A stretch of 64,000 bases of DNA, taken from Pseudomonadota bacterium (GTDB taxonomy: Bacteria; Pseudomonadota; Gammaproteobacteria; Steroidobacterales; Steroidobacteraceae). Both the position numbers and the translations under genes were made by a program. The notes beneath the pieces are model-generated. The model ran no database searches, was not told where the DNA came from, and saw nothing but the letters and a program-made list of their open reading frames with translations. This document shows, piece by piece, positions 1 to 64,000 of this stretch (its first letter is position 1; each line of letters starts with the position of its first letter). Location of the stretch: contig JANXWS010000056.1 in assembly GCA_025351005.1 (NCBI GenBank), positions 1 to 64,000 on the forward strand, given 5' to 3'.

Positions 1-2
1 GA

Positions 3-134
3 ACGGACGTGTCAGCCTACTCGCAGCAGCAGCTGGACGAGGTCGCCACGCGGCTTAACCAGCGACCAAGAAAAACCCTAAACTTCTGCACTCCGGCCCA
101 TGTCTTTGCCCAAAGTGTTGCGCGGACCGATTGA
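3..134 (+). mobile_element. C-terminal fragment of an IS30-family-like transposase (runs off the left edge)
   Basis: Frame 3 reads TDVSAYSQQQLDEVATRLNQRPRKTLNFCTPAHVFAQSVARTD*, matching the typical IS30-family C-terminal motif (LN.RPRKTL.F.TP...F); not in the ORF track because the start is outside the window. Confidence 0.75.
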
Positions 135-198
135 ATGCTCCATCGGACTGCTACACTTCGGCGCCGCGGCCGGCCCGGCCGCGCCGAGGCCTGCCTGC

Positions 199-615
199 GT
201 GGAACGGCTCACTTTCAACGGCTTCCTGGCACGGCTTGCCGTTGCCTCCGTGCTCGTCTGCCTGACCTACAACCCGACGGGCCACTCGTACCTGCATTGG
301 TTGTCGACGACCCTGCCGCGGATCGAGCCGCTGCAGGCGATCGCCGGACTCGTGCTGCTCGGCGGCTGGGCATTCTTTGCGCACGCCACCTGGCGCTCAC
401 TCGGCACCTTCGGCGTCCTGCTCGCGACCGCGCTCTACGCGACGACGGTGTGGCTGCTCGTGTCGTGGGGCTGGATCCGCCTCGGCAACCGGACCGTCGC
501 CGCCTGGCTTGCGGTCGCGCTGCTCGCGGTGCTGCTCGCGATCGGCGTCTCGTGGTCGCTGATCAGCCGTCGCATCACCGCCCAGATCGACGTCGACGAA
601 GGTCACAGCCACTGA
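199..615 (+). CDS. DUF6524-like small integral membrane protein
   Basis: Four hydrophobic segments; TFNGFLARL...YNPTGHSYLHW motif; GTG start at 199 preferred over the ORF-track start at 100, which overlaps the transposase tail. Confidence 0.65.
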   Translation: MERLTFNGFLARLAVASVLVCLTYNPTGHSYLHWLSTTLPRIEPLQAIAGLVLLGGWAFFAHATWRSLGTFGVLLATALYATTVWLLVSWGWIRLGNRTVAAWLAVALLAVLLAIGVSWSLISRRITAQIDVDEGHSH

Positions 616-632
616 GGCCGGGAGCGACCCGC

Positions 633-1211
633 ATGCCGCAATCCAAGCACGTCACCGGGCTCAAGATCCGCCTGCCCGCCCGCCGCACGCTCGATCCCGA
701 CATGCGCCGCTACTTCGACGTTTGCGAGGAGAAGCTCGGCTTTGTTCCGAACGTGCTCGCCGCCTACAGCTTCGACCAGACGAAGCTGCGCAACTTCGTC
801 AACCTCTACAACGACCTCATGCTCGGCGAGTCGGGGCTCAGCAAGCTCGAGCGCGAGATGATCGCCGTCGTCGTGTCGGCGGCGAACCGCTGCTACTACT
901 GCCTGGTCGCGCACGGTGCCGCGGTGCGCGCACTCGGTGGCGATCCGCAGCTCGGCGAGCTCCTGGTCATGAACTGGCGTGCGGCACCTCTGCCGCACCG
1001 GCAGCGTGCGTTGCTTGAATTCGTCCACCGGCTGACGGTGGCACCGGCCGAGGTCGGTGCGCCGGATCGCGCTGCGCTTCGTGCCGCCGGCTTCGGCGAG
1101 CGCGAGATCTGGGATGCGGCCAGCGTCGCCGGCTTCTTCAGCTTCACGAACCGGCTCGCGACCGCGGTCGACATGATGCCGAACCCGGAGTACCACACCC
1201 AGGCGCGCTGA
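633..1211 (+). CDS. AhpD-like / peroxidase-related carboxymuconolactone decarboxylase family protein
   Basis: LGFVPNVLAAYS, SKLEREMIAVVVSAANRCYYCLVAHGAA (CxxC-H AhpD motif). Confidence 0.85.
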   Translation: MPQSKHVTGLKIRLPARRTLDPDMRRYFDVCEEKLGFVPNVLAAYSFDQTKLRNFVNLYNDLMLGESGLSKLEREMIAVVVSAANRCYYCLVAHGAAVRALGGDPQLGELLVMNWRAAPLPHRQRALLEFVHRLTVAPAEVGAPDRAALRAAGFGEREIWDAASVAGFFSFTNRLATAVDMMPNPEYHTQAR

Positions 1212-1233
1212 CAGCGCCCCGCGATCGGCGGGT

Positions 1234-1264
1234 GGGGGCTGCGGCTCCGCCAGCCGCAGCCCCC
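1234..1264. terminator. Strong hairpin between convergent genes, possible bidirectional terminator
   Basis: GGGGGCTGCGGCT-ccgcc-AGCCGCAGCCCCC, 13-bp perfect stem; no U-tract. Confidence 0.45.
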
Positions 1265-1305
1265 GGTCGCAAGCGACGCACCGCCGCTTCGCGGCCGGCG
1301 CGCGG

Positions 1306-3126
1306 TCAGTCGCGGTCCCGTTGCTCGAACGAGAACGCCTGCATCAGGTCACCGATCGCCGGCCCGTTGACGGGCCGGTAGGGGTCGTCCTCGCTCGCGA
1401 TCGGATTCGGAAGGTTGTCGCGGCTGCGACTCGATACGGCCGGCAGGTGCCAGTTGCGCTCGATGAATTTCAGCAGCGAGACGTGATCGTAATAGGTGTG
1501 GTCGACGAAGCCCTTCTTCGCATAGGGCGACACGACCACCAGTGGAATCCGCGTGCCGTCACCGAAGAAGTCCAGCGCCTGGATGTAGCCCGAGTCGTAG
1601 TAGCCGCCGCCCTCGTCGGTGGTGATGAAGATCGCGGTCGATGCCCAGAGCGACCCGTTGCTCCGCACCTGCTGGATCAGATCTGCGATGAAGAGCTCGT
1701 AGAGGTCCGCCGTCGAGTCCGCCGGGTGCCCCGCCAGCGCCTCGAACGGGCGCACGAACGAGACTGCCGGCAGCGTGCCGTGCCGGACGTCGGCGAGGAA
1801 CGCGCCGTAGTTCTGCAGCTTCGCTTCCTCCGACGGCGTCTGCATGATTCTCAGGTAGCCGGTCAGCGGATCGCAGATGCCGCAATAGGAATGGAACAGC
1901 AGCGGCACGCCGTCGACGCCGGTCGCGAACGCGGTCGCGTCATTGCCGCGGTCGGCGCTGTAGTACTTCCAGGCGACGCCGTGCGCCGTCATGACGTCGG
2001 CGATCGTCGGCTGGCTCTGCGGCGGCAGCGTGAATGAGTTGGGCCCGAGCGTGCGCGGCGCGCTGCTCGTCTGGTTCCAGTACATATTGTAGTTGTTGAG
2101 AAGGTAGTAGTGCCCTGGCGCGCAACGGCTGCGCTCGACGCCCTGGTGTCGCAACTCGCGCCGCACCGCGGCGACCCCGGGTGCCGCCTCATCCGAGCAG
2201 TTCACGTACGATCCGCCGCCGTAGCCGTCTTGCGTGTAGTAGTTGTTGGTCCCGGCGACCGGATCCGGGTTCTCAATCTGATTGGCGAACGGCACGGCCG
2301 CGGTGCCGTCAAGGCTCGTGCTCGTGAAGAATGCGGCATCGCCCGAGACCAGCGCCTGGAAGTTGGCGCCAGTACCGCCCATGACTGCCTGGTGGTAGTT
2401 GTCGCTGATCGTGTACTCGCCGGCGAGGGCCTTGAAGATCGGCGCGTCGCCGGCTCGCGCGACACCGTGCGCGTCGGTGTAGGGGTTCATGTTGTAGAAC
2501 CCCATCGAGATCGCGCCCTCCTTGGGATTGAAACCGCCGGCGGGCGGGGCGACCCCGTTTGAACCGGTGCCGATCGTCGACTCGACCCATACGAACTTGT
2601 CATGCTTGCCGCCGTCGACTTCCTGCCACATCTGGAAGAAGCGGTGCACCGGGTCGCCCGTGTACGCGCCGTAGGGCACGTACTTGCTGATCTGGAACGG
2701 CGCGTTCGGCAGGTTGGTTGGGAACCGGGCGTCAGGCACGCCGCCCGGCTGGCCGAGCGCGTAGGTCGTGTACGGCTGCGGCAGCGTTCCATAGACGCCG
2801 ATCGATGCGGTCGTCGCGCGATACCGGTCCTCGTCGCGGCCGATGTGCTGCAGCGCCAGGTCGACGCGCGGCCCGGCAGAGCCGTCCGCATTCACGATGC
2901 CGCGGCTGACGAGGTTGGCGACGTGCTGGCCGTTGGTCGGCTGGTAGGTGCCGTAAAGATGATCGAAGGTGCGATTCTCGCCGACGATGATGATGACGTG
3001 CTCTATCGGCGTCGCGGTCGTGCGCTCGTGCTCGTCTGCCTGCACCTGCGACGCGCCGGCCAGCGCCAGCGCCGCGGCGATGCCAGCACCGACGGCGCGC
3101 AGCCGCGGGGTGGGTTCGGTCTTCAT
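1306..3126 (-). CDS. Secreted alkaline phosphatase-superfamily phosphoesterase (phospholipase C/acid phosphatase-like)
   Basis: Signal peptide, IEHVIIIVGENRTFDHLYGTY, FITTDEGGGYYDSG, HTYYDHVSLLKFIERNW. Confidence 0.85.
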   Translation of the reverse strand: MKTEPTPRLRAVGAGIAAALALAGASQVQADEHERTTATPIEHVIIIVGENRTFDHLYGTYQPTNGQHVANLVSRGIVNADGSAGPRVDLALQHIGRDEDRYRATTASIGVYGTLPQPYTTYALGQPGGVPDARFPTNLPNAPFQISKYVPYGAYTGDPVHRFFQMWQEVDGGKHDKFVWVESTIGTGSNGVAPPAGGFNPKEGAISMGFYNMNPYTDAHGVARAGDAPIFKALAGEYTISDNYHQAVMGGTGANFQALVSGDAAFFTSTSLDGTAAVPFANQIENPDPVAGTNNYYTQDGYGGGSYVNCSDEAAPGVAAVRRELRHQGVERSRCAPGHYYLLNNYNMYWNQTSSAPRTLGPNSFTLPPQSQPTIADVMTAHGVAWKYYSADRGNDATAFATGVDGVPLLFHSYCGICDPLTGYLRIMQTPSEEAKLQNYGAFLADVRHGTLPAVSFVRPFEALAGHPADSTADLYELFIADLIQQVRSNGSLWASTAIFITTDEGGGYYDSGYIQALDFFGDGTRIPLVVVSPYAKKGFVDHTYYDHVSLLKFIERNWHLPAVSSRSRDNLPNPIASEDDPYRPVNGPAIGDLMQAFSFEQRDRD

Positions 3127-3326
3127 GGTCTCCGCTCCTTAGATGGTCCGTGGTGGTAGGTGCCGTCCGTGCCGGCGGCATCTGCGCCGGCGGCCACGAT
3201 CCTCCACCCGAGGTATTGCCGACGCATGTCGGGCGCGTGTCGGTTTGCGCAACACCCGCCACTCGCCGGCCGCTCGCTACACTTCAGTATTGTGACACCG
3301 TCGGAGTTTTCGCCGGCATCGCGGCG

Positions 3327-3560
3327 TCACGCCGGCGCGAGCGCCGGGCCCAGCGCCGCGAGCAGAAGTCCGTTCTCGACGCCAGAGCTAGTGTGCCAGT
3401 CGAGCACCGCGCCGCCGAGGTCGCGCCGTTCGCGCTCGATGTCCGGCACGGCCTGCAGGTCGACGTGGCCAGGGATGGCGCTGGCCGGCGCCGCAAGCAG
3501 CGTCGCGACAGCGAACCTGCCGGCGCACGGCGGGTTGGAGACGACGACGCAGGTGCGCAT
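3327..3560 (-). CDS. Small hypothetical protein
   Basis: 78-aa ORF (MRTCVVVSNPPCAGRFAVATLL...) in otherwise empty space; composition only. Confidence 0.25.
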   Translation of the reverse strand: MRTCVVVSNPPCAGRFAVATLLAAPASAIPGHVDLQAVPDIERERRDLGGAVLDWHTSSGVENGLLLAALGPALAPA

Positions 3561-3607
3561 TCCCCCGCCGTCTACCGACCGCTGGCAGTGCGTGGGATGA
3601 TCCCGCC

Positions 3608-4132
3608 ATGATCGATTCCTCACGGCGAATCTACACCGGGCGCGTCGTAACGCTAGACGTCGCCGACGTCCGCCTTCCGAACGGGAATGACGCCACCCTC
3701 GAAATCGTCGGTCACCCGGGTGGCGCCGCCATCGTCGCTGTCGACGATCAGCGACGCGTGTGCCTGCTGCGCCAGTACCGGCATGCCGCCGGTGGCTGGC
3801 TGTGGGAGGTCCCGGCCGGCAAGCTCGACGGCAAGTCGCCGGACGCAACCGCGCGCGCCGAGCTCGCCGAGGAAGCCGGGCTCGCGGCGCGCGACTGGCG
3901 TCCGCTCGGCCGTATCGTCACTTCGCCTGGCGTATTCACCGAGGTCGTGTACCTGTATCTCGCGCGCGGCCTCACGGCGGTCGCCGCCGCGCCCGCGGGC
4001 GACGAGGTGTTCGACGTCGTCTGGGTCCCGCTGGTCGAGGCGACAGCGCGGGCCCGTTCCGGCGACATCGACGATGCGAAGACGGTCGTGGCACTGCTCC
4101 GTGCCGCCGCGACGCTTGGCGCGGCCGTTTGA
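3608..4132 (+). CDS. NUDIX hydrolase (ADP-ribose pyrophosphatase-like)
   Basis: Nudix box GKLDGKSPDATARAELAEEAGL. Confidence 0.9.
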   Translation: MIDSSRRIYTGRVVTLDVADVRLPNGNDATLEIVGHPGGAAIVAVDDQRRVCLLRQYRHAAGGWLWEVPAGKLDGKSPDATARAELAEEAGLAARDWRPLGRIVTSPGVFTEVVYLYLARGLTAVAAAPAGDEVFDVVWVPLVEATARARSGDIDDAKTVVALLRAAATLGAAV

Positions 4133-4184
4133 CATAACGTCTGCAGTCCTGACCGGTAGGGGCATGCCGTATCGGACCGACGTC

Positions 4185-4241
4185 TGTGACGTACGTCACG
4201 GAATCGCCCCCTCCCTGACCCGTAGTGTGAGAGCCGTCACA
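4185..4241. promoter_or_regulatory. Tandem CRP/FNR-family-like operator sites
   Basis: TGTGAcgtacgTCACG (4185-4200) and TGTGAgagccgTCACA (4226-4241), centres 41 bp apart. Confidence 0.5.
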
Positions 4242-4288
4242 GGCCATCGCGGCGTTTCGCCGTGGGGCCGCGGCACCCGGAGGATCGA

Positions 4289-4633
4289 ATGCTGGTCGAA
4301 TTCGCAAAAGCCGAGCGGGCATCGTCGGGCACCAGTGGCTGGTACCCGACCGGCCGTGTCACGCACGACGATCGCGGCAACGCAGTCTGGGAGTTCCGTC
4401 CGGACGCTCCCGACGTCGCGACCCTCGACGCGCCCGGCGTCAGGATCCTGGACGCTGCACCGACCGTCGGCCGCGGCGCCCGGCACGGACAACCTGCCCG
4501 CCCGGAATCGGGCTACGACCCCTACGAAAGCGGCCCGGTCGACCAGACGGGGTTTCGCCGTCGGCGCGACCTGCGGGCGCTGTCGCACTGGATCGAGCAA
4601 CAGAAGCACGGCAACCTCGAAGCGGCCGCCTGA
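4289..4633 (+). CDS. Hypothetical protein
   Basis: ATG 4289 downstream of the CRP-like sites; MLVEFAKAERASSGTSGWYPTGRVTHDDRGNAVWEF... Confidence 0.6.
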   Translation: MLVEFAKAERASSGTSGWYPTGRVTHDDRGNAVWEFRPDAPDVATLDAPGVRILDAAPTVGRGARHGQPARPESGYDPYESGPVDQTGFRRRRDLRALSHWIEQQKHGNLEAAA

Positions 4634-4639
4634 CGCCTC

Positions 4640-5296
4640 TCAGGCGGCTTCGATGCAGCGCAGCTTGCCGGCGTCGCCGAGGCGATAGAACCGACGCAGT
4701 TCCGACAGCATCTCGGCGACCCGTACGTCGCGGCGCCGCAGGAAGCGGTCCTCGAGGCGGCGGCAGAAGCGCGCCGCATAGCGGTTGGCCCGGGTGTACA
4801 TGGTGCGCACGGCCGCATCCAGATCGTCGCGGAAGCGGATCCGTTCGAACAGCCGTGCGTGCAGACCGCGCACCAGCGCGCCGTCGCGCTGGGAACCCGC
4901 GACCAGCACCGCTGCCGAATACTTGTCGATCTCGGCCTGCATTTCGAGCCCGAGCAGCGACACCGGCCAGCCGCGCGCCGCCGACCACGCGACGCAGTTG
5001 AAGTGACTGACACCCTCGAGGGCCGTGCAGAAGTCCGCGAGATTGTCGTCGTCGAGGTGCTTCAGCGGCTCGCTCACCGCCAGCCGCGCAAGCAGCGCCG
5101 GCGCCAGGTAGAGCCCGACGTCGAGCGCCTCGTCACCTTCGGCGACCAGCAGCGCCTCGGATACGTTCTCGGCACCGCCCGACCGGTGCAGCGGCCCGAG
5201 CTCATGACAATCGGTGATCAGGAAATCGCAGACGTCCTCGACCACGTCCGAATCGTTGATCGTCGCGAGCAGCTCCTGCAGCTCCGAGAGCAGCAT
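4640..5296 (-). CDS. Hypothetical protein
   Basis: 218-aa ORF with natural composition, adjacent to and co-directional with the next gene. Confidence 0.7.
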   Translation of the reverse strand: MLLSELQELLATINDSDVVEDVCDFLITDCHELGPLHRSGGAENVSEALLVAEGDEALDVGLYLAPALLARLAVSEPLKHLDDDNLADFCTALEGVSHFNCVAWSAARGWPVSLLGLEMQAEIDKYSAAVLVAGSQRDGALVRGLHARLFERIRFRDDLDAAVRTMYTRANRYAARFCRRLEDRFLRRRDVRVAEMLSELRRFYRLGDAGKLRCIEAA

Positions 5297-5299
5297 CGC

Positions 5300-5920
5300 C
5301 TAATGGCTCCAGCGGACGCGCGCGGCGGCCGTGGGCTCGATGCCCAGCGCGCGCAAGCGGCCGGCCGCCCGCCGGCTGCCGGCCTTGAGCCACAGCTCGT
5401 AGAGCCGCAGCAGGTCGTCATGGCAGGGTGGCCGCGCGTGGTCGGCGATCTCGTTCAGCGCATCGACCAGCTCGCCGAACTTGGCGGCGAGCTCGGCGAA
5501 CACCGCCCCGATCGTGCGGCCGCGCGGTGCGGCCCGGGCACTGTCGGCGAGCGTGCCGTAGGCGCGCCCGCCCATCGCAATGTGGTAATCGACGTCGACG
5601 AGCTTGCGCGCGAAGCCGTGCGCGAAGAAGCCGGCCATGAACAGGGAGACGTCTCCGATCCGCTGCAACGCGTGCCGGCGCTCGTTTGCGCTCGGCGCCG
5701 CGACCGCTGCAGCGAGCATGAGCGCGAGAGGTCTCAGCCGCAGCCCGTCCGGCGTCTGCTCGAACAGCGCCTCGGCGCGCGAGAACGTCGTCAACACGTT
5801 GACCACGTAGTGCTCGGTGTGGTCCTCGAGCGCGAGGTGTTGCTTGGCGGCCGCGCCATGGAGCGCGTCGCGGAAGAACTCTTCCAGGCTCGCCACCTGC
5901 AGAACGGTGCCGTCAGACAT
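5300..5920 (-). CDS. Hypothetical protein
   Basis: 206-aa ORF, 3 bp upstream of the previous gene. Confidence 0.7.
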   Translation of the reverse strand: MSDGTVLQVASLEEFFRDALHGAAAKQHLALEDHTEHYVVNVLTTFSRAEALFEQTPDGLRLRPLALMLAAAVAAPSANERRHALQRIGDVSLFMAGFFAHGFARKLVDVDYHIAMGGRAYGTLADSARAAPRGRTIGAVFAELAAKFGELVDALNEIADHARPPCHDDLLRLYELWLKAGSRRAAGRLRALGIEPTAAARVRWSH

Positions 5921-6109
5921 CCAGCCTCCTCGCCGCCGCTATCCACGAGCGGCCCGGGTCGGCCTGAAGTTGCCACGCCGGCGAGTCGCAGAAAGCGACG
6001 CAGCGCACGAATTGAAGCGTTGGCCGCTGGCACCACGCGGGCCCGACTGCTGACCGCGCACCGTGCACGCGCCCGGTGCGTGCCTGCGTCACGCTGCACC
6101 GCGCCGGTG

Positions 6110-6814
6110 CTAGGCGTCGGCCAGCAGACGCTCGACCAGCGCTACCAGCTGGTCGAGGTCGGCGATCTCGTGATCGGCCGGCGCGTACGGTGCGGTCCAG
6201 GGCCCGCCGCCGCGATTGATCCAGGCGGTCAGCAGTCCCGCCGCGCGTGCACCGGCAACGTCGGCGACGGCGTCGTCGCCGACGTGCAGCACGCTCGCGG
6301 CCGGCACGCCGGCGACCGCGAGCAGGTGCGCGAAGATCCTGGCATCGGGCTTCGCGGCACCGGCGGCCGCGGCGTCGATCGCCGCCGTGAAATGCGCCCC
6401 CAGGCCGACTCGATAGACGCAGGCATTGCCGTTCGAGAGCGCGTACAGCGGCACGCGCGCCGCCAGCCGGGCGAGCGCCGCTGGCACTTCGGCGTACGGC
6501 GCAATCTGGTTGCGCGCTGTGAGGAACACCTCGAAGGCCTGCGCAGCAACCTCGTCCGCATAACCGCTCGCCCGTGCCGCGCGTCGCAGTGCCTCGGTGC
6601 GTATCCAGCTGAAGTCGTGCGCGTGCGCTGGCGACTCGGCGGCGACCGCGGCACGCAGGCGCGTCAGCGCCGCGGCACCGAAGCTCGCCGCAAGGGCCGG
6701 GCAATGAATCGCCAGCCAGTCGCCGAGCACCGCCTCGGCGCGCAGCAGCACCGGCGGCGTGTCCCACAGCGTGTTGTCGAGGTCCAGCGAAACTGCACGC
6801 AGCAGCGTCCTCAT
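6110..6814 (-). CDS. HAD-superfamily hydrolase
   Basis: SLDLDNTLWD motif I; ALSNGNA; KPDARIFAHLL; HVGDDAVADVAGARAAG. Confidence 0.9.
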   Translation of the reverse strand: MRTLLRAVSLDLDNTLWDTPPVLLRAEAVLGDWLAIHCPALAASFGAAALTRLRAAVAAESPAHAHDFSWIRTEALRRAARASGYADEVAAQAFEVFLTARNQIAPYAEVPAALARLAARVPLYALSNGNACVYRVGLGAHFTAAIDAAAAGAAKPDARIFAHLLAVAGVPAASVLHVGDDAVADVAGARAAGLLTAWINRGGGPWTAPYAPADHEIADLDQLVALVERLLADA

Positions 6815-6837
6815 TCGGGCATTATCCCCGTCCGACC

Positions 6838-7815
6838 ATGAGCGCGTCACCGTCAACCGCCGGGCAATTCGGCCCGCCGATCGTCATTGCCCATCGCGGC
6901 GCCAGCGGCTACCTTCCCGAGCACACGCTGGTCGCCAAGGCCTACGCGCACGCGCTCGGCGCCGACTTCCTCGAGCAGGACGTGGTGCTGACGCGCGACG
7001 ACGTGCCGGTCGTCTTCCACGACCTCGTGCTCGAGGAGGTCACCGACGTCAAACGGCTGTTCCCGGGCCGGCAGCGCGCCGATGGCCACTGGTACGTCAT
7101 CGACCTCGACTACGCGGACATCGGCCGGCTGAGCGTGCACGAGCGCGTTGCGTCCAGTACCGGAGCGCCGGCGTACCCCGCCCGCTTCCACGAGCACCTG
7201 CCGCTGCGGATCCGCTCGCTCGCGGAGGAACTCGCGTTCGTGCGCGGCCTGAACGCGGCGACCGGCCGCCGCACCGGTGTCTACACCGAGGTCAAGAGCC
7301 CGGCCTTTCACCGCGCCGCCGGCAAGGACCTGAGCCGGCTCGTGGTCGCGACGCTCGCGGAGTTCGGCTATCGCAGCCGGCGCGACGGCGCGTGGCTGCA
7401 GTGCTTCGACGCGACCGAGCTCGCGCGGATCCGCCTGGAGCTCCGCTGCGATCTGAGGCTCGTGCAGCTCATCGGCGAGAACGCGTGGGCGGAGGCGGCG
7501 ACCGACTTCGACCTGCTGCGGGGTAGAGAGGGTCTGGCGCACGTCGCCGGTTACGCGGACGGCATCGGCCCGTGGATACCGCAGGTGGTGCGCTGGCGAA
7601 GCCCCGCTGCCACGGCGGAGGTTACGAGCCTGGTCGCCGACGCGCACGCCGCCGGGCTCGCGGTCCACCCCTACACCTTTCGCATCGACCAGTTGCCGGA
7701 GAACGCCCCGGACCCGGCCACTGTGCATCATGCACTGTTCGGCGCGGCTGGCGTCGATGGGCTGTTCACGGACTTCACCGACGTGACGCTCGCGCTGCTC
7801 GGACGGCGCGCGTGA
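6838..7815 (+). CDS. Glycerophosphodiester phosphodiesterase
   Basis: IVIAHRGASGYLPEHTL, FLEQDVVLTRDDVPVVFHD, VDGLFTDFTD. Confidence 0.92.
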   Translation: MSASPSTAGQFGPPIVIAHRGASGYLPEHTLVAKAYAHALGADFLEQDVVLTRDDVPVVFHDLVLEEVTDVKRLFPGRQRADGHWYVIDLDYADIGRLSVHERVASSTGAPAYPARFHEHLPLRIRSLAEELAFVRGLNAATGRRTGVYTEVKSPAFHRAAGKDLSRLVVATLAEFGYRSRRDGAWLQCFDATELARIRLELRCDLRLVQLIGENAWAEAATDFDLLRGREGLAHVAGYADGIGPWIPQVVRWRSPAATAEVTSLVADAHAAGLAVHPYTFRIDQLPENAPDPATVHHALFGAAGVDGLFTDFTDVTLALLGRRA

Positions 7816-7822
7816 GGACCCC

Positions 7823-8494
7823 ATGACCAGCACCCGCACGCTCGTGATCGGCAACCGCAATTACAGCTCGTGGTCGCTGCGGCCCTGGGCGCTGCTCGTG
7901 CACTTGGGCCTGCCGTTCGCCGAGCGCCGGCTTGCGCTCGGCAGCGCGGAATTTGCGGCCGAGATTGGCGGCCTTTCCCCGTCGCGCCGCGTGCCGGTGC
8001 TGCTGGACGGCGCCACCACCGTGTGGGAGTCGCTCGCCATCCTTGAATACGCGAACGAACTCGCGGGTGGCCGCGGCTGGCCGGCGGCGCGCCCTGCGCG
8101 CGCCGAGTCACGTGCGGTCGCGACCGAGATGCACGGCGGCTTCGCAAGCCTGCGGCACCAGTGGCCGATGAACATCCGCGCCCGCAACCGGCGCGTGCCG
8201 CTGACCGCGGCGCTAACCGCGGACATCGAGCGCATCGACGAGCTCTGGAGCAGTTGCCGCCGGCGCTACGGTGGCGCCGGTCCGTGGCTGTTCGGCGGCT
8301 ACAGCGCCGCCGACGCGATGTACCTGCCGGTAGCGTTCCGGTTCCAGACCTACCACGGTGGTGCGCTCGCGCCCGAGTCGAGCGCTTACCTTGCGACGGC
8401 ACTCGCCGACCCGCTGCTCGCGCCGTGGGTGCAGGCGGCCGAGGCCGAGGCCGAGACGATCGCGCAGGACGAGGTCGGCGCGGCCAGCGACTGA
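7823..8494 (+). CDS. Glutathione S-transferase family protein
   Basis: NRNYSSWSLRPWALLVHLGLPF; SRRVPVLLDG; VWESLAILEYANE. Confidence 0.88.
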   Translation: MTSTRTLVIGNRNYSSWSLRPWALLVHLGLPFAERRLALGSAEFAAEIGGLSPSRRVPVLLDGATTVWESLAILEYANELAGGRGWPAARPARAESRAVATEMHGGFASLRHQWPMNIRARNRRVPLTAALTADIERIDELWSSCRRRYGGAGPWLFGGYSAADAMYLPVAFRFQTYHGGALAPESSAYLATALADPLLAPWVQAAEAEAETIAQDEVGAASD

Positions 8495-8495
8495 G

Positions 8496-9305
8496 TCATT
8501 CGAGCGGCAGGACCGCGGCGCCGACCTCGAGCCGCGCCCCAGCCGGGCCCTCGGCGACGGCATTGACGCCGAAGGTCACGCCGCGCAGCGCCTTGTCGTA
8601 GCGAAACGCCTTCAGCGCCGGAATTGGGTCCCGGGAATGCGCGCCGCTCAGCTGATCGACGCCCGGCACCGAGCAACGGGTGCACGGCTTCACCAGCCGC
8701 AGCAGCACGCTGCCGATCCGCAGCTCGCGCATCCGGTCCTCCTCGAACGCTGCCAGCCCGTCGAGCACCAGGTTCGGCCGGAACCGGTCCATCGGCACCG
8801 GCAGCGGGAGCCGCCGGTTCAGTTCCTCGAGCGAGGCGCGCGAGCAGACCAGGATCGGGTAACCGTCCGCGAACGACACCGGCACCTCGCGCGGGCCGAC
8901 GTAGGTGCGGTTGGCGTTCCGGCGCGTGTCTGCCGCGAGGCGGACCAGCCGTGCCGGCGTGCCGAGCGCGCGCGCCAGCCAGTCGGCGGCGGTCTCGCCG
9001 ACGTCGGTCGCGAGCATCCGGTCGTCCCAGACGCTCACCTCGCGAAGAGTCCCGCCGCTCGCGGCCACCGCCAGCGGCTCGAGCCCCGCACAGGCGAGCG
9101 TCAGCCCGTCGGCCGTGAGCTCCGGCACGATCCGGGCGAGCCCCGGGTGCGTACGCTGGCTCAGAAACGTGCCGTCCGGCCGGGTTACCATCCATTCCCG
9201 GTCACCGTCGAGGCCGCGCGGCCCGAGCGTCGCCGCCGCGAGCGCGGTCTGGCGGCAGGCCTTGACCGGGTAGATGCCAATTGCGCCGAGCCACACCGTC
9301 ACCAT
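8496..9305 (-). CDS. MOSC domain protein with N-terminal beta-barrel domain
   Basis: GIYPVKACRQ, PRGLDGDREWMV, RFRPNLVLDG, CTRCSVPGVD. Confidence 0.9.
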   Translation of the reverse strand: MVTVWLGAIGIYPVKACRQTALAAATLGPRGLDGDREWMVTRPDGTFLSQRTHPGLARIVPELTADGLTLACAGLEPLAVAASGGTLREVSVWDDRMLATDVGETAADWLARALGTPARLVRLAADTRRNANRTYVGPREVPVSFADGYPILVCSRASLEELNRRLPLPVPMDRFRPNLVLDGLAAFEEDRMRELRIGSVLLRLVKPCTRCSVPGVDQLSGAHSRDPIPALKAFRYDKALRGVTFGVNAVAEGPAGARLEVGAAVLPLE

Positions 9306-9334
9306 CCGCGCTCCCGCCGGTCAGCCCGGCCCGG

Positions 9335-9850
9335 TCAGTAGCCGATGACGCTGTGCACCCGCTGGCCGGCGAGCCGCGCGCGGCCGCCGAGCGCGCCGAG
9401 CTCGATCAGGAATGCACAGCCGACGATCTCGGCCCCGAGCCGGGCGACGAGGTCGACGCTCGCGGCGGCCGTGCCGCCGGTAGCAAGCACGTCGTCGACC
9501 AGCAGCACGCGCTGCCCGCGCGCGAGCGCGTCGCGGTGCACCTCGAGCGCCGCCGTGCCGTACTCGAGGTCGTAGCTGACCGCCTCGACCGCGGCCGGCA
9601 GCTTGCCGGGCTTGCGCAGCGGCACGAAGCCGGTGCCAAGCTGCCAGGCCGCGAGCGCGCCGAATATGAAGCCGCGCGCTTCCATGCCGGCGACCAGCTC
9701 GACGTCTGCGTCCCGGAACGGCTCCGTCATCCGGCCGATCGCGACGCGCAGCGCCACTGCGTCGCCGAGCAGCGGCGTCAGGTCGCGGAACAGCACGCCC
9801 GGCTTCGGGAAGTCGGCGACCGACCGGATGTAGCGTCCGAGCTCGATCAT
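9335..9850 (-). CDS. apt: Adenine phosphoribosyltransferase
   Basis: IRSVADFPKPGVLFRDLTPLL; GMEARGFIFGA; RVLLVDDVLATGGTAAA; alternative start at 9874. Confidence 0.92.
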   Translation of the reverse strand: MIELGRYIRSVADFPKPGVLFRDLTPLLGDAVALRVAIGRMTEPFRDADVELVAGMEARGFIFGALAAWQLGTGFVPLRKPGKLPAAVEAVSYDLEYGTAALEVHRDALARGQRVLLVDDVLATGGTAAASVDLVARLGAEIVGCAFLIELGALGGRARLAGQRVHSVIGY

Positions 9851-9852
9851 GC

Positions 9853-10887
9853 TCAGGAAGCGGTGGCGCGCCACGCCGCCTGGTAGCTGAGGCCGAGCAG
9901 CAGGATGCGCGTCAGCAGTCCGTCGTAGCTGATGCCGGCGGCACGCGCCGAGCGCGCCAGGTCTTCCTCCTCAGCAAGGTTCGGGTTGGCGTTCGCTTCG
10001 AGTACGAAGATCGCGCCGTCGTTCCGCAGCCGGAAGTCCATGCGCGCGCAGCCTGTCAGGTGCAGCGCCCGGCAGATGCGTTTCGTCATCCGCCCGAGCT
10101 GCGCGATCGTCGCGTCGGTCAGCCCCGCGGCGGCGTCGGTCGTGATGCCGTGGCGCGACTGGTAACGCCGGTCCCACTTGACCTTGCGGGTCGCGATCGG
10201 TGCCTGACCCTCGGGCAGCGAGCCGAAGTTGAGCTCCCACGCCGGCAGCGTCGTCAGGCGGTCATTGCCGAGCACGCCCACGTAGATCTCCCGACCCTCC
10301 ACGTACTCCTCGACCAGCGCGTCGCTCTCGGTCTGCTCGTGGACGAAGGCGATGCGCTCGCGCAGGCTCTGCGCGTCGGCGCAGACCGACGCCTGGGCGA
10401 TCGCAAGCGACGCATCGTCGGTTGCCGACTTCACGAACAGCGGATAACGCAGCTTCGACGGAAGCTGCAGCCGCCGGCCGCGCCGGAACACCGCGAACTG
10501 TGGCGTCGGGATGCGGTGATAGGCGAGCAGCTGCTTAGACAGGACCTTGTCGCGCGACAGCATCAGCCCGCGCGGGTTGCAGCCGGTGTACGGCTGCCGC
10601 AGCAGCTCGAGAAAAGCGACCACGTGCTGGTCGTGCTTGGCGATGCCGTCGAACTCCTCCAGCAGGTTGAAGACCAGGTGTGGACGCCACTCCTGGATCG
10701 TGGTGCGCAACTCCGTCAGGCTGTCGAGCAGGCCGATGCACCGGACGTCGTGGCCGGTGCGTTTCAGGTGCTGGACGACGTCGTACTCGGTGCGCCATTC
10801 GTCGATCTCGCGCTGCTCGTAGCCCGCGAGCGAGTCCGGCGGGATCAGGCTCTCGTGCACGGCGACGAGGATGCGCTGCCTCTTCAT
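9853..10887 (-). CDS. D-Ala-D-Ala ligase-like ATP-grasp protein
   Basis: NLLEEFDG, PYTGCNPRGLMLSRDKVLSKQLLAYHRIPTP, ARMDFRLRNDGAIFVLEANANPNL. Confidence 0.85.
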   Translation of the reverse strand: MKRQRILVAVHESLIPPDSLAGYEQREIDEWRTEYDVVQHLKRTGHDVRCIGLLDSLTELRTTIQEWRPHLVFNLLEEFDGIAKHDQHVVAFLELLRQPYTGCNPRGLMLSRDKVLSKQLLAYHRIPTPQFAVFRRGRRLQLPSKLRYPLFVKSATDDASLAIAQASVCADAQSLRERIAFVHEQTESDALVEEYVEGREIYVGVLGNDRLTTLPAWELNFGSLPEGQAPIATRKVKWDRRYQSRHGITTDAAAGLTDATIAQLGRMTKRICRALHLTGCARMDFRLRNDGAIFVLEANANPNLAEEEDLARSARAAGISYDGLLTRILLLGLSYQAAWRATAS

Positions 10888-11951
10888 AGGGTCAGGCGGC
10901 GCCCCGCGCTGCGCTCCGCGGCCCGCACCAGCCTGGTCAGCAGCCACTCGGCGTGCCGCGCGGCGCGGCGCCGGTCGCCGGCGACGTACAGGCCGAGCTC
11001 GCCGCAGCGACGGATCGTGCCGCGCATCACCTGGTGGATCAGGTATTCACTGCAATCACGGCGCGCGGCAATGGCCGCGTGCAGCTTCGGGCGCAGCCGC
11101 CGCAGAAACGTGCCGGCACGCAGCGGCCGGCGGCCGGGCTCGGGGGAGAACACGCGATGCAGCAGCTCGTCCTCCTCGCGCCGCGTCGGCGGCGCGTAGC
11201 GCGTCAGGACCCATTGGTAGTGCTGGCGCAGCGTGCGCGTGTCCTGCGACAGCGAGTCGACGTGCGCCCGCGTCCGCACCGGCGGCGGTTGCGAGCCGAT
11301 CTCGGCCATCAGCGCCTCGACGAATTCGAGCTTCGCGAGCGCCGGCCAGTCGTGGTACTGCGACCGCCAGCGCGAGGCGGGCTTGAGCCAGACGGCGAAG
11401 GTCTCGGCGAAGTCCTCGGTCGGGTGGCTCTGTGCGTACCAGCTGCCGAGGTGCTGCACGTAACGGCGGCTGCCGGGGCGCGGCCGGTAGCTGTCCGGGT
11501 ACGGCAGCGACGCCGGTCCGAAGGTCTCGCGCCACTGCCGGCGCCGGCGCAGGCGATAGGCATTGTCGATCGCATGGCCGGCCTCGTGACGCAGGATGCG
11601 CCGGAACCAGTTGACGTTGCCGCCTTCCACCTCGCTCGTGATGTGGCGTTCGAGCTGGCGCAGGCGCGGGTGCGCCAGGAAGAACGGCATGGCGAAGCCC
11701 GGCACGCCGTCCGGCGAGAACCATTCCTCGCCGAGCCAGCAGTGCGGCCGGAACGAGATGCCGCGGCTCTCGAGCTCGGCGTAGAGCCGCTCGACGTGGC
11801 GCTGCAGCGGCGATCGGTCGAGCACGAGCCCGAGGTCGCAGAACCGCAGGTCCAGCAGCTTCTCGTCGCTGAGGCGCGTCCACCAGTGGCGGGCGCCTCG
11901 TTTTGGCCTCGCACGAGTGGGCACGGCAGCTCCCCCTTCGAGTGACTTCAC
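10884..11951 (-). CDS. Putative zinc-binding metallopeptidase
   Basis: RRILRHEAGHAIDNAYRL (HExxH-like HEAGH), SHPTEDFAETFAVWL; GTG start overlaps upstream stop (GTGA). Confidence 0.8.
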   Translation of the reverse strand: MKSLEGGAAVPTRARPKRGARHWWTRLSDEKLLDLRFCDLGLVLDRSPLQRHVERLYAELESRGISFRPHCWLGEEWFSPDGVPGFAMPFFLAHPRLRQLERHITSEVEGGNVNWFRRILRHEAGHAIDNAYRLRRRRQWRETFGPASLPYPDSYRPRPGSRRYVQHLGSWYAQSHPTEDFAETFAVWLKPASRWRSQYHDWPALAKLEFVEALMAEIGSQPPPVRTRAHVDSLSQDTRTLRQHYQWVLTRYAPPTRREEDELLHRVFSPEPGRRPLRAGTFLRRLRPKLHAAIAARRDCSEYLIHQVMRGTIRRCGELGLYVAGDRRRAARHAEWLLTRLVRAAERSAGRRLTL

Positions 11952-13489
11952 ATCGCCGCGATGCGGCCGAGCGGCGCGGCCAGCAGCCGATCCGCGGTGT
12001 CCGCGATGCCGGCCGCATCGGCGAGCGCCGCGATCCAGTGCGGCGGCAGCGCCGCCGCGCCATAGACGGCGCCCGCCAGCTGGCCGACGAGCGCCCCGTG
12101 CACGTCGGCGTCGAGGCCCCGGTTGACCGCGGCCAGCACAGTATCGCGATAGCCGTGGCCGCCGGCCAGCGCCGCGAATAGGAGGCCGAGCGCCTCGAGC
12201 GCGCCGCCGGTGGCAACCCCCTGACCGCCCGCGGCCGCCGCCGTGCTGCGCCAGCCGCCCTCCATCAGCTCCGCCACCGCGGGCTGCAACGGTTTGGCTC
12301 TCCACAGCCCGGGCACCGGGCTGAACCCAGGCGCCACCAGCTCGGCCTTGGGGACGCCCTGCAGTGCGCCGACGACGAGCGCCGCGTAACAGCGGCCGGC
12401 GTCCTCGCCGATTTCGGACGGATGGGTCGCCCGGATGGTCTCGGCCGCCAGCTCGATCGCGCGCGCCGGGTCCTCGAGCGACCAGGCAACCGCGACGCCG
12501 GCGCGCACCAGCGGCTCGGCCTCGATCCGGGGCGTGTCCGGCGCCGCGCGCCGCGGCGGGCCTGCGGCCGGCGCCTGAGCCAGCGCGCGCGCCATCGCCG
12601 CGGTGATCCCGAGGCACTGCCCGGTGGCCGACCGGTAGCCGTCCTGCTGCCAGCGTCGCAGCCTGGCGAGGAAGTCGGCCGCGTCGAAGGCCGCGCTGTC
12701 GAGCAGCCCGTCTGCGAGCACCAGCGCAACAGCCGTGTCGTCGGTCCACCCGCCGCGCGGCAGATCGTACGGGCCACCGCCCAGCAGGTCGCCGACCGGT
12801 GTGAAGGTGCCGGGCCGGCGATGCTGGACCGGGGCCGCCAGCGCATCACCGAGCGCGAGGCCGAGCAGCAGGCCGCGATAACGGTCGCGGAGCCGGTCGG
12901 CCGCAGCGACCGCCGGCAACGCCTCGGTGTCTCCCCGCGCGCGCGCCGGCTCGCGCCAGTCGCGGACAAAGGCGGCCTGCTCGGCGGTCTCGGGCGTTCC
13001 GGGCCAGGCGTGGCGACGACCGGCGCCGATCCACAGCTGCTCGAGCGCGACTAGCGCCGCGTCGCCGTCACCGAGCCGCCGTGCCAGGTAGCAGCCGATG
13101 ACCAGGCCGGTCCGTCCGATGCCGGCCCGGCAATGCACATAGGCCACGCGCCCGCTGGCGAGCGCCGCGTCGAGCTCGTCCAGGATCGCCGCCACCGGCG
13201 CCCGTGTCGCGGGCACTTCGTGGTCGCGGAGCGGGTGGCGCGAATATTGGATCGGCCGCGCGGTCCGGACGACGCCGGGTCCGTCGAACAGCGCCGCGTA
13301 GTCGGGCAGTTCGCCTGGCGACGTCAGGTCAAGGAACCAGTCCACGCCGAGGCCGGCGAGCAGGCGCAGGCGCGCCGCGGCATAGGAGGGGTCAACGTGC
13401 CCGGGATAGGGTCCAGCCAGCAGCCGGCCGGGCTCTACCCAGTAGGTTCCCGGAGGCGCAGCCGCGGCGCCTGGCGGCCGTCCGGTCAC
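11948..13489 (-). CDS. Fusion: dual-specificity/tyrosine phosphatase domain + ADP-ribosylglycohydrolase (DraG/ARH) domain
   Basis: N-terminal [21 protein letters not shown] (CX5R); C-terminal [63 protein letters not shown]. Confidence 0.85.
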
Positions 13490-14382
13490 TCCTGCGTTTC
13501 CGGACCGTTGCCGGCCGGGGCCCGCGCGGCGCCGCGGCGGGCCTCGAGACCCCCGAAGTCGAACAGCGTCGCGTCCGCGAGTTGCGACGGCGACACGTCC
13601 TGCAGCGCCGAGAAGATCGACTCGATCCGCCCCGGGTGCTCCCGCTCCCACGCCGCGAGCATTCGCCCCACGACCTCGCGCTGCAGGTTCGGCTGGGAGC
13701 CGCACAGCGCGCACGGAATCAGCGGGAAGCGCCGCGCGCGGGCGTAGCGCTCGATCGCCCGTTCCGGGACGTAGCACAGCGGCCGGATCACGATGTGCCG
13801 ACCGTCGTCCGACAGCAGCTTTGGCGGCATCGCCTTCAGCTTGCCGCCGTAGAACAGGTTCAGAAACAGCGTCTCGAGTATGTCGTCGCGGTGATGCCCG
13901 AGCGCGATCTTGGTGATGCCGTGCTCGGCCGCGTAGCGGTAGAGCGCACCGCGCCGGAGTCGCGAACAGAGGCCGCACATCGTCTTGCCGTGGGCGATCA
14001 CGCGCCGCACGACCGCGTAGGTGTTCTGCTCAATGACGTGCCAGGGCACGCCGAGCGCGGTCAGGTAGTCGGGCAGCACCGCGGCCGGGAAGCCCGGCTG
14101 CTTCTGGTCGAGGTTGACGGCGAGCAGCTCGAAGCTTACCGGCGCACTGCGCTGCAGCGACAGCAGCAGATCGAGCAGCGTGTACGAGTCCTTGCCGCCC
14201 GATAGGCACACCATGACCCTATCGCCGTCGCTGATCATCGCGTAGTCGTCGATCGCCTTGCCGACCAGGCCGCGCAGCTCCGCCTGCAGGCGCTTGAACG
14301 TGCGCGACGGCCGCACGGTCGTCGCCGGCCGCGCTGGAGCGGCGCGCAGCAGGGGTGGCGGGACCGGGATCTCTGTGGCCAC
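13486..14382 (-). CDS. ttcA: tRNA 2-thiocytidine(32) synthetase
   Basis: [19 protein letters not shown]-loop, [13 protein letters not shown] (CxxC), [20 protein letters not shown]. Confidence 0.93.
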
Positions 14383-14387
14383 GGGCC

Positions 14388-15887
14388 TCAGCGCGGTTCG
14401 AGGTATTTCGCTTCGAGGTAGCGCAGCGCGGGCGCCGCCGACAGCGGCCGGCCGGTCGCATTCTGGATGAGCTCCTGCACGGTCATCTTGGCGCCGACGC
14501 CGTGAACGTGCTCGCGCAGCCAGCCGTACAGACCGGTGAAGTCGCCGCGCGCGATTTCCGCATCGAGATCCTCGTGATCGGAACGGAGCTTCTCCCACAG
14601 CTGCATCGCGATCATGGAACCGAGCGCGAATGCCGGGAAATAGCCGAACTGGCCGAGCGCCCAGTGTCCGTCCTGCAGGCAGCCCTCGACGTCGCTCGGC
14701 GGCCGGATGCCGAGCCGCGACTGGGCGGCGTCGTTCCACGCCGCCGGCAACTCGTCGACCTTGAGCTCGCCGGACAGCAGCTGCTTCTCCAGCTCGTAGC
14801 GCAGCATGATGTGGGCCGGGTATGTGAGCTCGTCCGCATCCGCCCGGATCAGGCTGCGCTGGACGCGCGTCAGGTGCCGATAGAGGTTCGGGACGTCCCA
14901 CTCTGGGCCGCTGACGCCGAGGTGCTTCTCGAGGCTCGGCTTCAGGTACGTCAGGAACGGCCGGCTGCGCGCGACGATCATTTCGAGCAGCAGCGACTGG
15001 CTCTCCTCGAGCGCCATGCCGCGGTTGCGCCCGACCGGCTGGTCGCGCCAGGCGGCGGGCAGCCCCAGGTCGTACATCGCATGTCCGGTCTCGTGCAGCA
15101 CGCCGAGCAGTCCGTGCAGCGCGTCGTTCGGGTCGAGCCGCGTCGTGATGCGGATGTCGCCGGTAGTGCCTCCCGTGAACGAGTGCTCGCTCTCGTCGAG
15201 CCGGCCGCGATCGAACGGGAAGCCGATCGCCTTCATGACCTCGACACAGACGGCGCGCTGGCGCGCCGCCGGGAACTTGCCGCCAACCGGCAGCGACGGC
15301 TGGGCCGCCTGCAGCTCGATGGCCTCGCGCACGAGCCCCGGCAGCCGGCGCCCGAGTGCCTTGAACAGCCCATCGATGTCCGCCGTCGCGATTCCCGGAC
15401 TGAACTCGTCGACCAGCGCGTCGTAGGGCGCGAGCCCGAGGTGCTGGCCGAGCAGTCCGGCCCGGTCCCGGATCAGGCTGACGACCTCGGCCAGGTGCGG
15501 CGCGAAGTCGGCAAAGCGGTTGGTGCGGCGCGCTTCGAGCCAGTGGACCTCGGCCCGCGCGGTCGCCTTCGCGAGCCGCGCGACGAGTGCATTCGGCGTC
15601 GCGATTGCATGGTCACGCTGGCGGCGGATCTCGCGCAGGTTGGCGAGCTTCCAGTCCTCGAGGCCCTGGGAATTGGCCTGCGCACGCTCGATCAGCCGCG
15701 AGACCTTCGGCGCGGTGAGGATCGCGTGCGCCTCCGTCTCGAGTGCGGCGAGCTGCTCGCCGCGCACGTCGGCGCTGCCGCGCGGCATCACAACCGCCGC
15801 GTCCCAGCGGAGCATGGCCAGCGCCCCCCGCAAGGCGTGCAGGCGCCGAAACTCCTCCTCGAGCTGCTGGTAGGGCGAAGCGGCCAT
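14388..15887 (-). CDS. Carboxypeptidase Taq (M32) metallopeptidase
   Basis: [14 protein letters not shown] (HExxH-type), [21 protein letters not shown], full-length 499 aa. Confidence 0.93.
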
Positions 15888-16100
15888 GGTTCCTTCGGGA
15901 CCGACGTGCTGCGACGGTGCTGGTGATCGGCGTCCTCGGCCGGACCGGGCCGTGGGCGCGTCGCAGGGGGTGGTCGGTGGGCGTTCATTCTACCAGCGCA
16001 GCCCGTCTGCGCCCCGTCCGGAACCATCTAATTAGTTGTTTTTATTGACTAAAGATAGTGATGGCGGTCATTGACAGCGGCTGCCGGCAGCACCTCGCCC

Positions 16101-16565
16101 TTAGAAAAAGAGCCGCGCCAGCACCTCGGCGACGCAGGCCGGCTTGCGCTCGCCCTCGATTTCGATCGTGAACTCCTCGGTCATCTGCAGAGCGCCCGCT
16201 ACCTCCTCCACCGCGATCAGGCGGGTGCGGCCGCGGACCCTGGCGCCCGCACGCACGGGCTGGATGAAGCGCAGCCGGTTGATGCCGTAGTTCACGAGCG
16301 CGCGCACGCCCGCGACCGGCACGCCGCCGTCGCCGAAGCCGCGCAGCGCCGGGTATAGCGCGAGCGTCAGGTAGCCGTGCGCGATCGTCGAGCGCCACGG
16401 CGAATCCCGCGCGGCGCGCTCCGGGTCGGTGTGGATCCACTGCCGGTCGCCGGTCACCGCCGCGAACTCGTCGATGCGTTTCTGGCTGACCTCGGTCCAG
16501 TCGCTCAGGTGGATCTGCTGGCCGAGCTGTTTCTCCAGTTCCGCGCGGGTCTCTTGCAGCGACAT
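16101..16565 (-). CDS. MaoC-like (R)-specific enoyl-CoA hydratase (PhaJ-like)
   Basis: FAAVTGDRQWIHTDPERA...TIAHGYLTLAL; adjacent to phaC/phaE. Confidence 0.85.
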   Translation of the reverse strand: MSLQETRAELEKQLGQQIHLSDWTEVSQKRIDEFAAVTGDRQWIHTDPERAARDSPWRSTIAHGYLTLALYPALRGFGDGGVPVAGVRALVNYGINRLRFIQPVRAGARVRGRTRLIAVEEVAGALQMTEEFTIEIEGERKPACVAEVLARLFF

Positions 16566-16659
16566 TCCGGACAACCAGTCGACCCAGGATAGCCGGAACG
16601 ATGCCTCAACCCGCCGCCGCAGGCCGGTGCCGACGCCGGCGGGCAGGCGCAACGCGCGG

Positions 16660-17709
16660 TCAGCGTGCGGCGAGCCAGTCGGCGATCGCCGCAGGCACCG
16701 TGTGGGCGCGACTGCTGACGTAGATGCCGATGTGGCCGCCCTCGAACGCGAGCTCGGTGTAGTCGCGGCTGGAAGTCAGCGCGCCCAGCGGCCGGGACGC
16801 CGACGGCGGCACGAGATGGTCCTCGGTCGCGTAGATATTGAGAAGCGGCACCGTGATCCGCCGCAGGTCGACCGGCCGGCCGTCGACCATCGCCCCACCC
16901 TGCACCAGCCGGTTCTCTTGAAAGAACCATTTGACGAACTCGCGGAAGGCAGCACCGGCCTGGTCGGGGCTGTCAAATATCCACCGCTCCATGCGCAGGA
17001 AGGTCTCGATCTGGGCGGGCTGGTCCGCGCCGTCGACGAGCGCCAGGTACTTCTGAAGCGTCAGCCGGAACGGCATCAGGGAGACGAACGTGACGTTCAG
17101 CAGTTCGCCCGGCACGTTGCCGTAGGCCTCGACCAGCTGATCGACGTCGATGCGCCGGGCCCACTTCGACAGCAAGTTCTCGGGCGTGTGGAAGTCGACC
17201 GGCGTCACCATCGTCGTCAGGCTGCGAAGCCGCTCGGGCTCGAGGCTCGCGTAGAGCAGCGAGAGCGTCCCTCCCTGGCAGACGCCGAGCAGGTCCGGCA
17301 GCCCGTGCAGGGCGGTGATGCGCAGCACCGCCCGGTGCAGGAACCCGAGCGTGTAGTCGGCGAGCGTCAGGTGGCGGTCGCCGCGATCGGGATAGCCCCA
17401 GTCGAGCAGGTAGACGTCGACGCCGCGCGCGAGCAGCCGCCGGATCAACGAGCGATCCGGCTGCAGGTCGAGGACCGTCGGCCGGTTGACCAGCGCGAAA
17501 ACGATCAACAGCGGCGGCCGGCCGGGCACCGGCGTTCCGCAGTACCGGTACAACGTCGTCTTGCCATCCTTCGCGACGACCTCGCGCGGCGCCGTGGCGA
17601 GCTCGACCGGCGGCAGGCTCGCCAACGTCGCGATGCCGGCGGCGAGCCGGCGCTGAAACTCGGCGATTTCCCTCTGCAGGGCGGCCGGTTCCGCGGCGCC
17701 GTCCGTCAC
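16660..17709 (-). CDS. phaC: Class III poly(R)-hydroxyalkanoate synthase, PhaC subunit
   Basis: Lipase-like box GVCQGG; DWGYPDRGDRHLTLADY; 349 aa typical of class III; paired with phaE. Confidence 0.9.
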   Translation of the reverse strand: MTDGAAEPAALQREIAEFQRRLAAGIATLASLPPVELATAPREVVAKDGKTTLYRYCGTPVPGRPPLLIVFALVNRPTVLDLQPDRSLIRRLLARGVDVYLLDWGYPDRGDRHLTLADYTLGFLHRAVLRITALHGLPDLLGVCQGGTLSLLYASLEPERLRSLTTMVTPVDFHTPENLLSKWARRIDVDQLVEAYGNVPGELLNVTFVSLMPFRLTLQKYLALVDGADQPAQIETFLRMERWIFDSPDQAGAAFREFVKWFFQENRLVQGGAMVDGRPVDLRRITVPLLNIYATEDHLVPPSASRPLGALTSSRDYTELAFEGGHIGIYVSSRAHTVPAAIADWLAAR

Positions 17710-18395
17710 CGGCGCGGTCTCGTCTTGCGCGGTGCGGCCGCGGGCGCCGCTGGCCGTCTGGCGAGTTCGGCTTTCAGTTCCAGCACGCTGTCGTGCAGCG
17801 CGTCGACTTCGCGGCGCGTCGGCACGCCCGCGAGCCGTGACGCCTGCTCGAGCAGCTCCTGCTGGCGGATCCGCAGCCGCACCAGCTCGTTCAACAGCCG
17901 CGCCTGCGCCTGCGCGAACGCGTCCGAGTGTGCGGCCGACTGGAAAGACCCTTCCGCGCAGTCGATCCAGGCGTCAAACGTCGCCCGCAGGGTTCGCGGC
18001 GCATCGGCAGCGCGGAGGCGCGCGACGAACGCCGACGCGGTCGCCCGTGCGATCTCGGCGAGCACAATCGACCACGCCTGCAGCGCGACCGCCCACTCCG
18101 CACCCTGCCCGGTCTGCGCCGGCCAGCTCGGCACTGCGCCCGCGAAGAAGCGCTGGGCGAGCGCCTCGAGATCGCCCTCGAGGCGCGCGCGCGCGGCGGG
18201 ATCGCTCGCAGCGGCGAGCGGCGCACCGATGCGTGCGAAGTCCGCGGCGAAACGCACGAACGCGGCGCCGGCGTCCCCGGGCTCCGCGGGTGGTGCCGAC
18301 GGATCGGTGCCGGCGGCCCAGGGCCCCGACCAGCGCGGCACGTCGGCACGCCGAAGGCGCTGCCATTGATCGAGCCAGCTGTCGGCGTGATTCAT
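17706..18395 (-). CDS. phaE: Class III PHA synthase subunit PhaE
   Basis: Position directly upstream of phaC with 4-bp ATGA overlap; PhaE-like C-terminus (LAGVPTRREVDALHDSVLELKAEL). Confidence 0.85.
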   Translation of the reverse strand: MNHADSWLDQWQRLRRADVPRWSGPWAAGTDPSAPPAEPGDAGAAFVRFAADFARIGAPLAAASDPAARARLEGDLEALAQRFFAGAVPSWPAQTGQGAEWAVALQAWSIVLAEIARATASAFVARLRAADAPRTLRATFDAWIDCAEGSFQSAAHSDAFAQAQARLLNELVRLRIRQQELLEQASRLAGVPTRREVDALHDSVLELKAELARRPAAPAAAPRKTRPRR

Positions 18396-18540
18396 TTGCC
18401 GCTCACCGGATCCCGGGTGCGGTGCAACGCAAGGGTTAGCCAGGAACGGCGCATCCGGCTACCAATATGATCATAATCATTTGTTTCTTATTAATTAAAT
18501 CCACTCCAGTCCAATGCCATATCAGGGATGAAAAAGGATG

Positions 18541-18568
18541 TTGCAATGCAATAAGAATTCGCTATACT
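18541..18568 (+). promoter_or_regulatory. Phasin promoter with overlapping TTGCA-A-TGCAA inverted repeat, candidate PhaR operator
   Basis: -35 TTGCAA (18541-18546), 16-bp spacer, -10 TATACT (18563-18568); inverted repeat TTGCAATGCAA overlaps the -35. Confidence 0.5.
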
Positions 18569-18605
18569 GCACCGCAACAAGATCTCAACCCAGGAGTGCA
18601 TCACC

Positions 18606-18974
18606 ATGACGAACCACGCTGCTGAAATCAATGCGTTCATCGAAAACTCGCGCAAGATGGCCGAGCCGGTTGCCCGCCTGCAGGCCCTCTCGGCCCGCAC
18701 GTTCGAGCGCTTCTCCCGCTACGGCTACGAAGTCGCCGGCGACTTCCTGAACCTCGGCATCGCGACCATGCACGCGGCGACCCAGTCGAAGGATCTGCCG
18801 GAGCTGCTGAAGAAGCAGGCCGAGTTGTCGACCAGCTACTTCGAGAAGCAGACCCAGCGCTCGCAGGACTTCCTGAAGCTGGCCGGCGAGTCACAGGCCG
18901 ACATGACCCAGTGGATCGACCAGGCGTCGACCGAGTTCACGGCGCGCACGGCGAAGGCTGCCAAGGCCGCCTGA
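18606..18974 (+). CDS. Phasin family protein
   Basis: 122 aa, ARTFERFSRYGYEVAGDFLNLG...KKQAELSTSYFEKQTQRSQDFLKLAGESQADM. Confidence 0.88.
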   Translation: MTNHAAEINAFIENSRKMAEPVARLQALSARTFERFSRYGYEVAGDFLNLGIATMHAATQSKDLPELLKKQAELSTSYFEKQTQRSQDFLKLAGESQADMTQWIDQASTEFTARTAKAAKAA

Positions 18975-19026
18975 CGAATAGACCGACCCGCCACTGCAAC
19001 GGCGGGCAGTCGACCATCCCCCCTCG

Positions 19027-19061
19027 GGACGGTGTGGCCTCGTGCCCACCGTCCTTTTTTT
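19027..19061 (+). terminator. Rho-independent terminator after phasin
   Basis: GGACGGTG-loop-CACCGTCC followed by TTTTTTT. Confidence 0.8.
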
Positions 19062-19126
19062 ATGGCGCCGCCGGGCTCTCTTGCGCTGCGGGGAAACGCC
19101 GTGCCATTCAGGGTAAACTTCGCGCC

Positions 19127-19666
19127 ATGCAGAAAGAACGGCTGATCAAGAAATACGCCAACCGGCGTCTCTATGACGCCTCGCAGTCGCGGCACGTAAC
19201 GCTCCAGGACATCCGCGAGTTCATCGTCCAGGGCGAGAAAGTTACCGTCGTCGAGGACAAGTCCGGCGAGGACATCACGCGGCTGATCCTGCTGCAGGTC
19301 ATCGCCGAGCAGGAGCAGTTCGGCAAGCCGATCCTGTCGTCCAGCCTGCTCGAATCGATCATCCGCTTCTACGGCAATGGCATGCAGGAGTTCATGAGCC
19401 GCTACCTGGAGAAGAGCGTCGAGACCTTCTCGCGCCAGCAGGAGACCCTGCAGGCGCAGATCGCGAAACTGATGGCGAATGCGCCGATGACGACGATGGC
19501 GGAGCTCGCGAAGCAGAACCTCGACTACTGGAACCGCATGCAGGAGTCGATGGCTGCGGCCTTCATGCCGATGATGCGAATGCCAGGAGCCGACCGCACG
19601 CCCGAGGCCGCGCACGACGCGCCGGCTGCAGTGCCGGCGGCGCCCACCGGGGCCACCGGCCGCTGA
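19127..19666 (+). CDS. phaR: Polyhydroxyalkanoate synthesis repressor PhaR
   Basis: RLIKKYANRRLYDASQSRHVTLQDIREFI...TRLILLQVIAEQE. Confidence 0.93.
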   Translation: MQKERLIKKYANRRLYDASQSRHVTLQDIREFIVQGEKVTVVEDKSGEDITRLILLQVIAEQEQFGKPILSSSLLESIIRFYGNGMQEFMSRYLEKSVETFSRQQETLQAQIAKLMANAPMTTMAELAKQNLDYWNRMQESMAAAFMPMMRMPGADRTPEAAHDAPAAVPAAPTGATGR

Positions 19667-19716
19667 CGGGGCGCCCCGCCGCTGGAAGGCCGGCCGCCGC
19701 GCGGCAGGGAGGTCGC

Positions 19717-20076
19717 ATGAGCGTTCCGCGAATCATCGACTTCCGGGATTCGGGGTCGCCGGCAATCGCGCCGTTTGAGACCGGCAGGGTTCTGGATGGA
19801 GCGCCGCGCGCCACCGTCGACAACCGCTACACGGACCCGACGCAGCGCTTTCACTGCGGCACGTGGACGAGCACGCCGGGGCGCTGGCGCGTGTCCTACA
19901 CGGAACACGAGTTCTGCTACCTGCTCGCCGGCCGGGTGCGGCTGACCGCGAGTGACGGCGCGTCCTGGGAATTCAAGGCAGGCGACGCGTTCGTGATCCC
20001 GGCGGGATTCACCGGCAGCTGGGAGACGCTCGAGGCGGTTCGCAAGCACTACGCGATCCTGGAGGCCGGCACCTGA
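19717..20076 (+). CDS. Cupin domain protein
   Basis: EHEFCYLLAGRVRLTASDGASWEFKAGDAFVIPAGFTGSWE. Confidence 0.85.
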   Translation: MSVPRIIDFRDSGSPAIAPFETGRVLDGAPRATVDNRYTDPTQRFHCGTWTSTPGRWRVSYTEHEFCYLLAGRVRLTASDGASWEFKAGDAFVIPAGFTGSWETLEAVRKHYAILEAGT

Positions 20077-20116
20077 CGCCGCCGGCCGCGTAAAATCCGT
20101 CCGTTATACTGATCCG

Positions 20117-21571
20117 GTGCCGTTCCGGATCCTCTTCATCAGCGCCGAGTACGCGCCGCTCGCCAAGACCGGCGGTCTCGCCGACGTCTCGGCCGCGCTG
20201 ACGCGCTACCTGCACCGGCGTGGCGACGACGTGCGCGTGTTCGTGCCATTCCACCGCCGGGTCGCGAATCTGGCACTCGATCTCAGCCCGGTGGAATACC
20301 TGCAGGACCGGGAGCTCAGGCTCGGCGAGCATGTCTACCAGTACCGCATCCTGCGCGGCGCGGCGCCCGGCTCTGATCTCGGCCTCTACTTCGTCGACTG
20401 CCCGGCGCTCTACGACCGGCCCGACATCTATGGCGGCGCGGACGACGAACCGCGGCGCTTCCTGGCGCTCACCCGCGCGGCGCTCGACAGCTCGCAGCGC
20501 ATGAGCTTCGCGCCGCAAATCCTGCACTGCAACGACTGGCACACCGCCTTCGGACCGCTGTTCCTGAAGACGCTGTACTCGTGGGACCGGTTGTTCGCAG
20601 CCACGCGTTCGCTGCTGACGATTCACAACATCGGCTACCAGGGCGTATTCGGCGCGGAGCATGTCGACGAGCTCGGCCTCGGACCCTCCGCCGGCCTCGT
20701 GCACCAGGCCGACCTCGTGGCCGGGCGCGTCAACTCGATGCTCCACGGCATTCTGTACGCGGACCTGGTGACGACGGTGAGCCCGACCTACGCTCGCGAG
20801 ATCTGCACGCCGGAGTACGGCCACGGCCTCGACGCTTTCCTGCGGTTGCGCGGCGACAGCGTCGTCGGGATCCTCAACGGCGTCGACTACGACGAGTGGA
20901 ACCCGGAGCGCGACCGCTACCTGCCGCACCACTACTCGCGGACCGAGCTGGCCGGCAAGGCCGACGTCAAGCGGGCGCTCGCCGCGCGCCTTGGCATTGC
21001 GGCCGGGCCGGGCACGCTGCTGTTCGGCATCGTCAGCCGGCTGGTCGAACACAAGGGGATCGAGCTCCTGCCCGCAGTGTTGCCGGGACTGCTGCAGACA
21101 CAGGACTGCGCGCTGGTCGCGGTCGGCACGGGCGAGCGCCAATACGAGGAATTCCTCGCCGGCCTGGTGCGCCAGTTTCCCGGCCGCGTCGCGTACTGCG
21201 CGGGTTACAGCGAGGAGCTTGCCCACTGGGTTGAGGCCGGGGCCGATGCGTTCCTGATGCCGTCGCGCTACGAGCCGTGCGGGCTCAACCAGATGTACAG
21301 CCTGCGCTACGGCACGGTTCCCGTCGTGCGCCGCACCGGCGGGCTCGCGGACTCGGTCGTGCAATACACCGAAGCCGGCGGCACCGGCGTGCTGTTCGAC
21401 GACTTCGACGCCAAGGGCCTCGGCTGGGCGGTGGCGACGACGCTAGAGCTGTTCCGCCAGCCCGAGCGTTGGCGCGAGCTGATCGCGAACGGCATGCAGC
21501 AGGATTTCTCCTGGACGCGGCAAGGAGCGCTGTACGTCGAGGAGTACCGGCGCCTCGTCGGCGCCGCCTGA
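20117..21571 (+). CDS. glgA: Glycogen synthase (ADP-glucose)
   Basis: FISAEYAPLAKTGGLADVSAAL; THNIGYQG-type LTIHNIGYQGVF; PSRYEPCGLNQMYSLRYGTVPVVRRTGGLADSV. Confidence 0.96.
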   Translation: MPFRILFISAEYAPLAKTGGLADVSAALTRYLHRRGDDVRVFVPFHRRVANLALDLSPVEYLQDRELRLGEHVYQYRILRGAAPGSDLGLYFVDCPALYDRPDIYGGADDEPRRFLALTRAALDSSQRMSFAPQILHCNDWHTAFGPLFLKTLYSWDRLFAATRSLLTIHNIGYQGVFGAEHVDELGLGPSAGLVHQADLVAGRVNSMLHGILYADLVTTVSPTYAREICTPEYGHGLDAFLRLRGDSVVGILNGVDYDEWNPERDRYLPHHYSRTELAGKADVKRALAARLGIAAGPGTLLFGIVSRLVEHKGIELLPAVLPGLLQTQDCALVAVGTGERQYEEFLAGLVRQFPGRVAYCAGYSEELAHWVEAGADAFLMPSRYEPCGLNQMYSLRYGTVPVVRRTGGLADSVVQYTEAGGTGVLFDDFDAKGLGWAVATTLELFRQPERWRELIANGMQQDFSWTRQGALYVEEYRRLVGAA

Positions 21572-21583
21572 CGCGCGCCGTGC

Positions 21584-22084
21584 TCAGTGCAGCGAGAAGC
21601 TGCCGCGCTGGTCGAACGGCAGGGTACGCAGGAACAGCAGGTCGGTGCTGACCTTGCCGACCACGCGGTATTCGATCGGCTGCGAGCTGTCCTTCAGCCG
21701 CGGCAGCACCTTCCATAGGGACGACGCCAGGTTGGTGGTCATCAGCAGGTCGAATTCCGCCTCGCCGAACGGCGGCACCGTGAACGCGTCGCCGGCCATT
21801 CCCTCGCCGAAATCCTCGCCGGCGAGCTGGATCGCGTAGCTGATGCCGGTCACCGGCAGTGCGCGGGCGTTCGGGTTCTGCACCCGGAGTCGCACGCGAA
21901 AGCGCTGCTCGGCAAGCGTCGCGTCCTTGATCTCGATGGAGACCACGGTCAGCTGCGGACGCTCGAAATGCGGCGCCAGCGCTGCGCACGATGCGAGGCC
22001 GCTCGCGGCCAGGCCGAAGGCCAGGTGCCTAAGCCACCGGTGGTTCACGCGCAAGTCCTCCGTGATCTCGCCGCCATCGGCCAT
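21584..22084 (-). CDS. LEA14/WHy-domain type lipoprotein
   Basis: Lipobox-like LAASGLASC; RFRVRLRVQNPNARALPVTGISYAIQLAG. Confidence 0.8.
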   Translation of the reverse strand: MADGGEITEDLRVNHRWLRHLAFGLAASGLASCAALAPHFERPQLTVVSIEIKDATLAEQRFRVRLRVQNPNARALPVTGISYAIQLAGEDFGEGMAGDAFTVPPFGEAEFDLLMTTNLASSLWKVLPRLKDSSQPIEYRVVGKVSTDLLFLRTLPFDQRGSFSLH

Positions 22085-22108
22085 TCCTGCCCGGCGCCGG
22101 CCGATCAC

Positions 22109-23572
22109 TCAGGCGCGGCCGTAGAGCTCGTTCCAGTGCCGGCACCGCGCCGCGAGGCCCGGCGGCACGGCGGACCATTCGAAGCCCCAGCCCCAGTTGC
22201 CTTCGGTCGTGCCGGGCAGGTTCATGCGCGCCTCGGTGCCGAGTCCGAGCAGGTCCTGCATCGGCGCGACCGCGAGCACGGCGACCGACGCCAGCACCGA
22301 GCGCAGCAGTGCCGGCACCGCCTCGCCCGGCGGCGCGCCGACGTAGTCGGCGACCAGCCGCTGGGCGCGCGCGTCTAGCTGCGCGAACCAGCCGGCGGTC
22401 GTGTCGTTGTCATGCGTGCCCGTGTAGCCGACCGAGTGCCGCGTCCAGTTGTGCGGCACGTGCACGTTGCGCTGATCGCCGTCGAAGCCGAACTGTCCGA
22501 CGCGCATCCCCGGCAGCGCGAAGCCGTCGCGCAGCTGCTCGACTTCCGGCGTGATCACGCCAAGGTCCTCCGCGACCACCTCGAGGCTGCCGAAGGTGTC
22601 CCGCGCGCGCGCGAGCAGCGCCTCGCCGGGCGCCTTGTGCCACTCGCCGGTGGCCGCCGTGGGCGCGCCGGCCGGCACCGCCCAGTAACCTTCGAGGCCG
22701 CGGAAATGATCGATGCGCACCAGATCGAAGAGGTCGAACTGCGCGCGCAGGCGCTCGATCCACCACGCGAAGCCGGTGCGCTCGTGCGCTTCCCATCGGT
22801 ACAGCGGGTTGCCCCAGCGCTGGCCGTCCTTCGAGAAGTAGTCGGGCGGCACGCCGGCGACCGCCGTCGGCTGCCCGGCGTCGTCCAGCTGGAACAACTC
22901 CGTGTGCGCCCAGACCTCGACGCTGTCCGGCGCCACATAGATCGGCACGTCGCCGAACAGGCGCACGCCGAGCCCGGCCGCATAGTCGCGTAGTGCATGC
23001 CACTGCGAGTGAAAGAAGTACTGGCAGGTCTCGATGTCCTCGATCGCGGCCGCGAGCCCGCGGCGCTCGCGCGCGAGCGCTGCAGGCTCGCGCCGACGAA
23101 GCTCCTCCGGCCAGTCCCACCACGGTCGCCCGCCCGCGCGTGCCTGGATCGCCGTGAAGAGCGCGTAGTCGCCGAGCCAGTGCGCCTCGCGTGCCAGGAA
23201 GCGATCGAAGGCATCGCGGTCCGGCGCTGCGCGGCCGCGCAGCCGGCGGCCGGCGGCCGCGAGCACCGCGGGGCGGTCGACGTCGGCAAGCTCCGCGGTC
23301 CCGATCAGGCCCTGGTCCGACAGCGTCGCCAGGTCGACCAGTCCCGGGTCCCCCGCGTGGTTCGAGCGCGCGAAGTACGGCGAGCGGTCGGCGCCCACCG
23401 GGCCGAGGGGCAGGAACTGCCACACCGAGAAGCCGCCGGCGACCAGCCAGTCGACGAAGCTGCGGGCCGCCTGGCCGAGCGCGCCATGCGTGGCGTCCGG
23501 CAGCGAGGTCGGGTGCAGCAGCACTCCGGCGCGGCGCCGGTCGAATACCTGCGATGGGCGGCGCGCCTTCAT
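22109..23572 (-). CDS. malQ: 4-alpha-glucanotransferase (amylomaltase)
   Basis: GVLLHPTSLP, GDVPIYVAPDSVEVWA, VRIDHFRGLEGYWAVPAG, VAEDLGVITPEVEQLR, GTHDNDTTAGWF. Confidence 0.95.
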   Translation of the reverse strand: MKARRPSQVFDRRRAGVLLHPTSLPDATHGALGQAARSFVDWLVAGGFSVWQFLPLGPVGADRSPYFARSNHAGDPGLVDLATLSDQGLIGTAELADVDRPAVLAAAGRRLRGRAAPDRDAFDRFLAREAHWLGDYALFTAIQARAGGRPWWDWPEELRRREPAALARERRGLAAAIEDIETCQYFFHSQWHALRDYAAGLGVRLFGDVPIYVAPDSVEVWAHTELFQLDDAGQPTAVAGVPPDYFSKDGQRWGNPLYRWEAHERTGFAWWIERLRAQFDLFDLVRIDHFRGLEGYWAVPAGAPTAATGEWHKAPGEALLARARDTFGSLEVVAEDLGVITPEVEQLRDGFALPGMRVGQFGFDGDQRNVHVPHNWTRHSVGYTGTHDNDTTAGWFAQLDARAQRLVADYVGAPPGEAVPALLRSVLASVAVLAVAPMQDLLGLGTEARMNLPGTTEGNWGWGFEWSAVPPGLAARCRHWNELYGRA

Positions 23573-23627
23573 CGGGTCAGCGGGCGAGTGTGCCGCAGCA
23601 CCAGCGCCGACCTCGCGCGGACGCGGT

Positions 23628-24896
23628 TCAACCGATCGCCCGCAGCATGTCGGGCGTGACCAGCACAACGCCCTTGTCGGTGACCTCGAAGCGGCGCTCG
23701 TCCTCGGCGCGGTCGACGCCGATCCGCGTGCCGTCCGGAATCACGCAGTCCTCGTCCAGTATCGCGCGCCGCACCACGCTGTCGCGGCCGACCGAGACCC
23801 GCGTCAGCACGACCGAGGCATCCACCAGCGAGCGCTCCTCGACCCGCACGTCCGAACAGAGCAGCGACTGCCGCACCAGCGCGCCGGAGATGATGCAGCC
23901 GCCGGCGACCATCGAGTTCACCGCCATGCCGCGGCGGCCGTCCTCGTCGAGGATGAACTTCGCCGGCGGCCGCTGCAGCTGGTAGGTCCAGATCGGCCAC
24001 TCGTCGTCGTAGATGTTGAGCTCGGGGTGGACGTGCACGAGCTCGAGGTTGGCCTCGTAGTAGGCGTCGAGCGTCCCGACGTCGCGCCAGTAGGCTTGGG
24101 CGCGCGTGCGCACGTCCTGGAACGCATAGGCGAACACCTGCCGCTGGTGCAGCGCCGCCGGGATCACGTCCTTGCCGAAGTCGTGCGACGACTCACCCTG
24201 ATTCGCGTCGGCGGTCAGCAGCTCCTCGAGCAGCTCGGCGCTGAAGACGTAGATGCCCATCGAGGCCAGCGCCAGGTTCGGCCGGCCGGGGATCGGCTGC
24301 GGTTCGGCCGGCTTCTCGGCGAAGGCGACGACGCGGTTCGCCTCGGTGACCGACAGCACGCCGTACTCGCGCGCGAGCCCACGATCGACCTCCACCACGC
24401 CGATCGTCAACTCGGCGTGCTTCTCCACGTGGTGGGCGATCATCGGACCGTAGTCCATCGTGTAAATGTGATCACCGGCCAGCACCAGCACGTGTTTCGG
24501 GCGATGCGTGCGGATGTAGTCGAGGTTCTGGTAGACGGCATCTGCCGTACCGCGGTACCAGTGCGGGCCGATCTGCTGCTGGGCCGGGATCACGTCGACG
24601 AACTCGCCGAACTCGCCGCGCAGGTAGCCCCAGCCCCGTTGTACGTGCTCGATCAGCGACTGCGACTTGTACTGCGTCAACACGCAGATCTGGCGGATGC
24701 CCGAGTTGACGCAGTTGGAGAGCACGAAGTCGATGATGCGGAACTTGCCGCCGAACGGCGTCGCCGGCTTGGCGCGGCTCGTCGTCAGCTGCTTCAGCCG
24801 CTCGCCGCGGCCGCCGGCCATGATCACGGCCAGCGTGCCACTCGTCAGGCGGCTGACGTAGCGGCCGGAGCTGCCACTCGGACTCGTCATGGTCAT
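23628..24896 (-). CDS. glgC: Glucose-1-phosphate adenylyltransferase
   Basis: [64 protein letters not shown]. Confidence 0.97.
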
Positions 24897-24977
24897 CGCG
24901 TTACCGCCGTGCCGACCGAGCTATGTTACCGGCTACCGGCCGCGCTGCAACCGAGTGGCGCCGCCCGCGGCGGCGGT

Positions 24978-27587
24978 TCACAGCCAGCGCATCAGCCCGA
25001 GCTCGTACGGGTGCGACAGGTCTTCATGGAACGGCACCACGCGCACGGTGCCGCCGAGTCGGCCGCACCACGGCGGCGTGCACTCGATCGCGAACAGGTG
25101 CGCGCCGTCGGCCGTGCGCTCGCCGGTGGCTGCGAAAAGCTCGATCGCGGCCTCGTGTCCGTCGCGAACCATCCGACCAGGTGACGCGGCGGCGAATGAG
25201 TTCAGCGGCGGCGGCTCGTGCAGGCCGTCCGGCAACTCGCGGGTCAGCAGCAGCTCGACCCGTACGTCGCCGGGCTCGAGGCCGTTCAGCTGCAGCGCGA
25301 CTCGCATCCGCACGCGGTCGCCGAAGCCGACGCGCTCCGGCCGGTCGGAGGCCGCGGCGAGCGCGACACCGGGCCACGCCGCGGTCACCCGCGCGCGCCA
25401 GGCCGCAAGCCTGGCCGCCGCCTGCGCGCCGTTGGCGGCCAGCCGCCGGCCGTGCGCCGCCGCCGGCCGGTACAGTCCCTCGACGTAGTTGCCAACCATG
25501 CGGCGCGTGTTGAATGCCGGGATCAGGGTCGCCATCGAGCGCTTGGCGCGCGCAATCCAGCGCAGCGGCAGGCCGGTCTCGGTGCGGTCGTAGTAGAGCG
25601 GCACCACCTCGTCCTGCAGCACCTCGTAGAGCGAGCGAGCGTCCTCGACGTCGCGGCGCGCGTCCTCGAAGGTCGAGGACGGGATCGCCCAGCCGTTATG
25701 GCCGTCGAAGCCCTCGGCCCACCAGCCGTCGAGGATGCTCAGGTTGAGCGTGCCGTTGATGCCGGCCTTCATGCCGCTCGTGCCGCTCGCCTCGAGCGGA
25801 AAGACGGGCGTGTTGAGCCAGACGTCGACGCCCGCGACCATCGAGCGCGCGAGACCCATGTCGTAGTCTTCGAGGAACAGCACGCGGCCGAGGAACTCCG
25901 GGCGGCCGGCCATCGCGTGCACGTCGCGGATCATCTGCCGGCCAGGCTCATCGGCCGGATGCGCCTTGCCGGCGAACACGAACACGACCGGCCGCTCCGG
26001 ATCGGCGACGATCGAGGCAAGCCACGCCGGGTCGTGGAACAGCAGCGTCGCCCGCTTGTAGGTCGCGAAGCGGCGCGCGAAGCCGATCGTCAGCACGCGC
26101 GGGTTGGCCGGATTCGCCCAGCGCGCGAGGCGCTGGAAGTGAGCGTCGCTGACCTGGTTGCGCCGGCAGCTGTGCGTCAGGCGGGTGCGCAGAAGCTTCA
26201 GCAGGCTCGACTTGGTGCTCTGCTTGACCTCCCAGAATGCCTCATCCGGCAGCGACTGGATCCGCGCCCAGTACGCCCGCTCGGTCAGCCGCCGGCGCCA
26301 CTCGGTGCCGAACTCCTGGTCGAGGACGTCCTTCCAGCGCTGGAACAGGAAGGTCGGCACGTGTACGCCGTTGGTCACGTAGCCGATCGGATTGTCGACG
26401 GGCGGCACTTCCGGCCAGGATGCGACGCAGAGCTCGGCCGAGACGCGGCCGTGGATGCGGCTGACGCCGTTCTGCCGGCGTGACAGCGTGATCGCGAGCC
26501 GCGTCATGTTGAAGTCGCCGTCGGCGCTCGGCCGGCCGAGCGCCAGGAACTCGACCGCCGCGAGGCCGAGACGCCGCACGTATGCGTCGAGGTAACGCAG
26601 CACCATGTCGGGAGCGAAGGCGTCGTGGCCCGCTGCGACCGGCGTGTGCGTCGTGAACACGATCGCCGCCGCCGCCGCCTCGCGCGCCGCGGGGTACGGC
26701 ACGCCCTGCTCGATGGCCTCGCCGATCAGCTCGAGCGGCATGAACGCCGCGTGGCCTTCGTTCATGTGCCAGACCGTGGGTGCGAGGCCGAGTGCGCGCA
26801 GCGCGCGCACGCCGCCGATGCCGAGGATCATTTCCTGTTGCAGGCGCGTCTCGCGGTCGCCGCCGTAGAGCGTGTGCGTGATCGTCCGATCGACGGCGGA
26901 GTTCTCGGCCAGGTTCGTGTCGAGCAGCACGACGTCGATGCGCCCGACCGCCGCTCGCCACAGCTGTACCAGCACGTCGCGCGCGCCGAGCCGCACGCTG
27001 ACCCGGAGGGGCCCGCCGTCTGCGCCGCGCACGAGCTCGACCGGCAGGTCATCGGGGCTGAACTCGCGGTACTCGGGCACCTGATTGCCGTCGGCATCGA
27101 GGGTCTGCGTGAAGTAGCCCTGGCCGTACAGCAGCCCGACCGCGACGAACTCGAGACCCATGTCGCTCGCGGTCTTGCAGTGGTCGCCCGCGAGTATCCC
27201 GAGCCCGCCGGAGTAATTTGGGAAACTCTCGTGGAAGCCGTACTCGGCGCAGAAATAGGCCACCAGGTCGCCGGGCTCGAGCGCGGTCTCGGGCGTCCGG
27301 TGCCGCGGTTCGTGCTGGTAGGTATCGAGGCCGCGCAGCACCCGGTGGTACTGGTCGAGAAAGGTGTCGGAGACCGCGGCACGATCGAGCGTCCCCTGGT
27401 CGACGCACCGCAGGAACAGCCTCGGATTGCCACCGACCGTGTTCCACAGCTGCTCGTCCAGAGCTTCGAACAGCCGCCGGGTCGGCCGGTGCCAACTGAA
27501 CCGCAGGTTCGTGGCGAGCTCGGGCAGCCGTTTCAGGGAGGCCGGTAGCGCCGGATTGACTTCCAGCGTGAACTTATTGCCGTTCAT
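24978..27587 (-). CDS. glgP: Alpha-glucan (glycogen/maltodextrin) phosphorylase, long GT35 form
   Basis: AYFCAEYGFHESFPNYSGGLGILAGDH, WHMNEGHAAF, EASGTSGMKAGINGTLNLSILDGWWAEG. Confidence 0.94.
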   Translation of the reverse strand: MNGNKFTLEVNPALPASLKRLPELATNLRFSWHRPTRRLFEALDEQLWNTVGGNPRLFLRCVDQGTLDRAAVSDTFLDQYHRVLRGLDTYQHEPRHRTPETALEPGDLVAYFCAEYGFHESFPNYSGGLGILAGDHCKTASDMGLEFVAVGLLYGQGYFTQTLDADGNQVPEYREFSPDDLPVELVRGADGGPLRVSVRLGARDVLVQLWRAAVGRIDVVLLDTNLAENSAVDRTITHTLYGGDRETRLQQEMILGIGGVRALRALGLAPTVWHMNEGHAAFMPLELIGEAIEQGVPYPAAREAAAAAIVFTTHTPVAAGHDAFAPDMVLRYLDAYVRRLGLAAVEFLALGRPSADGDFNMTRLAITLSRRQNGVSRIHGRVSAELCVASWPEVPPVDNPIGYVTNGVHVPTFLFQRWKDVLDQEFGTEWRRRLTERAYWARIQSLPDEAFWEVKQSTKSSLLKLLRTRLTHSCRRNQVSDAHFQRLARWANPANPRVLTIGFARRFATYKRATLLFHDPAWLASIVADPERPVVFVFAGKAHPADEPGRQMIRDVHAMAGRPEFLGRVLFLEDYDMGLARSMVAGVDVWLNTPVFPLEASGTSGMKAGINGTLNLSILDGWWAEGFDGHNGWAIPSSTFEDARRDVEDARSLYEVLQDEVVPLYYDRTETGLPLRWIARAKRSMATLIPAFNTRRMVGNYVEGLYRPAAAHGRRLAANGAQAAARLAAWRARVTAAWPGVALAAASDRPERVGFGDRVRMRVALQLNGLEPGDVRVELLLTRELPDGLHEPPPLNSFAAASPGRMVRDGHEAAIELFAATGERTADGAHLFAIECTPPWCGRLGGTVRVVPFHEDLSHPYELGLMRWL

Positions 27588-27745
27588 GGACTTAGGGAGG
27601 CCCGCGCGGGGAAACGACCCGGCAGTCTAGCATCCGGATCCGGCCCGGCCGGAGCGCGCGACCGCTGGCCGGCTCACTTGTACGATGGGAACACTATTAC
27701 TAATCATTTCCTAGTACTCAATTAGCTATATACTTCACCTCCAGT

Positions 27746-28198
27746 ATGGAGACCGTGAACGACACAGACCCGGACCGCGACGACCCGGCACCGCCGGGCG
27801 ATCCGCTTGACGTCGACGGGCTCGCGCGAAAGTTCCAGAAGGAGCTGAACTCAGGGCTCATAGCGCTCGTGTTGATGACCGTGCTCGAGGGCGCGGGCGA
27901 GGACCTGTACGGCTACCAGATCGCGAAGCGCCTGCAAGGCATCGGCGACAGCGGTAGCCCGATGAAACAGGGCGCGCTCTATCCGGTGCTGCGGACGCTG
28001 TCGGCGCACGGCCTGCTCGCGAGCCGCGTCGTCCCGTCCTATGCCGGGCCGCCGCGCCGCTACTACCGCATCACCGCTGCCGGCCGCGACGTCCTCGCGC
28101 GCTGGGTGACGATCTGGAAGGCAACCCGCAACTTCGTCGATGCCGTGGCGGTGCAAGCCACCGCGGCAGCCACCCCCACCGAGAGTGAGCGCCCATGA
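27746..28198 (+). CDS. PadR family transcriptional regulator
   Basis: LYGYQIAKRLQGIGDSGSPMKQGALYPVLRTLSAHGLLASRV...GPPRRYYRITAAG. Confidence 0.9.
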   Translation: METVNDTDPDRDDPAPPGDPLDVDGLARKFQKELNSGLIALVLMTVLEGAGEDLYGYQIAKRLQGIGDSGSPMKQGALYPVLRTLSAHGLLASRVVPSYAGPPRRYYRITAAGRDVLARWVTIWKATRNFVDAVAVQATAAATPTESERP

Positions 28199-29100
28199 AC
28201 CGGCCAGCCCCCCGTTCGATCGACCAGTACCTCGGCCAGCTGCGCGACACGCTGAAGGGCGAGGATCCCGCCCTCGTCCAGGATGCGCTCTACGACGCGG
28301 AGGAATACCTGCGCGCCGAGGTCGCGAGTCACGCGCCGAAGACCGAAGCCGACGTGCTCGAGCTGATCGCGAGCACCTACGGCGCCCCTGACGAGGTCGC
28401 CGAGGCCTATCGCACCACCGAGAAGACCGTCAAGGAGGCGCTGAAGCGCCCGCCCCCGCCGCCGCGCCGGACACTGCTCGGCCGCTTCTTCGGGATCTAC
28501 GCCGACAGTCGGGCCTGGACGGCGCTCTTCTATATGCTGCTCGCGCTCGTCACCGGCATCTTCTACTTCACCGTCACGGTCACCGGGCTGTCGCTGTCGG
28601 TCGGCCTCATGTTCCTGATCATCGGGGTGCCGGTGTTCCTCCTGTTCATCGGCCTGACACGCGTGCTGTCGCTGGTGGAGGGCCGCATCGTCGAGGGACT
28701 GCTCGGCGTGCGCATGCCGCGCCGGCCGCTGCGCTCGACGCAGGGACTGTCGTTCGGTGCACGCATCAAGGAGATGCTGCTCGACCGGCGCACCTGGACG
28801 ACGCTCCTCTACATGGTTCTGATGCTGCCGCTCGGCATCATCTACTTCACCGCCGCGGTCACCGGCCTCGCGCTCGGTGTCTGCGGCATCGCCGTACCCG
28901 TGGTCGCGATGCTGCACCTTCTCGGCCTCGCCCCCGGCCCGATCGAGGTCGACGGCGAAAACCTCGCCTGGCCGCTGACGTTGCCGGTCGCCCTGTTCGG
29001 CGTCGTGCTCACGACCGCCCTGATGCACGGCGTTCGCGCCCTGGGTGAACTGCACGGACGGCTTGCGCGCGCGCTGCTGTTGTCGCGGGACGGGGAATGA
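28195..29100 (+). CDS. Membrane sensor-domain protein (HAAS/DUF1700-like N-terminus plus putative sensor TM domains)
   Basis: YLGQLRDTLKGEDPALVQDALYDAEEYLRAEV; two repeats of TALFYMLLALVTGIFYFTVTVTG / TTLLYMVLMLPLGIIYFTAAVTG; ATGA overlap with padR. Confidence 0.82.
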   Translation: MNRPAPRSIDQYLGQLRDTLKGEDPALVQDALYDAEEYLRAEVASHAPKTEADVLELIASTYGAPDEVAEAYRTTEKTVKEALKRPPPPPRRTLLGRFFGIYADSRAWTALFYMLLALVTGIFYFTVTVTGLSLSVGLMFLIIGVPVFLLFIGLTRVLSLVEGRIVEGLLGVRMPRRPLRSTQGLSFGARIKEMLLDRRTWTTLLYMVLMLPLGIIYFTAAVTGLALGVCGIAVPVVAMLHLLGLAPGPIEVDGENLAWPLTLPVALFGVVLTTALMHGVRALGELHGRLARALLLSRDGE

Positions 29101-29609
29101 GCTGCGACCAGCTGCCCGACGCCTACCTCGAGGCACGGTTGCGCGGCGCGATCGACGCCGAGCTCAGCTGGCACGCCGTCGACATGCTGTGCGAGGGCAT
29201 GGAACGGCCGGCGGGACGGGGGCTGCGGGTCGCGTTCACCGGTACGGCGAATGGCGAACGGCTGACGCTGCTGTTCGCGGCGCCCGCGCTCGCCGAGGGT
29301 GCCGCAGGCCGGGAGGTGCCAGTCAACGTCACGCTGATCCGCGAAGGCGGCGCGCTGTACGGCACGCGCGGTGCGGACAAGTGCGTCCTCGACGAGGTGC
29401 ACCAGCAGCCCTTGCCGGCGGCGAGCGGCGACCGGACCCACCGCCGCTGGAGCATCGAGGCGCGCGGCTTCTGCCTGCAGCCGGCCCGCGCCATCGGCGG
29501 CGGCCCCGATGCGATACTGCTCGCCCGTTTCGACTTCCGCGGACAGCTCGCATGGGAACTCGATCTCTCCCCGCCCTCGAACCCGGCCGCCACGCCGCCC
29601 GTCCCCTGA
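29097..29609 (+). CDS. Hypothetical protein
   Basis: ATGA overlap with upstream gene; MSCDQLPDAYLEARLRGAIDAELSWHAVDMLCEGM... Confidence 0.7.
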   Translation: MSCDQLPDAYLEARLRGAIDAELSWHAVDMLCEGMERPAGRGLRVAFTGTANGERLTLLFAAPALAEGAAGREVPVNVTLIREGGALYGTRGADKCVLDEVHQQPLPAASGDRTHRRWSIEARGFCLQPARAIGGGPDAILLARFDFRGQLAWELDLSPPSNPAATPPVP

Positions 29610-30097
29610 GCGGATTTCTGCCGCGGCGCTGGGCGGCGGTCGTGCTGGCCGCGGCGCTGTACGGCGCCGCCATCGCCCATGCCGACGGCCCGCCGATCGA
29701 GCCGCTCGCACGTTTTCCGACCACCGAGGTGACGGTCGACCTCGGCGGCATGTCCTATCCCTTCACGGCCTGGGTTGCTGCCACCGAGCCGCGCCGCAAC
29801 CAGGGGCTGATGTTCGTCAAGGCGCTCGCGCCGAAGCACGCCATGCTGTTCCTGTTCGACGAGCCGCGAGTCGCAGGCTTCTGGATGAAGAACACGCTGA
29901 TCCCGCTCGACCTGCTGTTCATCGCACCGGACGGCCGCATCATCCGGATCGCCGAAAACGCCAGGCCGCAGTCGACGGCGACCATCGAGTCGATGGGAGT
30001 CGTCGGCAGCGTCCTCGAGGTAGCGGGCGGCACTGCGGCCAGGCTCGGCATCCGGCCCGGGCACCGCGTCCGGCACGCGGAGTTCCGAAATCGCTGA
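29552..30097 (+). CDS. DUF192 domain protein
   Basis: FTAWVAATEPRRNQGLMFVKALAPKHAMLFLFDEPRVAGFWMKNTLIPLDLLFIAPDGRI; exact start uncertain. Confidence 0.85.
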   Translation: MGTRSLPALEPGRHAARPLSGFLPRRWAAVVLAAALYGAAIAHADGPPIEPLARFPTTEVTVDLGGMSYPFTAWVAATEPRRNQGLMFVKALAPKHAMLFLFDEPRVAGFWMKNTLIPLDLLFIAPDGRIIRIAENARPQSTATIESMGVVGSVLEVAGGTAARLGIRPGHRVRHAEFRNR

Positions 30098-30147
30098 GCA
30101 GGGCGCGGCCGCACGGTACAGTAGCCGCGATCACCGAGGGGCGCCCC

Positions 30148-30474
30148 ATGCACGGACTGAGACCTGCCGGCTCGATCGCCGCGCTCGCGGCACTGACCGC
30201 CTGCAGCGCGCATGCTCCGCCCCGGCCGCCGCCACCACCGCCGACCGAGCTCGCCGCGACTGCGGCCAACATCGAAGCTCTGACGAAGCAGGGCTACAAG
30301 CTGGTCGACCAGGACGGCCGCAAGCTCTATTGCCGCACCGAGAACGTGCTCGGCTCGCACGTCGAGAAGCGCACGACCTGCATGACCGAGCAGCAGATCC
30401 GCGACATGGCCGCCGACACCCGCAATTCGCTCAACAACCTGCAGTTGCAGGTGCCGCCGCCGCAGGGCCACTAG
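30148..30474 (+). CDS. Small putative lipoprotein
   Basis: AALTAC lipobox-like; YKLVDQDGRKLYCRTENVLGSHVEKRTTCMTEQQI. Confidence 0.7.
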   Translation: MHGLRPAGSIAALAALTACSAHAPPRPPPPPPTELAATAANIEALTKQGYKLVDQDGRKLYCRTENVLGSHVEKRTTCMTEQQIRDMAADTRNSLNNLQLQVPPPQGH

Positions 30475-30475
30475 G

Positions 30476-30565
30476 GCCTGTTAACACTTTGAGATTTGCT
30501 TTGCGGCATGGAAATCACCGCCGCAGTTCAGTCGGATCGAGCCGTTCCTGCGCGACCGGCGAGCG
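30476..30565 (+). pseudogene. Possible IS5-type transposase N-terminal remnant with one frameshift
   Basis: GGCCTGTTAACACTTTGAGATTTGCTTTGCGGC leader, then ATGGAAATCACCGCC + (frameshift) CAGTTCAGTCGGATCGAGCCGTTCCTG = MEITA/QFSRIEPFL. Confidence 0.4.
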
Positions 30566-31270
30566 CTATTTGTCGTACTCGTCGTGCCGACGTACCCAGA
30601 ATGGCCCACGGCCATTCTCATCCTGGCCCTTCGGTACCATGTCCAAATAGTGATAATGAAGATTGAGCGGTTCATTGCCACGTGAGTAGCATGAGTAGGT
30701 GTGGAAGATGTGGGCACGCTCATCCCTGAAAAACGCGCTGTGCCCTTCTCGCTCGCTATTCCCAGGCGACTGCTTCGCATAGTTGAAGAACGTGGTGCCC
30801 TGTGCCATGGCGTCGGCCGTGAAGGATACGTTGAAGTCAAAATTGAAATCCGTATCGCCGGATGACACCCACGGAAAGCTCCAGCCCATCCGTTGCCGAT
30901 ATGCAGCCAACTTCCTGTAAGGGGCACGGGATATCGCGACCATCGTCACGTCCCGGTGGCTCAGGTGAACGTTGATGCCGTTGAAGCCGTCCGCACGCAA
31001 GGAACAGTGAGGACACCCGGATTCACTCTTCGACGTAAACATGAAGTGATAGACGATGAGTTGACTGCGGCCGTCAAAGAAGTCCCCCAGCGTCACGTGC
31101 CCGTTCGGGCCTTCGAACACGTACGGCTTGGTGACCTCGACCCACGGCAGGCTGCGGCGCTCAGCACTCATGGCGTCCTGCATGCGCAGGAACTTCTTTT
31201 CCTTCTCCAGTAGCTTCTTGCGCGCCTTGAGCCAGTCGTCTCCCGATACGATCTTGTGTTTGATTGCCAT
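30566..31270 (-). CDS. DUF899 (thioredoxin-like) family protein
   Basis: PYVFEGPNGHVTLGDFFDGRSQLIVYHFMFT...GCPHCSLRADGFNGINVHLSHRDVTMVAISRAP. Confidence 0.9.
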   Translation of the reverse strand: MAIKHKIVSGDDWLKARKKLLEKEKKFLRMQDAMSAERRSLPWVEVTKPYVFEGPNGHVTLGDFFDGRSQLIVYHFMFTSKSESGCPHCSLRADGFNGINVHLSHRDVTMVAISRAPYRKLAAYRQRMGWSFPWVSSGDTDFNFDFNVSFTADAMAQGTTFFNYAKQSPGNSEREGHSAFFRDERAHIFHTYSCYSRGNEPLNLHYHYLDMVPKGQDENGRGPFWVRRHDEYDK

Positions 31271-31516
31271 GTCCTTCCCCCGCAGTTCCAGTACGCAACT
31301 GATGTCGTTAGCGGCGTCTGCGGTCTTCGGCGAAGCGCCAAAGGTTCATTGCAGATCCCGATGGGCGGAATCACGATTGATTGAATGTCCGCGAGTGTCT
31401 GCTCTGCGTCGGGACAACTAAGGTCGCGATCAGGCGCTCCCGGGTCGACCTAAGACTTTCAGCGGAATTGTTCGGCGCCCCTCCGGACCGTGACAGGCCC
31501 TCGCCGGCCGCGGCCG

Positions 31517-32638
31517 TCAGGGCCGGCGGGCCTCCACGAACAGCGAGTAGTAGCGATCCCCGTAGCGGGCACCGGCGACCGCGCTCACCGAGTCGACCCG
31601 CAGCGCCTCGTGGGCGCTCGCCATGAACCCGGAGCGGACCACGTCGACGAAACCTGCGTCGCCGAGCACGCGGCCGAGCGTCTCGAAGTCGTAGCCGTAC
31701 TTGTGCGCCTCGAACAGGTGCCCGGGCTCCGGGCCGGCACCCGCGTAGGCGAGGAAGTCCTCGAGGCGCGTCGCGTTCTCCGGCCACCAGCTCCAGGTCT
31801 CGCGCCGGCTGCCGAAGAAGCTGCGGTCGTTGCCGACGTAGGCGGCGACGCACTGCTCCATGTCGGGCACCACGACCCGGACGATGCCGCCGGGCGCGAG
31901 CACCCGATACAGGTCGCCCAGGAACGCACGCACGTCCATCGGGAAGAACAGGTGCTCGAGCAGGTGCGAGACGAACGCGTAGGCGACGCTGCCGTCAGCG
32001 AAGGGCAGCCCCCAGAGGACGTTCATCGCGAGCGGCGCCGGATGCACGTCAACGTTGATCCAGTCCGGCAGCAGGCCCCGGCCGCAGCCGATATGCAGGC
32101 GCAGGCCGCGCGACGCGCCGTCGACACCGAGCGTCGCGAGCTGCTCGGCGATGCTCGCATCGCGGAGCTTGGCGAGCTCCGCCCGCAGGGCGTCAACGCC
32201 CGCCAGGAGCGCGAGCAGTCGACGCTCGACGCCGATGCCCGAGCGTCGAGCGACCTCGCGCTCGGCCGAGGGTCCGAGTCCGCGCAGGTCGGCCGCGAGC
32301 TCGTAGGCGCTGCGCGCGAGCACCCGCAGGTGGCGGTGGGCCTGCCCGGTCGCGGCCTCGGTGGACGCGGCCGCCGTCGCCTCGCTTCCCGCCGCGACCA
32401 ACGAGCCGTTGTGCTCAAGCGCCTGCACGGCCTGGCTCGCGAGCGCACGATCCCCGGCACCGAGGGCTGCGAGCACGACCGCCGGGTCGGTCGGTCGCGT
32501 GAACTGGCATAGCCAGCCGGCCAGCATCGGATGAGCGACCTCGAGCGCCGGGAATGCGCTCGCCGTGGTGTGGACGATGATCGTGCCGTCGCGAAAGCGC
32601 ACCAGCGCGTCCGGGGAAAAAACAAGCTTGCCTGCCAT
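31517..32638 (-). CDS. Class I SAM-dependent methyltransferase with extra N-terminal domain
   Basis: RLHIGCGRGLLPDWINVDVHP, HLLEHLFFPMDVRAFLGDLYRVLAPGGIVRVVVPD. Confidence 0.88.
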   Translation of the reverse strand: MAGKLVFSPDALVRFRDGTIIVHTTASAFPALEVAHPMLAGWLCQFTRPTDPAVVLAALGAGDRALASQAVQALEHNGSLVAAGSEATAAASTEAATGQAHRHLRVLARSAYELAADLRGLGPSAEREVARRSGIGVERRLLALLAGVDALRAELAKLRDASIAEQLATLGVDGASRGLRLHIGCGRGLLPDWINVDVHPAPLAMNVLWGLPFADGSVAYAFVSHLLEHLFFPMDVRAFLGDLYRVLAPGGIVRVVVPDMEQCVAAYVGNDRSFFGSRRETWSWWPENATRLEDFLAYAGAGPEPGHLFEAHKYGYDFETLGRVLGDAGFVDVVRSGFMASAHEALRVDSVSAVAGARYGDRYYSLFVEARRP

Positions 32639-32726
32639 TTGCACCTGCTGGTGAGCCGCCGCACAGCACGGCTGCCCGGCACCCCGCCCGGGCCGGGCGA
32701 CTGCGGCCCGGCTGTACAATACCTCA

Positions 32727-33374
32727 GTGCTCGATCTCCCTGATCACGCAGCGCTCGACAAGGCGCGCCTGCTGGGCGGCTGCGTGCGCCTGCCACTCGC
32801 AGTCGACGCGGAGCGCCTCGCGGCCGAGCTGCGGGCGCTACCTTCGGCGCTGTGGGGCTCGCCCGGCGGCCGCGTCGGCGTGCACCGCGCGGCGGAGGCC
32901 GTGTTTCTGCGCGGCTTCGCCCCGGCCGAGGGCGACAAGCCGGTCGCCGATCGCGACGTGCTCGAGCGGCTACCGTATGCGCGCGCGATCATCGAGAACA
33001 TCATCCCGGCGTCGCCGCTCCGCTGCCTGCTCGCGCGCCTGCCGCCGGAAGGCGTGATCGGGGCCCACGTCGACACCGCCCCGTACTTCGCCAAGACCCT
33101 GCGACTGCACCTGCCGGTGGAGTCGAACCCGTCGGCCTTCATGCAGTGCGCGGGACTCTGGTACCGGATGGCGCCGGGGGAAGTGTGGGCGCTCAACAAC
33201 TCGACGCTGCACGGCGTCTGGAACGCCGACACCGAGCGGAGCCGCACGCACCTGATCTGCGACTTCCTGCCGAGCCCCGAGTTGCTGGCACTGATCGCCG
33301 CCGGCGAGCGCGACCTTGGCCGGCCGAGGCCCGACCTCGACCGCCGGGTCGGCGCGGCTTCCGGGCCGTACTGA
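32727..33374 (+). CDS. Aspartyl/asparaginyl beta-hydroxylase domain protein (HxD type)
   Basis: GVIGAHVDTAPYFAKTLRLHLPVESNPSAFMQCAGLWYRMAPGEVWALNNSTLHGVWN. Confidence 0.82.
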   Translation: MLDLPDHAALDKARLLGGCVRLPLAVDAERLAAELRALPSALWGSPGGRVGVHRAAEAVFLRGFAPAEGDKPVADRDVLERLPYARAIIENIIPASPLRCLLARLPPEGVIGAHVDTAPYFAKTLRLHLPVESNPSAFMQCAGLWYRMAPGEVWALNNSTLHGVWNADTERSRTHLICDFLPSPELLALIAAGERDLGRPRPDLDRRVGAASGPY

Positions 33375-33397
33375 CCGCCCGGCCCGCGTCGCCCGCC

Positions 33398-34093
33398 ATG
33401 ATCGCGACCGAGCACTTCGTGTTCCTGCACCTGCACAAGTCGGGCGGCAGCTTCGTCAACGACTGCCTGGTCCGGTTCGTACCGGGCGCGCGCCACGTCG
33501 GCTATCACCTGCCGCGGCCGCTGATCCCGCGCAGCTACGCCGAGCTGCCGATACTCGGCTTCGTACGCAACCCGTGGAGTTACTACGTGTCGTGGTACCA
33601 CTTCCAGAAGGGCCACCCGCGGCCGAACGCACTGTTCCGCATCCTGAGCGACGACGGCCGGCTTGATTTCGAGCCGACCGTGCGCAACATGCTGTCGATC
33701 GGCAGCAACGACCTGCTGCTCGATCGCATCCTCGCGCAGCTGCCGGCCAGCTACTCGAACCGCGGGCTGAACCTCCCGGCGTTCGCGCTCGCGCCGATCC
33801 GCGGCACCGGCCTCGGCTTCTACGGCTATCTGTACCGCTACCTGTATGGCGAGATCGACGATCGGGTGCGCATCGGCCGGATGGAAAACCTGCGCGACGA
33901 GCTGCTCGCGATGATGGCCGCGACCGGCCTGCATGCGAGCGCGGCTCTGCGTACCCATGTGCACGAGGCCGATCCGAGCAACGTCTCCGAGCACATCCCC
34001 TACGCCGCCTGCTACGGACCGGAGCTGCGCGACCTCGTGCGCCATGGCGACGCCGAGATCGTCGAGCGGCACGGCTACACCTTCGGCGCGTGA
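33398..34093 (+). CDS. Sulfotransferase family protein (Sulfotransfer_2-like)
   Basis: VFLHLHKSGGSFVNDCL P-loop; ILGFVRNPWSYYVSWYHF PSB-like 3' motif. Confidence 0.8.
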   Translation: MIATEHFVFLHLHKSGGSFVNDCLVRFVPGARHVGYHLPRPLIPRSYAELPILGFVRNPWSYYVSWYHFQKGHPRPNALFRILSDDGRLDFEPTVRNMLSIGSNDLLLDRILAQLPASYSNRGLNLPAFALAPIRGTGLGFYGYLYRYLYGEIDDRVRIGRMENLRDELLAMMAATGLHASAALRTHVHEADPSNVSEHIPYAACYGPELRDLVRHGDAEIVERHGYTFGA

Positions 34094-35967
34094 GCCGCGG
34101 CCAGTTCCTCGAGGCGCCGCCACGTCAGCTGCACGCCCGGCAGCACGGCTGCGAGCGCATCGGCATGGCGCTCCCATTTGGCTGCGGCGGGCGGCGTCAG
34201 CGTGAAGCGCGACAGCGGCAGCGGCGCCTGCACGCGGGCCTCGAGCGCCGCGTCCATCGCGACACCGAGTGCCCCGCAGACCCCGCGGATGGCGTCGGCC
34301 GGTCGTGCCATCAGGTCCTCGTATCGAAGCGCGTGCCAGCGCTCCGGCGGCAGCTGGCTGAGATCATCGAGGATTGCGCGGTTTGCCGCTTCCCACTGGA
34401 ACGCCGCGATCTCCTCGATGGGGCGCCCATTGAGGGCACGCCATCCGGGCGGCAGCAGCAGCGACCAGGGCCCGGCAAAGCCGGGCAGGCCGTTGTAGGT
34501 CTTCCAGCGCCCGGATTTCCAGGCCTCGATGATGCTCGCGATGTTGGCGCGCGGCTCGCGCCACAGGAACACGAACTGGGCGTCCGGAAATAGCCGGTCA
34601 AAGAACGGGATCCTGAGGGCATTCTTGGGCGTCTTCTCGAGGAACCGGCGCGCCGCTGTCGGCGCTACTCGCCGTCCCGCCGCGTCGCACAGCTGCTCGA
34701 GGATCGCCGCGGTGACGTAGTCACGCACGGCGTCGGTCGCGTGCCGCGCGCCCAAGCGATTGGAATCGACCGTCGGCGCACCGGGTCGCAGCGACTCGAG
34801 GCCCTCGACCAGCATGTGACCCTCGCCGCCGACGGTGCAGGTCTGATCGCCCGCGGCCAGCGTCTCGAACAGCAGCGTGCTGCCGGAGCGCGGCGCCGCG
34901 ACGATGAAGACCGGTCGTTGCAGCGCCTGCGGCCGGACGACGCTGGCGGCGGGCGGCAGCCTTGCCGCCGACGGGTTCGCGCCAGGACCTGATACCGTCG
35001 TCAGCGGTGCGGCCGGCAGCGTGCCGTGCGGACGCGGCTCCGAAAGAATCGCCCGGAGCACGCGGCCTTCGAAGATCACGTGGGCCGCGACGCGGTTGGT
35101 GCGCATCACAAGGCCGTCGGCCGCCGCCTGCAGCTCGTCGCGCTTCTGATCGACGAAGCGCCGCAGTGCCGCGCGGCCGGCCGCGTCCTCCCCGTGGATC
35201 AGGTAAGCCTGGCGCCAGTCGCGGCAGAAGCCGTCGAGCATGCCGTGGTAGCGCGCGAGGCGGCTCGGGTCGACGCGCGCGTCGGCCGCTACGAGCTCGG
35301 CCCGCAGGTCGAGGACCAGCAGGTCGACCTCGGGTGGCGGCATGACCGGCCGCGGGACCGTGCGCTCGGTCGTCGGCCAGTCGTCGCGGCCGGCCTGATA
35401 GGTGTGGCGCGCATCGGGGGCCTGCTGTTCGCTGAGCCCGACCAGCTGCCAGAAGCGCGAGCCGCCGGTCGTGTCGGCGACCAGGTGGATGCGTTCCGAG
35501 CTGCCGGGGTTCTCGACATGGTGCAGGCGCCAGTTGTCGAACACCCACGCCTCGCCCGCCGCCATGTGCACGCTGGTGCCGTCGCAGTGGAAGCGCACCG
35601 TCGGCGAGGTCACGACCGGTATGTGCAGCCGGACGCGGTAGAACCAGTGGTGGTTGATATCCGCGTGCTCCGGCACACATGCGCCCGGAGCGAGCCGGAG
35701 CAGCCGCGATCGGCTCCACGCCACGCCGAAGCTTGCGAGCACCTGGCGGACGTAGGGCAGGGCGGCCAGGTGCGCCGTCGGCGCCATCGGCCCGTTGACG
35801 GCGTCGTTCTCGCCGCCGTCGACGGTGATCAGGCGCGCCGCGCTGTTGCCTGCGATCTCGTTCGGGTGGCGCACCCAGGCAGTCTGTGGCAGCGCCGCCA
35901 CCTCGACCCGCAGGCGCTCCGCGTCGAATCGGAGTGGCAGCCGGAAGAATGGCCGTGGCAGGCGCAT
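34075..35967 (-). CDS. Two-domain fusion: N-terminal Asp/Asn beta-hydroxylase, C-terminal sulfotransferase
   Basis: N-terminal VPEHADINHHWFYRVRLHIPV...AGEAWVFDNWRLHHVEN; C-terminal FIVAAPRSGSTLLFETL...FLEKTPKNALRIPFFDRLFPDAQFVFLWREPRANIASIIEAW. Confidence 0.85.
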   Translation of the reverse strand: MRLPRPFFRLPLRFDAERLRVEVAALPQTAWVRHPNEIAGNSAARLITVDGGENDAVNGPMAPTAHLAALPYVRQVLASFGVAWSRSRLLRLAPGACVPEHADINHHWFYRVRLHIPVVTSPTVRFHCDGTSVHMAAGEAWVFDNWRLHHVENPGSSERIHLVADTTGGSRFWQLVGLSEQQAPDARHTYQAGRDDWPTTERTVPRPVMPPPEVDLLVLDLRAELVAADARVDPSRLARYHGMLDGFCRDWRQAYLIHGEDAAGRAALRRFVDQKRDELQAAADGLVMRTNRVAAHVIFEGRVLRAILSEPRPHGTLPAAPLTTVSGPGANPSAARLPPAASVVRPQALQRPVFIVAAPRSGSTLLFETLAAGDQTCTVGGEGHMLVEGLESLRPGAPTVDSNRLGARHATDAVRDYVTAAILEQLCDAAGRRVAPTAARRFLEKTPKNALRIPFFDRLFPDAQFVFLWREPRANIASIIEAWKSGRWKTYNGLPGFAGPWSLLLPPGWRALNGRPIEEIAAFQWEAANRAILDDLSQLPPERWHALRYEDLMARPADAIRGVCGALGVAMDAALEARVQAPLPLSRFTLTPPAAAKWERHADALAAVLPGVQLTWRRLEELAAAHAPKV

Positions 35968-35970
35968 GCG

Positions 35971-37242
35971 TCAGGCCGCGGCGACAGCCTGGTTGAAGTC
36001 GCCGATCGCCGGGATGAGCTCGGTGAGCGCGAGTCGCTCCACCTCGGTCAGGTGCGGGTTCCAGACGTCCATGATCAGGACGACGCGCGTCTCGGCGCTG
36101 CGGTTCCAGGCCTCATGCTCATAGGTGTCGTCGAAGACGACGATCGACCCTTCCCGCCAGGCATGCAGCTCGCCACCGACGCGCAGCGCGCAGTCGCGCG
36201 GCACGATCAGCGGCAGGTGCGCCACCAGGCGCGTGTTGGTCACGCCGCGGTGCGGCAGCAGGTGGGTGCCCGGCGTGAACACCGAGAACAGCGCCTCCGG
36301 ACCGTGTCCGCGCACGCGACAGAGCGGCGCAAGATCGAGCGCCGCGGCCGTCTCCGGGCAGCGGCCGCACTCCTCGGCACGGCGCACGCCATGGCGGTGG
36401 AAATAGAATCCCGTCCAGCTGGGCGGACGCTCGGCGCCGCGCAGGTTCGCGCGCTCGAGTTCGGCCGAGTCGAACACCGGTTCGCGGACGACATCGGCCG
36501 CGAGCAGTGCTGCGAGCTCGCCCCGGATCAGCGGCGTGAGTGCCTCGACCGCGTCCATCCACGCGAACAGCCGCCGCTCGAGGTACGGGGACGCCGGCAG
36601 CTCCGGGAAGTAAAGGAACGTCGGCCGCTGCCGACCATCGGGGTACTCGGCCGCTTCGTATCTGAGCAGGATCCGCAGGCAGCGCTCGACCCTGCGCATG
36701 GCGGCAGCACCGTAGCGCGCCGCGAGCGGCTCGATCAGGTTCGCGAGCGCCTCGGTACGCTCCTTGCGGACCGCGAGCACCGCGCGCTCGACTGCCGGCC
36801 GCAGCCCGACGGGCGTCGTCGCAGCGTCGAGCCACTGGCCCCGCACCTGCGCATCCTGCAACGCGCGCGCATAGTGGAGAATCGCCGCGGCGTCGCCGCC
36901 GCGCTCGAGAGCACGAGCAAGGTCGAGCCGTGCGGCGTACAGGTCGGGCTTCATCGCCAGTGCCGTGCGAAACGCCGCGATCGCGGCCACCGCGTCACCG
37001 CCGGCCTCGCAGGCGCGGCCGAGCTGGTGGCGGGCGGAGACGTTGCCCGGATCGATCGCGGTCGCGCGCTCGAGGCGCGCCCGCGCCTCGGCGGCGCGGC
37101 CCTCACGCAGCGCCGCGAGCCCGACGATGGCGAGCGCTTCCGCATCGTCGGGCGTCGCCTCGAGGACGCGGCCGTAGGCACGCTCCGCCTCCGCGACGCG
37201 ACCTTGCCGCAGGAACTCGCGTGCTTCGCTGATCGTGGTCAT
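35971..37242 (-). CDS. TPR + aspartyl/asparaginyl beta-hydroxylase (HxG, ASPH-like)
   Basis: TPR N-terminus (AERAYGRVLEATPDDAEALAIVGLAALREGR); FTPGTHLLPHRGVTNTRLVAHLPLIVP...VVFDDTYEHEAWN. Confidence 0.88.
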   Translation of the reverse strand: MTTISEAREFLRQGRVAEAERAYGRVLEATPDDAEALAIVGLAALREGRAAEARARLERATAIDPGNVSARHQLGRACEAGGDAVAAIAAFRTALAMKPDLYAARLDLARALERGGDAAAILHYARALQDAQVRGQWLDAATTPVGLRPAVERAVLAVRKERTEALANLIEPLAARYGAAAMRRVERCLRILLRYEAAEYPDGRQRPTFLYFPELPASPYLERRLFAWMDAVEALTPLIRGELAALLAADVVREPVFDSAELERANLRGAERPPSWTGFYFHRHGVRRAEECGRCPETAAALDLAPLCRVRGHGPEALFSVFTPGTHLLPHRGVTNTRLVAHLPLIVPRDCALRVGGELHAWREGSIVVFDDTYEHEAWNRSAETRVVLIMDVWNPHLTEVERLALTELIPAIGDFNQAVAAA

Positions 37243-37319
37243 GGGCTCGCGACACTGCTCCGGGCGGGCGTCCCCGGCAGCACTGCCGTGACACGGTCGT
37301 TGTCGATAATATACCGGGC

Positions 37320-37886
37320 ATGCCCGTCGGAACGCTGCAGCATTACATCCGCACCTACGACGACGATCTCGAGGCCGCCCTCTGCGAGCGGATGGTCGCG
37401 TCCTTCGACGCGCTCGAACGCTTCCAGCAGCCGAACGGCCGCGGCCACCGCGCGGGCCTCGAGCACTCGGCATGGACCGAGCTCAACGTCACCCGCCTCG
37501 CGGATCCCGGCTTCCTCGGCAGCTTTCGCCTGGGAATCGACCGCGCCCTCGAGCGCTACAACCGCGACCTCGGCCTGACGATCGCCGTGCCGAATTCGGC
37601 GACGATCGCGGACCTGGTCATGAAGCGTTACCGGCCGGGGACCGGCGAGCAGTTTGAACTGCATTTCGACTCGATCTACCAGAAGGCGGACCGCTATCTC
37701 GTCATGCTCTGGTACCTGAACGACGTCGCGTCCGGCGGCGAGACGACGTTCCCGCAACTCGGGGTCGCCGTGCAGCCGAAGCGCGGAAGGCTGCTGATGT
37801 TCCCGCCGTTCTGGATGTACCAGCACGAGGGCCGCGCGCCCGTCGGCGGCGACAAATACATTGTCTCGACCTATCTGACGTACTGA
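37320..37886 (+). CDS. Prolyl 4-hydroxylase-like 2OG-Fe(II) oxygenase
   Basis: MKRYRPGTGEQFELHFDSIYQKADRYLVMLWYLNDVASGGETTFPQLGVAVQPKRGRLLMFPPFWMYQHEG (HxD...H). Confidence 0.88.
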   Translation: MPVGTLQHYIRTYDDDLEAALCERMVASFDALERFQQPNGRGHRAGLEHSAWTELNVTRLADPGFLGSFRLGIDRALERYNRDLGLTIAVPNSATIADLVMKRYRPGTGEQFELHFDSIYQKADRYLVMLWYLNDVASGGETTFPQLGVAVQPKRGRLLMFPPFWMYQHEGRAPVGGDKYIVSTYLTY

Positions 37887-37901
37887 CGGCCAGCGCCGCC
37901 G

Positions 37902-39770
37902 TCAGGCGTCGTAGCCCCAGCGTTCGAGGTAGGGCCGGACCGCCGCCGCGACCGGGGCCAGTTCGCTCTGGTACCGCCGCCAGCGGCCGATCGAAGCGGA
38001 ATTCACCGGGCGCACGACCTGAGCGTAGCTCGGTGTGCTGATGTACTTCTTCTGGATCGCACGGGTGGCAGGCGCCAGTACCGCGTCGTCCCATGGCAGC
38101 TCGAGGAACCCGAGCAGCGAGCGCATCTCGCCCTCGAAATCCTCCACCAGCGTCTCGTAACGGAGCTCGCGAACGGCCGGCTGCAGCAAGCCGACCTCGC
38201 GGTACCACGCATCGAAGGCCCGCAGGTAGCCGGCGGCCAGTGTGTCGAGGTCGCTGCAGAGCAGCGCGAACTCCGGCGCGCGGAAGTGCTGCATGAAGCA
38301 GCTGGCCAGCACGTCGCACGGGTGGCGGATGGCCATCACGATGCGCGCGTTCGGAAAGAGCCGGCGGATCACCGGCAGCCGCAGCATGTTGAGCGGGTTC
38401 TTGTCGACCAGCCGCTGGCCCGTGGCGATCTCTGCGTGGCCGGCCGCACGCCGCCAGTAGGCGGCCCGCAGCGCCGCAAGCTGGCCGGCATCGAGCCCCG
38501 CGAGTCGCTCCGGGTAGGCGACGCCGAGCGCCAGCATGTCGTCGAGCGACTTCTGCACGAGAGCCTGCTCGTCGATCGACACGAGCGCCGGGTGCGCGTC
38601 GAGCGCCACTTCGAGCAGCGTTGTGCCGGAGCGCGGGAAGGCTACGATGAAGACCGGGCTCGCGGCAGCCGGCGGGGCGGGCGGCTCGTCGCACCATCGG
38701 GCGACGTCGGCCGGGTCGCTGGCGTACTGTGCGATATCCAGTCGCGGCATGCCGCGCAGAATGGTCGACGGGGCCGTTTGCTGCAGATGGGCGACCTGCG
38801 ACCGGTGCGCCTCGAGCAGCACGGCAAACGCATCCGGATAGCGACCGAGCGCGTCCAAAGACGCAGCGAGCGGGAACAGCTCGAAATGTCGGTTGGCGAA
38901 ATCGCCGCGGTCCTGGGCGAGGGCGTGCGTGAGCAGCTGCGCCGCGGTCTCATGCCTGCCTTCGCGTTGCGCGAGGCGCGCCTCGGTCAGCAGCAGGTCA
39001 CGGTGCAGCGCGCCGGCACGTGGATCCGCAGCGACGCGGTCGATGAGCGCACGCGCTTCCGCAAGCCGGTTGGTCCGCTCGTAGATCTGCACCAGCGTCA
39101 GCGCGGCCCGCGGATTGAAGGATGCGCCGCCGGCCGAGCGCTCGGCCCACCGCTCGGCGTCGGCCGTCTGGCCGAGCGAGAGCAGCTGGTGGCCGACGTC
39201 GGCGACAAACTCGGGCGCCGCGTCGGGCGGTGCGTCCCAGCCGCGCAGCGCCTCGATGGCTTCCTCGGTCTGGAGCGACTCGAAGCAGGCCTTCGCATAC
39301 TGGAAGCGGAGCTCGGCATCCTCCGGTGCCAGTTCGAGGCCGCACTTGAGCACCGCGCGCGCCGCCTCGTAGTCGCGGCGCTCGAGGTGCAGCAGCCCGA
39401 CGTTGAAGTAGAAGTCAGCGCTGGTGCCGCCGAGCTGCGCCGCCCGGCTGTAGGCGATCAGTGCCGGCTCGTATTGCTGCCGGCAGCGGCGCACGGTGCC
39501 GAGGTGCATCCAGAAGTCTGCGTCATCCGGCACGCGGTCGGTCAGCTCCGTATACACCTCCTCCGCCTCGCCGTAGCGTTCCGTGCCGTGCAGCACGTGG
39601 CCGAGGACGGCCAGGGCGGCGACGTGGCCGGGTGCCCCCGCGAGCGCCTGCCGGCACAAGGCCTCGGCCTCGAGCAGCCGACCGCCACGGGCGAGGTCGG
39701 TCGCGCTCGTCGCGAGGGCATCCGGGTCCAGGTTCGTTGTCGCCACGTCACGGCCCTTTGGAGCGAGCAT
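37902..39770 (-). CDS. TPR-containing sulfotransferase
   Basis: TPR repeats; PVFIVAFPRSGTTLLEVALDAHP; LVDKNPLNMLRLPVIRRLFPNARIVMAIRHPCDVLASCFMQHF. Confidence 0.9.
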   Translation of the reverse strand: MLAPKGRDVATTNLDPDALATSATDLARGGRLLEAEALCRQALAGAPGHVAALAVLGHVLHGTERYGEAEEVYTELTDRVPDDADFWMHLGTVRRCRQQYEPALIAYSRAAQLGGTSADFYFNVGLLHLERRDYEAARAVLKCGLELAPEDAELRFQYAKACFESLQTEEAIEALRGWDAPPDAAPEFVADVGHQLLSLGQTADAERWAERSAGGASFNPRAALTLVQIYERTNRLAEARALIDRVAADPRAGALHRDLLLTEARLAQREGRHETAAQLLTHALAQDRGDFANRHFELFPLAASLDALGRYPDAFAVLLEAHRSQVAHLQQTAPSTILRGMPRLDIAQYASDPADVARWCDEPPAPPAAASPVFIVAFPRSGTTLLEVALDAHPALVSIDEQALVQKSLDDMLALGVAYPERLAGLDAGQLAALRAAYWRRAAGHAEIATGQRLVDKNPLNMLRLPVIRRLFPNARIVMAIRHPCDVLASCFMQHFRAPEFALLCSDLDTLAAGYLRAFDAWYREVGLLQPAVRELRYETLVEDFEGEMRSLLGFLELPWDDAVLAPATRAIQKKYISTPSYAQVVRPVNSASIGRWRRYQSELAPVAAAVRPYLERWGYDA

Positions 39771-39797
39771 CACCGATCCACGTTCTGCCGGCAAATG

Positions 39798-39827
39798 AAA
39801 AGGCCGCGCGGGTTGCCCCGCGCGGCC
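39798..39827 (-). terminator. Rho-independent terminator of the upstream minus-strand TonB receptor gene
   Basis: Minus strand GGCCGCGCGGGGCAACCCGCGCGGCCTTTT, 11-bp stem. Confidence 0.75.
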
Positions 39828-39849
39828 GTTGGCGATCGCCGGTGCCGGA

Positions 39850-42696
39850 TCAGAACTTCTGGTTGAACGACACGAAGAAGCGGCGGCCGAGCGTGTCGTA
39901 GGTGCTCACGTCGGTGTTCGCGTTCAACACGTTGTTCTGATAGAAGAGCGGCGGCTGCTTGTCGGTCAGGTTCTGTATTCCGACCTGCACCTTCGTCTTG
40001 GTCGGCAGCAGGTACCCCAGCGTCAGGTCGAGGTAGGTGACCGACTCGCGCGGCAGCGTGACGTTCGGTATCGCTCCGTCAGCGTTCAGGATGTCCAGCT
40101 TGCCGATGTAGCGGGCCATCAGCTGCGCATCAGCTCCGAAGCCGTTCCAGCCGACTCCACCGAGCGCGCGCCACTTGGCGAAGTTGCCGAACTGGCGGTT
40201 GAAGGTACCGGCGAACTCGTTAGTGTTACCGCCGACCGTGTTCTGGTAGCTGCCGATGTGGGTCGCATCCAGCGAGAATCGCCAGCCGCCGATCGACGTG
40301 TTCGGCACCACATACTTGACGCCGAAGTCGATGCCATGGGTCTTCAGTTCGCCGAGGTTCACCGTCGGCAGCGCGAACACCGCAACCTGGCCCGCGTCCG
40401 GACCACCGGCGATGCGGGTGATCAGGCCGCAGTAGGCGGCGGACCCGGTCGCGATGCACTGCTGGCTCGCGTAGTTCGGGTCGAGCTGCGTGATCACGTT
40501 GTCGATCTTGTAATACCAGGCGTCGATGTTCATCGACAGGCCGCGGACCGCGCTCGAGTCGTAGACGATGCCGTACGTGACGACGTCGCCGGACTCAGGT
40601 TTCAGGTTGATGTTGCTGAGAATGGTCGAGGTGATCTGCGAGGTGCCCAGGAACTTGTACGAGCCGTCGGTCGGCACGTTGACGCACGCGTTGGCAAGGC
40701 CCGGGGTCGCCGCGAGCTTCGCGGGGGTCAGGTTCAGGCACGGGTCCGCGTAGGTCGGGTTCGACTGTGTCGGCGCGGCGTACAGGTCCGAAATCGTCGG
40801 CACGCGGTACACCTGCGCGTAGGTGCCGCGCACCAGCACGTCGGCGATCGGCCGGTACTCGATCTTCAACTGCGACTTCGTCGTGCTGCCGAACAGCGAA
40901 TAGTCCGAGTAGCGGACGCCGGCCGTCAGGTTGAGGGCGTAGATCCCGGGTACGTTCTTGACGACCGGAACCAGGAACTCGGCGTACAGGTCCCGCTGGT
41001 CGTAGGCGCCCGACGACGGCCCGGTGCAGGCCTCGTTCGAGATCAGGCACTTCGTGAACAGCGGCGGTTGCGCAGTGGCGAGGTGGTCGTTCGAGAACAG
41101 GCCTTCTTGCTTGCTGTACTCGAAGCCGACCGCCGCCGCGAGCGGGCCTGCCGGCAGCTGGAACAGGTTGCCGTCGAGCGACGCGCTGACCGTCTTGTTG
41201 CGGTACGTGCGGTCGGTGCTGTAGTCGGTCGAGTTCAGCCCGAAATTCGTGGCGTTGGCCGGATCGGTCAGGTTGAACATGTCGACCGGCGTGCAGCCGG
41301 CGATCGGGTTGGCCGGCGTGCCGCAGGTCGGGACGGTTCCGTTCAGGAAAGACGGACCGACGGCGGCCTGCAGGCCCGGCTTGTAGAAGTAGCCGGCGAC
41401 GTTCTGGTTCTGGTCGAGGCGGCCGTAGCCCACGTTCACGTCCCAGCGCCAGTCGGTCGAGAACAGGTTGCCCTTGAGGCCGACGTTGGCGAGCTTGCTG
41501 TCGCTGACGGCGGTGCTCTTGCGGTCGCCGAGCGACAGCAGGCGCACGCGCAGGTTCGGGTTCGGCGTGTTGAAGCCGCCGAAGTTGTAGCCGAACGGGT
41601 TGTAGATGCTCTGCGCCGAGACGATGACGTCATCCGCGGTCGCATCGAACGGCAACGGCGCGTACTCGAAGCCGGACGACGTCCGGTTGAACAGGATCTG
41701 GCCGTAGGCCTCGACGCTGTCGTTGAGCTTGTAGTTCAGCGTCGTGAAGACCGCGGCGCGCTCCTGCGGCGTGATGATCAGGTTGTACGGCTGGTAGTTG
41801 AACGCGTCGGAGCCGTGGAAGCAGCGGTAATCCGCAAGCGTCTTGCCGTCGTGGCCCGCAATGCGGGTGACGGAGGTGCAGCCGAAGCCGCCCGGAGTCG
41901 GGCCGTTCAGCGGCGCCTTCAGTCCGACGCGACCGGTCGGGATGCGGCTCGAGCCGCCGCGCGTCACGACACCGCTGTACAGGTAGAGCGCATACTTGGA
42001 GTAGTCGCGCCTCGACGCGTAGACCGCGTCCTGTTGCGAGTAGCTGCCGCCGAACAGTACGTTCAGCCTGTCGTTGCCGCCGCCCCACAGGGCGCTCAGC
42101 GAGTGGTGCTGGCCGTCGCTCTTGGCGGTGCGGCCGTAGTCGGCGTTGAACTCGAGGCCGTCGACATTCTTGCGGGTGATGAAGTTCACGACGCCGGCGA
42201 TCGCGTCGGAGCCGTACACCGCGCCCGCGCCTTCCTTCAGGACCTCGACCCGCTCGATGATCGCGATCGGGATCTGGTTGACGTCGACCGCGCCGCTCGA
42301 CCCCACGAGGCCGACACGCCGGCCGTTCAGCAGCACCAGGGTGCGCTTCGAATTGAGGCCGCGCAGCTCGACGTTCGACTCGCCGAAACCGCCACCGTTG
42401 TTGACCTGGCCGTTCTGCGCGGAGCCCGAGATGGCCGGGACCTGCTGGATGAGGTCACCGATCGTCTGCACGCCGGAGGCTGCAATCGCCGACTGGTCGA
42501 GCACGAACACCGGGCTCGCCGTCTCCGCCTCGACGCGGCGAATGCGGGAACCGGTGACGGTGATTTCCTGCAACGTCTCGGCGGGCTGCGCGGCCGGCTG
42601 CGCCTGCGCCGCGGCCTGCTCGGCCGGCGTCAGCGACGTTACGGCACCGGCGACGAGCGCCAGGCGCACGGCCGCGGTCAACTGTTCGTTTTTCAT
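39850..42696 (-). CDS. TonB-dependent receptor
   Basis: Signal peptide; LQEITVTGSRI; plug GVQTIGDLIQQVPAISG; EGAGAVYGSDAIAGVVNFITRKN; C-terminal barrel ending RRFFVSFNQKF. Confidence 0.95.
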   Translation of the reverse strand: MKNEQLTAAVRLALVAGAVTSLTPAEQAAAQAQPAAQPAETLQEITVTGSRIRRVEAETASPVFVLDQSAIAASGVQTIGDLIQQVPAISGSAQNGQVNNGGGFGESNVELRGLNSKRTLVLLNGRRVGLVGSSGAVDVNQIPIAIIERVEVLKEGAGAVYGSDAIAGVVNFITRKNVDGLEFNADYGRTAKSDGQHHSLSALWGGGNDRLNVLFGGSYSQQDAVYASRRDYSKYALYLYSGVVTRGGSSRIPTGRVGLKAPLNGPTPGGFGCTSVTRIAGHDGKTLADYRCFHGSDAFNYQPYNLIITPQERAAVFTTLNYKLNDSVEAYGQILFNRTSSGFEYAPLPFDATADDVIVSAQSIYNPFGYNFGGFNTPNPNLRVRLLSLGDRKSTAVSDSKLANVGLKGNLFSTDWRWDVNVGYGRLDQNQNVAGYFYKPGLQAAVGPSFLNGTVPTCGTPANPIAGCTPVDMFNLTDPANATNFGLNSTDYSTDRTYRNKTVSASLDGNLFQLPAGPLAAAVGFEYSKQEGLFSNDHLATAQPPLFTKCLISNEACTGPSSGAYDQRDLYAEFLVPVVKNVPGIYALNLTAGVRYSDYSLFGSTTKSQLKIEYRPIADVLVRGTYAQVYRVPTISDLYAAPTQSNPTYADPCLNLTPAKLAATPGLANACVNVPTDGSYKFLGTSQITSTILSNINLKPESGDVVTYGIVYDSSAVRGLSMNIDAWYYKIDNVITQLDPNYASQQCIATGSAAYCGLITRIAGGPDAGQVAVFALPTVNLGELKTHGIDFGVKYVVPNTSIGGWRFSLDATHIGSYQNTVGGNTNEFAGTFNRQFGNFAKWRALGGVGWNGFGADAQLMARYIGKLDILNADGAIPNVTLPRESVTYLDLTLGYLLPTKTKVQVGIQNLTDKQPPLFYQNNVLNANTDVSTYDTLGRRFFVSFNQKF

Positions 42697-43453
42697 CTAA
42701 GACTCCCCACTAGCGGTTGCATCCCCAATTCTGTTTGAAGCGGCGACCGCGCCAACGGTTTAGAAACCCTTGACACAAGTTGACCGGCGCGTGGCGCCTC
42801 TGCCGTGCACCACTAACGACCGAATCAACCGCTGGAACCGCTCCCGGTTCGTCAAATCTTACATACTTGCAAGTGATTCGCAATTCCAAAGTGTTGTATT
42901 AATGGTACACAACAGGTCGCCCCGACTTGGAAATGCGGTTGAACACGGCTCCACAGGCCCGCATTCGGCTGTGGATCGATCATGCCTTCTTAGATTACAC
43001 GTTTAAAAACAATAAGATATATAAGATACGGCCCTGACCGCAGGCTTCCCCTGCGTGTGATGGCGGACCTGGCGCGCGCTGGACCTCGTGCCCCGGACTG
43101 TTCCCTGGAGGCCACAAATAACCGTGGGTTCGCACCGGCCCGCGAGCGGCACCCGCGCCAGCGGGCGGGAGGGCCTTCGCGCGTGGCGCGAGCCGGTCGG
43201 ATCGGGCGGCCGTCCCGCCCGTGCGGGCAGGCGCCGTCGATGCCCTGTGTTCGCTCTGCTGGCGGGCGAGCGCTTCATTGTCCACGCCAGCGACCGGCGG
43301 ATGCGGCCGGGCGACGCAGTCGCACGGTCGGCGGGATTTTCGCGATGAATGGGAACATGGCGCCGCCGCCCGCGTCGCGAGCCTGTGTCGCGCGCGCCCA
43401 CCGAGAACCATCGATGCCGCACCGCGGCCGGCACCGGCGTGCGAGCATGCGTG

Positions 43454-44923
43454 ATGAACCCAGACACCACGCCCGAAGCCACCGTCCAGCAGGCCGTACT
43501 GCTCGAGGAGTTCGGTCGCGTCGACGAGGCCGCGGGTCTCTACGCGCGCCTGCTTGCAAGCAGGCCCGACCTCGCGGACTGCTGGTACAACCTGGGCGTC
43601 CTGCAAAAGAAATTACGCCGTTTCGACGAGGCACTGGCCTGCTACCAGCAGGCGCTCGACCGGGGCATCGGCGAACCCGAGCAGGTGCACCTGAATCGCG
43701 GCGTCATCTACGCGGATCACCTGCGACGCAACGACGATGCGCGCCGTGAGTTGCGCGCAGCGCTCGCATGGAATCCGGTCTACGTGCCGGCGCTCCTCAA
43801 TCTCGCCAATCTCGATGAGGATCTGGGCCGGCGGAGCCAGGCGGTGGCGCTTTACGAGCGGATCCTCGCCCTTTCGCCCGACTCGCTCGATGCGCTCGCA
43901 CGCCTCGCGAACGCCAAGGGGGTCTCCGGGGCCGACGACCCGCTGATCGGCCGGCTGCAGGAGGCGCTCGCGCGGGCCGGCGCCGACCCGGCCGCGAAGG
44001 CGACCGTCGGCTTCGCGCTCGGTCGCGCGCTCGACGCCGGCGGCCGCTACGACGAGGCCTATGCGGCGTACGTCGCAGCCAACGACTGCAGCCGCGCGTG
44101 CGCGGCTCCTGGGACTACCCTCTACGACCGCCGCCAGCACGAGCAGTTCGTCGATGAGCTGATCGGGGCATTCACCCGCGAGCTGCCGCAGATCTCCGCG
44201 GTCGCATCGCAGGTCCGGCCGATCTTCATCTGCGGCATGTTCCGCTCCGGCTCGACGCTGACCGAGCAGCTTCTGGCCGGCCATTCCCGTGTGACCCCTG
44301 GCGGCGAGATCGACTTCATTCCGAATTCCGTCGCGACCGACCTCGCGCCCTTCCCCGCCGCGATGGGGCGTTTCAGCGCCGGTCGGCTGCAGCTGCTCGC
44401 GGCTCGCTATCTCGAAACCGTCGAGCGGATGTTTCCGCGCGCCGAATTCGTCACGGACAAGAGGCCGGACAACTTCCTCTACGTCGGCCTGATCAAGCGG
44501 CTGTTCCCGGCGGCGAAGATCATCCATACGACCCGCGACCCGCTCGACAACTGTTTATCGCTTTACTTCCTGCATCTGGACCACCGCATGGGTTACGCGC
44601 TCGACCTGCTGGACGCTGCGCACTTCCACCACCAGCACCAGCGCCTGATGGCGCACTGGAAGTCCCTGTACGGCGACGACATCGTCTCCTTCGACTACGA
44701 CGAGTTCGTGCGCGCGCCGCGACCGACCCTTGAGCGCCTGCTGGCCGGCTGCGGGCTCGCGTGGGAGGAGGAATGCCTGTCGTTCGAGCGGCGGGACAAC
44801 GCGGTCAAGACCGAGAGCGTCTGGCAGGTCCGCGAGCCGCTCTACCAGCGCGCGTCCGGTCGCGCGCGGAACTACGAGAAACACCTCGCGTCGGTGCGGG
44901 CCACCCTCGCTGATCCGTCTTGA
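43454..44923 (+). CDS. TPR-containing sulfotransferase
   Basis: TPR repeats; RPIFICGMFRSGSTLTEQLLAGHS; FVTDKRPDNFLYVGLIKRLFPAAKIIHTTRDPLDNCLSLYFLHL. Confidence 0.9.
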   Translation: MNPDTTPEATVQQAVLLEEFGRVDEAAGLYARLLASRPDLADCWYNLGVLQKKLRRFDEALACYQQALDRGIGEPEQVHLNRGVIYADHLRRNDDARRELRAALAWNPVYVPALLNLANLDEDLGRRSQAVALYERILALSPDSLDALARLANAKGVSGADDPLIGRLQEALARAGADPAAKATVGFALGRALDAGGRYDEAYAAYVAANDCSRACAAPGTTLYDRRQHEQFVDELIGAFTRELPQISAVASQVRPIFICGMFRSGSTLTEQLLAGHSRVTPGGEIDFIPNSVATDLAPFPAAMGRFSAGRLQLLAARYLETVERMFPRAEFVTDKRPDNFLYVGLIKRLFPAAKIIHTTRDPLDNCLSLYFLHLDHRMGYALDLLDAAHFHHQHQRLMAHWKSLYGDDIVSFDYDEFVRAPRPTLERLLAGCGLAWEEECLSFERRDNAVKTESVWQVREPLYQRASGRARNYEKHLASVRATLADPS

Positions 44924-45131
44924 GACGGTCGTTTGTCGGGGCGTGCTCGCTCCTTCGCGGCGGTGTGCATCGCAGCATCGACCGCCGCCCCGGACCCCAG
45001 AAGCGCCGGACTGAGCTCCCAACCGTCGCTCCGCATCGACGTCGTCCTGTTGGCGCATCGTGCCTCAAGCCGCATCAACCACTTACGTGAAACAGCGCGG
45101 GTCGATCCGCGGGCTGTCGCCGCGTCGCCCT

Positions 45132-45153
45132 ACGTGTCGGGCGCCCGACACGT
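45132..45153. repeat. Perfect 22-bp palindrome
   Basis: ACGTGTCGGGCGCCCGACACGT. Confidence 0.85.
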
Positions 45154-45433
45154 GTTGCTCCAGAACAACTATCGGGGCCGGAGCTCGGCTTGCGTTGCGA
45201 AAGTGCCGCAAATCCTTTGGGAAAGGCTCCGCTATAGGCCTACGTGTAACCCACAGCGCATTTTCGGCTGTTGCCGATTGACAACGGGTGCTTGTGCGGG
45301 ATCGGGTAATTCAATACCATCCGGGCACAAAGTCTCGAAAAGACAACGCGGCGTGCACCTCCAGGGGGGCACCAGCCGGTCACTAAACGGCCTAGGTAAG
45401 AACGGCTCAGCCGTTCGCAGGAGGAACTGGTCA

Positions 45434-48385
45434 ATGTACAGAAACACCCAAGTTGCGAGCGCGGTGCGTTACGCCCTCGTGGTGAGCGCCGTCTCGGCTG
45501 GCGGCGTGGCCACGCCCGCGCTTGCGCAGCAGGCACCCGCCGCCGCCGCCCCGGTCGAGCTTGAGTCGGTGGTCGTCACCGGCTCGCGCATCAAACAATC
45601 GAACCTGGAGTTTACGAGCCCGGTCACGCAGGTGACGGACGCCGACATTGCCATCCAGGGCGCGACCCGCGTCGAGGACCTCCTCAACCAGCTGCCGCAG
45701 GCCTTTGCCGCGCAGAACGCGACGGTGTCGAACGGCGCCAGCGGCGCGGCGACGATCGACCTGCGCGGCCTCGGGGACGCCCGGACGCTGGTCCTGATCG
45801 ACGGCCGGCGCATGCCGTATGGCAGTACGACCAACTCGGCGGCCGACGTCAACATGATCCCGGCGGCGCTGGTCGAGCGCGTCGACATACTGACGGGCGG
45901 CGCGTCCGCCGTGTACGGATCGGACGCCATCGCCGGCGTCGTCAACTTCATCACGAAGAAGAACTTCGAGGGCGTCCAGGTCGACGTCGAGTACAACTTC
46001 TTCAACCACAACAACGCCTTCAACGGGCCGGGTCAGAAGCAGCTGCGCGACGTCATCGCCGCCCGCCAGGCGACCAACCCGGCGCAGTTCCAGCTGCCGT
46101 CGAGCTCCGTGAATACCGGCACCGGCAAGATCGGCTCGCTGCTGGTCGGTCTGAACAGTGGCGACGGCAAGGGCAACGTGGTCCTGTACGCCGGCGTCGA
46201 GACGAACGACGCGGTGCTGCAAGCGAAGTACGACTACTCCGCCTGCACGCTCAACAATAACGCACCGAAAACCTCGTTCTCGTGCGGTGGCTCGAGCACC
46301 TCATACCCCGGCCGCTTCACGGACTTTGCAACGTACAACTCGACGGTCAGCACCGCTGGAACAGGCAACACGTTCCGCAACTTCAACGCCAACCTCGATC
46401 AGTACAACTTCGGACCGTTGAACTACTACCTGCGCCCGGACCAACGCTACAACCTGGCGGCCCAGGGGCACTACGAGGCCAACGAGCATGCCGACGTCTA
46501 TGCGCAGCTGATGTACTCGGACTATCGCTCGGTCGCGCAGATCGCGCCCGGCGGCATCTTCTTCAGCGGCCAGAACGTCAACTGCGGCAACCCGCTGCTC
46601 TCGGCCAATGAGTCCTCGACGATAGGCTGCACGCCCGCCATGATCGCGGCCAATACGATGCAGGGCGTCTACATCGCCCGCCGCAACGTGGAGGGAGGCG
46701 GACGCCAGAGCGTGTTCAGCAACTCGATGTTCCGCGGCGTCCTCGGCATCAGGGGCAAGATCGCGGAAGGTTGGGACTACGACGCGTTCCTGCAGCGCTC
46801 GTCCACGTCCGCGGATCCGACGACGAACAATTATTTCGACAAGACCCGCATCGCGAACTCGCTCAACGTCGTGTCAGTCGGCGGCGTGCCGACCTGCCAG
46901 TCGGTCGTCAACGGCACGGATCCGAACTGCGTGCCCTACAACCTCTGGCAGATCGGCGGTGTCACCCCGGCGGCGCTCAAGTACCTGCAGGTGCCGGGCG
47001 TCCAGACGGGTGTGATCGACCAGGAGATCTACAACGCCACGATCAACGGTGACCTTGGCGTGTACGGTGCCAAGCTCCCGACGGCGAACGAAAGCCTGAA
47101 GCTGGTGTTCGGTGTCGAGTACCGCCGCGACAAGGTCCAGAACGTGACCGACCTGGAGCTTTCGTCCTACCAGCTGTCCGGTACCGGCGGCCCCACGATC
47201 GGCATCGCCGGCGTTACCCAGGTCAAGGACTACTTCGGCGAAATGCTGCTGCCGCTCGTTCAAGGCAAGACGGGTGCCGAACAGCTCGGCGTCGACGGCG
47301 CCTACCGCCACTCGGACTACGGCAACCTCAAGACCGACACGTACAAGTTCGGCGCCGACTGGGCGCCGCTCGCCGACGTCAAGTTCCGCGGCAGCTTCCA
47401 GCGCGCCGTCCGGGCGCCGAACATCATCGAGCTGTTCACGGCGCAGGGGTTCAACCTCTTCAACGCCGTGGGCGATCCATGCGGTGCCGCCAAGACCGCG
47501 AGCCTCGCCCAGTGCGTCGCGACCGGCGTCCCGGCCGCGAACTACGGCAACGGAGCGATCCTCGACAGCCCGGCCGGACAGTACAACTTCAACCAAGGCG
47601 GCAACCCGAACCTGCAGGCCGAGACCTCGGACACGACGTCCTTCGGTGTCGTGTTCACGCCGACCTTCGCGCACGGCTTCAACGCGTCGTTTGACTACTT
47701 CAAGATCAAGGTCCAGAACACGATCTCGATCTTCGGCTCGGTGAACACGCTGAACGCCTGCTACACGAACAACAACGCGGCAGCCTGCGGGCGCATCCAT
47801 CGCAACGCGCAGGGTGCATTGTGGTTCGGGACCGGGTTCATCGACGATACCAACGTCAACACCGGGGCGCTCAGGACCTCCGGCCTTGACGTGAACATCA
47901 ACTACCAGGGGCTGCACGTGGGGTCGATGGGCACGCTGAACTTCAACATGACGGGCACGAAGCTCACCGAGCTGGTCACCGACAACGTGCCGGGGATCAT
48001 TCCCGCGTACGACTGCGCGGGTCAGTACGGCACGAGCTGCGGAGGCCCGAGCGCGAAGTGGCGGCACCATGCGCGAATCGGCTGGGTCACGCCCTGGAAG
48101 CTGGACTTCGACCTGACCTGGCGCTACTTCGGCTCGGTCAGCGCCTTCCAGGGCAACTCGGCGGCAATCGACTTCAACCTGCCCTCGAGGAGCTACTTCG
48201 ACCTCTCCGGCAGCTACACGCTGAGTCCGAAGACCTCGATCGTGGTCGGCATCAACAACCTGCTCGACAAGGACCCGCCGATCACCTCCGTCCCGGCAGC
48301 CGCGGTGGGCAACGGCAACACGTACCCGGGTACGTACGATTCGTTCGGCCGTTTCATCTTTGCGAGAATCAAGGTCGGCTTCTGA
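45434..48385 (+). CDS. TonB-dependent receptor
   Basis: SD GAGGAACTGG; signal peptide; ELESVVVTGSRIKQ; TGGASAVYGSDAIAGVVNFITKKNFEGVQVDVEYN; C-terminal RFIFARIKVGF. Confidence 0.95.
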   Translation: MYRNTQVASAVRYALVVSAVSAGGVATPALAQQAPAAAAPVELESVVVTGSRIKQSNLEFTSPVTQVTDADIAIQGATRVEDLLNQLPQAFAAQNATVSNGASGAATIDLRGLGDARTLVLIDGRRMPYGSTTNSAADVNMIPAALVERVDILTGGASAVYGSDAIAGVVNFITKKNFEGVQVDVEYNFFNHNNAFNGPGQKQLRDVIAARQATNPAQFQLPSSSVNTGTGKIGSLLVGLNSGDGKGNVVLYAGVETNDAVLQAKYDYSACTLNNNAPKTSFSCGGSSTSYPGRFTDFATYNSTVSTAGTGNTFRNFNANLDQYNFGPLNYYLRPDQRYNLAAQGHYEANEHADVYAQLMYSDYRSVAQIAPGGIFFSGQNVNCGNPLLSANESSTIGCTPAMIAANTMQGVYIARRNVEGGGRQSVFSNSMFRGVLGIRGKIAEGWDYDAFLQRSSTSADPTTNNYFDKTRIANSLNVVSVGGVPTCQSVVNGTDPNCVPYNLWQIGGVTPAALKYLQVPGVQTGVIDQEIYNATINGDLGVYGAKLPTANESLKLVFGVEYRRDKVQNVTDLELSSYQLSGTGGPTIGIAGVTQVKDYFGEMLLPLVQGKTGAEQLGVDGAYRHSDYGNLKTDTYKFGADWAPLADVKFRGSFQRAVRAPNIIELFTAQGFNLFNAVGDPCGAAKTASLAQCVATGVPAANYGNGAILDSPAGQYNFNQGGNPNLQAETSDTTSFGVVFTPTFAHGFNASFDYFKIKVQNTISIFGSVNTLNACYTNNNAAACGRIHRNAQGALWFGTGFIDDTNVNTGALRTSGLDVNINYQGLHVGSMGTLNFNMTGTKLTELVTDNVPGIIPAYDCAGQYGTSCGGPSAKWRHHARIGWVTPWKLDFDLTWRYFGSVSAFQGNSAAIDFNLPSRSYFDLSGSYTLSPKTSIVVGINNLLDKDPPITSVPAAAVGNGNTYPGTYDSFGRFIFARIKVGF

Positions 48386-48410
48386 CCGAGGCCTGAAGTC
48401 AGCGACAATG

Positions 48411-48444
48411 GCGGCGGTCCCAACGGGGACCGCCGCTTTTTTTT
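48411..48444 (+). terminator. Rho-independent terminator
   Basis: GCGGCGGTCCC-AACG-GGGACCGCCGC followed by TTTTTTTT. Confidence 0.9.
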
Positions 48445-48467
48445 GCCTGCCCGCCGCGGGAGCAGCG

Positions 48468-49535
48468 ATGCCGTCGGCCGATTCGCTCGTCGAGCAGCTG
48501 CTGCGCCGGGTGCCGGAGTCTCCGGACATCCATCTGCAGCAGCTCGACCTGGTCCGGCGGGCGGCCCTGCTCGTCGCCCTCGGCGCCGACGGCTATCGGC
48601 AGGCGAGCTTCCTGGACGACCGGATCCTGCGGCCGGAAACGCAGGGCGCCTGGGTCCCCGTGGACGCGCTCGCGGCCTCCGCCGGCCGGATCCCGGAGGG
48701 GCTGCCGGTCCATTTCATCGCGCACAGCGGGCACGTGGGCTCGACGCTCGTCAGCCGTCTGCTCGACGCGACGGACTCGGTGCTGTCGCTACGCGAGCCG
48801 CTGGCGCTCAGGACGCTGGCCGACGCACACGACGTGCTCGGCCGACCGGATGCGCTCTGGGCCGATCGCGAGTTCGAAGGGTGGGTCGCGCTGTGCCTGC
48901 GCCTGTGGGGCCGCGGCTACCCGGGGAGCCGCTGCGTCGTCGTCAAGGCAACGAGCAGCGCCGGGCGGGTTCTCGGCACGGTGCTGGCGGCCGGCCCGGG
49001 CTCGCGCGCCATAGCCATGAACCTGCATGCCGAGCCGTACCTCGCGACGCTGCTGGCCGGCGAGAACTCCCCGCTCGACCTGCGCGGGCACGCCCCCGAA
49101 CGGATGCGGCGCCTGCAGGAGCGCCTGGCGGCGCCGGTGACGCCGCTCCATCGGCTCACCGTCGGTGAGCTCGCGGCTTTGAGCTGGGTCACCGAGTCGC
49201 TCACTCAGCGCGAGTTGCTCGAGCGCCACCCGGGGCGCGTGCTCGCCGTCGACTTCGACGATTTTCTTGCGGCGGTCGCGCCGGCCATGGCGCGGATCCT
49301 GGCGCACCTCGGGTTGCCGGCCGACCCGACCTACCTGGCAGGCGTCGAGCGCAGCCCGGTGTTGATGGGGTATTCGAAGGCGCCCGAACACGCCTACACG
49401 CCGGCGCTCCGCGCCGAGGTGCTGGCCGACTCGCGCCAACGCAACGCGACCGAGATCCGCCGCGGCCTCGCCTGGCTCGAGACGCTCGCGCGATCGGACG
49501 CCCGGGTTGCAACGGTGGTCGGCGCCGGCGTCTAG
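48468..49535 (+). CDS. Sulfotransferase-like P-loop protein
   Basis: PVHFIAHSGHVGSTLVSRLLDATDSVLSLREP; VLAVDFDDFLAAVAPAMARILAHLGLP. Confidence 0.65.
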   Translation: MPSADSLVEQLLRRVPESPDIHLQQLDLVRRAALLVALGADGYRQASFLDDRILRPETQGAWVPVDALAASAGRIPEGLPVHFIAHSGHVGSTLVSRLLDATDSVLSLREPLALRTLADAHDVLGRPDALWADREFEGWVALCLRLWGRGYPGSRCVVVKATSSAGRVLGTVLAAGPGSRAIAMNLHAEPYLATLLAGENSPLDLRGHAPERMRRLQERLAAPVTPLHRLTVGELAALSWVTESLTQRELLERHPGRVLAVDFDDFLAAVAPAMARILAHLGLPADPTYLAGVERSPVLMGYSKAPEHAYTPALRAEVLADSRQRNATEIRRGLAWLETLARSDARVATVVGAGV

Positions 49536-50197
49536 GGCGCGGCCCACATGCGCATCAGGTTCTGGCGCACGACGTCGAGGCGCACGCGGCTCTCCCAGGT
49601 CATCTTCAGGCCTTCGAGCGCCGCGATCTCGTTCAGCTCATAGACCTGCAGGCGCTGATGCTGGTCGGCGATCAGGCTCTCGATGAATGTGATGGACACG
49701 AGCCTTCGCCCGGAGCGCACCGGCACCACCTCGTGCACCAGCGTCGACGGATAGACGATCGCCTCACCCGGCGCGCCCTTGAACGCGACCGTCTGGTTGC
49801 CCGCGACAACCGCCAGTTCGCCGCCGTCGTAGCTGGCCGGATCCGCGATGAATACCGTGCACGACAGGTCCGACCGCAGCCGGCTGTTCGAGAGCTGGAT
49901 CAGCGCCGAATCGGCGTGCGCCCCGTACTTCATGTCCGGCTCGTATCGGCACAGCAGCGGTGGCGCAATGCGCTTCGGCATGGCGTAGTCCAGGAACTCC
50001 TGCGAGCGCGCGAAGGCCAGGTGGACGATCTGGGTCGACTCCGCGTACTTCGGATCGCCGGTGTCCGCCTGCAGGTTCTGCTTGGTCGAGTTCGCGGCAT
50101 TGCTGACGCGGCCATCGACAAAGTTGAGCTCGCCGCCGAGCGCGGCGAGCCGGGCGACCTCCGCGGGTGTCAGCAGGTTCTTGATTTTCAGGAACAC
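49532..50197 (-). CDS. Fe2+-dependent PKHD-type dioxygenase (PiuC/YbiX-like)
   Basis: PPLLCRYEPDMKYGAHADSALI; LSCTVFIADPASYDGGELAV; GEAIVYPSTLVHEVVPVRSGRRLVSITFIESLIAD. Confidence 0.9.
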   Translation of the reverse strand: MFLKIKNLLTPAEVARLAALGGELNFVDGRVSNAANSTKQNLQADTGDPKYAESTQIVHLAFARSQEFLDYAMPKRIAPPLLCRYEPDMKYGAHADSALIQLSNSRLRSDLSCTVFIADPASYDGGELAVVAGNQTVAFKGAPGEAIVYPSTLVHEVVPVRSGRRLVSITFIESLIADQHQRLQVYELNEIAALEGLKMTWESRVRLDVVRQNLMRMWAAP

Positions 50198-50252
50198 GTT
50201 GGCGGAACCCCTCGGTGACGGATGCCGTCGCAGGGCCGGCGACTTCCCGGCC

Positions 50253-51434
50253 TCAGACCTGCGAGGCCGGTCCGGTCTCGTTGAACGCGTCGGTCGCGGT
50301 GATGACGGTGACGATCGCGGCGCGCTCCGCGGCCGACAGACCCGGATTCCAGACGTCGCAGATCAGGATGATGCGCGTCTCATCGCTGTCGTTCCACGCC
50401 TCGTGCTCGATCGTGTCGTCGAACACCCACGCCTCGCCCCTGCGCCACGAGCGGGTCTCGCCGCCGACGCGGAACCGGCAACCGGGTGGCAGCATCAGCG
50501 GCAGGTGGACGACGAGCCTGAAGTTGCCGACTCCGGTGTGCGGCGGAATGCGGGTCCGCGGCCGCAGGCACGAGAACATCGCGCAGGGCGAGCGCCCCAC
50601 GACCTGCGGCTGCGGCAGCAGTCCGACCGCGCGCATGGTGGCCGGTGCGCGCCGGCAGCGCTCCTCGACCGGCCGTCCGCCGGCGAAGAACTCGAACGCC
50701 GTCCAGCGCGGCGAGTTGTTGAGCTCGCGCCACTGGTCGAGCGGCTGGTGCTCGGCGTAATGGATGTAGGGGGTGAAGCCCGCCGGGTCGTCCCTGACGA
50801 TCTGCTCGAGCTCCTGCCCGATTGCGTCGGTCGCGGCCTCGAATTCCGACAACCACGCAAATCCGCTGCGCTCATGGAACTCGATCGGCGGCAGGCCCGG
50901 GTAGTAGTACTCGAGCGGCTCCTGCTGGTACCGCGGCCGCGTCCTGAGCGTCGTACCGATGAACGCCTCGAGGCGGCGGCGCTCGACCGCCGAGCACTGG
51001 CTGCCGGCGTCGCCCGCCCGCGCACGGATGAACTCGCCGAGCTCCGCGGTGTGGCGCGCGCTGATCGTGCGGGCGCGCTCGACGGCCTGCCGCGTCGGCG
51101 GGTCGAGGTGCTGGTCGGGCGGCGCCTGCACGAGCGCCACGGTGTAGGCGGCCGCCGCCGCGCGCTGTCGGCCCTCGCGCTCGAGCAGCGAGGCCTGCAT
51201 CAGCAGCGCGGGGAAATTCCGCGGATCGATCAGCAGCACCTCGTGGAGCGCGCCGAACGCCCCCTCGACGTCGTTCAGCTGGCGCCGCACGGCGGCGAGG
51301 TTGAGCCAGGCCCCAATGTTGCCGTGGTCCCGCTCGAGCACGCGCAACAGGATCGCGTGCGCCCCGGCGAGGTCGCCGGCAGCGAGGGCGCGCATGGCGG
51401 TCTGGTTCGTTGCTGCGTCTGCGTCCGCGTTCAT
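50253..51434 (-). CDS. TPR + aspartyl/asparaginyl beta-hydroxylase (HxG, ASPH-like)
   Basis: TPR N-terminus; RIPPHTGVGNFRLVVHLPLMLPPGCRFRVGGETRSWRRGEAWVFDDTIEHEAWN. Confidence 0.9.
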   Translation of the reverse strand: MNADADAATNQTAMRALAAGDLAGAHAILLRVLERDHGNIGAWLNLAAVRRQLNDVEGAFGALHEVLLIDPRNFPALLMQASLLEREGRQRAAAAAYTVALVQAPPDQHLDPPTRQAVERARTISARHTAELGEFIRARAGDAGSQCSAVERRRLEAFIGTTLRTRPRYQQEPLEYYYPGLPPIEFHERSGFAWLSEFEAATDAIGQELEQIVRDDPAGFTPYIHYAEHQPLDQWRELNNSPRWTAFEFFAGGRPVEERCRRAPATMRAVGLLPQPQVVGRSPCAMFSCLRPRTRIPPHTGVGNFRLVVHLPLMLPPGCRFRVGGETRSWRRGEAWVFDDTIEHEAWNDSDETRIILICDVWNPGLSAAERAAIVTVITATDAFNETGPASQV

Positions 51435-51489
51435 GTGAGGGCCACCCGCCGGCCCGCTGCGCCTTCTTTGCAGGATAGAATAATCCATT

Positions 51490-52659
51490 ATGAGCACGAT
51501 CGACCCGGAGGCCCACGCCGGCCTGCAGGCACTGCGCGCGGGCAACGCAGAGTCCGCGCGCGAGCTCCTGTCGCGCGCGTCCGCGCACGGGCGTGACAAC
51601 GCCGCGGTGCTGCTCGGCCTCGCCCAGGCCTGCCTCCGCCTCAAGGACGATGCCGGCAGCCTCGCGGCGATCGACCGACTGCTCGCCCTCAACCCCCAGG
51701 ACCCGTACGCGCTGATCCTGCGAGCCGACCACTTCGCCGCTGCCGGCGACCTGCGCTCGGCTGCGGCGCACTACCGCGCCGCGCTCCGGGCGGCCCCTGC
51801 GCCGGAGCAGCTGACCTCGCCGCTGGCGCGGGAGCTGCGCCGCGCCCAGCAGATCTGCGAGCAGTACGCGTTGCAGTACAAGTCGTTCCTGCGGGCGCGG
51901 CTGGGCGCGAACGGCTTCGACCCGGCCCGGTCGAGCGCACGCTTCGCGCAGTCGATCGACATCGTACTCGGCGAGAAGCGCGTGTTCGTGCAGGAGCCGC
52001 GCACCTATTATTTCCCGGGCCTGCCGCAGATCCAGTTTTTCGATCGCGAGCGGCTGCCGTGGCTCGACGCTGTCGAGGCCGCGACCGACGAGATCCGCGC
52101 GGAGCTGCAGGAGGTACTGCTCGAGCCCGGCACTTTCGCGCCGTACGTGCAGGGCGACCCGAACCGGCCGTACAACCAGCAGCAGGGCATGCTCAACAAC
52201 CCCTCCTGGAGCGCCTGCTACCTGTGGAAGAACGGCGAGGCCGTGCCGGAGAACGCCGCCCGCTGCCCGCGGACGCTGCGAGCGCTGCGAGAGGTACCGC
52301 TCGCGCGGGTTCCGAATCGCTCGCCTTCGATCCTGTTCTCGCTCCTGAAGCCGGGTGCCCGGATTCCGCCGCACAACGGCCTCGTCAACACGCGCCTGAT
52401 CTGCCACCTGCCCGTGCTCGTGCCGCCCGGCTGCACGTTTCGCGTCGGCAACGAGACGCGGGACTGGCGGCCGGGCGTGGCCTGGGCGTTCGACGACACG
52501 ATCGAGCACGAGGCGTGGAACTCGAGCGACCAGACGCGCGTCGTGCTGCTCTTCGACATCTGGCGTCCGGAACTCTCGGACGAGGAGCGCGCACTCGTCG
52601 TCGCGCTGTTCGAATCCATCGACGCCTATGCGGGCCAGAAGCCCGAGTGGGAGATCTAG
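51490..52659 (+). CDS. TPR + aspartyl/asparaginyl beta-hydroxylase (HxG, ASPH-like)
   Basis: TPR N-terminus; RIPPHNGLVNTRLICHLPVLVPPGCTFRVGNETRDWRPGVAWAFDDTIEHEAWN. Confidence 0.9.
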   Translation: MSTIDPEAHAGLQALRAGNAESARELLSRASAHGRDNAAVLLGLAQACLRLKDDAGSLAAIDRLLALNPQDPYALILRADHFAAAGDLRSAAAHYRAALRAAPAPEQLTSPLARELRRAQQICEQYALQYKSFLRARLGANGFDPARSSARFAQSIDIVLGEKRVFVQEPRTYYFPGLPQIQFFDRERLPWLDAVEAATDEIRAELQEVLLEPGTFAPYVQGDPNRPYNQQQGMLNNPSWSACYLWKNGEAVPENAARCPRTLRALREVPLARVPNRSPSILFSLLKPGARIPPHNGLVNTRLICHLPVLVPPGCTFRVGNETRDWRPGVAWAFDDTIEHEAWNSSDQTRVVLLFDIWRPELSDEERALVVALFESIDAYAGQKPEWEI

Positions 52660-52689
52660 CCCGGTCCCCGACGCATGTGGAGAGCTGCG

Positions 52690-53193
52690 ATGCGAACAGT
52701 CGATGGCACTGCGCTGGTGATGGTCCTGGCTCTGGTCGGGGTCGTGCCAACCGCCACGTCGGCGGGCGATCTCGCGGCGGCTCTCCGTGCCTGTGCCGCA
52801 GAGCGCGACGACGTGCGCCGGCTCGCGTGTTTTGATCGCGAGGCCGCCGCGCTGCCACAGCAATCGACCGCCGCCCCAGGACCAGCCCCGGTGACGCAGA
52901 GCGCCGAGGACCGTTTCGGCCTCAACGGCCAGCTCGCCGCCGCCAAGGCTGCACAACAAAAGGCCCCACCAGCGCCCAAGAAGCTGAAGGCCAAGGTCAC
53001 CGGCGTCTCGTCGCTGCCGCGGGGCGAGTTCGTCGTCACGCTGGACAGCGGCCAGGTGTGGATCGAGGAGCCCCCAGGCCGCTACCTGGAGCTCGCCGCG
53101 GGCGACACGATCACGCTGATCGCGGGCGCGCTCGGCTCGTTCTTCCTCGAGGCGCCGAACGGGCGGGCGGCCCGCGTCAAGCGCGTCCGCTGA
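52690..53193 (+). CDS. Hypothetical exported protein
   Basis: Signal-peptide-like start; LRACAAERDDVRRLACFDREAA motif. Confidence 0.75.
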   Translation: MRTVDGTALVMVLALVGVVPTATSAGDLAAALRACAAERDDVRRLACFDREAAALPQQSTAAPGPAPVTQSAEDRFGLNGQLAAAKAAQQKAPPAPKKLKAKVTGVSSLPRGEFVVTLDSGQVWIEEPPGRYLELAAGDTITLIAGALGSFFLEAPNGRAARVKRVR

Positions 53194-53222
53194 CGGGCCC
53201 GCCGCACCGCTCCGGCGGCGGT

Positions 53223-54764
53223 CTACGGGGTCGGACGGGCGTAGGCGACGATCAGCCGCGCGAGCGCGGCGTAGTCGCCCCCGAAGTGATGGCCGCCGGC
53301 CAGCGCCTCGCTCCGCTCGGTCGGTCCTGCCAGCTGGCGGCACGGGCTGTCGCCCTCGTCGGACCCGTAGAGGCACAGGACGCGGGCCGGCTGCATGCGC
53401 CTTACTTCCGGTAGCGTCGGGCGCCCCGCCCCGTCGGCGCCGGGGATCCAGTCCGAGACATGGAACTCGAACGCGGCCGTGTCACTGAGGCCGAGCAGGC
53501 TGACCGTGCGCACGCTCTTTCGCACGGCCTCCGGAAGGCGGTTGTAAAGGAACGGAAGCGCGTCCGCGCCGAAGGAGTACCCGACCAGGAGCACCTGGGG
53601 CCGGTGCCACGCCGCCGCGTAGCGCTCGATCACGCGCTCGAGGTCACGGGCCGCGGCCTCCGGCGTGCGCGGCGTCCAGAAGTACTTGAGCGAGTTCCAG
53701 CCGACGACCGGGATGCCGCTCGCGGCGATTGCGCCGGCGACTTCCTGGTCGATGCCGGCCCAGCCACCGTCGCCGGTCAGCAGCACCGCGAACTGGGACG
53801 CCGCGGCCGCTGCCGGCGCGCCGTTCGCGGGAACGTCGACGAGCGGCAGGTCGCTGACCTCGGGGATGCTCGCGGGCGGCGGCACACCGCGCGCGGCAAG
53901 CTTCGCGTACGCCGCCCGGAACTGCGGCAGCCAGTTCCTCTCGACCGAGAACCCGTGCCCGACCTTGGGCAGCCAGACGAGCTCGGCGCTCTTCGTCCTG
54001 GCGACGAAATCGCGCGTCCCGGCCGCGTCGCAGACCTGGTCGATTTCCCCCTGGAACGCGACCCAGGGCGTCTGGTTGCTGTCGGAGGCCGAGAACACGA
54101 GGCCGGTCACCGGCGGCGGCAAGGGCCTCTTGGCGTACTGCCACTCATAGCGGAGCCCGTCACCGGCGCACACCTTCTGCGTCACCTGCAGGTCCGGGCA
54201 GAATCCGAGGCTGAGCGCGCCCGCGAACGTCCCCTTCGGCGACTCGACCGCGGTCGCGTACGCCAGCGTCGCTCCGGACGAGTAGCCGACCAGCACCGGC
54301 GGCAGGTACTCGGGCAGCCCGAGGCGACGCTCGACCTCGTGCGCGAGGCCCTCGAAGTCGACCGCGAAGCTGCGACAGCTCGCCGAGGGCGCATTCACGG
54401 CAGCGAGGTAGTGGCGGATGTCGATGCCGACGACGGCCGCGTCGGCATCGAGCAAATGGCGCGCCATGTCGACGACGCCGAGATTCCAGCCGCCGTCGCC
54501 CGAGATGAAGAGCGCGACGCTCCTGGCCTTCGCGGCCGGCCGGTAGATCGTGACCTCGCCGAACGGTCCAAAACGCAGCTTGAGTTCGCCGGCAACGACG
54601 GGCGCCGGCGCGTCGCCACCGGTGCCGGGCGCAGGGCCGTCGGCTGCCCGCGGCGCGGCGGCCGGCTTCGCGGTGCCGGCCGGCGACGCGCCGGAACCAA
54701 TGGCTGTGGCGAGCAACAGGCCGAGCGCGAACGCGCGGGCCGGCGAGGCACGATGCGGGATCAT
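53223..54764 (-). CDS. acvB: AcvB/VirJ family alpha/beta-hydrolase
   Basis: Duplicated GDGGW motif (ISGDGGWNLG; LTGDGGWAGID); LVGYSSGATLAY and LVGYSFGADALPF nucleophile elbows; coupled to mprF. Confidence 0.88.
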   Translation of the reverse strand: MIPHRASPARAFALGLLLATAIGSGASPAGTAKPAAAPRAADGPAPGTGGDAPAPVVAGELKLRFGPFGEVTIYRPAAKARSVALFISGDGGWNLGVVDMARHLLDADAAVVGIDIRHYLAAVNAPSASCRSFAVDFEGLAHEVERRLGLPEYLPPVLVGYSSGATLAYATAVESPKGTFAGALSLGFCPDLQVTQKVCAGDGLRYEWQYAKRPLPPPVTGLVFSASDSNQTPWVAFQGEIDQVCDAAGTRDFVARTKSAELVWLPKVGHGFSVERNWLPQFRAAYAKLAARGVPPPASIPEVSDLPLVDVPANGAPAAAAASQFAVLLTGDGGWAGIDQEVAGAIAASGIPVVGWNSLKYFWTPRTPEAAARDLERVIERYAAAWHRPQVLLVGYSFGADALPFLYNRLPEAVRKSVRTVSLLGLSDTAAFEFHVSDWIPGADGAGRPTLPEVRRMQPARVLCLYGSDEGDSPCRQLAGPTERSEALAGGHHFGGDYAALARLIVAYARPTP

Positions 54765-57349
54765 TTGGACACCAGTTCCTTGAGGCCGCCGGAGATCAGC
54801 GTCGACACGTCGAGCAGTACCCGCGGCAGCGCGAGCCCGCCATGCGAGGCGAGATAGCGGGGCTCCCAGACGGGACCGAACTTTTCCTTGTAACGCCGGA
54901 GTCCCTCGAAGTTGTAGAAGGACTCGCCGTGACTGAACAGGAAGCTGCCCATCCGATGCCACAGCGGGGCGAGCGCGCGGTTCTCAAGGCCGGACAGAGG
55001 TGCCATGCCGAGATTGAACCAGCGGTAGCCGCCGGCCTTGCCCCACAGCATCAGCTCGATGAACAGGTAATCCATGGCGCCGCGAGGCGCGTCCGGCCCG
55101 AACCGCATCAGGTCCACCGACAGTTCCTCGCGGCTGGACGTCGGCCAGAGGCTCGCGAACGCGACGACCTCGCCCTCGGCACGCACGATCGCGACCGGGA
55201 ACTCGCAGAGGTAGCGTTCGTCGAACGACCCGAGCGAGAAGCCCTTCTCGGCGGTAGCCTTGTCCGCGAGCCAGGCATCCGAGACCTCGCTCAGGCGCGG
55301 CAGCAGCGCCGGCACGCCGGCCGGCGGCACGACCTCGAACGACGCGCCGTCGCGCTCGGCCCGGCGGTGCGACTGCCGCAGGTCTGCACGCGCGCTCCCC
55401 TCGAGCCCGAAGTCCGCGAGCGGCACGCGCGCTTCCTCGCCGAGCTTCAGCAGCGCGAGCCCGAGATCGAGGTAGAGCGGGAGCGCGCGGCCACCGACCT
55501 GGTAGAAGACCGTCCGGCCCCCGCCGCGGTCGACCAGCTCCCGGAATGACCACACGAGGTCCTCGGCCCGCGCCGCCGGGCCGACCGGGTCGCCGAGCGC
55601 GACCCAACTGCCGCGACTCACCTGGTACATCACGAACGCATCGCCCGCCGCGTGCCATAGCAGCCGCTTGTCGCCGGCGAGGGCGGCGTTCGCGAGGCTC
55701 GCGTCGGAAGCCGCGATCGCGCGCCGCGCCCGCTCGCGGTCGAGCGCCCCGGGATCGTGGCGCGCCACGCGTGCCGGGCGGAGCAGCTGGGCAGCCAGGA
55801 ACGCCGCAAGCACCACCAGCACCGCGACCGAGGCGCGCAGCACCCGCGGCGCGTGGCCGTCCTGCGCGAACGTCCACCACAGGTCGCTCGAGTACGGCAC
55901 GTGCCGCGCTGACAGCCAGGCGATCCAGAGCGACAGGGCGACGATGATCGCGACGCTCGCGATCCAGCCGGGCGTGAAGCGCTGGCTCATGATCGACGAC
56001 GGGCGGTAGAACGCGTGCCGCGCGAGCCACAGCAGCAGCAGCACCAGCGAGAGGTAGCTCGCCTCCTCGAAGTCGAGGCCCTTGAGGAGCGATGCCGCGA
56101 CGCCCGCGACCAGCAGCCAGAACGTCAGGTGGTAGGCGGCTGCGACCCGCCGGAACAGGCCGCGCGCCAGGATCAGAAGGCCGACGCCTATCACGCTGCC
56201 CGCGAGGTGCGACGCCTCGAGCAGCGACAGCGGCACGAAGCCCATGAGCCGTCCGAGCCGGGCGTCAAGCCCGGGCGTGGCGCCCGACACCAGCAGCACG
56301 GCGCCGGCCAGGAACACCAGCACGCCGATCAGCTGCGGCGCGACCGGCGCGAACAGCGAGTCGACGAGCCCGCCGGCGCGTGTCAGCCGCTGTCGCCCGC
56401 GATGCAGCTCGTGGCCTGCGAACGCGAGCGCCGCGAGCGCGAGCGGCGCGAGGTAGTAGACCGCGCGGTAGGCCAGCAGCGCGCCCAGCAACTGTGGGGC
56501 GCGCACCTGCGGCAGCGCCAGCACCAGGATTGCCTCGAACACGCCGAGACCACCCGGAACCTGGCTGACGATGCCGCCGACGACCGCAACCGCGTAGATA
56601 CCGGCGAAGGCCATGAAGTCGACGCCCGCGGTCGGCGGCAGCAACTGGTACAGCACGCCCGCGGCCAGCGACAGATCGACGACGGCGACCATGACCTGCG
56701 GGACCGCGATCGCGGCGCCGGGCGGCCGGAATGCCCAGGCACCGAGCGCGATCGGCCGGCGGCCGACGCTCGCCCACAGCACGTAGGCCAGGACCCAGGT
56801 CAGCAGCAGCACGCCGGTCAGCTTCGACCAGGCGTGACCCAGGTGCAGCTCCTCCGCGCCAGGCACCGCCGTCACGAGCGCGGCGCCCGCGAGCATGCTG
56901 ACGCCGAGAGCGGTCGTGAGCGCGCACATCGAGACGATCGATGCGACATCGACGGCCGTGAGGCCGGCCGCCGAGTACAGCCGGTAGCGGATCGCCGCGC
57001 CGGTGAACGCGGCCAGGCTCAGGTTGTGGCCGAAGGCAAAGGCGATGAACGACGTCAACGCGGTGCGCGGGTACGACACCGTCTTCTGCACGTAGCGCAC
57101 GGCGAGCCAGTCGTACAGCGTGAGCGCGAGGTAGCTGCCGACCGCGAGCGCCCCCGCGGCGGCGATCGAGCGGCGCGGGATCGCCTTCAGCGCACGGACG
57201 ACGTCGTGCAGGTGGTAGGTACCGAGGACGTGGTGCAGCACCCAGACGACCGCGCCGAAGACCAGCACCGAGAGCGCCGGCGCCAGCCACGGCGGCCATT
57301 CACGTTCCCCCCTGCTGGGCACGGCCGGCGCGGCACTCGGATCTTCCAT
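54761..57349 (-). CDS. mprF: Bifunctional phosphatidylglycerol flippase/aminoacyl-PG synthetase
   Basis: Multi-TM N-terminus with QVPGGLGVFEAI; C-terminal LMLWGKAGGYRWFNLGMAPLSGLE...FYNFEGLRRYKEKFGPVWEPRYLA. Confidence 0.93.
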   Translation of the reverse strand: MEDPSAAPAVPSRGEREWPPWLAPALSVLVFGAVVWVLHHVLGTYHLHDVVRALKAIPRRSIAAAGALAVGSYLALTLYDWLAVRYVQKTVSYPRTALTSFIAFAFGHNLSLAAFTGAAIRYRLYSAAGLTAVDVASIVSMCALTTALGVSMLAGAALVTAVPGAEELHLGHAWSKLTGVLLLTWVLAYVLWASVGRRPIALGAWAFRPPGAAIAVPQVMVAVVDLSLAAGVLYQLLPPTAGVDFMAFAGIYAVAVVGGIVSQVPGGLGVFEAILVLALPQVRAPQLLGALLAYRAVYYLAPLALAALAFAGHELHRGRQRLTRAGGLVDSLFAPVAPQLIGVLVFLAGAVLLVSGATPGLDARLGRLMGFVPLSLLEASHLAGSVIGVGLLILARGLFRRVAAAYHLTFWLLVAGVAASLLKGLDFEEASYLSLVLLLLWLARHAFYRPSSIMSQRFTPGWIASVAIIVALSLWIAWLSARHVPYSSDLWWTFAQDGHAPRVLRASVAVLVVLAAFLAAQLLRPARVARHDPGALDRERARRAIAASDASLANAALAGDKRLLWHAAGDAFVMYQVSRGSWVALGDPVGPAARAEDLVWSFRELVDRGGGRTVFYQVGGRALPLYLDLGLALLKLGEEARVPLADFGLEGSARADLRQSHRRAERDGASFEVVPPAGVPALLPRLSEVSDAWLADKATAEKGFSLGSFDERYLCEFPVAIVRAEGEVVAFASLWPTSSREELSVDLMRFGPDAPRGAMDYLFIELMLWGKAGGYRWFNLGMAPLSGLENRALAPLWHRMGSFLFSHGESFYNFEGLRRYKEKFGPVWEPRYLASHGGLALPRVLLDVSTLISGGLKELVSK

Positions 57350-57366
57350 ATGGTTAATATGATCGC

Positions 57367-58431
57367 ATGCAGGACAAGCGCCTCGCCTGGCGAATCGAGC
57401 GGGCCGGATCCCTCGAGCGGCTGCGGCTGGTCGAGGAGCCGCTGCCGCCGCCCGCTGCCGGCGAGGCGCAGGTCGCGGTGCGAGCCGTCGGCCTGAACTT
57501 CGCCGATGCGCTCGCGTTGCTCGGCCTCTACTCGGCGACACCGCCGGGCCCGTTCGTGCCGGGACTCGAAGCGGCCGGCGTCGTCCGGGCGATCGGCGCC
57601 GCGGTGCCCGGTCGCACGCCGCGCGTCGCCGTCGGCGACCGCGTCATGGTGTTGACCCGTTTCGGCGGGTACGCGACGGCATTCAACGTCGACGTGCGCT
57701 ACCTCGAGCCGCTGCCGGCCGGCTGGTCGTTCGAGTCGGGAGCGGCGTTCCCGGTCCAGGCGCTGACCGCCTGGTATGGACTCGTGCGCCTTGGCGGCGT
57801 CGGCGCCGGCAGCGTCGTACTCGTGCAGTCGGCCGCGGGCGGGGTCGGGTTGAACGCGCTCGCGCTGCTCGCCCGGCTCGGCGCCCGCGCGGTCGCGGTC
57901 GTCGGCAATCCCGCAAAGGCGGAATTCCTCCGCGCGCACGCCGCGCTCGATCCGGCACGGATCGTCGTGCGCGGGCGCGCCGATTACGACGCACGGCTCG
58001 ACGCGGCGGTCGCGGGCCTGGGCGCAAGCGGCTTTGACGTTGTGTTCGACGCGGTGCTCGGTCGCTGGTTCCGGCCCGCGTTCGAACGGCTCGCACCGGA
58101 AGGCCGCTACGTCCTGTACGGCGCCGCCGACTTCATGCCAAAGGGTCGGCGGCGCGGCTGGGCGCGCCTCGCGGGCCAGTGGCTGCGGCGGCCGCGTCTC
58201 GATCCGCTGGCGATGATCGCGTCGAACCGGGGGCTGCTGGGATTCAACTTAATATGGCTCTTCGAACAGTTTGACCGGCTGCCCGGTGCGTATGCGGCAC
58301 TCGCGGCGCTGGCGCTGCCGCCGCCCTACGTCGGGCAGCGCTACGCGTTCGCGGACGCGCGCGGCGCGCTCGAGGAACTCAAGGGCGGCCGGACGATCGG
58401 CAAGTCGGTGCTCACGATCGAGGCTTCCTGA
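57367..58431 (+). CDS. Zinc-binding-dehydrogenase-family (quinone oxidoreductase/VAT-1-like)
   Basis: VGLNFADALALLGLYSATPPGPFVPGLEAAGVV; VLVQSAAGGVGLNALALLARLGARAVAVVGNPAK. Confidence 0.88.
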   Translation: MQDKRLAWRIERAGSLERLRLVEEPLPPPAAGEAQVAVRAVGLNFADALALLGLYSATPPGPFVPGLEAAGVVRAIGAAVPGRTPRVAVGDRVMVLTRFGGYATAFNVDVRYLEPLPAGWSFESGAAFPVQALTAWYGLVRLGGVGAGSVVLVQSAAGGVGLNALALLARLGARAVAVVGNPAKAEFLRAHAALDPARIVVRGRADYDARLDAAVAGLGASGFDVVFDAVLGRWFRPAFERLAPEGRYVLYGAADFMPKGRRRGWARLAGQWLRRPRLDPLAMIASNRGLLGFNLIWLFEQFDRLPGAYAALAALALPPPYVGQRYAFADARGALEELKGGRTIGKSVLTIEAS

Positions 58432-58499
58432 CGCACACGTCGTTGCGCGGCGCTCGCGCCGGCCGCTTTGATACAGTGGCCGCCTTCGAGGAGTTGACG

Positions 58500-59483
58500 A
58501 TGCCTTCCGCCCGTCCGCCATTGATCGTCGTGGTTTCGCTGTTCGCGTTCGTCGCGACGCCGGCGGCGGCTGAGCTCAAGGTCTATGCGGCCGGCGACAT
58601 TGCCGAGTGCGCCGGCGAGCCGGCCGCGAGTCCCGCCGCGGCGACGGCGCGGCTGATCCCCGACGGCGCCACGGTGCTGGTGCTCGGCGACACGGCCTAT
58701 CCGATCGCCGACCCGGCGACGCTGCACGCCTGCTACGGGCCGACCTGGGGCCGGTTCCTCGCCACCACCTACGCGGTGCCCGGCAACCACGACTACGTCG
58801 GTGGCAGTCCGAAGGCGTTCCTCGACTACTTCGGCAGCCGCAACCGCGGTCGCACCTGGTTCCGCGCCGCGCTTGGCGACTGGTGGCTCATCGGCCTCGA
58901 CAGCCAGATTCGAGGCAAAGCGCTCGACCGCGAGCTCGGCTGGCTCGAGCACCAGCTCGCCGCGATCGCCGGCGACGGCCGCTGCATCGTCGCGCTCTGG
59001 CACCACGCCCTGTTCTCGACCGGGCTGCACTCCGGCGACGGCGACCCGATGAAGCCCGCGTGGCGCGCGCTCGATGCAGCAGGAGCTGACCTCGTGCTGA
59101 GCGGTCACGACCACTTCTACGAATCCTTCGAGCCGCGGGACGCCGACGGCCAGCCGCGCGCCACCGGCATCCGCGAGTTCGTCGTCGGCACCGGCGGCGC
59201 CCACCTGACCGACCTGTCGCTGTCGCGGCGGCACCGCGACTTCGCCCGCGTGTACGGCGTGCTCGAACTCGAGCTCGCCGCGGACCGCTACCGGTGGTCA
59301 TTCCACACGGTCGACGGCGACGTGCGGGATCGGGGCGAGGCGCCCTGCCGTCGAACTCAGTCGATGAACCGGACCGCAGCCGCGACCCGAGCCGTGACCA
59401 CGTCGATGCTCGCCGCATCGACGGCGGCCGGTGCGAGCACGGCGAACGCCCCGCGGCCCGCCGGCACGATCACGCCGCGGTAG
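58500..59483 (+). CDS. Secreted metallophosphoesterase
   Basis: AAGDIAECAG, VLGDTAY, VPGNHDY, ALWHHALFS, LSGHDHFYE. Confidence 0.9.
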   Translation: MPSARPPLIVVVSLFAFVATPAAAELKVYAAGDIAECAGEPAASPAAATARLIPDGATVLVLGDTAYPIADPATLHACYGPTWGRFLATTYAVPGNHDYVGGSPKAFLDYFGSRNRGRTWFRAALGDWWLIGLDSQIRGKALDRELGWLEHQLAAIAGDGRCIVALWHHALFSTGLHSGDGDPMKPAWRALDAAGADLVLSGHDHFYESFEPRDADGQPRATGIREFVVGTGGAHLTDLSLSRRHRDFARVYGVLELELAADRYRWSFHTVDGDVRDRGEAPCRRTQSMNRTAAATRAVTTSMLAASTAAGASTANAPRPAGTITPR

Positions 59484-60049
59484 CCGCCCTCGTCGATCGG
59501 CGTCGGCTGCCCGACGTGCTCGTGACGCAGCACGATGACGGTGACCGGTCCGGCCGGCGTCCGCACGACCAGGTGGGGGACGTACCAGCCCCGGAAGAAG
59601 CAGCTGCTCGCGTAGCTGACGAGCCTGGCGTCCGGAGCAAGCGCGACCCCGGAACGGCTGAGCACGTAGCCGAGCACCTCCGGCGGAACCGGCACTTGCG
59701 GGGCGGCCCAGGCCTGCGGCTCGTTGACCACGTGGCCGACGACCGCGGTCGCCAGCGCCTCGCGCGGTTGCAGGACCCAGAGCACGCCAGAGAGCACGGC
59801 AGCACCGGTGAGCCCGGCCGCGAGCGCGAGCCAGCGGGGTCGGGCGCGCTGCGCGGGGGCATCAGCCCAGCGTTGCCGCCCCGGCGGCGGCACCGGCACC
59901 GCGAGCGCGCGACGGATCGTCGCCTCCTGCGCTGCCAGCTCGGCGGCGTAGCTGGTGCAGTCGGCGCAGCCGCGGAGATGCGCCTCGAGCTCGGGCGTAC
60001 GGCCCTCGGGCTCCTCTCCCAGCGCGCGGCGGGCGTCGAGGCAGTTCAT
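59357..60049 (-). CDS. Anti-sigma factor (DUF3379-like, membrane)
   Basis: [10 protein letters not shown]...HLRGCADCTSYAAEL zinc-binding-like N-terminus, one TM helix, ATGA overlap with sigma gene. Confidence 0.82.
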   Translation of the reverse strand: MNCLDARRALGEEPEGRTPELEAHLRGCADCTSYAAELAAQEATIRRALAVPVPPPGRQRWADAPAQRARPRWLALAAGLTGAAVLSGVLWVLQPREALATAVVGHVVNEPQAWAAPQVPVPPEVLGYVLSRSGVALAPDARLVSYASSCFFRGWYVPHLVVRTPAGPVTVIVLRHEHVGQPTPIDEGGYRGVIVPAGRGAFAVLAPAAVDAASIDVVTARVAAAVRFID

Positions 60050-60564
60050 GGCCGGACACCGGAGGCGGTGAGCGCGGCGCGCAGCTTGTCGCGGGCGCGG
60101 AACAGCCGCGTCAGTACCGCGCCCGGCGTGAGCTTCATGTGCGCTGCGATTTCGTCGGTCGTGTATCCCATCAGCACCTGCAGCACCAGCGGCTCGCGGT
60201 AGTCGCCGGGCAGCGCCCAGATCGCGGCCCGCATCTCCACCACCTGCTGCGCGTCCTCGGCCGCGAGCGCCGGGTCCTCGAGGTCCGCGACCTCGTCGAC
60301 GTCGACGGTCGCGAACGTCTTGCGCTCGAAGCGGCGCGCGAACTCGCGGCGCGCAATCGTCAGCAGCCACGGCCGCACGGCGGCCTCGTCGCCGAGGCTC
60401 GCGAACGAGCGCCAGGCGCGGAGCAGCGTGTCCTGCACCACGTCCTCCGCCACGGTCCGGTCACGGGCGAGCCAGTATGCGAACCGGAACAGGTCCGGGC
60501 GCAGCGGCGCGCACAGCGCCTCGAAACGCGCTTTGTGACCTGCGTTGGCAAACGAGTCGCTCAT
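60046..60564 (-). CDS. ECF RNA polymerase sigma factor
   Basis: [75 protein letters not shown]. Confidence 0.93.
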
Positions 60565-60781
60565 GAAGCAAGACCGGATCCCGGCTGGGCTTATTACGGC
60601 GCGGCGGCAAGGCTCGCCCGGATCCTACACGGCGACTGCCGGGCGGCGCTGCCGCGCCGCAAAAACTCCGCCGCCCCGGCGAGACCGGCGCCCGGCGGAC
60701 TTGCCTGCGGCCGCGGGGCCGGTGCAGGCTGGATGGCGGGGCGGCTGCCGCGCCCTGACGCCATCGGGATACATTCCATCC

Positions 60782-61609
60782 ATGCGCCCCCCTCTCGGTT
60801 TCGGGCTCGGGCTCCGGCCCGTCCATTACACCGCAGTCCTCGAGACGGCACCGGCGGTCGACTGGTTCGAGGTCATCACCGAGAACTACCTGGTCGGCGG
60901 CGGCCGGCCACTTCATTTCCTGGACGCGGTCCGCGACCGCTACCCGGTCGTCATGCACGGCGTGTCGCTGTCGATCGGCAGTGCGGCACCACTCGATCTC
61001 GACTACGTCGACCGCGTCCGGCGGCTGGCGGAGCGCTGCGAGCCTGTGTGGATATCGGACCACCTGTGCTGGACCGGCACCGACGGCGCCAACCTGCACG
61101 ACCTGATGCCGCTGCCGTACACCGAGGAGGCACTCGCGCATGTTGCCGGCCGCATTGACGAGGTGCAGGCGCGGCTCGGCCGGCCGCTGGTCGTCGAAAA
61201 CGTCTCGAGTTACGTCAGCTACACCCACTCGGTGATGAGCGAGTGGCAGTTCCTTGCCGAGCTCGCGCGCCGCACGGGATGCCGCTTGCTGCTAGACGTC
61301 AACAATGTCTACGTCAGCAGCCGCAACCATGGCTTCGACGCGCGCGAGTTCCTCGACGGCGTGCCGGTCGCGGACGTGCAGCAGCTGCACATCGCGGGCC
61401 ATCTCGACCTCGGCACGCATGTCATCGACACCCACGACCATCCGGTGCGCGACGAGGTCTGGGACCTCTACGCCCACGCGGTGCGGCGCTTCGGCAACGT
61501 CAGCACCCTGCTCGAGCGCGACGACAATATCCCGCCGCTCGCAGAACTGGTCGCCGAGCTCGACCAGGCGCGCGCGGTCGCCGCGCGTTCGCAGCGCGAG
61601 GCCGCCTGA
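60782..61609 (+). CDS. DUF692 / MNIO family protein (BufB-like)
   Basis: [84 protein letters not shown]. Confidence 0.92.
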
Positions 61610-62397
61610 TGCGACTCACCGAACTCCAGAGTGCGGTCCAGCGCCACGTGCTCGCGGGCGGCCCGACGCCGGAAGCGCTCGCGGCCGTCGTGGAACCACC
61701 GGCCGACGAACGCTGGCGCATCTACGTCGACGCCTACCGGCTGCGGCTCGCCGAGGCGCTCGGCGTCCAGTACCGCGCGCTCGCAGCCCGCTGTGGGAGC
61801 GAGGAATTCGACGCGCGAATCGCTTCGTTCATCGCCATCACCCCGTCTGTCTATCGCTCGATCCGCGACTATGGCGGCGAGCTGGCCGCGTTCCTCGCCA
61901 CGGGCGCGGCGGGCGTAGAGGACGAGCTCCGCGGCGAGCTGGCGGGCTTCGAATGGCAGCTGGCGGCGGCCTTCGACGCCGAGGCCGGCCGCCCCGCGAC
62001 CGTGGCCGGGCTCGCAACGGTCGCCGCCGAGGATTGGCAGGGGCTGTGCTTCCGCGCGCTGCCATGCGTGCGACGCTTCACGACCTGCACCAACGCGGTC
62101 GCCGCGTGGCGCGCGGCGACCGCGGCGCGCGCGGACGACCACCCTACGGGACCTGTGCGGCTGCCGGTCGCCGTTCGGACTGCGCCGCTCGAGTGGCTAG
62201 TCGTGCGCGTTGGTCTGGATACCGAGTTCCGGTCGCTGCCAGTGGACGAGGCCGAGGCATTCGACCGGCTGGCAGGGGGAGCCTCGTTCGGCGAGCTCTG
62301 CGCGGCGCTCGGCGAGCGGCTCGGCGATGCGGCCGCCCTGCAGGCGGCGACCTGGCTCAAGGGCTGGCTGCACGAAGGTCTGCTCGAGCGGCCATAG
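61609..62397 (+). CDS. DUF2063 / putative DNA-binding domain protein (BufC-like)
   Basis: RWRIYVDAYRLRLAEALGVQYRALAARCG; TPSVYRSIRDYGGELAAFL; overlaps upstream stop (TGATG). Confidence 0.88.
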   Translation: MRLTELQSAVQRHVLAGGPTPEALAAVVEPPADERWRIYVDAYRLRLAEALGVQYRALAARCGSEEFDARIASFIAITPSVYRSIRDYGGELAAFLATGAAGVEDELRGELAGFEWQLAAAFDAEAGRPATVAGLATVAAEDWQGLCFRALPCVRRFTTCTNAVAAWRAATAARADDHPTGPVRLPVAVRTAPLEWLVVRVGLDTEFRSLPVDEAEAFDRLAGGASFGELCAALGERLGDAAALQAATWLKGWLHEGLLERP

Positions 62398-62666
62398 CTC
62401 GGTGCCGCCTGGCGGGGCGGGCGTGCGCTGCCGCCCGGTCCCCCGTGAGCCCGGCTCTTTGCCCACCGGACCCGGTCGGCGAGGCGGGCCGGTGGCACCG
62501 GATGGGCCGGCAGGCGTGGCTCCGCGGGCTATTGACGGGTGACGAAGGCCAGAGATCGAGAGATCCGCGCTCCGCGCGGTTTATGCTGCAACGCGATACG
62601 CAGGCCGGCCCGCGCCATGGGGCGGCCCGGTTTCGGGCGGTGTTCCGCGGCGCGGATCCGGTCGGG

Positions 62667-63521
62667 TCAGACGAACCGGGCGAGCCAGGCCTCGAGGTCG
62701 GCGAAGACCTGCGATCGGCCCGGCTCGTTGAAGACCTCGTGGTAGAAGCCCTCGTAGCGGTGGATCGTCAGGTCGCCGCAGCCGAACCGCGCATAGACGA
62801 GCTCGGCCGAGCGGAGCGGGACGAGCTGGTCGGCCGTCCCGTGCAGCACGAGCGTCGGCATCCGGTGCTCCGCGACCCGGGCCGGGAACCGCTCCATCGC
62901 TCCGAGCAGCTCGATGGCGGTGCGCGCCGGCACGGCGCCGCGGTAGACGAGCGGGTCCTCGTCGTAGCGACGGACGACGCCGATGTCCTGCGAGATCGCC
63001 GCGGAAGGCAGCGTCAGCACACCGGCCGTGGGCGCCACCGCTGCGAGCAGGCGTGCGCTCCAGATGCGCAGGCGCGGCGCGTCGGGATCGACGCCGATCG
63101 CCGGTGCCGAGAGCACGAGCGCCTGAGCGAGCGAGGGATGGGCCAGCGCCGTCGCGAGCGCGATCGCGCCCCCCATGCTGTGGCCGAGCAGCAGCAGGGC
63201 CCGGCCGGGCCATGCAGCGCGCGCCGCCTCGGCTCGCGCCGCATAGTCGGCCACCAGCCACTCGAACCGCTCGACGAACGAGCGACGCCCTCCGGAGCGG
63301 CCATGGCCGCGGTGATCGAGGGCGTAGACCGCGAGGCCGCGCGCCACCAGCCGCCCGACGAGCTCGTCGTAGCGGCCGCTGTGCTCGGCCAGGCCGTGGG
63401 CGAGCGCGACCAGCGCACGCGGTTCGCCGTCCGGCTCCCAGCTCTGGACGAAGAGCCGCTGGCCGTCACTGCCCCGTTGCTCGCCGCTCGCGTGCCGCAT
63501 CGCCGCCTCCCGCCCGGACAT
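62667..63521 (-). CDS. Alpha/beta hydrolase (monoacylglycerol lipase/lysophospholipase-like)
   Basis: LVALAHGLAEHSGRYDELV; LDHRGHGRSGGRRSF; LLGHSMGGAIALATAL; YEGFYHEVFNEPGRSQVF. Confidence 0.93.
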   Translation of the reverse strand: MSGREAAMRHASGEQRGSDGQRLFVQSWEPDGEPRALVALAHGLAEHSGRYDELVGRLVARGLAVYALDHRGHGRSGGRRSFVERFEWLVADYAARAEAARAAWPGRALLLLGHSMGGAIALATALAHPSLAQALVLSAPAIGVDPDAPRLRIWSARLLAAVAPTAGVLTLPSAAISQDIGVVRRYDEDPLVYRGAVPARTAIELLGAMERFPARVAEHRMPTLVLHGTADQLVPLRSAELVYARFGCGDLTIHRYEGFYHEVFNEPGRSQVFADLEAWLARFV

Positions 63522-63760
63522 CGGCCAGGCGACCCCGCATGCTGCTCCGGCGATCGCGCGGCGGCAACGGCTGCAGCGGTCCTCAGCCGGCCGCGGCGAT
63601 CAACCGCAGTAGCGCCGCGCCGTAACGCTCGACGTTGCCGCGGCCCGCGCCCGCCACCGCGCCGGGCGTCGCGTCGATCGCGATCGAATGGGCCAACGGG
63701 TTGCGCTCGGGCGCGAAGGGTCGCGGGTCCGGCACAAGGACTCGCGCCCAATCGGGTCGC

Positions 63761-64000
63761 TCAACGGTATAGCAGCAGGCTCTCGCGCTGCTCGCGCCAC
63801 GCCTGCTCGTCGCGGTACGCGAGCAGGTCGAGATCGGCCGCCGAGGCGGCCGGGTCGTCGACCCATTCGCGCAGCAGCGGGCCGCCGTTGATGACGTCGA
63901 TCGCAAGCCGCCCCCGCTCGTATTCGTACGGGAAATCCCGCCACAGCGGGTAGTCGCGCTGCAAGCTGCGCACGGCCTTGAGGGCCGCGGCCAGCAGCCG
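63761..64000 (-). CDS. C-terminal part of a DUF1343 (NamZ-like) protein, truncated by window edge
   Basis: RLLAAALKAVRSLQRDYPLWRDFPYEYERGRLAIDVINGGPLLREWVDDP...REQRESLLLYR*. Confidence 0.7.
   Translation of the reverse strand, partial: RLLAAALKAVRSLQRDYPLWRDFPYEYERGRLAIDVINGGPLLREWVDDPAASAADLDLLAYRDEQAWREQRESLLLYR

Follow-up and report, generated by a model that had tools for sequence, protein, structure and literature searches.

The window analysed here, a stretch of 64,000 nucleotides from a Steroidobacteraceae genome, carries an open reading frame that joins a hydroxylase-type and a sulfotransferase-type sequence, and this raises the question of whether one polypeptide may both create a hydroxyl group and sulfate it, and on which substrate. 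To our knowledge, the hydroxylation and subsequent O-sulfation of bacterial proteins or peptides is essentially undescribed outside natural-product pathways. No description of an oxygenase-sulfotransferase fusion was found in the open-access literature, subscription journals lying mostly outside that search. Each domain comes from a known superfamily; the novelty is their combination, and the function is putative. As the two activities are tied in a single polypeptide, the chemistry is testable with one purified protein. The gene and its parts are as follows.

34075-35967, minus strand: fusion gene, 630 aa, 2OG/Fe(II) oxygenase, linker and PAPS sulfotransferase (open reading frame, Pfam, homologue conservation, AlphaFold, Foldseek)
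35032-35967, minus strand: oxygenase module, residues 1-312, with Fe ligands H101, D103 and H149 and putative 2OG arginine R159 (homologues, AlphaFold, 4p7w alignment)
34942-35031, minus strand: disordered linker, residues 313-342 (AlphaFold pLDDT below 50)
34078-34941, minus strand: sulfotransferase module, residues 343-630 (Pfam, homologues, AlphaFold, Foldseek, PDB alignment)

The frame of 630 codons is free of internal stops and lies exactly where the preliminary description had placed it, on the minus strand, which that description left unstated. Full-length fused homologues with 34-60% identity to the fusion protein occur in many independent genomes, and since they share the start methionine and the catalytic residues, a chance reading frame is ruled out. 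Residues H101, D103, H149 and R159 of the first half and E382, R470 and S478 of the second are kept in at least 90% of the homologues, fused and split forms pooled.

The AlphaFold model, computed from an input of 33 homologous sequences, has a mean pLDDT of 89.8 and shows two confident domains separated by the disordered linker; its pTM of 0.57 indicates that the relative placement of the two domains is not fixed by the model. When the model was compared with the PDB using Foldseek, the CurM sulfotransferase 4gbm ranked first (E 2.4e-11), followed by the L-proline cis-4-hydroxylase 4p7w (1.2e-10) and, at lower ranks, by a nucleoside-antibiotic beta-hydroxylase, tyrosylprotein sulfotransferases and AspH. 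Pfam, the intact motif sets and the structural comparison thus agree with the earlier proposal of a hydroxylase-type N-terminal half and a PAPS-type sulfotransferase C-terminal half in one polypeptide, each half having its own fold.

The oxygenase half matches Asp_Arg_Hydrox (PF05118) at residues 64-166 (E 8.5e-15, 55.4 bits against a cutoff of 22.6) and adopts a double-stranded beta-helix fold, as seen by AlphaFold and by Foldseek matches to 4p7w, 7v4f and AspH. Its HxD...H...R motif, formed by H101, D103, H149 and R159, aligns to that of the L-proline hydroxylase 4p7w. The helical part at residues 170-312 is assigned to the same module because it is conserved in stand-alone hydroxylases of about 320 aa; an extra enzymatic domain between the halves is thereby ruled out, this part folding within the oxygenase module.

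The preliminary description had named this half an Asp/Asn beta-hydroxylase, a label that could not be established: it is the name of the Pfam family and no demonstrated specificity of the fusion. AspH-type enzymes carry an HxG...H site, and AspH proper combines this two-histidine site with a TPR domain, whereas the fusion has HAD and lacks the TPR domain. The same contrast is seen in the translations within the window, where the fusion and the 32727 hydroxylase (HVD) have HxD and three TPR-AspH neighbours have HxG. Human AspH shares the family PF05118 with the fusion, which differs from it by HxD in place of HxG, by the missing TPR domain and by the added sulfotransferase; the TPR-plus-oxygenase plan and HxG motif of AspH are found instead in the neighbours 35971, 50253 and 51490. 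The best structural match of the half is L-proline cis-4-hydroxylase (4P7W/4P7X; PF05118), similar in fold and in the HxD...H...R motif, with 16% identity in the structural alignment; unlike the fusion, that enzyme acts on a free amino acid and lacks a sulfotransferase domain. The closest solved relatives also include L-proline 3-hydroxylase and the nucleoside-antibiotic beta-hydroxylase, and a weak NCBIfam similarity to LpxO was recorded.

The C-terminal half matches Sulfotransfer_3 (PF13469) at residues 352-572 (E 2e-25, 90.7 bits against a cutoff of 27), and its fold matches in Foldseek are 4gbm, TPST1/2, STF9 and SULT. The P-loop AAPRSGST lies at residues 357-364, of which PRSGST (359-364) aligns with CurM and TPST, and the 3'-phosphate motif R470...S478 is conserved among the homologues at both residues. 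The conserved E382, in GGEGH, stands at the position of the TPST catalytic glutamate or one residue off, the gap placement being ambiguous. Similarity to the tyrosylprotein sulfotransferases TPST1/2 thus extends over the fold, the P-loop and 3'-phosphate motifs and the acidic residue, together with a sequence match (E about 2e-4), while TPST1/2, unlike this half, are tyrosine-specific Golgi enzymes. There is also a weak NCBIfam similarity to NoeE.

The best match in both sequence and fold is to the CurM/olefin-synthase sulfotransferase domains (4GBM, 4GOX), which are likewise built into a larger enzyme and, in the CurM type, work on a beta-hydroxyl, but are joined to polyketide synthase modules and not to an oxygenase. 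The CurM sulfotransferase sulfates a beta-hydroxyl acyl-ACP and so drives decarboxylative elimination. By analogy, sulfation by the fusion might turn the new beta-hydroxyl into a leaving group, the end product being a dehydrated or decarboxylated residue without a stable sulfate ester. Such an outcome is highly improbable, as CurM requires a dedicated thioesterase and an ACP, neither of which has an apparent counterpart among the cluster genes, and the CurM-type fold is widespread among Sulfotransfer_3 proteins.

The fusion is present in at least 24 distinct genomes (L001-L012, L017, the window's genome, G097, G182, G085, G004, G220, G241, G091, G265, G276 and G550), which excludes a recent one-off fusion or an assembly artefact. 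The G-numbered genomes come from order- and phylum-wide searches; G211, G099 and G077 apparently duplicate L005, L006 and L008. Absence of the fusion from eight same-genus genomes indicates a patchy distribution. Split forms occur in both gene orders, hydroxylase before sulfotransferase in L022, where the reading frames overlap by 20 bp, and sulfotransferase before hydroxylase in L023-L025, G072, G173, G178 and G200. Trees of each half require the state to switch between fused and unfused three times or more.

Other arrangements were also recorded. In the Caulobacterales loci L020 (9032-11632) and L021 (8882-11596), the fusion-type sulfotransferase is fused behind a TPR-sulfotransferase, giving a different fusion, a double sulfotransferase of 867 and 905 aa, with a short hydroxylase gene adjoining divergently on the opposite strand. 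A stand-alone 320-aa hydroxylase of the N-terminal-half type lies directly behind a TPR-sulfotransferase in Caulobacterales (Caulobacter) and in Novosphingobium (L015, L016, L018, L019). In two distant genomes (L010, 9217-9990; L017, 9218-9955), the gene immediately upstream of the fusion encodes a protein of about 250 aa with the motif FGF.ERSTLYGGR.F, for which the Pfam search gave no family above cutoff.

The association of the two halves was quantified by a census of all PF05118 and PF13469 genes of 20 genomes, a neighbour being a gene within 1.5 kb. The pairing was obligate for the fusion-type sulfotransferases, all 19 of which have a PF05118 hydroxylase (13 fused, 6 as neighbours), as compared to 11 of the remaining 112 Sulfotransfer_3 genes (Fisher p 1.5e-15), in a sample that was picked for carrying one half, is not phylogenetically independent or corrected for relatedness, and consists predominantly of fused cases, so that the six unfused cases are its informative part. 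From the opposite side, a Sulfotransfer_3 gene stands no more than 1.5 kb from 35 of 42 short HxD-type hydroxylases, which score lower against PF05118, and from 7 of 24 long AspH types. The fusion and its recurrent two-gene versions indicate which oxygenase feeds which sulfotransferase.

The pairing, read from gene neighbourhoods, indirectly supports a coupling of hydroxylation and sulfation, and its recurrence in many relatives suggests that the two reactions are probably sequential on one target. A different arrangement would be that both domains modify the same protein or peptide at different residues, sulfate being placed on a pre-existing Tyr, Ser or Thr and the hydroxyl elsewhere, with the fusion merely co-localising the modifications. 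The resemblance of the C-terminal half to tyrosylprotein sulfotransferases would fit this, as would the flexibility of a linker of about 30 residues and the several other hydroxylases and sulfotransferases of the cluster; yet the near-obligate, specific pairing is stricter than interchangeable partners would give, and we regard separate sites as somewhat unlikely.

The reading preferred here is that of a bifunctional enzyme, hydroxylation being followed by sulfation of the new hydroxyl, on a polypeptide or peptide linked to a receptor, and about an even chance (roughly 0.5) is given to it. The fusion would act in the cytoplasm, where the N-terminal Fe(II)/2-oxoglutarate oxygenase would hydroxylate an aliphatic C-H of the substrate; the C-terminal PAPS sulfotransferase, joined to it by a flexible tether, would then put sulfate on the new hydroxyl. 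The genes around the fusion bear on the substrate and are given below.

31517-32719, minus strand: SAM methyltransferase with an N-terminal domain of about 100 aa (Pfam; in the cluster of L003, L009, L011 and L061)
32727-33374, plus strand: stand-alone PF05118 hydroxylase of the HxD type, 215 aa, partner of 33398 (Pfam, cluster comparison)
33398-34093, plus strand: sulfotransferase-fold protein of a separate group, 231 aa, with conserved HLHKSGG and RNPW..YYVSWY (Pfam, model, PDB matches)
35971-37242, minus strand: TPR and AspH-type hydroxylase, HRG motif, no Asp ligand (Pfam, translation); 37242 is the likely start of a frame open to 37473
37320-37886, plus strand: PKHD-type 2OG-Fe(II) oxygenase (PF13640), HFD...H motif, divergent gene within the cluster (Pfam, cluster comparison)
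37902-39794, minus strand: TPR-sulfotransferase (PF13469) (Pfam, cluster comparison)
39850-42696, minus strand: TonB-dependent receptor, co-inherited with the cluster-type fusion (Pfam, cluster comparison, orthologue search)

The block running from the receptor 39850 through the TPR-sulfotransferase 37902, the PKHD-type oxygenase 37320 on the opposite strand and the TPR-AspH gene 35971 to the fusion 34075 is conserved, and its order is kept in Steroidobacteraceae-like genomes, shorter flanks having been compared for further genomes. Steroidobacter agaridevorans and Peristeroidobacter soli, both cultured, are among the carriers of the cluster. Beyond the fusion it continues on the opposite strand with the sulfotransferase 33398 and the hydroxylase 32727, and in several members with the methyltransferase 31517.

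The preliminary description had taken 32727 and 33398 for a split version of the fusion pair. A second hydroxylase/sulfotransferase pair is indeed present and conserved across relatives, in which the two gene types abut or overlap, but it is a parallel pair and not simply a split copy, since 33398 falls into another group of sulfotransferases. The 33398 protein is barely detected by Pfam (Sulfotransfer_1, E 0.013), while the best PDB matches of its model (pLDDT 92) are all sulfotransferases (best E 1.4e-3, probability 1.00); its gene and the fusion gene overlap by 19 bp at their 3' ends. The 32727 hydroxylase has 32% identity to the N-terminal half of the fusion.

Strict co-inheritance of the fusion with the receptor was evident from the orthologue search: an orthologue of receptor 39850 (48-56% identity) accompanies the cluster-type fusion in all nine searched genomes that have it, while the 34 others, some of the same genus among them, lack the receptor orthologue. 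The receptor as a universal partner was rejected, as the fusions or split pairs of L070, L071, L073, L082, L083 and L085 are not beside a receptor. Within this lineage, the cluster may serve a single TonB-dependent receptor, the fusion being one of its several hydroxylase/sulfotransferase units, and the most likely target would be a polypeptide or peptide connected with this receptor, whether the receptor before its export or a ligand that it imports. The link to one receptor family gives a concrete place to seek the substrate. The more specific proposal, that the cluster adds a side-chain hydroxyl and then an O-sulfate at the same carbon to the receptor before export or to a peptide imported by it, which would be a protein modification of a new kind, is speculative and rather unlikely as it stands; if true, the fusion would be a self-contained writer of hydroxyl-sulfate, and pairs of oxygenase and sulfotransferase would be the signature of a general modification system linked to receptors in Proteobacteria.

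The substrate might instead be a small molecule in free form, for example an amino acid or an acyl or lipid intermediate, converted to a sulfated metabolite in the manner of L-proline hydroxylases, LpxO/OlsC and NoeE. The small-molecule hydroxylases among the closest solved oxygenases, the weak LpxO and NoeE similarities and the occurrence of some fusions outside receptor clusters are consistent with this. Since no NRPS/PKS scaffold genes were recognised around the fusion, the TPR-bearing partner enzymes suggest protein recognition, and the co-inherited receptor would go unexplained unless it imports the product, a small-molecule substrate is considered unlikely.

Next to the first, the window carries a second receptor module (43349-52659), which comprises a TPR-sulfotransferase, a TonB-dependent receptor, a sulfotransferase and two TPR-AspH genes.

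43349-44923, plus strand: second TPR-sulfotransferase, accessory module in the window's genome, likely start near 43454 (Pfam)
44933-48385, plus strand: second TonB-dependent receptor, true start downstream of the start of the reading frame (translation, cluster comparison)
48360-49535, plus strand: stand-alone sulfotransferase-like protein (sub-threshold Sulfotransfer_3, E 4.9e-5)
50253-51692, minus strand: TPR and AspH-type hydroxylase, HTG motif (translation, genome-wide PF05118 listing)
51490-52659, plus strand: TPR and AspH-type hydroxylase, HNG motif (translation, genome-wide PF05118 listing)

The window holds five of the six PF05118 genes and three of the six Sulfotransfer_3 genes of its genome. 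The three other Sulfotransfer_3 genes fall into two loci, each with a TonB-receptor-like gene by BLAST; at these loci (C42, 60731-63572; C21, 6061-6639; L065, L066) TPR-sulfotransferase genes adjoin TonB-dependent receptor genes, a context that suggests a general association of receptors and sulfotransferases. The receptor link may explain the TPR-sulfotransferases and hydroxylases that flank receptor genes in the window's genome and its relatives. A further, densely packed gene set, at L026 (8299-14211), contains a Sel1-oxygenase, a stand-alone hydroxylase of the N-terminal-half type, a sulfotransferase-like protein, a PKHD oxygenase, a protein related to 48360 and a 2OG-FeII_Oxy_5 protein, with a receptor nearby.

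Supply of PAPS was considered through APS kinase, for which a strong match was obtained in eight of nine related cluster or fusion genomes and in neither the window's genome (assembly 86% complete) nor G243 (97% complete); the missing match could reflect assembly incompleteness or another source of PAPS.

When all small reading frames that lie outside the assigned genes were compared between 12 related loci and the window, no conserved precursor peptide emerged, the candidates being only unrelated conserved genes. The N-terminus of the cluster methyltransferase gave no PqqD match by profile, although a divergent RRE may be present; by eye, this region of about 100 aa (32350-32640, minus strand) resembles a small winged-helix or PqqD-like domain, without profile support. 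Neither of the two marks of a RiPP cluster, a conserved small precursor gene and an RRE/PqqD-like domain, was thus found. Methanobactin operons are similar to the fusion cluster in encoding a sulfotransferase (MbnS) together with a TonB-dependent transporter, and differ from it by having the precursor peptide MbnA as well as MbnB/C; the account of these operons (PMC3621798) mentions no fusion of an oxygenase with a sulfotransferase.

Small Pro/Ala-rich proteins, secreted or lipoprotein-like, are conserved near the cluster in three Steroidobacter-type loci (L001, 5071-5502; L002, 11790-12239; L012, 11823-12260), and the product of 30109-30471 on the plus strand of the window was judged by eye to resemble them.
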